From: Candidatus Zhuqueibacterota bacterium
GTDB lineage: Bacteria > Zhuqueibacterota > Zhuqueibacteria > Residuimicrobiales > Krinioviventaceae
Reading direction: 5' to 3'
Length of the DNA: 33,485 nt
Assembly (NCBI GenBank): GCA_016934825.1
Contig: JAFGSB010000035.1
Coordinates: 1 to 33,485 of the forward strand
The position numbers were made by a program, and so were the translations under genes. The notes under the pieces were generated by a model. The model worked only from the letters and a program-made list of their open reading frames with translations. It did not search any database and was not told where the DNA came from. This document shows, in pieces, positions 1-33,485 of the stretch (positions are counted from its first letter, which is position 1; each line of letters opens with the position of its first letter).

Positions 1-43
1 ACCTTTGTATTATAATTATATAAAAAATACATCGATATCCGTC

Positions 44-58
44 AACGGGACATCAGTG
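44..58. repeat. Degraded right end of a short inverted-repeat element
   Basis: The sequence AACGGGACATCAGTG closely matches the right end AACGGACACCAGTG of the complete 138-bp element at 29457-29470, with one inserted G and one C-to-T change. The upstream bases (a CATC start followed by an ATCCG run) also resemble the sequence inside the complete copy. The rest of the element would lie before the start of the window. It sits directly upstream of the PEGA-protein gene. This is a visual match, and the family assignment is inference. Confidence 0.45.
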
Positions 59-83
59 TAAGAAAATTTATTTGGAGTATAAA

Positions 84-1685
84 ATGTCAATTTTGCAGAA
101 AGTTGTAGTTTCTTTAATGATAATGATGAACTTTCTTCACGCTCAACCACAACAACTGCAACTTGATGGCAAGCCCGTATTTCTGGAATCAGAGCAAGTC
201 AAGATAAGGGACAGTAACGGAAATTATTGCGCAGCTATTCGGGTGGTGTCAACCCTGGGTGGATTCCAGTATGAAGCGACTTCCGAGATTGTTTTGATTA
301 CCAACCAACCCGGAATGGATATCCTGTATTTACCAATTGATGAAAAAGTCATTACAATTTTTCATAAAGATTTTTTACCGCTGGTCATCAACCTTGTAGA
401 AGCCGGAATTATCCTGAGAGAACGTGAGGTCTGGCAGATTCAGGTAACAACCGTAAACATAGAACAGGAAATCGACATTCGTGTCAATACAAATCCTGCA
501 GGCGCGATAGTGTATGTTGATGGAAATAAAGTAAATTCGAATGGACAAATAAAAGTAACCCCGGGTACACATCAGTTGCGTTTGATAAAAGGCGGTTATG
601 ATTCTGTAAATACTTCTATATTTGTCGCTCCCGATATGACCGACTTTCATTTTGATCTCAAAAAGCAGGAATTAGCCGTTTTAAATATTACATCAGTACC
701 CGATAGCGTTGAAATATTTATAAATGATGAAAGAATCGGTACCACACCCATAAAAGATAAACAATATCCTTTAGGGACATATCAACTGAGAGCGCAATTA
801 CCCTGGTATGTTACATATAATAATATTGTAGAATTGTCTCAGGGTAAAAATACAAAGCAAATAATCCTTGAACCCGACTTTGGTACACTCAAAATAAGTT
901 CATCACCCTATGATAGTTTGAATATATTTATCAATAATAATCTCCGTAAGGAGAAAACACCATTTACATATGAACGAATGTGGCCCGGTAAATATTATAT
1001 TAAAGCCGGATCAAAAGATTATATAACAGATGAACAGGAATGTATAATTGGACGTGGTGAGACAATAGTCGTGAATTTAACACCGGTTCCTTATTTTGCT
1101 TTACTTACTATTAACAGCACTGACGATGCTGTAGTATATTTAAACGGTGAACGTCAAACTCAATTACAGGATATAAAATTAGTACCCGGTATGGTTGAAT
1201 TGCGGGCGGAATTTCCCGACTCTCAGGCTGTTGAACAGCAAATTTTATTAGCAAAGGGTGATATAATCAATGTAGATTTATTTCCGGAAACAGAATTAGG
1301 CTCAATTAACATTGTTACTGATCCTTCAGAAGCCGAAATTGTATTATTGGGCGAAAACGGTCAATCAATCAATGCCGATCAACCCGGATTATTTGAACAT
1401 TTAAATTCAGGAAATTATGTATTAATCGTTACCCATGATGATTATGAGGGTTTCTCCGAAACCATTGAGTTAAAAAACTCTGATAATATTGAACGCAATG
1501 TTCAATTACAAATGAAAAGTACATTACCCCTGATTACCGAAGAGAAAAAGAGTAATAAAAAATGGTTATGGATCGGAGCAGGTGTTGCCGCTATAGGCGG
1601 CGGCGCGGCTTATATCATGTCTTCAGGTAAAGACGAAACAGAACAGGCAACTCTTAAAATATCAGTTCCCAAAACATTAGATTAA
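84..1685 (+). CDS. Exported PEGA-repeat protein with C-terminal membrane segment
   Basis: The function is unknown; PEGA domains are small beta-sandwich modules usually found in surface or envelope proteins. I chose the ATG at 84 over the in-frame TTG at 72, because GGAG at 74-77 lies six bases before the ATG and overlaps the TTG alternative. The 533-residue product begins with a Sec signal peptide (hydrophobic stretch, then NFLHAQP). From about residue 130 there are roughly five beta-rich repeats, each with a PxxAxVxVDG-like strand and a GxYxL or GxHxL strand, such as the segments around NPAGAIVYVDG and VPDSVEIFINDE. Near the C-terminus a charged KKSNKK stretch precedes a glycine/alanine-rich membrane segment (about residues 491-510) and a short polar tail of about 20 residues. 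It lies 25 bp before the BACON lipoprotein gene, so the two are probably co-transcribed. Fold confidence is high; the role is not known. Confidence 0.85.
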   Translation: MSILQKVVVSLMIMMNFLHAQPQQLQLDGKPVFLESEQVKIRDSNGNYCAAIRVVSTLGGFQYEATSEIVLITNQPGMDILYLPIDEKVITIFHKDFLPLVINLVEAGIILREREVWQIQVTTVNIEQEIDIRVNTNPAGAIVYVDGNKVNSNGQIKVTPGTHQLRLIKGGYDSVNTSIFVAPDMTDFHFDLKKQELAVLNITSVPDSVEIFINDERIGTTPIKDKQYPLGTYQLRAQLPWYVTYNNIVELSQGKNTKQIILEPDFGTLKISSSPYDSLNIFINNNLRKEKTPFTYERMWPGKYYIKAGSKDYITDEQECIIGRGETIVVNLTPVPYFALLTINSTDDAVVYLNGERQTQLQDIKLVPGMVELRAEFPDSQAVEQQILLAKGDIINVDLFPETELGSINIVTDPSEAEIVLLGENGQSINADQPGLFEHLNSGNYVLIVTHDDYEGFSETIELKNSDNIERNVQLQMKSTLPLITEEKKSNKKWLWIGAGVAAIGGGAAYIMSSGKDETEQATLKISVPKTLD

Positions 1686-1710
1686 GATAGAACATATTTC
1701 TGGATTATAT

Positions 1711-4700
1711 ATGAAGAAGTATATTTGTTTAATTTGTTTGTTAATATTTTTATTTTCAATATCGTGTCAATTATTTGAACCGGAAACACCCTCACAAGCA
1801 ATATTGAATATACAATTATTATTCCCCAAAGAGACATCTCAACTGCAGAAAGTAAATAGCTGGCAGATCGATTCTGTTTTTGTGGAGATAAAGGACAGCG
1901 GCAGCAAGTCTGTAATTACACAATGGTTAAGTTTAAAAGACTCAACCTATGAAGGTGAGTGGCAGGTTGATGCCGGAAACGGCTACCAGGTCCGTGTTGA
2001 ATGCTGGCAGGATAACGCGCTGGTATATGCCGGCGAGAAAAGCGGTATCAATGCCGGAGCCGGCCAAACGGTCAATGTTAAAGTCCCGATGACCTTTGCA
2101 ATACAATCGATAGAAGTTACACCATCCTCATGGAGCCTGGAACCTGCAAAAACAATTCAGTTGCATGCGTTTGCCGTATTTTCGGACAATAAAAAGATTG
2201 AAATAACACGGCAGGTTATTTGGAGTATTGAATCCGGAACGGCGGGCAGTATCAATAATGAAGGATTATTCACAGCTTCAGCTGTTGAATCCGGTAATGT
2301 GACGGTCAGAGCGAGTTATAAGGGAAACCAGGGCACTGCCGCCGTAACTGTTAACAAAATTTTGGTGAATATAAAAATATATCCAACAAATGTTGAGCTC
2401 ACGAATGGCCAAAGCCGGCAATTTTTTTGTTATGCCTATTACAATAATGGCGACAGTGCCGATGTATCCGGTGAGACCGTATGGAGTGTGAATCCGCCGG
2501 AGGCCGGTAATTTTTCCGGCAATCTGTTTACTGCAACTGAAAACTGGACAGGTAATGCGACTGTTAAAGCGAGTTTTGACACACAGGTTGATACGAACAC
2601 AATACAGATCAGTGAAACGAGATTACCCTTTCCCACAGGTGTCACCGCCTCAGACGGAACCTCCACGGGTTATGTAACTTTAAGCTGGAATCCTGTAAGT
2701 GGAGCAAGTTACTATCAGGTCTACAGAGGAACGGATTCAACATCAAACAAAACACCTATCAGCGAGTGGCAGATAGAAACTTTTTTTAATGATTCGGACG
2801 CAAATCCCGGCAAAACTTATTTTTATTGGGTAAAGGCAGCCAAAACGAGCAGTGGGGGGAGTGCAAGTGATTACAGTAAATATGATACAGGATATCGAAC
2901 TCAACTGTCAATAAGTATTAGTCCCGAGAGCCGCCCGGTAGGCAGCGAATCCGGGTCAACGACGTTTAATATCACCTCCAATATGAACTGGGACGCGACC
3001 GACGATGCGGACTGGTTAACTCTGAGTCCGACAAGCGGAAGCGGCAACGGAACATTAACCGCCACTTTCTCTGCTAATGAATCTGCAAGTTCCCGGACAG
3101 CCACGATCACCGTTTCCGGGGCAGGGATTACACGACAAGTCACGGTTATCCAGTCGGGATTTACTTCTATATTAACAGTCGATCCCGAAAGCCGTCAGGT
3201 AGACAGGGGATCGGGTTCGACGACGTTTAATATTACATCCAATGTGAACTGGAGTGCATCTGACGATGCCGGCTGGTTGAGCCTGAGTCCGGCAAGCGGC
3301 AGCGGTAACGGAACATTGACCGTTACTTTCTCAGCCAATGAATCCACAAATCCCCGGACAGCCACAATCACCGTTTCCGGTGGCGGAATTTCCCGGCAGG
3401 TTACGGTTGTTCAGTCGGGTTCTTATATGCTGCTTGTAGAGCCAGCAAGCCGCTCGGTAGACAGTGGAACAGGATCGACGACTTTTAGTATTACTTCCAA
3501 TGTGAACTGGAGTGCGTCGGACGATGCCGGCTGGTTGACCTTGAGCCCGGCAAGCGGCAGCGGAAACGGAACTTTAACCGCCACTTTCTCTGCCAATGGA
3601 TCCACAAGTTCCCGCACGGCCACGATCACCGTTTCCGGGGGCGGCATTACGCGTCAGGTTACGGTTGTCCAGTCAGGATTGTCTACATTAACAGTAAATC
3701 CTTTGAGCCGCTCGGTAAGCAGCGTATCCGGGTCAACGACGTTTAATATTACATCCAATGTGAACTGGAGTACGTCGGACGATGCAGACTGGTTGACACT
3801 GAGTCCGGAAAGCGGCAGCGGCAACGAAACCATGACCGCCGCATATTCTGCCAATGTATCCACAAGTCCACGGACGGCCACGATCACCGTTTCAGGAGGA
3901 GGACTTAACCGGCAGGTCACGGTTGTCCAGGCCGGATACACTGCTGTACTGACGGTCGATCCGCCGAGCCGTTCGACCGACAGTGGTGCGGGATCGACGA
4001 CTTTCAGTATCACTTCCAATGTAAACTGGAGTGCGTCGGATGATGCCGGCTGGTTGACCCTGAGTCCGGAAAGCGGCAGCGGTAACGGGACTCTGACCGC
4101 CGTATATTCTGCCAATGTATCCACAAGTCCTAGGACGGCCACGATCACCGTTTCAGGCGGCGGGATCACCCGGCAGGTCACGGTTGTTCAATCAGGATTT
4201 ACTTTTACACTGACCGTCGATCCACCCAGCCGCTCTGTCGACAGCGAGCCGGGTTCGACAACGTTTAATATTACTTCCAATGTGAACTGGACTGCGTCTG
4301 ATGATGCGGACTGGTTAACTCTTAATCCGGCAAACGGGAGCGGCAACGGAACCTTGACTGCCGCATATTCTGCCAATGAATCCACAAGTCCCCGGACGGC
4401 CACGATTACCGTTTCAGGCGGCGGGATCACGCGCCAGGTCACGGTTGTCCAGTCCGGATTTGCTACTGTACTGACGGTAGACCCCCAAAGCCGTCCGGTC
4501 GACAGCGGACCAGGATCGACGACGTTTGATATCACATCCAATGTAAACTGGAGTGCGTCGGATGATGCGGACTGGTTAACTCTGAGCCCGGTAAGCGGCA
4601 GCGGCAACGGAACATTAACCGCCACATTTTCTGCCAATGAATCCACAAGTTCCCGAACGGCCACGATCACCGTTTCCGGGGACGGGATCACCCGACAGGT

Positions 4701-5583
4701 TACGGTCGAGCAATCTGGTCTGTCGACTTTGACGGTTGACCCTTTGACTCGCTCAGTTGGCAGCGAAGCGGGAACAACAACATTTGATATCACTTCCAAT
4801 GTAAACTGGAACGTGTCCGATAATGCGGACTGGTTGAGCGTGAGTCCAACAAGCGGCAGCGGCAACGGCACCCTGACTGCCACTTACACTGCCAATAATT
4901 CTTCGAGTCCCCGTACCGCAAATATTACAGTTTCAGGCGGAGGCATTATCTTGCTGGTAACGGTTGTCCAGGATAGCCTGTCTACCGATATCGTTACTGA
5001 TATTGACGGCAATGTCTATCAAATCATAAAAATTGGCGACCAATGGTGGATGGCGGAAAATTTAAAAGTAACACACTACCGCAACGGCGATCCTATAATC
5101 AAAGTCACCAGTAATTCAGTGTGGACGGGTTTAAATAGTGGTGCATACTGTTATTATAATAACAACAGCAGTACCGCCGATATTTTTGGCGCTTTGTACA
5201 ACTGGTTTGCCGTCACCGACGGCCGAAATATTGCCCCGGAGGGCTGGCATGTGCCAAGTGATGCCGAATGGCAAATCCTGACAGATTATCTTGGCGGAGC
5301 TTCTGAAGCCGGCGGTAAAATGAAAGAAACCGGGACCGAGTACTGGAACAGTCCCAATTCAGGCGCAACGAACGAAAGCGGCTTTACCGCATTACCGGGC
5401 GGTTTCCGCAGTTACCTGGATGGTGTTTTTTACAGTTTACGCAATAACGCTCACTTTTGGTCTTCCACAGAATATGATAATGACGCCTCATGGCGCCGAA
5501 AGCTTTTCTATAACAGTACGGAAGTGAGTCAGGATTATGTCAATAAGCTTTTCGGATTTTCAATTCGATGTGTTAAGGATTAA
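1711..5583 (+). CDS. Large surface lipoprotein: Big2-like x2, FN3-like, BACON x8, FISUMP
   Basis: This 1290-residue protein is probably a cell-surface lipoprotein that binds carbohydrate or another extracellular ligand; that role is inferred from domain content. The N-terminus is a signal peptide ending in a lipobox-like SISC, with Cys19 as the candidate lipidated residue. Domains in order are: two Big2-like beta-sandwiches (about residues 131-216 and 217-300), each with a VTPSxxxL or IYPTNVEL opening and a WS(I/V) core; a fibronectin type III-like domain (about 305-395); eight tandem BACON repeats (about 400-1088), each with NW(S/T)xSDDAxWLxLSPxSGSGNGT and RTATITVSG cores; and a C-terminal FISUMP (Fibrobacter succinogenes major paralogous) domain (about 1092-1290) with WMAENLK, GWHVPSDAEW, LPGGFR and FWSSTEY motifs. 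The BACON units are 86-87 residues long and strikingly similar in DNA. Only weak Shine-Dalgarno sequence precedes the ATG. It probably forms an operon with the preceding PEGA gene. Confidence 0.92.
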   Translation: MKKYICLICLLIFLFSISCQLFEPETPSQAILNIQLLFPKETSQLQKVNSWQIDSVFVEIKDSGSKSVITQWLSLKDSTYEGEWQVDAGNGYQVRVECWQDNALVYAGEKSGINAGAGQTVNVKVPMTFAIQSIEVTPSSWSLEPAKTIQLHAFAVFSDNKKIEITRQVIWSIESGTAGSINNEGLFTASAVESGNVTVRASYKGNQGTAAVTVNKILVNIKIYPTNVELTNGQSRQFFCYAYYNNGDSADVSGETVWSVNPPEAGNFSGNLFTATENWTGNATVKASFDTQVDTNTIQISETRLPFPTGVTASDGTSTGYVTLSWNPVSGASYYQVYRGTDSTSNKTPISEWQIETFFNDSDANPGKTYFYWVKAAKTSSGGSASDYSKYDTGYRTQLSISISPESRPVGSESGSTTFNITSNMNWDATDDADWLTLSPTSGSGNGTLTATFSANESASSRTATITVSGAGITRQVTVIQSGFTSILTVDPESRQVDRGSGSTTFNITSNVNWSASDDAGWLSLSPASGSGNGTLTVTFSANESTNPRTATITVSGGGISRQVTVVQSGSYMLLVEPASRSVDSGTGSTTFSITSNVNWSASDDAGWLTLSPASGSGNGTLTATFSANGSTSSRTATITVSGGGITRQVTVVQSGLSTLTVNPLSRSVSSVSGSTTFNITSNVNWSTSDDADWLTLSPESGSGNETMTAAYSANVSTSPRTATITVSGGGLNRQVTVVQAGYTAVLTVDPPSRSTDSGAGSTTFSITSNVNWSASDDAGWLTLSPESGSGNGTLTAVYSANVSTSPRTATITVSGGGITRQVTVVQSGFTFTLTVDPPSRSVDSEPGSTTFNITSNVNWTASDDADWLTLNPANGSGNGTLTAAYSANESTSPRTATITVSGGGITRQVTVVQSGFATVLTVDPQSRPVDSGPGSTTFDITSNVNWSASDDADWLTLSPVSGSGNGTLTATFSANESTSSRTATITVSGDGITRQVTVEQSGLSTLTVDPLTRSVGSEAGTTTFDITSNVNWNVSDNADWLSVSPTSGSGNGTLTATYTANNSSSPRTANITVSGGGIILLVTVVQDSLSTDIVTDIDGNVYQIIKIGDQWWMAENLKVTHYRNGDPIIKVTSNSVWTGLNSGAYCYYNNNSSTADIFGALYNWFAVTDGRNIAPEGWHVPSDAEWQILTDYLGGASEAGGKMKETGTEYWNSPNSGATNESGFTALPGGFRSYLDGVFYSLRNNAHFWSSTEYDNDASWRRKLFYNSTEVSQDYVNKLFGFSIRCVKD
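2908..4975 (+). repeat. Eight tandem BACON-coding repeats (258 or 261 bp each)
   Basis: Equivalent codons of successive units begin near 2923, 3184, 3442, 3700, 3961, 4222, 4483 and 4741, giving spacings of 261, 258, 258, 261, 261, 261 and 258 bp. Conserved blocks include TCCAATGTGAACTGGAGTGC-like and GGCCACGATCACCGTTTC-like stretches in most units. Units 2 to 7 look most alike, and the first and last are more divergent, as expected of an array homogenised by unequal recombination or gene conversion. The antisense strand stays open over long stretches because of this repeated codon use. Confidence 0.9.
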
Positions 5584-6127
5584 ATTTTAGATCATAATCC
5601 AAGAAAAGTCGGTTAATAGGTTTTGAAAAATATTTATTTTAAATTTCAGTCCTCACCGATTTAAGAAACCGACGAGTATTTTTACTGGACTTTTCTTAAT
5701 TTTAACGGATGAAAGGCCGAAGGTCTGACACCTTATCCTATGGGGGATTTTAATTTTCACGATCTTTGTGCCATGAAAGGATAGCCTGATAATTTTTCTC
5801 TTTTCAAGTAAGCAGTTAAATAATCCATCCTACTTCGGGGGATCGTAATTACTCCAGAAACAAAAAGTCAGAAAGAGGCCGAAATTTTTCTAACTGTAAT
5901 ATAGGAATGAACCCAATTTTATTTCCATACACCCAATTATAATTACACTCACAAAAAAATAATATTTCTTTATTTAAAAATATATTATATTTGCCCAAAA
6001 ATCCAGGACAATATTGAAAACTAATGTAAATCGGTTTAATTTATTCTGGAAGTTATTTAATTTTAGTTTTGTTTTGAAGTAAATATTTATGTTCAGAAAA
6101 ATTCGTATTTTTATGAAAGAGAGCTTT
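5584..6127. other. Intergenic gap of about 540 bp with no convincing gene
   Basis: No ORF of useful length, tRNA-like T-loop or recognised riboswitch core was seen. The left part holds the inverted repeat described at 5601-5697. The middle (about 5700-5850) is less AT-rich and has short G-rich runs (GGGGG near 5742 and 5838), but I could not fold it into a known RNA. The right part (about 5940-6090) is very AT-rich and probably holds the promoter of the dikinase-like gene. The gap separates the surface-protein pair from the next transcription unit. Confidence 0.6.
5601..5697. repeat. Imperfect inverted repeat after the BACON lipoprotein gene
   Basis: The arms AAGAAAAGTC (5601-5610) and GACTTTTCTT (5688-5697) are perfect 10-bp complements. 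A second, overlapping pair, GTCGGTT (5609-5615) and AACCGAC (5667-5673), lies inside. The transcript could fold into a long bulged stem. It starts 18 bp after the stop codon. It could be a transcription-termination or mRNA-stability structure, or the remnant of a small mobile element. There is no clear uridine run after the right arm, so a standard intrinsic terminator is not well supported. Confidence 0.45.
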
Positions 6128-9049
6128 ATGAAAAAGAATATTTTTTACTTTGTATTATTTATTATCTTTTCCATACTTACTGCATCACTATATGGTCAAA
6201 ACATCACGGATAAAGATATTGCCAGTTTGGTCAAGGAATTCAAAGCTGATGAGCGGGGTCCGTACCAGGCCATTCGCTGGTTTTGTCCTGATGGAACCGT
6301 GTTGCCCCCCACTGAACGCTGTACTCAACCGGGTGGAGTTCAGCATGCGTTAAATAAAAATATCGTCACCAAACTGGCTGTTGAGCGGGGTATTTATCTG
6401 GGCCAAATTTTAGCCGGCACCGAATATGAAATTTTTTGGGATGAAAAGAATGAACATTCCAGACTTTTGCAGTATATCATCGAAAATTATTTGCGTAGTA
6501 TCGACAACGGCTGGATATTGCGCCGTGCTCAATACTACCGCGGCGCATTCCAGGATGAAGATGAAAATGACTGGGGACATAAATTCTTATTATGGGTTGT
6601 AAAAGATAATACCAGTTATAAAAAAAATTTTTTTATACTACGCCAGGCAGTCCGTTCTATCCCGCATAATACCGGCGACAGCCGTTGGGAAAATATCCGT
6701 GCGGTATCCAAAACTTTGTCCGATTCATTACCCTCATTTTACAATCTTCGTGTCAAATTACACGGCCAGCCCGATATCAGCGATCTGCAGAGATTGCGGG
6801 AATACCGTTCAAATTACAGAGGACGTTTTAGTCAGGAACAAATTAAATTATTCGATACACTGGAACAGGACCTGATATATGTTTTTCAACCCATAAATTT
6901 TTCAAAGTTGAAAAAAATAGTCTCACTACTGCCAAAAGATTCAAAACTGGCAAATGACTTTGCGGAGCTCAGCGCCCTATCCCAATCGCCAACTCTTTCT
7001 TCCGCAACCCTGATAAAACTTATCGATTTGATGTGGCAGTGCCGGATAGATTTAAACGTTTTGCCAAAACCGGAACAAAAACTGGCGGCCCTGGATTTGT
7101 CTGTCGCGCTGGAAAATATCCTGTTTCGCGAAGTGAACTCCTGGCAGACCAATACAATATATGATATTATTGAAAAAAGTTACTATTTGACCCGTGCGGC
7201 TGCCGCGGCTGGGTTTCTCGAAATCTGGGAATATCAGGAAATCGACCAGCAAGTCAAACCTTCACCTGATACCAGTATAAAATTAACTCAATTGAAACTG
7301 AAATCAGAATATATAAAAAGGGCGCTGGAATGGTCTGCCGGTATGGTTCGGGCGAATTATCAGGAACCGCTTGCCCTGTTCAATGGTTTTGAGCCACTAT
7401 GTCAGGGATTTATTGACGATAGAATTCGCGTTTCCGTACTTTTACCTCTGGGTAACATCGCCGGTCAACTAAACGATTTGTACATGTCGCAGGCCGGCAT
7501 CAAACAGCAGGTACTGGATATTCCGTCACAAAACCAGGTGCGCGGAATTAATCCGGGTTACGCTTTGGGAGAACTGATCGTATTAAATTCGCTTGATGAT
7601 GAAACCGTTTTTTCTAAGGACAAAATTTACGTGTTATCCCGAACACCATCGGATTTAAAACCGGTTGCCGGTTTGCTGACCGTTTCCGAAGGAAACCTGG
7701 TCTCCCATGTACAACTTTTAGCGCGAAATTTGGGTATACCGAATGCGGTAATAACCCGTCAGAATTTGGAAGAACTGTTAAAGTACAATTACTCCATGGT
7801 TTTTTATGCCGTCTCACCCTCCGGAGGGGTGCAGATGAAATCGGTCCGACAAATGACAGATGAAGAAAATGCCCTGGTCATATCCAAACCCGCAACCGAG
7901 AATTTGAAAATTACGGTGCCGACAGACAAACTTTTACTCGATAAAAAGGATTTAATCGATTTACGTCAATTGCGGGCCTCACATTCCGGCAAACTCACCG
8001 GCCCAAAAGCCGCGAATATGGGGCAGTTAAAAAGCATGTTCCCCGAAAATGTCGTTGAGGGAGTTGTTTTACCATTCGGGATTTATCGGGAGCATATGAA
8101 TCAAATCATGCCCGGTGAAGAAATAACCTACTGGCAGTATTTAAATGATACCTTCAGTATTGCCCGGAATATGAAACAATCTGACCGCACAGATAACGAA
8201 ACTGAAAAATTTATTCTTACGAGACTGGAAACTCTCCGAAACGCAATTAAACAAATGTCCTTTTTGCCGGGATTTTATGATAAATTAAATAACGCGTTTA
8301 AAAAAATATTGGGAAAGCCAATGGGCAGTGTACCGGTATTTATTCGCAGCGACACAAATATGGAGGATCTGAAGGATTTTACCGGCGCAGGTTTAAATTT
8401 AACCGTGTTCAATGTCCGTGATGAACAAAAAATTCTGCAGGGTATCAGGGACGTCTGGGCGTCGCCATTCAGTGAACGGAGCTATCAATGGAGACAAAAG
8501 ATACTGCTCAATCCGGAAAATGTTTATCCGTCCATTTTGATCATTCCATCGGTAAATGTTGACAAATCCGGCGTTATCATCACAACCGGAGTGTTCTCCG
8601 GCAATCCTGATGACATAACAATTGCTTTCAACAGGGGAGCGGGAGGGGCCGTTGAGGGACAGATCGCCGAATCGTATAATTTGTATTCATCTTTAGGTTA
8701 CATGTTGTTATCGCCGGTCAGGGAAAAGCGGTATACTTTTTTACCGCCGATAGGCGGAGTTGAAAAGCATGCCGCCACTTTTGAAGATCCAATTTTAAAA
8801 CCTGATGATATTAAACAGATACGCCAACTGGTCGGCGGAATAAAAAATAAACTACCGGGAGCGCCGGGAATGGAATCATCCGGTCCCTGGGATATTGAAT
8901 TGGGTTTTTATGAAGGTAAAATCTGGCTATTTCAGATACGTCCGTTTGTTGAGAATAAACGGGCAAAATCTTATAATTTTTTAAATGCTATGGATCATGC
9001 AATCGACCTGAATAAAATTATATCTTTAAAATCACCGTTAAAACAATGA
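6128..9049 (+). CDS. Exported PEP-synthase/glucan-dikinase-like protein (phosphohistidine then ATP-grasp domain)
   Basis: The C-terminal half resembles the PEP/pyruvate-binding ATP-grasp domain of pyruvate phosphate dikinase and PEP synthase. Its marks are a GPKAANMGQL opening, an FIRSDTNMEDL motif with Arg740, a GAGGAVEGQIAES segment and a WDIELGFYEGKIWLFQIRPF ending. Before it, about residues 470-580 form a mobile phosphohistidine domain with GNLVSHVQLLARNLGIPNAV, where His527 is the likely phosphoryl acceptor. This order (His domain, then ATP domain) is that of glucan water dikinases and the reverse of PEP synthase, and no PEP/pyruvate barrel follows. The N-terminal 450 residues are helical and unrecognised. 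I preferred the ATG at 6128 to the upstream ATG at 6089: AAGAGAG lies just before it and the product then starts with a standard MKKN signal peptide ending LYGQ. An ATP-using fold outside the cytoplasm is odd. The next gene begins 45 bp downstream and is probably co-transcribed. The substrate is unknown. Confidence 0.82.
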   Translation: MKKNIFYFVLFIIFSILTASLYGQNITDKDIASLVKEFKADERGPYQAIRWFCPDGTVLPPTERCTQPGGVQHALNKNIVTKLAVERGIYLGQILAGTEYEIFWDEKNEHSRLLQYIIENYLRSIDNGWILRRAQYYRGAFQDEDENDWGHKFLLWVVKDNTSYKKNFFILRQAVRSIPHNTGDSRWENIRAVSKTLSDSLPSFYNLRVKLHGQPDISDLQRLREYRSNYRGRFSQEQIKLFDTLEQDLIYVFQPINFSKLKKIVSLLPKDSKLANDFAELSALSQSPTLSSATLIKLIDLMWQCRIDLNVLPKPEQKLAALDLSVALENILFREVNSWQTNTIYDIIEKSYYLTRAAAAAGFLEIWEYQEIDQQVKPSPDTSIKLTQLKLKSEYIKRALEWSAGMVRANYQEPLALFNGFEPLCQGFIDDRIRVSVLLPLGNIAGQLNDLYMSQAGIKQQVLDIPSQNQVRGINPGYALGELIVLNSLDDETVFSKDKIYVLSRTPSDLKPVAGLLTVSEGNLVSHVQLLARNLGIPNAVITRQNLEELLKYNYSMVFYAVSPSGGVQMKSVRQMTDEENALVISKPATENLKITVPTDKLLLDKKDLIDLRQLRASHSGKLTGPKAANMGQLKSMFPENVVEGVVLPFGIYREHMNQIMPGEEITYWQYLNDTFSIARNMKQSDRTDNETEKFILTRLETLRNAIKQMSFLPGFYDKLNNAFKKILGKPMGSVPVFIRSDTNMEDLKDFTGAGLNLTVFNVRDEQKILQGIRDVWASPFSERSYQWRQKILLNPENVYPSILIIPSVNVDKSGVIITTGVFSGNPDDITIAFNRGAGGAVEGQIAESYNLYSSLGYMLLSPVREKRYTFLPPIGGVEKHAATFEDPILKPDDIKQIRQLVGGIKNKLPGAPGMESSGPWDIELGFYEGKIWLFQIRPFVENKRAKSYNFLNAMDHAIDLNKIISLKSPLKQ

Positions 9050-9094
9050 TCTTATTTGCTACATCTGCAATGTAAAATTTTTGTGAGGATTGAT

Positions 9095-10351
9095 ATGAGA
9101 TATTGGTACTTTTTCTTTGTTTCTTTTTTAATATTTATGGTTGTCAACAACCGGCTTTACTCATATCCTTATGACGGTTACGAATATACGGGCATCCGGC
9201 GACTGGCATATATCAAACATGTTGTTGATGGAACACGAAAGGGAACAAAGCCCGTTCCCGGTTCACTTTTATCAATATCCGATGTTAAACTGAATCTTGT
9301 CAACAGCCGCGGCGACAGTTTAAACGAACTCCCAACAGCCGATCCGGCGCTGGAAAAGCAAATCGATGCATTATTCCCAAACCGTGACGAGAGTTATTCA
9401 CTTGCTTTGTTGGATATTACTCCCGGTAAAAAGGTCCGGTTCGCTTCCCGGCAGATGGAACGGCAATTCATGCCCGGAAGTGTCGGCAAGCTGGCTATAG
9501 CTGCCGGATTATTTACCGAGCTGAAACGAATTTATCCTGATTCTGAGGAAAAACGACATCAATTATTAAAAACACGGCAAATCACGGCCGATAAATGGAT
9601 CCAAACTGATTCACATACCGTACCCGTTTTTGATCCTGTCACAAATAGTTTTGTTTCCCGCCGATTACAGTTAGGCGATGTGTTTTCTTTATATGAATGG
9701 GTGGACCATATGCTTTCCGCAAGCGCCAATGCGGCGGCAAGCGTCGTGTGGAAGGAATTGATCCTCATGCGCGAATTCGGAGAAAAATATCCGGTTAGTT
9801 ATGAACAGGAACAGGAGTATTTTAAAAATACGCCAAAAAGCAAATTGCAGGAGATCGCAATTTCCGTAGTGAATGACCCGTTACGGGAAATTGGCATAGC
9901 TCAGCAAGACTGGCAGCTTGGAAGTTTTTTTACCGGAACCGGTAAAGCTATTGTTCCCGGAACACGCAGTTACGGGAATCCGAAAGCTTTACTCCAATAC
10001 CTGATCGCACTGGAGAGGGGAAAAATAGTCGATGAATGGTCCAGCTTGCAGATAAAACGACTTTTATATATGACAGCGAGACGTATCCGCTATGCATCAT
10101 CACCGGCAATTCAAAATGCCGCTGTTTATTTTAAATCAGGCAGCCAATACAAATGTAAGGAAGAACCGGATTTCAAATGCGGACAGTATATGGGGAATGT
10201 TGAAAATTATATGAATTCTGTTGCCATTATCGAACAGCCTGACGGGCAAATTTATTTAATTGCCCTGATGTCAAATGTTCTGAGAAAAAATTCTGCCGTG
10301 GAGCATCAAAGTCTGGCGACATTCATTGACCGGATTATTCGGGGGAAGTGA
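9095..10351 (+). CDS. Exported serine hydrolase of the penicillin-binding/beta-lactamase fold
   Basis: This is probably a periplasmic or surface serine acyl-enzyme acting on peptidoglycan-like substrates, or a catalytic relative. The three expected motifs are in order: SVGK at residues 129-132 (nucleophile Ser and Lys), SAN at 210-212, and KSG at 347-349. The start is the ATG at 9095, because GAGG at 9085-9088 precedes it by six bases; the frame is open back to a TTG at 9056 that has no such site. The product has 418 residues and begins with a hydrophobic signal segment ending near YSYP. Length and motif spacing exceed those of class A beta-lactamases, so antibiotic hydrolysis is not implied. 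It follows the dikinase-like gene closely and is convergent with the transporter-like gene, leaving only 17 bp between their stops. Confidence 0.85.
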   Translation: MRYWYFFFVSFLIFMVVNNRLYSYPYDGYEYTGIRRLAYIKHVVDGTRKGTKPVPGSLLSISDVKLNLVNSRGDSLNELPTADPALEKQIDALFPNRDESYSLALLDITPGKKVRFASRQMERQFMPGSVGKLAIAAGLFTELKRIYPDSEEKRHQLLKTRQITADKWIQTDSHTVPVFDPVTNSFVSRRLQLGDVFSLYEWVDHMLSASANAAASVVWKELILMREFGEKYPVSYEQEQEYFKNTPKSKLQEIAISVVNDPLREIGIAQQDWQLGSFFTGTGKAIVPGTRSYGNPKALLQYLIALERGKIVDEWSSLQIKRLLYMTARRIRYASSPAIQNAAVYFKSGSQYKCKEEPDFKCGQYMGNVENYMNSVAIIEQPDGQIYLIALMSNVLRKNSAVEHQSLATFIDRIIRGK

Positions 10352-10368
10352 ATCTATGATATTCTTTA

Positions 10369-13230
10369 TCAGAGTCCGAATTTCTTTAACATGAATTGCG
10401 CTTTTTCCCTGACTTTAAAATCGTGATCATATGTACATTTAGCAATAATCGGCAGATATTTTGTGTCATTTAATAATTCGATCAGTTCCAGGGAATACAA
10501 TTTTAAATCACTGTCTTCCGAATTCATGAGAGAATCGAAATATTCTTTTTCATCCTGATATTTATCAACAAACCGTTGTAAAGACTTTGTGACAACTTCA
10601 TCCAACAACGCCGATTCAGCAATCGGCAGAATTACTTTTTTTAAATCCGGCTCCAGTAAATTATCCAAAAAATCGATTGCATTCAAACGTAATTCATTAT
10701 CGTTACTTTTTATGCCGGCATAAACATTTTCAATATCATCAGGTGGATATTTTAATCCAAGCATGTGAAAAATTCGTTTTAACTTTCTGTCAAGTCTTTT
10801 TTCCAGAATACTGATTAACCGCGTTCGGGCATCTTTCAATTTTTCGTTCAAGGCATTGGTTTGGGCGGACGCGGTGATTTTATTATTAAGCTGATTTTGA
10901 TGATATAAAAAAACCAGCGTATTCATAAAATCATTCGATTCTTCAAAGATGAAATGCATGATGTCCGGATCTCCAAAACGAAGGTGGGGGGCATTGAGAC
11001 GTAACTGATAAAGGGCATCGATAATCTGCGATCGTATGGCGCGGTCGGATATATCTAAATTTTGTGTCAGGGCATCGACTGTCGATTGAATTTCAATTTG
11101 TTCCATAACTTTTGGAATTCTTAACCGTGCATCGCGGTCAATTGAATTGTCTTTCAAATGTCCGCTAAGCAGAGTGATTATATTCGGACCAAAGTTTACG
11201 AGAGCGGTTTGAGTAAAGGTCCAGTATTTTTTCTCACGTAACAGGTGAATGAGCACGGGCCAAAATTCTTTCTCCCTTGTTAAACCCGCCCCGATAATTG
11301 CAGATGCAACAACCTGGTTTTCAGAATCCCGGAGTAAATAATGCAAAAAAGGATAGAGTTCAACAATTTTACCTTCTCCGATTACACGTGCGCAGCATCT
11401 TTTCATGGTGATTATTTCAAGACTGTCTTTACTTTTCTGTATGCCCAGCAATTCTTTTTGAATACGCAGACTCAAATTAAATAATTGGCAATAGGTCGAA
11501 TTATTGGCACAAAGCCGGGCAGTACATAGAAGGGCCGCACTTCGGACAATATAATCCCTGGAATTGAGGTGTTCTGTTATTTTTTCTTCCCTGTTTTCCC
11601 GCTCACTGTCATATAACAAATACATAGCTTCCGCACGTATGTCAAGATTTTCGTCATGAATCAATGCTTTAATTTTTTCAAAAGAAACCTCATATTTGTA
11701 ATTCTGTAATTGCTGTAATGCTTCAAGTCGTATTAACGGAGATGAGTGAACAACAAGGTTCTGAATTGCGGGCACAAATAATTTGATTTTTAACGGCCGT
11801 ATCATATAAAGAGTGTGCAGGATTGTTTTTTTATCACCCTCCTGCAGTACTTTTAATATACCGTTTATCACAGATTGGTTTGTTAAATCCGGGGTTTTTA
11901 GTTTATTTTTGGCAGAGCCGCTTAATTCCAGTTTCAAACGAAACGAGTGCAGATATTCTGTTTTTATAAGAAAAATAAGATACAGCCACCCACAAATTAT
12001 AATAATACTTAAAAAGCTGACTTGTTTTGTTGAAGCGTTCAATATGTCGGTAAGGATAATCAATAAAATCCCGCTAATACCGGTCGCAAAACTGTCGACA
12101 AAAACATCGATAAATGACTTTGCCTGGGATTTGATATCTGTGGCAATTGGTAACGCCATTAATTCCATACCGGATTTGTTTATTGAATTTTTCAAACTGC
12201 CGTCCAGTAATTTGATCAAAACAACCGCCCAGAGTTCAGGAAAGATTAAAATTGTGCTTGCCCCGATTAATAGCGCAACAGGAAGGAAAAATAATGAAGT
12301 CCCCACTCCAAAAATACCGACGACCCGCGGAGTGATAAAAATTTGAATCAACAGTGTTGCAACGTTTAAGTTTGACAACCAAAATCCAAAGAATGCCGTC
12401 AGCTCATCTTCATGTGTAATATATTCAGTAGATATTGCACTGAACTGGTATTCAACCAATTTACCGACAAGAACAGCTATACCCAATACAGAAGCCATTA
12501 GCTTCAAATGCCGAGAGGAAAGAATGAGACGTAAGGAATTTGGATTTTTTCTCGAATTACCGTTTCCCCTGATCGTTTTAACCTCATAATGCTGTTCCGG
12601 TTTACCCTGCCATAATTGTTTAATTATTAAAATACAGCCGCTTAAAAGAAAAAGGAATACAAAAATGAGATTTTTACTGCCGAGAAGGGGGGCAAGTAAG
12701 TTCGTTAAATATCCGCCGAAGATTCCTCCGGCGATTGCACCGGAACCAATAAATCCAAATAATCTTTTTGCCTCGCGAGAATTAAAGATGATATTAGCCA
12801 TTATCCAGAATTGAGAACTGGTAATCACTGCGTAAATAGCAACAGTGATATATAGCACATACAGAACCCACCTTTCCAGCCAGTTAAAGGTCAAGAATAA
12901 CCAGAAAACCAAAAAAAGACCTATAGCCGTAAAAAGTGTCCACTCAATCAGGTGATGCAAATTTATCGATTTGACCGAATTACCGTACAGAACGGAGACA
13001 ACGGAAGCGAAAATAGCTACCAGAATAAATACATAAGGTAAACGCTCCGGACCGAACTCTGAGAGGAATAAAGCGTTCACCATTGGTTTAACGATCATCA
13101 ATCCGGAAATGATCAGAAATATATACAGCCACATCAAAAAAGCGCGTTTTTCTTCACCTTCATGAATATTAAATATTTTGAAGAAAAACTCATGTAGTAA
13201 ATTTTGACGGTTAATAAATGGGTGAACCAT
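10369..13230 (-). CDS. Nucleotide-transporter-like (Npt/ATP-ADP translocase family) membrane protein with C-terminal HEAT repeats
   Basis: The first 430 residues or so contain about twelve hydrophobic helices. The segment around SREAKRLFGFIGSGAIAGGIFGG (residues about 150-172) is typical of the bacterial Npt1/Npt2-like branch of the ATP/ADP translocase superfamily. From about residue 450 to the end it is soluble and alpha-helical with repeated paired helices, such as PLIRLEALQQLQ, LDIRAEAMYLL and DYIVRSAALL, which read as HEAT repeats. Family members outside obligate intracellular bacteria mostly have unknown substrates, so ATP/ADP exchange should not be assumed. The start ATG at 13230 is preceded by AGGG at about ten bases. 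It lies 14 bp downstream of the beta-lactamase-fold gene on the same strand, so the two are very likely one operon. Confidence 0.82.
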   Translation of the reverse strand: MVHPFINRQNLLHEFFFKIFNIHEGEEKRAFLMWLYIFLIISGLMIVKPMVNALFLSEFGPERLPYVFILVAIFASVVSVLYGNSVKSINLHHLIEWTLFTAIGLFLVFWLFLTFNWLERWVLYVLYITVAIYAVITSSQFWIMANIIFNSREAKRLFGFIGSGAIAGGIFGGYLTNLLAPLLGSKNLIFVFLFLLSGCILIIKQLWQGKPEQHYEVKTIRGNGNSRKNPNSLRLILSSRHLKLMASVLGIAVLVGKLVEYQFSAISTEYITHEDELTAFFGFWLSNLNVATLLIQIFITPRVVGIFGVGTSLFFLPVALLIGASTILIFPELWAVVLIKLLDGSLKNSINKSGMELMALPIATDIKSQAKSFIDVFVDSFATGISGILLIILTDILNASTKQVSFLSIIIICGWLYLIFLIKTEYLHSFRLKLELSGSAKNKLKTPDLTNQSVINGILKVLQEGDKKTILHTLYMIRPLKIKLFVPAIQNLVVHSSPLIRLEALQQLQNYKYEVSFEKIKALIHDENLDIRAEAMYLLYDSERENREEKITEHLNSRDYIVRSAALLCTARLCANNSTYCQLFNLSLRIQKELLGIQKSKDSLEIITMKRCCARVIGEGKIVELYPFLHYLLRDSENQVVASAIIGAGLTREKEFWPVLIHLLREKKYWTFTQTALVNFGPNIITLLSGHLKDNSIDRDARLRIPKVMEQIEIQSTVDALTQNLDISDRAIRSQIIDALYQLRLNAPHLRFGDPDIMHFIFEESNDFMNTLVFLYHQNQLNNKITASAQTNALNEKLKDARTRLISILEKRLDRKLKRIFHMLGLKYPPDDIENVYAGIKSNDNELRLNAIDFLDNLLEPDLKKVILPIAESALLDEVVTKSLQRFVDKYQDEKEYFDSLMNSEDSDLKLYSLELIELLNDTKYLPIIAKCTYDHDFKVREKAQFMLKKFGL

Positions 13231-13244
13231 ATTGTTAAAACACC

Positions 13245-14186
13245 CTAATTATTTTGTTTTGTGGTTAAAAGGACTTTTTCCATGGCTGGAATAAGATTTC
13301 TTAAAATTTGTTCTCCATTTTTATCTTCTATTAAACCAACAACAATATATCGTCGCCATTTTGGCCCCCAAACCAGTGCGGAATCCGAATGCCAGTTTTG
13401 CCATGTCCCCGATTTCCGGTACACTTTTGCGTCAGGGGCAAGATTATCCAATGAATTTACAAATTTGTGATGGATTTCCGGATCAATTAACATATCCAAC
13501 ATCATATGCGACCGTTCCCAACTGACAAGTTTACCCATTGCTAACAGGTAATAAAATCGACAGACCTGTGTAGCTGTCGCTCCATGACTAATGTTAAAAA
13601 GAGGATCGCCATTTCGATTACCTGATTTTGCATATCTTTTACCAACCCATAAACCGCCGCCACGCCTGGGATCATACAATTCGTATTTTTTATCCCGTAA
13701 TGTATCTTCAATTTTTTCCAAACCGATACGATCTATCATACGAGTTGCCGCCTGGTTATCCGAATTACTGATCATTTTACGCATATCGTTCAGAACTTCA
13801 GGGGTTTCCTCTAATTTGCCATCCTCCAAAGATTGCGCTGCACCTAACAGGATCGCGAGTTTGGGTAAACTTGCAGCATACATCATTTTGTCACCATTTA
13901 AACGGGCAAATTTAGCATGATATGGATCACTTAAATCGACTATACCTACTGCCATTTTTTTCTTTTTTACCAGGCTTGCCCAAATTGTGTGGTTAAAAAT
14001 TTCTTTTTCAAGATTTTTCTGTAACGTCAAATCTCCCAGTTGTACCAATGGTTTAATCTGGTCATCCGGAATTCTAAATGGTAATGTGTCCTGTTTTCCA
14101 TTGTGGTTGTCCAGGGCGGAGAGTAAACAAGTATTGTTGAGAAATACCAGGCATGTCAGGATCAAAACCGGATAAATCTTATTCAT
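13245..14186 (-). CDS. Exported class A beta-lactamase-like serine hydrolase
   Basis: The 313-residue product has a signal peptide (hydrophobic to about residue 23, ending LLSA) and all three serine beta-lactamase/PBP motifs: SLPK at 106-109, SDN at 142-144 and KSG at 258-260. The SDN form and the size match class A beta-lactamases. However, I see no clear ExxLN omega-loop motif between SDN and KSG, where a GGGLW segment stands instead. Efficient beta-lactam hydrolysis is therefore uncertain, and a peptidase- or esterase-like activity is possible. An AAAGGA site precedes the ATG. It is the first gene of a probable two-gene unit with the HEAT-repeat transporter, and it is the second beta-lactamase-fold gene within 5 kb; the two proteins are clearly not close paralogues in length or motif spacing. 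Confidence 0.88.
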   Translation of the reverse strand: MNKIYPVLILTCLVFLNNTCLLSALDNHNGKQDTLPFRIPDDQIKPLVQLGDLTLQKNLEKEIFNHTIWASLVKKKKMAVGIVDLSDPYHAKFARLNGDKMMYAASLPKLAILLGAAQSLEDGKLEETPEVLNDMRKMISNSDNQAATRMIDRIGLEKIEDTLRDKKYELYDPRRGGGLWVGKRYAKSGNRNGDPLFNISHGATATQVCRFYYLLAMGKLVSWERSHMMLDMLIDPEIHHKFVNSLDNLAPDAKVYRKSGTWQNWHSDSALVWGPKWRRYIVVGLIEDKNGEQILRNLIPAMEKVLLTTKQNN

Positions 14187-14535
14187 ATAATCCTTTTACT
14201 TAATACAATAGTACTGTCAGATCAATCAATATCTATAAATTCAATTTTGTCCTTTGAGATGAATTTCATTTTTTTGATTGAATAATTTTTATTAACAAAT
14301 AATTTAGCTAATTTAAAAATATTAGCAAATAATAATTTTTTTAGACTTTTTGCAGAACAGGAAATTTAAAAATGAATGATAAATTTTTCTGAATTGTTAT
14401 ATTCGTCAGGGTGAGAGGAAGTATGCGAGTTTACTACGTGCATACTACTTGATTGTACTTGTGTCCGTAAAGAGGTCAGCAATTTTTCAATCTGTACTAT
14501 AAATAAATATTATTCCTTGAAATAAATGACCCGGT
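14187..14535. other. AT-rich intergenic gap of 349 bp with small hairpins
   Basis: No gene is visible. It contains an AT-rich hairpin (GCTAAT at 14307-14312 with ATTAGC at 14321-14326), a second one (AGTATGC at 14420-14426 with GCATACT at 14440-14446), and a degraded repeat end at 14456-14472. Both flanking genes are on the minus strand, so the promoter of the beta-lactamase-like gene should lie here. I could not assign convincing -35 and -10 boxes. Confidence 0.5.
14456..14472. repeat. Degraded left end of the short inverted-repeat element
   Basis: TACTTGTGTCCGTAAAG resembles the left end CACTGGTGTCCGTTAAAG of the complete element at 29333, with one substitution and one deletion in the core. 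A hairpin with 7-bp arms lies just upstream. No matching right end was found nearby, so this is a solo end at best. Confidence 0.35.
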
Positions 14536-15051
14536 TCAAGCGGTCAAATATCGGTCTTTTAATACCTTGAGGTGATGAAAAACGTGTCCGGCCATTATAT
14601 AGGCGATGGAACCCACCGACATATTTTTACCTTCCGCGTTTCCTGTATTGTTCCATTTTCCCGGGGGTAGACTCTTGTACAATTTTATAAATCCGGTACG
14701 TGTAATTTCAAATTGTTCCAATAAATCGATTAAGGACTGCTCATCAAAATTTGCGTTTTGTACATATAAATCCTGATCATAACCGGGTAAAAAAGTCTTG
14801 TCATGACGACAGAAACATAAAACACGATAAGAAAAAACTCTTTCCGTATCGATTAAATGCCCCAGTAATTCTTTTATGCTCCATTTGTCCTTGTCGTATC
14901 GGTAGAGCGCTTTTTTGTCGTTTATACTGTGAAAGATTTTCAGCACGGTAACTAACTGGTGTTCCAGAATATCCAATATATGACCTTCCGGTACCAGATT
15001 TGTATATCTTTTAAAGTAAGGATGGTATTCGGTGTCGGTCAGTTTGTACAT
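14536..15051 (-). CDS. DinB-like four-helix metal-binding protein
   Basis: This 171-residue protein matches the DinB/YfiT-like fold: four helices holding a metal site, used by thiol-dependent transferases and many proteins of unknown role. The likely metal ligands are His65 in KELLGHLIDTE and His156 plus His159 or His160 in AGHVFHHL. The opening block with DKWSIKELLGHLIDTERVFSYR is characteristic of the DinB_2 type. Substrate and thiol cofactor cannot be read from sequence. It stands alone on the minus strand, 142 bp downstream of the HDOD regulator gene. Confidence 0.88.
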   Translation of the reverse strand: MYKLTDTEYHPYFKRYTNLVPEGHILDILEHQLVTVLKIFHSINDKKALYRYDKDKWSIKELLGHLIDTERVFSYRVLCFCRHDKTFLPGYDQDLYVQNANFDEQSLIDLLEQFEITRTGFIKLYKSLPPGKWNNTGNAEGKNMSVGSIAYIMAGHVFHHLKVLKDRYLTA

Positions 15052-15193
15052 GAAATAATCTTAAATGAATTCAGATACCGGGAGATAATTTAAACAAACT
15101 CCAGTCCCCTTAAACAATGATCAGTAATTATATATGTTTATTTCAGGTGATTTGGATTTCACAAAAATGTTTTATACAAAAGGAATCGTTTTT

Positions 15194-16438
15194 CTATATA
15201 TCATTATTTATTTCTTCCAAATCATGTTTTATCTCGTTGATTATTCTTTCGATATCATCCTCGGGTAAGTCTATTTGATTAAATTCGGAATAATCAATAT
15301 CCGAAATGTTCTTTTTCAAAGCGACAGCATTCACCAGTTCATTTGTGAATCTGGAGATATTTAAAATGTCGTTATTTTTTGAAAGATCGGTTCCGACAGT
15401 GTGGTGATATAACGCAACCTCCATACTTATTTGCGGAAGGTTCCATAAATTTAAGAGAAAAGCACCGATTTCAGTATGAGTATTTCCGGCATACCCAAGA
15501 TCGAGTTCACAATCATAGAATGTCATATAAGGATGTTGATCCCGGTGCTGCATTATTTTTTCAAAACGTTCGGGGAAATACTGCAGGAGAATTATTTTAC
15601 CGATATCGTGCGTAATACCAACCGAATTAAATTTACTGTTTATCGGTTTTAAAAATTTTATTTTATAAAACAGCTGAATATATTTATTCACAATTGATGA
15701 ATGATCGATTATATTCTGAAAATGTTGGGCCTGTTGCATAGTGAGCGGTTTTTGGGTTGAAAGTGTGACCGCTAATACGATATTTTTCACGGCATTCAGA
15801 CCCATTGTCATAATAGCATGTTCTATGGAAGCCGTCGGTTCACCCAGCCTTCGATAAAATGCAGAGTTGGCAATATGTAATATTTTCGTAGCTACCGTAA
15901 CATCCTGTTTGATAATATCGGCAAATTCTTCAAACGTGGCTTCACGATGAAATGCACTCATAAAATATTGATATAACATTGGTAAGCTGGGCAACCGCTC
16001 AAGACAGTTCATCAAATTCAGAATTTTTTCATTTTTAAAAGTTTTGTGAAACTTGAGAAGGCGGATGATATCGTCCTTTAATTCCGCGGTATCCCATGGT
16101 TTCGGGAAATATGTCGTAACCAATCCGTTTGTTAATGATTGCAAAGCTGTCGATTCATCAATATAAGCGCATAACATAACACGTATAATTGAAGGCCATT
16201 TTTTTTTCACTGTTTCCAGTAATTGTATGCCATCCATTTCCGGCATACGAATGTCGCTAATAATGAGATCTATATGTTCCTGGTTTATTAACTCAATAGC
16301 TTCATGTCCGCTTGGCGCAGTAATAATTTCAAATTCTGTCTGAAATAAAGTGTCGCGTATTACGTTTAGCACGCTTGAATCATCATCGACAAATAAAACC
16401 CTTCCCAGATTTGTAACGGCACTATCATAGTTTGACAT
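15194..16438 (-). CDS. Response regulator with receiver and HDOD output domains
   Basis: Residues 12-130 form a CheY-like receiver with the acidic pair in VDDDSS, the phospho-acceptor Asp62 in ISDIRMPEMDG and the conserved Lys in PKPW. Residues about 140-340 are an HDOD domain, a catalysis-deficient relative of HD hydrolases, recognised by the LPSLP opening, AFYRR, the AIMTMGLNAVKNIVLA helix and THDIGK. The 414-residue product has no DNA-binding or cyclic-di-GMP enzyme domain, so it probably acts through protein contacts. No histidine kinase is adjacent; a receiver-kinase gene lies about 10.5 kb away, and any link is inference. AGGGAAG just before the ATG can serve as the ribosome-binding site. 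Confidence 0.92.
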   Translation of the reverse strand: MSNYDSAVTNLGRVLFVDDDSSVLNVIRDTLFQTEFEIITAPSGHEAIELINQEHIDLIISDIRMPEMDGIQLLETVKKKWPSIIRVMLCAYIDESTALQSLTNGLVTTYFPKPWDTAELKDDIIRLLKFHKTFKNEKILNLMNCLERLPSLPMLYQYFMSAFHREATFEEFADIIKQDVTVATKILHIANSAFYRRLGEPTASIEHAIMTMGLNAVKNIVLAVTLSTQKPLTMQQAQHFQNIIDHSSIVNKYIQLFYKIKFLKPINSKFNSVGITHDIGKIILLQYFPERFEKIMQHRDQHPYMTFYDCELDLGYAGNTHTEIGAFLLNLWNLPQISMEVALYHHTVGTDLSKNNDILNISRFTNELVNAVALKKNISDIDYSEFNQIDLPEDDIERIINEIKHDLEEINNDI

Positions 16439-16609
16439 TGTCTTCCCTTGATTATAAATTTAAAATAATTAGGAGTTTATCTTGACATATATGTGAATTA
16501 ATTTATTTAAAAAATAATTTATGATATACGTAAGTAACTTTAATATTAATACATTATGTAATTAAAGTAAAGGATTTTTTAACAAATATTCAAATTTATT
16601 AATACTACT

Positions 16610-16686
16610 CCTGTGTCCTGTTTACGGACACTGGTATAAAAAATTAATATTTTCTTACAAAGGCATCCGGTAAACGGAACACCGGT
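16610..16686. repeat. Degraded copy of the short inverted-repeat element
   Basis: The left part reads CTGTGTCCTGTTTAC, close to the CTGGTGTCCGTT end of the complete element. The right part, CATCCGG followed by TAAACGGAACACCGG (about 16664-16685), matches CATCCGG...AAAACGGACACCAG of the complete copy. An extra ACGGACACTGG lies at 16624-16634, so GTGTCC and GGACAC form a compact hairpin there. The copy is about 77 bp against 138 bp for the complete element, suggesting internal deletion. It lies between the HDOD regulator and the CPBP-protease gene. Confidence 0.45.
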
Positions 16687-16691
16687 TTTTT

Positions 16692-17336
16692 TCATAAGGA
16701 AATTTTGTACAGGGCTATGACAGTACTGATATCGGCAGCAAAATGGGATAATAAAGGAATAAATAAACCATTAAATTTTATTTTTATTAATCTCCACATC
16801 CATGCGGTCAATGTCAAAATGGCAAAAATAACTATAGTCCAAAATGGTTTAATAAACAGTATCAAAACCGGAATATGATAACCCGCGAATAATATATCCG
16901 AAACATCGGGTGTCTTTTTATTTGAACCAAATATACCCCGCCAAAATAACTCTTCGAGCCACGGTGTTACTAAAACATAGTATGGTATAAACAGGATCCA
17001 CAAACTCCCATATAAACCCAGTTCCTGTAATTTCTGAGCCGGCAATATATGTTCGAGTTTCATTATCGGCCATAAATATGTGATCAGCACACCGTTCAAC
17101 GCCGCGGGGATAATCGCGATTATCGCCACAGGATAATTTATCCCGTGAGACAGCTTTTTTGACGGATAATTTCCGGATTGTGTCATTACCACAAACAGGA
17201 TGACAAGATGATAAATCATCATCGTCAGCCAGACATTGTTTAATTGATAGAGACCGACATAAATTACAGGATAGGGCAGAATTATGTACAGACTCTTAAA
17301 AATTTTATTGAAGATTAAGTATTTCCCCGGACCCAT
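16692..17336 (-). CDS. CPBP-family intramembrane metalloprotease
   Basis: The 214-residue protein has about seven hydrophobic segments and the three CPBP (CAAX-protease and bacteriocin-processing) motifs: EExxxR as PWLEELFWRG (Glu128, Glu129, Arg133), a second motif with His154 in FAGYH, and HxxxD as LLSHFAAD (His198, Asp202). These residues would bind the catalytic metal in the membrane. Bacterial members process or resist bacteriocins or have unknown substrates, and none is evident here. The gene starts six bases after the stop of the haem-binding-domain gene on the same strand, so the two are almost certainly co-transcribed. Confidence 0.85.
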   Translation of the reverse strand: MGPGKYLIFNKIFKSLYIILPYPVIYVGLYQLNNVWLTMMIYHLVILFVVMTQSGNYPSKKLSHGINYPVAIIAIIPAALNGVLITYLWPIMKLEHILPAQKLQELGLYGSLWILFIPYYVLVTPWLEELFWRGIFGSNKKTPDVSDILFAGYHIPVLILFIKPFWTIVIFAILTLTAWMWRLIKIKFNGLFIPLLSHFAADISTVIALYKISL

Positions 17337-17342
17337 AATTTA

Positions 17343-17807
17343 TTAAAAGATAATTTTTTCTATATTTTCGGAACTGTCTTTTTGACTCACCCATAAAGTA
17401 ATGAGCTGTTTTTCGTCATTTGTCAGAACAGAGTTTTTGTGGATTAACAAATAAGACTTGAGCGGCATTTTATTATTATTTATTTCTTTTAATATTTCCT
17501 GTTTTGTATGTGCTTTCTGGTTTTGGCTTAAATTCTCCCATTCGGAAAAATTAACATATTCCCGTCCTTCCTGAACGTGATGAGAAATGAACCAGGAAAC
17601 GGGTGCAATGCTGCTATACCAGGGCCATGAGGTTTGATTGGAATGACAGTCATAACAGGATTTTACCAGGATTGATTTTATTTCAAGATTTGTTATTATC
17701 TCAGCCGTTACCGGGGGATTTGTTTTGTTAACCGGAATGAGTTGAATTAACACAAGAATAATAACTATTAAAATAAGCCAGATTTTAAAATTCATTTTTG
17801 CTTTCAT
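17343..17807 (-). CDS. Membrane-anchored haem-binding-domain protein (CxxCH)
   Basis: After a short N-terminal membrane anchor (about residues 7-25), the product carries the haem-binding domain often annotated Haem_bd. It has one c-type haem motif SCYDCHS (Cys51, Cys54, His55), followed by SWPWYSSIAPVSWFI and HVQEGREYVNFSEW. It is probably periplasmic, with haem attached covalently. I chose the ATG at 17807 over the TTG at 17813: the strong GGAGG site (17817-17821 on the minus strand) leaves nine bases to the ATG but only three to the TTG. It heads a two-gene unit with the CPBP protease. Relatives often accompany cytochrome peroxidases or other redox proteins, but none lies next to it. Confidence 0.87.
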   Translation of the reverse strand: MKAKMNFKIWLILIVIILVLIQLIPVNKTNPPVTAEIITNLEIKSILVKSCYDCHSNQTSWPWYSSIAPVSWFISHHVQEGREYVNFSEWENLSQNQKAHTKQEILKEINNNKMPLKSYLLIHKNSVLTNDEKQLITLWVSQKDSSENIEKIIF

Positions 17808-17898
17808 AAACAATTGCCTCCTTAACGAACTTTATATCCGTTATTGAAATTAAAACCAATGTGAGTTTTTGTTTTTCCTGATAATTTATACAATCCGG

Positions 17899-19329
17899 TC
17901 AGGATTTTATCTCCCAATGTTCCGATTTTGTTCGGGCTGATTTCAGAAATTTTTTTATTTTTTTCACGATATCCGGATTTTGTGAAGCAACATTATTTTT
18001 TTCTTCCATATCATTCGTAAGATTATACAATTCAATGGGGGAGTGGGGCGTTAATTGAACGGCTTTCCAGTCACCCATACGAACGGCAACACTCGAATAT
18101 TGTCCTTCATGAAATTCCCAGTATAGAAATTCATGCCTCTCCTGCTCGGACGTTTTCCCAAGCAATGTGGGCAGAAAAGACAGTCCGTCAATTTTACCCG
18201 GAATGGTCACACCTGTCAGATGAGCGCAAGTCGGCAGAACATCCCAGAACGCGGAGATGTGGTCCGTTACGGTTCCCGGTTTAATTTTACCCGGCCATCT
18301 GGCGATCATGGGAACGCGGATACCGCCTTCGTACAGATCGCGTTTTATACCTCTTAATTTTCCGCTGCTGTGATGAAAATCCGGATTAAAACCGCCCTCT
18401 TTATGCGGCCCGTTATCACTCGAAAACATAATAATTGTTTTTTCATCCAGGCCGAGCTTTGTGATTGTATTTATAAGTACTCCAACATCCCGGTCCATAC
18501 GTGTGATCATAGCTGCATGGCCCTTCTGGGCAGCGGGCCAATTTAGTTCTTGATAAATACCGTAATCCGGCACTTCCAATCCGTGTTCACTGTTGACCAA
18601 TTGATATTCATTATTTGCGTGCGGTATGGTATAGGCAAGGTACAGGAAAAAATTCCGGTTTTTATTTTCATCAATAAAATTTAATGCCTGCTGAGTGAAC
18701 AGGTCATGGGAATAGGTCAATTTGTTGGTCGACGCTGTGCCGATACCCTTTGCATAACCACTTTCAGAAAAAACCACTTGGTTATCAAGCTGAATTTTTG
18801 ACTGATTCTTCCATAACCATTCCGGGTAATAATTGTGCGCACGGATCTGGTTCAAATATCCATAAAAGTAATCAAACCCTTTGAGATTGGGTATACCTGT
18901 ACTGCCTTCTTCTCCGAGACCCCATTTGCCAACCAAACCGGTTACATATCCCGCTTTTTTGAGAAATTCAGCAACGGTCAAATCTTCCGGTTCCAGGGGA
19001 ACTGTCCCGTTACCCCGTATTCTGGCGTGGCCCGTATGTTTTCCGGTCATTAATGCGCAGCGGGAGGGAGCACAAACCGTACTGCCCGCATAGTGATCGG
19101 TAAAGCGTATGCCCTCGGCGGCCAATTTGTCGAGATTCGGGGTTTTAATATCCTGCTGACCGTAACAGCCAAGGTCTCCATAACCCAGATCATCCGTAAG
19201 AATATAAATAATATTGGGTTTTTGTTTTTGGTCCCATTGTCCGCAATTTAAAAGCGGTGACGATAAAAAAATTGTTCCGGCCGACAATTTTTTTAAAAAA
19301 GTGCGGCGTGATTGGTCATTATTATTCAT
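17899..19329 (-). CDS. Tat-exported arylsulfatase-family enzyme
   Basis: This is a type I sulfatase that would hydrolyse sulfate esters, probably on sulfated polysaccharides. The N-terminus has a twin-arginine motif SRRTFLKK and a hydrophobic stretch ending LLNCG, which may also be a lipobox (Cys29). The family signature CAPSRCALMTG is present, with Cys86 as the residue oxidised to formylglycine. Metal ligands are suggested by TDDLGYGD (Asp46, Asp47) and SSDNGPHKEGG. The length, 476 residues, is normal. AAAGGA precedes the ATG. It begins 21 bp after korB and could be read through from that operon, although its function is unrelated. No formylglycine-generating enzyme or anSME lies in the window, so maturation must be supplied from elsewhere. 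Confidence 0.93.
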   Translation of the reverse strand: MNNNDQSRRTFLKKLSAGTIFLSSPLLNCGQWDQKQKPNIIYILTDDLGYGDLGCYGQQDIKTPNLDKLAAEGIRFTDHYAGSTVCAPSRCALMTGKHTGHARIRGNGTVPLEPEDLTVAEFLKKAGYVTGLVGKWGLGEEGSTGIPNLKGFDYFYGYLNQIRAHNYYPEWLWKNQSKIQLDNQVVFSESGYAKGIGTASTNKLTYSHDLFTQQALNFIDENKNRNFFLYLAYTIPHANNEYQLVNSEHGLEVPDYGIYQELNWPAAQKGHAAMITRMDRDVGVLINTITKLGLDEKTIIMFSSDNGPHKEGGFNPDFHHSSGKLRGIKRDLYEGGIRVPMIARWPGKIKPGTVTDHISAFWDVLPTCAHLTGVTIPGKIDGLSFLPTLLGKTSEQERHEFLYWEFHEGQYSSVAVRMGDWKAVQLTPHSPIELYNLTNDMEEKNNVASQNPDIVKKIKKFLKSARTKSEHWEIKS

Positions 19330-19350
19330 GTCTGTTCCTTTTGTTATTTT

Positions 19351-20211
19351 TCAAGATTTTTCGGTTGAATCTATCTTTTTAAAAATTTGTTTGACATGAT
19401 CATTAAAAGTCGGAATATTTTCTTTTAAAAACAAACCAAGGTATACCGGTTCTTTGCTTTCTGCATATTGCAGTGCCAGAGTCCGGTTATCGGCTTTATA
19501 ATCTTCCGGGAATTTTCCAACGACTTGGTTCCAGCTTTTATAAGTAATTAACCTGTTAAATTCGACACACGGCGAAAGGTCATGAATTAGTGAAAATCCT
19601 TTGTGTTGCAAGGCCTGTTTGATAAGATCGGACACATCCTGTCGTTCGCGCGAAAAAACACGCGCGACAAAAGTTGCGCCGTAGGCCAGCGCGAGTGTTG
19701 TCGGATTAATCGGCCTGGCAATATTGCCGTAAGGTGTGGTTCCGCTAATCATTCCAACGGGAGAGGTGGGGGAGACCTGCCCCTTTGTCAAACCATAGAT
19801 ACTGTTATCGAGAAGAATATAAGTTATATCCAGATTGTTTCTGACGGCATGGGGAAAATGCCCGCCGCCGATACCTACACCGTCTCCATCGCCGCCCACG
19901 ACTATAACCGTTAACTCGGGATTCGCTATTTTTATTCCGGTTGCGATCGGCAGGGCCCGGCCGTGCAGAGCGTGAAAGCCGAATCCCTTAATAAAAAACG
20001 GAAATCGTCCCGAACAGCCGATCCCGGAAACTACAACAAAATTTTTCTCGGGTATTTTTAAATCCAGTGCCGCCTCATAAAGCCCGTTTAAGGCCGTGAA
20101 ATGGCCGCAGCCCGGACACCAGGTCGGCAAAATATCCCGCCATTTACTTTTATTTTTTATTTTAGCGCGTTCCAGTCCCTCCAGTACGGCTCGTTTATTG
20201 AGTGAGTTCAT
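19351..20211 (-). CDS. korB: 2-oxoacid:ferredoxin oxidoreductase, beta subunit
   Basis: This subunit binds thiamine pyrophosphate and one [4Fe-4S] cluster and, with the alpha/gamma subunit, interconverts a 2-oxoacid plus CoA with acyl-CoA, CO2 and reduced ferredoxin. The cluster cysteines are visible: Cys32 and Cys35 in WCPGCGH, Cys66 in GIGCSGR and Cys215 in LSPCVEF. The TPP motif is GDGDGVGIGGGH (108-119) with Asn136 in LLDNSIYG. The size and two-subunit arrangement fit the 2-oxoglutarate (Kor) type, but a pyruvate or other 2-oxoacid specificity cannot be excluded. The start overlaps the end of the alpha gene by 17 bp, with a strong GGAGGTGA site before the ATG, which indicates translational coupling. 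Confidence 0.92.
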   Translation of the reverse strand: MNSLNKRAVLEGLERAKIKNKSKWRDILPTWCPGCGHFTALNGLYEAALDLKIPEKNFVVVSGIGCSGRFPFFIKGFGFHALHGRALPIATGIKIANPELTVIVVGGDGDGVGIGGGHFPHAVRNNLDITYILLDNSIYGLTKGQVSPTSPVGMISGTTPYGNIARPINPTTLALAYGATFVARVFSRERQDVSDLIKQALQHKGFSLIHDLSPCVEFNRLITYKSWNQVVGKFPEDYKADNRTLALQYAESKEPVYLGLFLKENIPTFNDHVKQIFKKIDSTEKS

Positions 20212-21952
20212 GATTCACCTCCATGATTTTCGCGGCTATTTTGGCCGGACTGACCGGGTCAACCGAAGGGATATGTACCTCAACGGGTTTGATATTATAT
20301 GTCGATTTCAATAATGCGGCATATTGTCCCTGAAAGTTCATTTCGAAAACAATTATTTTTTTACAGGAAGCAAAAAAGGTTTTGAAGGATTCTTCATCCT
20401 GCGGGTAGATCATGATGGATTTGATCATCTTAGTTTTAACACCATTATGCCGAGCTATTTGCATACCTTCAAAGATCGCTCCATAAGTTGAGCCCCAGCA
20501 GGCAATGCCGATGTCGGCATCCGCATCGCCGATAATTTCCACCGGCGGCAGGTCCTTTACCATACTTTTAAATTTCCTGAATCGCTTTTGGGTCATTGTT
20601 AAATGGACCTCGGATTCAAAATTGGGATTACCGGCAGTATTGTGGGCTAATCCGGTAATAGAGTAAAATGCGCCGTCCTCACCCGGCACAATAAGAGGGG
20701 ACACGCCGTCTTCTGTTAATGCATATCGCTGATAATTTTTCAATTGTTGACGTGTCGGTTTTATTCGTGTACTTTTTTTATAGTTTATATTTCTTTTAAT
20801 ATCATCCGTTTCCAAACGCTGCCCTAAAAACAGATCGCTTAAAAAAATTACCGGTGTTTGATATTTCTCCGCCAGGTCAAAGGCGGCCTGAATACTGGTG
20901 TAACAGTCTTTTGAACAGGTTGGCGCCATGACGACGCGGGGCGAATCACCGGCACCGCCGTAAAGAGATATATTTAAATCCCCCTGTTCCACTTTAGTCG
21001 GTAATCCGGTTGCCGGTCCTCCGCGCTGTACATTCACGATTACAGCCGATATTTCCGCCATAACAGAAAGATTGATCAATTCACTCATCAGGGACAGACC
21101 GGGGCCGGCTGTAGCCGTCATTGCCCGGGTTCCGGTAAAAGAAGCGCCCAGAACCGCGCCAATGGCCGCAATTTCATCCTCAACCTGTATTGTCCACCCG
21201 TTTAATTTCGGCAATTCCTTTGCCGTAATTTCCATTATTTTGGTCGCCGGGGTAATCGGGTACCCGGCAAAAAACTTTAATCCGCAGTCCATGGCCCCGT
21301 GGGCCACGGCCTCATTACCGCTGATTATTTGTAACGGTTTGGCTTTTTTATCCATGACAAACAGATTATTCAGCGGATATTGGTTTTGACAATATTCATA
21401 ACCCAGTTCAAATGCCGTTAAATTGCTTTCGACAACCTTGTCGCCTTTTCTCTTGAAAATTTTTTCTATTTGATTGATAAATATTGTTTTGGGCAACCCG
21501 TACAGATGACATAATGCCCCCATGGATACGATATTACGGCCCCTGTTTGAACCTGATGCCTGATTGGCCAGCGTTTTTAACGGTATGCCGTAACCGTTCA
21601 CTTCAGGTGGTATATGGGACGCCAAACTTTCCGTCTCCGGAATATCCGCGGGAGAACTGCTGTCATAAATAACGCTGCCGCCTTCCCGGATGTCCTCTAT
21701 TTCATCGATGGATTCCTGTTGCGCCAGCCCGACCAGTGCGTTTATCCCGTCTCCCATACTGTATACTTTGGAACCGGAGAAACGAATCGTGGAAGTCGAT
21801 TTTCCCAGTCCCCGGATTTCAGCGCTGTAAATATCATTGACCATAACATGCAGTCCGGCATCGGCGCAGGCGCCGGAAATAATTCTGCTCGACGATACTA
21901 TGCCGTCTCCGGCAATACCGCAAAATCTGACCGTTAATTCTTTATAATTCAT
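20195..21952 (-). CDS. korA: 2-oxoacid:ferredoxin oxidoreductase, fused gamma-alpha subunit
   Basis: The 585-residue product joins a gamma domain (about residues 1-190, opening VRFCGIAGDGIVSS and including SAEIRGLGKSTSTIRFS) to an alpha domain (about 200-585) with GNEAVAHGA, the YPITPATKI motif and a QVEDEIAAIGAVLGAS segment. This fused form is the common partner of a roughly 290-residue beta subunit in Kor enzymes, and korB directly follows. No ferredoxin domain lies in this chain; the cluster-bearing partner is encoded two genes upstream in the same unit. In an FCB-type bacterium it could run in the oxidative or reductive direction of the TCA cycle, which cannot be decided here. Confidence 0.92.
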   Translation of the reverse strand: MNYKELTVRFCGIAGDGIVSSSRIISGACADAGLHVMVNDIYSAEIRGLGKSTSTIRFSGSKVYSMGDGINALVGLAQQESIDEIEDIREGGSVIYDSSSPADIPETESLASHIPPEVNGYGIPLKTLANQASGSNRGRNIVSMGALCHLYGLPKTIFINQIEKIFKRKGDKVVESNLTAFELGYEYCQNQYPLNNLFVMDKKAKPLQIISGNEAVAHGAMDCGLKFFAGYPITPATKIMEITAKELPKLNGWTIQVEDEIAAIGAVLGASFTGTRAMTATAGPGLSLMSELINLSVMAEISAVIVNVQRGGPATGLPTKVEQGDLNISLYGGAGDSPRVVMAPTCSKDCYTSIQAAFDLAEKYQTPVIFLSDLFLGQRLETDDIKRNINYKKSTRIKPTRQQLKNYQRYALTEDGVSPLIVPGEDGAFYSITGLAHNTAGNPNFESEVHLTMTQKRFRKFKSMVKDLPPVEIIGDADADIGIACWGSTYGAIFEGMQIARHNGVKTKMIKSIMIYPQDEESFKTFFASCKKIIVFEMNFQGQYAALLKSTYNIKPVEVHIPSVDPVSPAKIAAKIMEVNHELTQ

Positions 21953-21985
21953 TCACATTGTCCATACATTGTTATGTACATATAT

Positions 21986-22987
21986 TTATTCCCACCACCG
22001 GGCTTTTATGGGTTTACCTTCCAGATGAAAGGTAAGGGTTTCATGAATCTGGTATAGGGCCTTTTCACCCGCAATATTTTTCCCGGCAATTTCGCCCTGT
22101 TCCCTGGCATTGGGCCAGCCAAAGTTGATCCAGTAATTCTTCAGGATTGGGTGATAAATTTCCGCGCAATCACCGGCGGCAAAAATATCTTGTTCAGAGG
22201 TTTCCATATATTGATTGACTAAAATACCGGTCTTTTTATGAATAGCCGTACCTTCCAGCAAAGATATATTCGGTTTACTGTCATCCCAGGCGAAAACAAT
22301 ATCCGTTTTAATTATCTTCTGATTCAAAGTTTCAACTGTAAATTTTTTCTTTTCTTTTTTTATATTTACCAGTTTATCATTTGTTATGCATTGTATACCT
22401 TTGTTTTTCAAAAAGTAATGAACATCCTGTTCAAATTCTTCTTTCAATAAGGGGAAACGGGCCTTTTCACCCTTGATGATGTAGGTAATTTTTTTGTCCA
22501 AATTACACAATCCCGCCAACAGATCAAGATTACTCAGGTTTTCGCCATATACAACACAATGTTTGATATCCGGCAGAAATTTCTTCAGCAGCAAAATATC
22601 CTGTAAAGTATAGTAGGATTGTATATACTGAGAAAACGGTTTCAGAATCGGTCCAAGATGCTGTGATCCCCCGGTTGCGATTAATAATTTATCATACCCC
22701 ATAACTTCATTATGATAATATTTGATTGTTTTCTCAGCAGGATTAATGGATTTGATATATTCTCCGTTTCGATACTTTATATTATTTTTTTTGAAAAAAT
22801 CAAATGAAGTAAAATACAGTTGAGTATCATCTATAACATTACATAAATAATCGGTGAGCCTGTAACGATTGTATGGCAGGTATTGTTCTTTGCCGATGAG
22901 AACGACATCGATATCCTGATTGATTTTTTTTATGGTTTCGGCCGCAGTGACTCCCGCTATTCCCGCCCCGATTATGACACATTTCAT
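21986..22987 (-). CDS. FAD-dependent NAD(P)H oxidoreductase, short form
   Basis: This is a 333-residue pyridine-nucleotide-disulfide-type flavoprotein related to nitrite-reductase and rubredoxin-reductase FAD subunits. FAD binding is shown by IIGAGIAGVTAAE (GxGxxG at residues 7-12) and the late IFAAGDCAEIY motif. The PYNRYRLTDYL segment is typical of this subgroup. The region expected to bind NAD(P)H (about 140-165) has a weak VVYGENLSNLDLL motif, where the second and third glycines are replaced by Asn and Ser-Asn, so pyridine nucleotide binding there may be impaired. A good AGGAG site precedes the ATG by eight bases. It lies between the GltD-like gene (62 bp) and korA (33 bp), which argues that it passes electrons for the 2-oxoacid oxidoreductase. 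Confidence 0.85.
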   Translation of the reverse strand: MKCVIIGAGIAGVTAAETIKKINQDIDVVLIGKEQYLPYNRYRLTDYLCNVIDDTQLYFTSFDFFKKNNIKYRNGEYIKSINPAEKTIKYYHNEVMGYDKLLIATGGSQHLGPILKPFSQYIQSYYTLQDILLLKKFLPDIKHCVVYGENLSNLDLLAGLCNLDKKITYIIKGEKARFPLLKEEFEQDVHYFLKNKGIQCITNDKLVNIKKEKKKFTVETLNQKIIKTDIVFAWDDSKPNISLLEGTAIHKKTGILVNQYMETSEQDIFAAGDCAEIYHPILKNYWINFGWPNAREQGEIAGKNIAGEKALYQIHETLTFHLEGKPIKARWWE

Positions 22988-23049
22988 TAATTTTCTCCTG
23001 CCAATAGTACCTTCTTTATAAAGGAATAATAAAATAAAGATTTTTCCGT

Positions 23050-24720
23050 TTATATCTTTTCAATGATGTCCAGGGTGTATTGTGATATGGAAATACAATC
23101 CACCGGACAGGCGCGGACACAATTCCCGCACCGTATACATTTGTTGTTATCGATAACGATTGCCTGAACCTGTTCCCAGTTTTCCGCAGGCACAGGATAC
23201 ATGTTGCCGTCGTCGGTGATATGAATATCTTTGGCCATCTTTATACAGTCAACCGGCATGACATCGATACAGGCCAGACAATAAATACAACGATCGATAT
23301 CGATTTGAAAGTTAAAATGACATAAATAACACCTTTTGGCTTCGGATACCGATTTTTCACGGGGAAAACCGGTATCGACCTCTTTTTCTTTTTGCGAACG
23401 TTCAGTAAGGGGGATTTTGTCCATTGGCTGCAGGGGGATAAAATCATAATCGCGCACCCGGCCTGTTTCTTTTACCGGAGTAATGGTTATTACATCCTGA
23501 TATTCCTTAATATTTGATAATTTTTGATGTACCTGTCTGGCGATTTTACGTCCGTCTGCGGCGGCCTGTATGACTGTGGACGCGCCGGTCCTGAAATCGC
23601 CGGTAATAAAAAAATTATCCTTTGCCGTTAGTTTTTCACCCGGTAAAAATTTTTCCTCTTCCTGGCCGATAGCAAAAACAACCGTATCCGCTTCAATGAC
23701 AAATTCCGAGCCCGGTATGGTTTTGATTGATTTATCCTTTTGGATGAAATTTCTGACAAACTTAACTCCGGTTACCCGACCGTTTTCCGATTCAATACCT
23801 GCAGGTGAAACCAGGAAAACAAATTCAATCCCTTCGGCTTCCATATCATCAAGTTCATGTTCACCAACGGTCATGTCGTCACGTGTGAATAAAAAGGTAA
23901 GGGTAATATCCTTAGCGCCCAACCTGTGGGCCATTCTTGTGCAATCAACCGATGTAAATCCACCGCCGACAACCACGACCTTTTGCATGGGCGATAAAAG
24001 CCTGTCACGATTGGCATCCATCATAAAATCCAGGCCCCAGGTAACGCCTTTACTGTCCAATCCCGGGATGTCGAGCTTTTTCGGCAACATACAGCCGCCG
24101 GCCAGAATAACAGCGTCATTTTGTTTTTGTAATTCTTTAATGAACGCGGCGCTTTCGATCCGGGTATTGGTTTTTATTTTTACACCCAGGTCCAAAATCG
24201 ATTTTATATCGTTTTCTACAATGTCACGGGGAAGCCGGAAACGCGGTATACCGAAGCGCAGCATTCCGCCGGCTTCTTCAAACTGTTCAAGGATCGTTAC
24301 ATCATAGCCCTTTAAAGCAAGATCGTTTGCCGACGTCAGACCGGCAGGTCCGGCCCCGATGATACATACTTTTTTATGATTTGGTTTAATGACCGGAGCA
24401 AATTCCCGCAAGCCAAAATCAGCGGCCGACCGCTTCAGGAAACAGATCGCCAGCGGATCGCCCAAACCATCCCAGCCATGCCGGCAGGCGGCCTCACAGG
24501 GACGGCTGCATATACGCCCCAATATGGAAGGCAGTACATTGTCCTGACGGTTTATCATATATGCCGTCTCGTAATCACCTTCCGATATTGCTTTGATATA
24601 ACCCGGTACATCCGTCATTATCGGACATGCGGCACGGCAGGGAATATTTATATCTATCCATTTTCTATCCAAAATATCCGTCGATTTTTCAATTTTGACC
24701 CCAGGTGTTTGATTGTTCAT
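23050..24720 (-). CDS. GltD-like FAD/NAD(P) oxidoreductase fused to a dicluster ferredoxin domain
   Basis: This protein probably moves electrons between NAD(P)H and ferredoxin-type clusters for the adjacent Kor enzyme. The N-terminal domain holds the GltD-type cluster cysteines (Cys28, Cys32 in PCRAACP; Cys71, Cys75, Cys79 in CSRPCEAAC). A FAD site follows (IIGAGPAGLTS, GxGxxG at 122-127), and an NAD(P) site (VVVVGGGFTSVDC, about 247-259). The C-terminus has CYLCH (464-468), then CIYCLACIDVMPVDC (478-492) and CIRCGNCVRACPVDC (528-542). The second is a canonical CxxCxxCxxxCP cluster; in the first the fourth position is Met488, with Cys492 four residues on. GGAG precedes the ATG by about seven bases. 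It is the first gene of the unit. Confidence 0.9.
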   Translation of the reverse strand: MNNQTPGVKIEKSTDILDRKWIDINIPCRAACPIMTDVPGYIKAISEGDYETAYMINRQDNVLPSILGRICSRPCEAACRHGWDGLGDPLAICFLKRSAADFGLREFAPVIKPNHKKVCIIGAGPAGLTSANDLALKGYDVTILEQFEEAGGMLRFGIPRFRLPRDIVENDIKSILDLGVKIKTNTRIESAAFIKELQKQNDAVILAGGCMLPKKLDIPGLDSKGVTWGLDFMMDANRDRLLSPMQKVVVVGGGFTSVDCTRMAHRLGAKDITLTFLFTRDDMTVGEHELDDMEAEGIEFVFLVSPAGIESENGRVTGVKFVRNFIQKDKSIKTIPGSEFVIEADTVVFAIGQEEEKFLPGEKLTAKDNFFITGDFRTGASTVIQAAADGRKIARQVHQKLSNIKEYQDVITITPVKETGRVRDYDFIPLQPMDKIPLTERSQKEKEVDTGFPREKSVSEAKRCYLCHFNFQIDIDRCIYCLACIDVMPVDCIKMAKDIHITDDGNMYPVPAENWEQVQAIVIDNNKCIRCGNCVRACPVDCISISQYTLDIIEKI

Positions 24721-24938
24721 CCCTAATCTCCCGGTTTACATCGATGGGATTCAGTGATTGATAAAATATTAGAACTTTTTACATCTTTTCTACAATTATA
24801 AAGTAGTGATTATTGTTAATCATATACTTTAACAGATGTGATATGAAATAAATTCTCCAAATTCAATACCAGTATTCTTATCATGAACTTGATATTATCT
24901 TAAAATGAAGACCATTTATTTATACATGCAATTTCAAT

Positions 24939-26036
24939 TCAATTACTTTTATTCAGTTTTTTTTCAAGCAAAGCAAGAACGAGATATTCATTCCATTCAT
25001 TTTTTTCTCTGTCATGAACACCGAAACCGCTGTTGAACTCCCAGTAAGCCCAGCTTATATTTCTGGCCTCTGCGCTTCGCGCCGTATGCCGGGTCCATAA
25101 GAAACGCGAATTGATATCCGCTTTACTGTATGCACCGAATTCACCCATAAACAGGGGGCGGTTATGTTCCTGCGCCCATTTAACGGCTGAATCCATATGT
25201 TTTTCAATCTCCTGACGTTCAGAATAAGAATTTGTCCATTTGGTTCCGAGCCAGGCGCTGGAACCGTCTACCCAATCCGCCCCCTGATGTGTGAACTGAA
25301 ACGGGAGATAATAATGATAGGTGACAATAATATTCTGATCATCTTCAGGAAGCTGTAAGCCTGGTAAGGCGTCGTAAGCATTCCAACTGGCAGGCCCGAT
25401 GATTACCGTCCGGCCCGGATTTGTATTACGAATGATTAACAGCGCATCCTTTAACAGGTTGTTCCATTTTGTTGCATTCAAATTACCGTTCGGTTCATTT
25501 AAAATTTCAAAAAAGACCTGGTCAGGGTATTTTTTAAAATAACCGGCAATGATTTCCCATGACGCCAGGAATTTCTCCCGGTATGTGTCCGGTTCATCAA
25601 AAATACCGTCAAAATGATGACTGTTGACAATGATGGCCAGTTCCCTTTTTAAAGCCTGGTTAACGGCCCATTCGACACGCTGCAAAAATCTTTGATCCAC
25701 TTTATAAGGGGACGTGTCGCTCATATGCGAGGACCAGCGCACGGGCAGACGAATGGCGTTAAAGCCGATATCTGCAATCAACTGAAAATATTCTTCCGTT
25801 AACGTAATTCCCCAGTCACCCTCATTGGGAGCTTCGAGCGTGCTCAGGTTTACACTTCTTGCCAGCAATTTGTTTTGTACAAACGGATCCAGTGGTTCTG
25901 TTGACGGAGGGTCATAGGGATATTTTTCCGCTTCCGCTTCGGCCGGATTTTTTGATTTATCCGAACAATTGGTATCGACAAAAACCGTCAATATGAGTAA
26001 AAGAAAAATTTTAATGTATAGTAAATTTTTTAACAT
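24939..26036 (-). CDS. GH5-family glycosidase lipoprotein (cellulase-like)
   Basis: This is a glycoside hydrolase family 5-like TIM barrel acting on beta-glucans or beta-mannans outside the cytoplasm. After a signal peptide, Cys24 in DTNCSDKS is a plausible lipidation site, followed by a linker rich in Glu, Ala and Pro. Catalytic residues are visible: the acid/base Glu181 in FFEILNEPNG and the nucleophile Glu299 in LFMGEFGAY. Supporting motifs are FNAIRLPVRW, IIVNSHHFDG, VTYHYYLPF and SWAYWEFNSGFG. The length, 365 residues, is normal for a single catalytic domain without a binding module. AAAGGA precedes the ATG. It is transcribed alone, with gaps of more than 200 bp on both sides. Exact substrate cannot be read. 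Confidence 0.92.
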   Translation of the reverse strand: MLKNLLYIKIFLLLILTVFVDTNCSDKSKNPAEAEAEKYPYDPPSTEPLDPFVQNKLLARSVNLSTLEAPNEGDWGITLTEEYFQLIADIGFNAIRLPVRWSSHMSDTSPYKVDQRFLQRVEWAVNQALKRELAIIVNSHHFDGIFDEPDTYREKFLASWEIIAGYFKKYPDQVFFEILNEPNGNLNATKWNNLLKDALLIIRNTNPGRTVIIGPASWNAYDALPGLQLPEDDQNIIVTYHYYLPFQFTHQGADWVDGSSAWLGTKWTNSYSERQEIEKHMDSAVKWAQEHNRPLFMGEFGAYSKADINSRFLWTRHTARSAEARNISWAYWEFNSGFGVHDREKNEWNEYLVLALLEKKLNKSN

Positions 26037-26239
26037 GCAGTCCTTTTATCGATGATAAAAAGAATTTATTAGTAAATTAATATAAAAATTTTTAAACAAA
26101 AAAAAGTATAAATTTTATGTTCATTTATAATGTGCGGCATTATTAAATAACTGTTTTTTTTATTCATTTTAATTTGTATAATTTGTTTAAATAAAATTAA
26201 ATTTTATCGGCGTTATGGTTAACCGACCGCCGGTGATGT

Positions 26240-26953
26240 ATGTTCATAATCAATTATTTAAACAGACAGCCATTGAATATACCCGGTCGAAAAATTCATT
26301 CAAATCAAAACGGTGTACATGAAAATTTATCGCGTATTCTTGAACGAAACAAACATAACAAATATTTAAAACCGTTCGCCCGGCATACCCTGGAAGCTTT
26401 TAAAAAAGCGGAACAGATTATCGGCCGGGAAAATAAACCTCTCATCCTCGATTCGGGATGCGGAGTAGGGGAGAGTACACTGTATTTTGCCAAAAAATAT
26501 AAGCACCATTTTGTTTTGGGAATCGACAAATCATTTCATAGATTGAATAAAAATATCTATTATAAGAAATCAGAAACAGATAATTACTATTTGCTTCGGG
26601 CCGATTTAATCGATTTTTGGCGCCTTGCGGCATTGGAAAAATGGAATATTGATAAACATTTTGTTTTGTATCCGAATCCCTGGCCGTTAAAAAAAGATTT
26701 AAAAAAACGTTTCCACGCTCATCCGGTATTTCCCGATTTCATCGGCCTGGGTGCAAAAATAGAATTGCGCAGCAACTGGCCGGTATATTTACAGGAGTTT
26801 GCCTTTGCTTACAGTTTTTTTTCCGGCAGGCATTTTACCGTTGATACATTTATACCGAAAATCACGATTACCCCTTTTGAAAGAAAGTATGTGCAGAGCG
26901 GTCAGATTTTATACCGGCTTGTCATTGATAACAACAAATACGCTTCGGTTTGA
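26240..26953 (+). CDS. TrmB-like tRNA guanine-N7 methyltransferase family protein
   Basis: This is a class I SAM-dependent methyltransferase of the TrmB (tRNA m7G46) family. The SAM-binding loop is LILDSGCGVGES (about 68-79), and the family mark is the YPNPWPLKKDLKKRFHAHP segment (144-162), which in TrmB contributes tRNA binding and catalysis. The SAM loop has DSGCG where standard TrmB has an E(I/V)G(F/C)G form, so this may be a paralogue with a changed substrate. The N-terminal 40 residues are basic (several Arg, Lys and Asn residues), suited to RNA contact. The ATG at 26240 follows GGTGAT; no better start is visible. The receiver-kinase gene follows after 49 bp. Confidence 0.8.
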   Translation: MFIINYLNRQPLNIPGRKIHSNQNGVHENLSRILERNKHNKYLKPFARHTLEAFKKAEQIIGRENKPLILDSGCGVGESTLYFAKKYKHHFVLGIDKSFHRLNKNIYYKKSETDNYYLLRADLIDFWRLAALEKWNIDKHFVLYPNPWPLKKDLKKRFHAHPVFPDFIGLGAKIELRSNWPVYLQEFAFAYSFFSGRHFTVDTFIPKITITPFERKYVQSGQILYRLVIDNNKYASV

Positions 26954-27002
26954 TTATGTTTTATTCATGATTCGTACCCAAAGCCAAATATAAGAGGACA
27001 CA

Positions 27003-28121
27003 ATGTCATATTATCCCGAAGAGTGTACACATGAAAACTCTTTTATATTCATTGTCGATTCCAATACGGAAAATGTAAATTTATTGATAGATTTATTTCA
27101 AGGAACCAAAATTGACTGTGAAGCTGTCTCCGACGGATTCGAAGCATTGGATAAAATCAAAAACCGAAAACCCGATTTAATCCTGATAGATATTATACCG
27201 CCCGGTCTGGATGGCTTCCAATTATGTGAAAATTTCAAAAATAATCCGGAATTGAAAGATATTCCGGTTGTGTTTACTACAACCAAAACCGATTCCCAAT
27301 ACATTGTGAAGGGTTTCGAGTCTGGAGCCGGTGATTTTATTATAAAGCCATATGATTCCGCAGAACTGCTCATTCGGTTACAAACACATATAAAAAATAA
27401 ACTTCATTATGATGAATTGCGTTTAATCAATCAAACAAAAAACAAATTTTTATCACTCATCGCCCACGATTTAAGAAACCCCTTTACAATTTTACTCAAT
27501 TTTTCCGAAATACTGTATCAAAATTTTGATGAATTTTCGGATGAGAAGAAAAAGGATTATCTAAAATATATTTTAGAATCATCGCAGCAATCCTATGACC
27601 TGATGGAAAATCTATTCCGCTGGGCCAGATCTCAATCGGGTATAATGGAATTTTATCCTTCAAGGATCAATATTACGGAAGTAATTAAAGAATATATTCT
27701 GTTCACAAAGGGTTACGTACAAAACAAAAATCTGAATGTGACTTTTCGAGCAGATATGAATGTATTTGTGGAAGCGGACCGAAACATGGTCGCTACGGTA
27801 ATCCGTAATTTATTACTCAACGCAATCAAATATACAAAAGAATACGGTAAAATTTTTATCGAAACAAAAATTAGAAATAAATTTGCCGAGATAAGCATTA
27901 CGGATACGGGGATTGGGATCGAAAAAGAACGACTGGATCAGTTGTTCAGGATCGACCGGAAAGTCAAGACCGCCGGTACGAACAGGGAGGGAGGTACCGG
28001 GCTGGGTTTGATTCTTTGTAAGGAATTTATTGAAAAGCACGGTGGAAAAATATGGGTGGAAAGTAAAACAGGGGAAGGTAGTAAATTTACATTTTCAATT
28101 CCCCTTGCCGAATCGAGATAA
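27003..28121 (+). CDS. Receiver-histidine kinase (cytoplasmic hybrid sensor)
   Basis: The 372-residue protein has an N-terminal receiver (about residues 13-130; phospho-acceptor Asp63 in LILIDIIPPGLDG, Lys in IIKPYDSAEL). A HisKA dimerisation domain follows (His155 in SLIAHDLRNPF), then a HATPase domain (N box NLLLNAIKY, G1 box DTGIGIE, G2 box GGTGLGL). There is no membrane segment or sensory domain, so the signal probably enters through phosphorylation of its receiver or through a partner protein. GAGG at 26994-26997 precedes the ATG by five bases. The target regulator is not adjacent; the HDOD regulator at 15194-16438 is the only stand-alone receiver in the window, and pairing is speculative. 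Confidence 0.93.
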   Translation: MSYYPEECTHENSFIFIVDSNTENVNLLIDLFQGTKIDCEAVSDGFEALDKIKNRKPDLILIDIIPPGLDGFQLCENFKNNPELKDIPVVFTTTKTDSQYIVKGFESGAGDFIIKPYDSAELLIRLQTHIKNKLHYDELRLINQTKNKFLSLIAHDLRNPFTILLNFSEILYQNFDEFSDEKKKDYLKYILESSQQSYDLMENLFRWARSQSGIMEFYPSRINITEVIKEYILFTKGYVQNKNLNVTFRADMNVFVEADRNMVATVIRNLLLNAIKYTKEYGKIFIETKIRNKFAEISITDTGIGIEKERLDQLFRIDRKVKTAGTNREGGTGLGLILCKEFIEKHGGKIWVESKTGEGSKFTFSIPLAESR

Positions 28122-28309
28122 TAATATTTATTATAGAATGTTATATTGTGATATCCGGGTTTAACCGTTCATTGGTGATGATATATATTTATTTATTCTG
28201 ATTTTCAACATGTTATTTTGTTACCAAAGGGCAACAATATTTCTATGGCGCTTTTTTCCCTGAAAAAAAAATTGTATTGAAAATAAAGGACTTATAACAG
28301 AAATTTTTG

Positions 28310-28318
28310 TGGTATAAT
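28310..28318 (+). promoter_or_regulatory. Candidate extended -10 promoter element before the M23 peptidase gene
   Basis: TGGTATAAT fits an extended -10 element (TGn followed by TATAAT) and lies 75 bases before the ATG at 28393. No good -35 box is seen at the right spacing. Promoters in Bacteroidota differ from this consensus, so its use depends on the host's sigma factor. Confidence 0.35.
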
Positions 28319-28392
28319 TATTGCAAATACGAAATTGAAATTTTGTATAACATAATAGTATTTTAATAATTTAGTGGACAAAAATTATATTT

Positions 28393-29316
28393 ATGCAGAC
28401 CAGTCAGCTTAAAATGATGTATTTTTCACTCGGAAAATCCAGTGTAAAACAGCTCATCCTTGATTGGAAAAAAATGTTTGCTTTACTTTCCGCTTGCACA
28501 ATGGTTGTTTTGTTTATTTTAATTTTGATTTTACGTCTTTTTACAGATTTTTACAATAACTGGAAAATCGATCATTTAAAAAATGAGAACACCCATCTGG
28601 AACAAAAAATCACCGCTCTCAGCAAAAAAGTAAAAGATATTGATCATTCTTTGATCGCACTTGAAAATAAAGATAATGACCTGCGTGTATTTGTCGATTT
28701 GCCGGTTATGAGCAGTGATATGAGAACACTGGGTGTCGGTGGCCGGAATCAGGAAACATATACCGATTACAGTTTCATTAATCAAAATGTTTTAAAAGAA
28801 GCAACCCAGATTGAACAAATGATCGATAATGTTTCTCAACGAATTGATTTGTTATCAAACAGTAGAAATGAAATTGTAAAAAAGTACGATGAAAATATTA
28901 CCCAGCTAAAACAAACACCGTCAGTCCGTCCGTTAAAAACGGGGCGAATCAGCGACCGGTTTGGATACCGGATCGATCCCTTTACCGGCACGAAACAGCA
29001 TCATAATGGATTGGACATTTCGGCTCCACGGGGCACTGATGTTATGGCCACGGCAAACGGTGTTGTCCTTGAAGCCGTTTCAAAATATACGCCCAATCAA
29101 TTGCGGGGCAAATATATCATTATTGATCATGGATATGGTTTTATGACAAAATATGCACACCTGTCGAAAATTTTTGTCAAGCCCGGTCAATATATTACCC
29201 GATATACAATTATCGGCAAGGTTGGCGATACCGGCAGGGCGACGGGACCGCATTTGCATTATGAAGTGATAAAGGATCAAGTTTGTGAAAATCCTCAATA
29301 TTATATTTTAGATTAA
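28393..29316 (+). CDS. Membrane-anchored M23 (LytM) peptidoglycan peptidase
   Basis: This is a cell-wall endopeptidase-type protein. It has a short cytoplasmic N-terminus, one transmembrane helix (about residues 28-50) and a coiled-coil periplasmic region (about 55-100 and 135-175). The C-terminal M23 domain (about 185-305) opens with GRISDRFGYRIDPFTG. Zinc ligands are complete: His204 and Asp208 in HHNGLD, and the HLH motif at 287-289 in GPHLHYE. The juxtamembrane block with RVFVDLPVM and GVGG is typical of the Bacteroidetes/Chlorobi-type M23 proteins. Enzymatic activity is therefore likely, unlike degenerate LytM regulators. No strong Shine-Dalgarno sequence precedes the ATG. It appears to be a single-gene unit, closed off downstream by the inverted-repeat element. 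Confidence 0.92.
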   Translation: MQTSQLKMMYFSLGKSSVKQLILDWKKMFALLSACTMVVLFILILILRLFTDFYNNWKIDHLKNENTHLEQKITALSKKVKDIDHSLIALENKDNDLRVFVDLPVMSSDMRTLGVGGRNQETYTDYSFINQNVLKEATQIEQMIDNVSQRIDLLSNSRNEIVKKYDENITQLKQTPSVRPLKTGRISDRFGYRIDPFTGTKQHHNGLDISAPRGTDVMATANGVVLEAVSKYTPNQLRGKYIIIDHGYGFMTKYAHLSKIFVKPGQYITRYTIIGKVGDTGRATGPHLHYEVIKDQVCENPQYYILD

Positions 29317-29332
29317 ATAAACATTTTATGAT

Positions 29333-29470
29333 CACTGGTGTCCGTTAAAGTTTATTGAAATTCTTTGACAACTCTTGTTAAAACTCAAAAGATTATACTT
29401 TGCACATTTGAGAACAATAATTAATTAAGAACATAACTATTCTCATCCGGGTACAAAACGGACACCAGTG
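29333..29470. repeat. Complete 138-bp inverted-repeat element (MITE-like)
   Basis: Perfect 14-bp terminal inverted repeats, CACTGGTGTCCGTT (29333-29346) and AACGGACACCAGTG (29457-29470), bound a 110-bp AT-rich interior with no ORF. The structure fits a miniature element moved in trans by a transposase recognising these ends. No target-site duplication is obvious in the flanks (TTATGAT and GTTATTT). Degraded ends of the same kind occur in three other gaps of this window. It begins 16 bp after the stop codon of the M23 gene. A role as a folded RNA 3' end is an alternative. Confidence 0.65.
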
Positions 29471-29562
29471 GTTATTTACATTTCTTCCATTATTATAACT
29501 CTCCTATTTTCATTAATTTTATATTCATAAATTGATCCGCAGTTTATGAGTATATATTTTTT

Positions 29563-29591
29563 TTGACAAAAAAAATGTGTATATTTAAATT
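29563..29591 (+). promoter_or_regulatory. Candidate sigma-70-like promoter before the 742-residue protein gene
   Basis: TTGACA (29563-29568) is a perfect -35 box. A 17-base spacer leads to TAAATT (29586-29591), a four-of-six match to the -10 consensus. It lies about 60 bases before the proposed TTG start at 29652. The surrounding sequence is very AT-rich, so chance occurrence is possible. Confidence 0.4.
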
Positions 29592-29651
29592 ATTTAAGTG
29601 ATATTATAATAATTCCGCAGTGATTCATTCATATTTTACGGAGTCGGTTAT

Positions 29652-31880
29652 TTGAAGAAATGGAATATTTTTATCCTGTTGTTATGGCTTACAAATGTAT
29701 ATGTTTTTTCCCAGCCCGATAAAATAGTACTCAAACCTCTTGTCGTCAATACCCTGATCAGGCCACAATTATTTGAGCGGACAATTTATTCAATCCAAAA
29801 CTCTTTTACAAATCAGGATACACTTTATTTTTTAAATAAAATTAATAAAATTAATATATTACGTATTGATTCCGTCAGTATTCATGAGTTATCATGTACA
29901 ATTTTGATAGATTCAGGATTTGTTGATTTTGCGCGACATGGACTTGTTTTGATGGATCAGCGTTCCAATCCCAAAATATATTTGGACCTGGATGTCCGTT
30001 ACGGAAAACCACCCGTGATTGAATCTCAGATAATCCGTCAGGACAGCAAGGTATATACCGATACTTTACATTTATCACGCACTGATTACACTCTTGCCGA
30101 ATTAACCTTACGGGGCAAGGGATTTTTCGAATCGACCGATATTGAATTTGACGATCCGTCTATCAAAACATTAAACGATCCCGGATGGAGAACGGTAATA
30201 CCGCCCGATTTAATACGTGTCGGACTGGAAATTAAAAATTCTTCGGCCTCGATAGGGCCCAAACAGTACCGCATAAATAATAATTTTGCCCTTGAAAATT
30301 TCGGTAATATTTTTCTTAAAAGTCCGGCGCCGCCGCAAATTTTCAGTAAACCGCCTGTACTAACGGCCGACGGCCTGGAAAAACGAGTTCAAATTTCGGG
30401 TAAAAATTTTCATAAAAACCTTAAAGTAAAACTTTTACCGGGAGATGAAATTGTCAAAGTAAAGTACAATTCGGATGAACAATTAGAGCTTTTTGTTAAT
30501 ATTCCCGTTCAGGAAAATGATAAAAGTTATCGGATTGCAATTATAAATCCGGATGCCCAGGCGGATACGTCGGACTATTTTACTGTTAAAGCAAAACCAT
30601 TGTCCCCTGCCCGCATTAATTCCGTCTCGGGAAAAAGTATTTTTATCAACAAAGAGTCGCACGTCATAATCACTATAACCCCCCAAAACAATTTAAAATT
30701 TGATAAAACTAAATCATATGAAATAAATATCGGTACTCAAAAATATCCGGTGACATTTGTTATCGATGATACCACCTGTGAAGCGGTTGTCACATTAAAA
30801 GGTAATTCTCCGTTAGCCATGTTGAACCGCCATATTTTCACTATAAATGAAGTCAATGCTCCGCCAAAATGGAAGGGACTTGTTTTCAGTCAGCCGGCCC
30901 CTGTTGTTAACTTTTCTTCAGCATACAAGATACTACACCCGGTAGATACCCTCCAGCTTGTTTTTAAGGGAGAAAATTTGGACAATGCTGTTGTTTTTAT
31001 TAAAGAACCGGAAGTTTCATTTCAAATTACTGAGAACAGGGGCGATTTAATCCGTGTCCGTGTGGTCGCCGGTGAAAATGTTTCGTGTGCGGAGTATCCG
31101 CTCTTAATAAAAAAGGATAATGTAACTTTTGAGTTCGATAAGCATCAAATAAGTATAAAGCCCTGGAAAAAGTTTACAGATTATACATCTGTTCATGTTA
31201 AAAGTATAGGGGCTTTACCGGCTAACAGTTTATGGCAGGACACCGCGAAGGTGCATATTATTGAAAAAAACGACGCGGTACGGCTGGATTTTGATACAAA
31301 AGGAATTACTGAAAAATCAGGAGAACAAAAAGTTATAATAACTGCCGTTCTGATTGATTCTTCATATTCCATCAAATCACAAGTTATGGCGTACAAAACC
31401 ATCATGAATTCCGATCAGAATAAAACGGTCAATTGGCACTGGAGGATTCGAGAGAGACTACATTCCGGTGACCGGATTGAGATTACCTTACAAAATCCGG
31501 GAGGCCTGAATAAAGTAACCGAAGTATTTTACGTTAAACCGCATTGGTCAGAATCTTTTCGAGGTTCAACTTCGTTTATATTATTAAAATTACCGTTTAA
31601 TGGTCATAAAGCATCCGCGGAAATTTTAAGAACGATGGGTATCGGTATCAGCTACCAGGTTTCGAAAAACAGTAATTTCCTGGCTTTGGATGGTTCTTTT
31701 TTAATCGGAAATGTCGCTTCTGAAAATTCAGATCTGTCGGTTGAAGTCGGTTTGGGAATGAGTGCAATTTTATGGCAGCATGTGCAAATGGGTGTCGGTT
31801 CGAATATAACAGGAAAATCTTTTTCCGAAACTTTTATATTTTTGGGTACACGAATAAAATTACCCGTTCCCTGGCTGTAG
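29652..31880 (+). CDS. Large exported protein with IPT/TIG-like region and beta-rich C-terminus, unknown function
   Basis: I do not recognise a named family. The TTG at 29652 is the best start: CGGAG at 29639-29643 sits eight bases upstream, and the product then begins MKKW followed by a hydrophobic segment ending VFSQ, a clear signal peptide. The chain is beta-rich throughout. About residues 226-315 resemble an immunoglobulin-like IPT/TIG module (around ISGKNFHKNLKVKL and YRIAIINPDAQADTSDYF), and weaker similar segments occur near 80-220 and 420-520. The last 100 residues or so alternate polar and hydrophobic positions with many glycines and end with KLPVPWL, which could be a small outer-membrane barrel or barrel-like domain. 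An extracellular or outer-membrane role is inferred. It is 121 bp upstream of the small zinc-finger gene. Confidence 0.75.
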   Translation: MKKWNIFILLLWLTNVYVFSQPDKIVLKPLVVNTLIRPQLFERTIYSIQNSFTNQDTLYFLNKINKINILRIDSVSIHELSCTILIDSGFVDFARHGLVLMDQRSNPKIYLDLDVRYGKPPVIESQIIRQDSKVYTDTLHLSRTDYTLAELTLRGKGFFESTDIEFDDPSIKTLNDPGWRTVIPPDLIRVGLEIKNSSASIGPKQYRINNNFALENFGNIFLKSPAPPQIFSKPPVLTADGLEKRVQISGKNFHKNLKVKLLPGDEIVKVKYNSDEQLELFVNIPVQENDKSYRIAIINPDAQADTSDYFTVKAKPLSPARINSVSGKSIFINKESHVIITITPQNNLKFDKTKSYEINIGTQKYPVTFVIDDTTCEAVVTLKGNSPLAMLNRHIFTINEVNAPPKWKGLVFSQPAPVVNFSSAYKILHPVDTLQLVFKGENLDNAVVFIKEPEVSFQITENRGDLIRVRVVAGENVSCAEYPLLIKKDNVTFEFDKHQISIKPWKKFTDYTSVHVKSIGALPANSLWQDTAKVHIIEKNDAVRLDFDTKGITEKSGEQKVIITAVLIDSSYSIKSQVMAYKTIMNSDQNKTVNWHWRIRERLHSGDRIEITLQNPGGLNKVTEVFYVKPHWSESFRGSTSFILLKLPFNGHKASAEILRTMGIGISYQVSKNSNFLALDGSFLIGNVASENSDLSVEVGLGMSAILWQHVQMGVGSNITGKSFSETFIFLGTRIKLPVPWL

Positions 31881-31887
31881 ATCAGGT

Positions 31888-31938
31888 CATTGAATTCATG
31901 CGCGGCAAGCGATAGCAGGATATATGATTCAATGTTTT
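31888..31938 (+). terminator. Possible terminator hairpin after the 742-residue protein gene
   Basis: CATTGAAT (31888-31895) and ATTCAATG (31927-31934) are perfect 8-bp complements. The stem can extend by three pairs across a one-base bulge, and TTTT follows at once. The loop is long (about 25-31 bases), which weakens the case. It starts eight bases after the stop codon. Confidence 0.35.
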
Positions 31939-32001
31939 AAATATAAACAAGAATTAGTTATTATCCGTAGATATGTAGATAAATTAATTTAAAGGAGTAC
32001 G

Positions 32002-32238
32002 ATGAATTGTGATGAAATTTTTAATCGGATTTGTGATGATCTCTCTGAAGATATAAATTCCCAAGTATGTCTTGAAATTAAAAACCACATAAAAACCTGC
32101 AGCAAATGCAGGGCTCAGCTCATGTCCATGAAAAATGCCGTGAATTTATTTAAATGTCTGGAAGATAAAGTCGTCCCCACACACGTACATGAACGATTAT
32201 TAAAAATGTTAAATGTACTGGACCAGAGTGAAGCCTGA
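32002..32238 (+). CDS. Small zinc-finger protein resembling anti-sigma factor N-terminal domains
   Basis: This 78-residue protein has the putative zinc-finger pattern of anti-sigma factors (ZAS-like), HxxxCxxC, in the segment IKNHIKTCSKCRAQL (His29, Cys33, Cys36), plus early cysteines at 3 and 11. Typical anti-sigma factors follow this domain with a membrane segment and a periplasmic sensor; here the chain stops after a helical tail, so it would be a soluble short form. No ECF sigma factor is adjacent. The GGAG at 31993-31996 before the ATG is a convincing start signal. It may bind a sigma factor encoded elsewhere, or be another small zinc protein. Confidence 0.8.
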   Translation: MNCDEIFNRICDDLSEDINSQVCLEIKNHIKTCSKCRAQLMSMKNAVNLFKCLEDKVVPTHVHERLLKMLNVLDQSEA

Positions 32239-32320
32239 TTTTTTGATGGCTGTTCCCCAAAACAACCGCGGCCTATCCGGCGAAAATGTAATGTTTTAAA
32301 TCAGGTGTATATGTTTTCAG

Positions 32321-32340
32321 CCGGATTTTCCGGTGCTTTT
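32321..32340 (+). terminator. Weak hairpin downstream of the zinc-finger gene
   Basis: CCGGA and TCCGG form a five-pair stem with a three-base loop (32321-32333), and CTTTT follows shortly after. It lies about 80 bases past the stop codon of the zinc-finger gene and between convergent genes, where a terminator is expected. The stem is short. Confidence 0.3.
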
Positions 32341-32409
32341 ATCTGTTTCGCTGTTATTTCAAGTCACATTTTTATGCAACAGTCCGTGCATTTAGGGGGA
32401 AATAGTCTT

Positions 32410-33390
32410 CTATACTATCATGGAAATCAATAATATCAGAATTGTGACCAACACAAATATAACACTCAAAGATATTGTTAGATTCTGAGTCGTTAAAATT
32501 GAATGATTTCCCTGTGTCATACCGCTGAATTGTCTTTTCATCGAAAATGAAAGAGGATCATTGTTAAAAGCGCCCTGATTCGGGTTATTGTCTTGAATTT
32601 TAAAATTGTTATAATCCAGGGTAATCAAAGCAAAAATTTTTTTAAAAAATTGATAAAACGAGTTATCTTGTCGCGGTAAAATCTTTTCATCATTCCGTAT
32701 TAAAATTAGAGGATCTTGAATTTTTAATGTGATTTTTACATCTTGTTTTTCAATTTTAAAAAGGGGTATATGATTTTTTTGATGAATGGATTTTTTTTCA
32801 TATCCTCCCGTTTTCAATTCCGCTTTTTGATATTTTCCTTTGACATTTATTATAGAAATTATAGCGGTAATATAATTCAAAAACTGGTTCCCATCATCAT
32901 GTATTAATTCAAGTATTGAATGAGAAAGTTCGGAATCAGATATTCGAAATAATTTGTTCGCCGGAACATGATCGTAAATCATTTGTGCGATTTTTTTTAT
33001 ACTTGTAAACAGTTCCTGGTCCATATTCTCAATAACGCCCTCTTCCTGCCGGTAATTGACCAGATTAATATCGACATCAAATTTATAGTTCTGTTCACTT
33101 TTTGATTTAGGATCGAGTAATTTATGATTAATTATAAATGATAACTGCAACTTCAAGATATTCAGGAATGTATTGATGTGCAGATTTGAATCAAGAATTT
33201 TGATATTTTGACTGACATTTATTTTCGGATCTGATAAAATGTGTTGTTTCAGTTCGCGGGAGATAAAATAATCGGGATGTGGATTATCATAAACCGGATT
33301 TAATAACTGTTTATTATTATAATTGAATTTCAGATTTTCCGGCACTTTTTTATCGTAATGGTCGGGATTTATTTGTATATTTTTTTGCAT
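32410..33390 (-). CDS. Unrecognised tail-anchored protein
   Basis: I do not recognise this 326-residue product. It is rich in Asn, Lys, Ile and Gln. It has no signal peptide but ends in a strongly hydrophobic stretch (about residues 302-325, SLSVIFVLVTILILLISMIV), so it is probably a tail-anchored membrane protein with a cytoplasmic body. The body includes a possible helical domain (about 65-190) and a short beta-rich piece (about 215-275). A poly-Asn/Gln linker (about 262-290) precedes the anchor. No Shine-Dalgarno sequence is visible before the ATG at 33390. Codon use matches the AT-rich surroundings, and no neighbour suggests a role. The long open frame, clear anchor and strand position between convergent and flanking non-coding DNA support a real gene. 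Confidence 0.7.
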   Translation of the reverse strand: MQKNIQINPDHYDKKVPENLKFNYNNKQLLNPVYDNPHPDYFISRELKQHILSDPKINVSQNIKILDSNLHINTFLNILKLQLSFIINHKLLDPKSKSEQNYKFDVDINLVNYRQEEGVIENMDQELFTSIKKIAQMIYDHVPANKLFRISDSELSHSILELIHDDGNQFLNYITAIISIINVKGKYQKAELKTGGYEKKSIHQKNHIPLFKIEKQDVKITLKIQDPLILIRNDEKILPRQDNSFYQFFKKIFALITLDYNNFKIQDNNPNQGAFNNDPLSFSMKRQFSGMTQGNHSILTTQNLTISLSVIFVLVTILILLISMIV

Positions 33391-33485
33391 AACATATATT
33401 TGTATGTTTACTTTTTATATCGGCATATATTTATATTTCTTAAATTTTATAACATACTTTAATTGGTTTCTTTTACCATATTGAC

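Follow-up and report, generated by a model that had tools for sequence, protein, structure and literature searches.

The window analyzed here, meaning the whole stretch of 33,485 nucleotides, covers positions 1 to 33,485 of the forward strand of contig JAFGSB010000035.1 (assembly GCA_016934825.1) from Candidatus Zhuqueibacterota bacterium. Four neighboring genes lie in it in the order DIK, SH1, NTT-HEAT, and SH2, and are predicted to encode an exported dikinase-like protein, an exported serine hydrolase, a carrier of the ATP/ADP-carrier type fused to HEAT repeats, and a second exported serine hydrolase (Table 1). DIK is single-copy in its own genome and is read as one open frame; an in-frame upstream ATG at 6089 would, if used, merely extend its leader. 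The SH1 frame begins with a TTG at 9056, and the ATG at 9095 is its likely start.

Table 1. Features of the four-gene locus and of its surroundings in the window
Feature	Coordinates	Strand	Details
DIK, exported dikinase-like protein	6128..9049	+	973 aa; 20 full-length homologues, 42-60% identity
DIK signal peptide, residues 1-23	6128..6196	+	predicted cleavage between G23 and Q24
DIK N-terminal region, residues 25-470	6200..7537	+	no known family; 44 invariant residues
DIK phosphohistidine (swivel) domain, residues about 471-575	7538..7852	+	His527 codon 7706-7708
DIK ATP-grasp (PPDK_N) domain, residues about 613-950	7964..8977	+	K627, R740, T759, E924, Q936, R938
SH1, exported SxxK serine hydrolase, PBP/beta-lactamase-like	9095..10351	+	S142-x-x-K145, S223-x-N225, K360-S-G
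NTT-HEAT (P0002)	10369..13230	-	953 aa; NTT (ATP/ADP-carrier, NTT/AAA) membrane part, about residues 1-430, plus HEAT repeats
SH2, second exported SxxK serine hydrolase	13245..14186	-	S106-L-P-K109, S142-x-N144, K258-S-G; fold closest to PBP-A
PEGA-domain lipoprotein-like ORF	72..1685		precedes the BACON-repeat gene
BACON-repeat protein	1711..5583	+	1290 aa; about eight BACON repeats, terminal Fibrobacter-succinogenes-major (FISUMP) domain
2-oxoacid:ferredoxin oxidoreductase subunits, then two NAD(P)-type flavoprotein oxidoreductases	19351..24720	-	4Fe-4S domains in one flavoprotein; resembles an ordinary redox operon
ORF	29652..31880	+	742 aa; no Pfam match
ORF	32410..33390	-	326 aa; no Pfam match

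The C-terminal part of DIK matches the Pfam family PPDK_N (PF01326) at residues 624-948 (E=1.6e-23; 83.9 bits against a cut-off of 27), and this ATP part also aligns with solved PEP synthases and with the Listeria rifampin phosphotransferase. Ahead of it, residues 510-547 match the PEP-utilisers domain (PF00391) at E=0.014 and 15.4 bits, below the curated cut-off of 23.1 when taken alone; the same stretch aligns with the His domain of the solved PEP synthase 8a8e and the family His signature, SHVQLLARNLGIP, is present. His527 and Arg740 fall exactly where a sequence-only reading of this DNA had placed them, in a phosphohistidine domain followed by an ATP-grasp domain, and, as that reading had also stated, no PEP/pyruvate barrel was matched in Pfam or NCBIfam. 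The N-terminal half had been called helical and unrecognized: it indeed matched nothing in Pfam or NCBIfam, nor did a PDB profile search return a match to it or any glucan dikinase, and its helices are predicted in a low-confidence AlphaFold2 model only (pLDDT 37.6; two sequences, those of the window and of locus L015). With an ATP-grasp domain, a phosphohistidine domain, and the expected ATP-binding and catalytic residues all present, DIK is, by its predicted domains, a member of the PPDK/PEPS/RPH dikinase superfamily.

A family search gathered 21 DIK sequences from two phyla, with full-length DIK present in 8 genomes (the window genome counted) among the 82 from the window's phylum and in 13 of 395 sampled Bacteroidota genomes (Algibacter luteus counted). 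All 21 members bear a hydrophobic leader and none of the homologues points to a conserved start that would remove it, so we reject the reading of DIK as a cytoplasmic protein with a misread start; the observation first made from the sequence is confirmed. In 20 of these members the leader is followed by a small residue ([A/G/S/T/C]) and then Q, the window's own leader being MKKNIFYFVLFIIFSILTASLYG ahead of QNIT. A Q after the cleavage site is the "Q-rule", a hallmark of exported Bacteroidota proteins (PMC5837995), and because the same study reports the rule as specific to Bacteroidota, it is only suggestive in the window's own phylum.

Among 143 positions invariant in the 21 sequences, 76 lie in the ATP domain, which makes it the most constrained region; the His domain holds 21, the N-terminal region 44, and the leader none. 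H527, K627, R740, T759, E924, Q936, and R938 are invariant in all 21, and five of them (K627, R740, T759, E924, and H527) correspond to K22, R117, T136, E297, and H825 of RPH, which serve in binding the phosphates of ATP or in carrying phosphate (PMC4844700). Two cysteines of the mature N-terminal region (C53 and C65) are likewise invariant and make a candidate disulfide; the invariance of this region suggests a specific role, presumably in acceptor binding. Export and catalytic competence of DIK are well supported by sequence, and the earlier proposal of an exported dikinase-type phosphotransferase with its His domain before its ATP domain is borne out by catalytic residues kept family-wide. 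No DIK relative was found on viral contigs, plasmids returned nothing but ordinary PEPS/RPH-type ATP domains as DIK matches, and the open-access literature searched yielded no paper describing an exported enzyme of glucan-dikinase-like type.

Members of this dikinase superfamily are assumed to work in the cytoplasm because that is where ATP is found, and ATP is normally absent outside it. Like DIK, RPH consists of an ATP-grasp domain, a swiveling His domain, and a large acceptor domain (PMC4844700), but its order is ATP-acceptor-His whereas that of DIK is acceptor-His-ATP, a circular permutation. RPH is also cytoplasmic while DIK is exported, their acceptor regions share no sequence relation, and DIK reaches 45.4 bits against a cut-off of 999 with the NCBIfam RPH model. 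PEP synthase and PPDK likewise combine ATP-grasp (PF01326) and phosphohistidine domains; DIK differs from them in having no PEP/pyruvate barrel, the reversed order, and a signal peptide, and it scores 80-90 bits with their NCBIfam models against cut-offs of 598-883.

The two hydrolases flanking NTT-HEAT both bear leaders, and their SxxK, SxN, and KSG motifs are invariant in the 14 SH1 and 12 SH2 rows aligned. A model of SH2 (pLDDT 67, pTM 0.69) has PBP-A (Tll2115) and class A beta-lactamases as its nearest folds (Foldseek E=1.1e-10), at an identity of 13-19%; the two hydrolases score 11.8 and 19.2 bits with the curated class A beta-lactamase model, whose cut-off is 200, well short of membership. 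PADLOC assigned none of the four module proteins to a defence family.

Gene linkage ties these proteins together. In 13 of the 21 DIK loci the four genes lie side by side; 4 others reach the end of a contig, and in one of these, rearranged NTT pieces lie just upstream of DIK; in 3 more, the DIK, SH1, and SH2 genes stand together with the NTT gene elsewhere in the genome, in one case without HEAT repeats. In the remaining genome (G260, L046), the sole one of its kind among those examined, the four genes are dispersed over two contigs, yet all are kept. Of 395 Bacteroidota genomes, 13 contain DIK, and it is in precisely these 13 that SH1 and SH2 are found; an NTT is present in all 13 vs 42 of 395 overall (hypergeometric 3.4e-14, shared ancestry ignored). 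Among the 82 genomes of the window's phylum, 8 hold both DIK and SH1 and no other holds either; SH2 occurs in 7 of the 8 and in no further genome, and an NTT is present in 8 of 8 vs 23 of 82 (p=1.4e-5, again ignoring shared ancestry). The genome lacking SH2 (G060) is assembled to 88% completeness and has a broken contig. That the module genes are patchily distributed, recur in a second phylum, and are all kept in G260 although scattered there argues for their mutual dependence. Pairwise distances covary across the four proteins as well (r 0.81-0.94), a pattern that vertical or joint inheritance would produce. No glucan genes belong to the module, which also holds no cyclic-nucleotide-binding partner.

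A conserved, exported, and catalytically intact dikinase implies that nucleotide is supplied beyond the inner membrane, and where the sequence-only reading had left the source of nucleotide blank, the carrier encoded two genes downstream is now a named candidate. The membrane part of NTT-HEAT matches the solved carriers AtNTT1 (9j3j) and Npt1 (9j3n) by phmmer (E=1.8e-4) and more strongly in profile searches (AtNTT1, E=3.5e-12; Chlamydia Npt1, E=2.9e-9); the protein does not reach the Pfam family TLC. A HEAT_2 match at residues 489-567 (Pfam, E=2.2e-17) follows the NTT domain. NTT-HEAT fusions are widespread in free-living bacteria but lack functional characterization (Major et al. 2017, PMC5381601), and we found no later open-access paper on their function; the carrier described here is the same fusion, tied in this case to fixed exported partners. 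Mutagenesis has linked K155, E245, and K527 of the Arabidopsis carrier to nucleotide binding or translocation (PMC3306366), and all three are replaced in every module NTT-HEAT protein aligned, E385 alone being kept, as E or D. Microsporidian NTTs that look functional also vary at some of these charged sites (PMC10654386). Even so, the absence of three of these four charged residues is a real warning that NTT-HEAT may carry something else, and it weakens the case for nucleotide transport.

Our best reading of these data is that DIK phosphorylates or activates its acceptor outside the cytoplasm, fed by NTT-HEAT. In the periplasm or at the cell surface, the ATP-grasp domain of DIK would bind a nucleoside triphosphate and pass the beta-phosphate to His527 on the swiveling domain, from which an acceptor bound by the N-terminal half would receive it. 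NTT-HEAT, in the inner membrane, would supply nucleotide by exchange, ATP or a relative moving out and spent nucleotide moving back, and the PBP-fold SH1 and SH2 would ready the acceptor or process it; the likeliest acceptor is a cell-envelope component such as peptidoglycan or a linked polymer. A glycan or other acceptor had been suggested from DIK itself; the PBP-like partners point as readily to peptidoglycan or another envelope acceptor, and because of them peptidoglycan or an attached polymer is a reasonable first guess, and no more than that. The export signal, the intact dikinase residues, the carrier superfamily, the intact hydrolase motifs, and module membership can each be read at the sequence level; from them we infer the reaction, the acceptor, and both the supply of nucleotide and the direction in which it moves. 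We regard an exported dikinase within an obligate four-gene module, with NTT-HEAT feeding nucleotide and the serine hydrolases handling an envelope acceptor, as having an even chance of being correct. The fuller proposal of a dedicated extracytoplasmic system, in which NTT-HEAT exports nucleotide to power ATP-driven modification of an envelope acceptor by DIK and the two PBP-fold hydrolases, seems to us slightly more doubtful than that. Against this mechanism also stand the three loci without an adjacent NTT and the shared ancestry behind the co-occurrence counts.

The strongest competing account keeps DIK as an exported dikinase but has NTT-HEAT carry the acceptor, a precursor, or some other anionic metabolite, with nucleotide coming from lysis or leakage. 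The missing equivalents of K155, E245, and K527 fit such a carrier, and other substrates are known among NTT relatives: the reference list of PMC5381601 includes carriers for NAD (chlamydial) and for SAM. Nucleotide exchange nevertheless defines the carrier superfamily, an extracytoplasmic ATP-dependent enzyme needs a nucleotide source, and the pairing of DIK with an NTT is invariant in 21 genomes; we consider this account unlikely, if still a serious competitor. Appreciably less probable is that DIK, like the PEP-synthase-like ligases PigC and RedH, activates its acceptor for joining with no stable phosphate ester formed, the hydrolases then acting as transferases or product trimmers. The NCBIfam PigC (E=4.8e-19) and RedH (E=1.6e-12) models do match the ATP-grasp part, and DIK is accompanied by two PBP-fold hydrolases with intact active sites, but these matches cover the common domain only and fall far under their curated cut-offs, and since the PEPS, RPH, and ligase families give similar scores, sequence is not decisive here.

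Kinship with glucan water dikinase (GWD), whose domain order the sequence-only reading had pointed out in DIK, is supported no further than that order: in plant GWD and phosphoglucan water dikinase the His domain precedes a C-terminal ATP domain, as it does in DIK (510-547 before 624-948). The RSDTNMEDL...GAGL signature of DIK may also resemble that of GWD. Unlike the plant enzymes, DIK is bacterial with a Sec-type signal. Pfam detects neither CBM45 nor CBM20 nor any other carbohydrate-binding module in it, its N-terminal half is unmatched, and its module offers PBP/beta-lactamase-fold partners instead of glucan genes. We rate it improbable, more so than the ligase account, that DIK is a bacterial counterpart of GWD phosphorylating alpha-glucan or another polysaccharide outside the cell. 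Least credible of all is a catalytically dead exported binding or scaffold protein, the weaker half of the earlier guess, for which nothing speaks except that no conventional ATP pool exists outside the cytoplasm, and against which every residue tested is invariant in 21 of 21 members at 42-60% identity, with the ATP domain the most constrained.

NTT-HEAT proteins also occur in other settings. At eight loci lacking DIK (L110, L114, L115, L117, L123, L124, L125, and L126), NTT-HEAT lies beside a lipoprotein of 530-650 aa (fam3) with an invariant lipobox-like Cys30 and invariant K150, K171, D301, and D326, a pattern reminiscent of HipA-type kinases; these loci often add an outer-membrane barrel-like protein (fam4) and a calcineurin-like metallophosphatase. 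The kinase likeness of fam3 amounts to a HipA_C match at E=0.079 in 1 of 9 members, and its PDB profile matches were spurious. The fam3 clusters may represent a second extracytoplasmic kinase context for NTT-HEAT. In the window's phylum, loci L110-L122 show a recurrent row of a single NTT, NTT-HEAT, a small cyclic-nucleotide-binding-like protein (fam2), and a response regulator, a layout that extends the NTT-HEAT-cNBD neighborhoods described previously (PMC5381601).

In conclusion, bacteria with this module may have a dedicated ATP-driven chemistry outside the cytoplasm. The invariant companion of DIK is an NTT-type carrier, of a group whose fusions to HEAT repeats occur widely in free-living bacteria without a known function (PMC5381601), and the module gives this orphan transporter a candidate role, which, if true, would be the first assigned to NTT-HEAT carriers in free-living bacteria. 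It would also be a bacterial parallel to the endoplasmic reticulum, where AXER/SLC35B1 imports ATP into the lumen (PMC6113206). Should the fam3 kinase be confirmed, NTT-HEAT would more generally serve extracytoplasmic ATP-using enzymes. The module is carried by the culturable flavobacterium Algibacter luteus, in which both puzzles, the exported dikinase and the orphan carrier, are testable.
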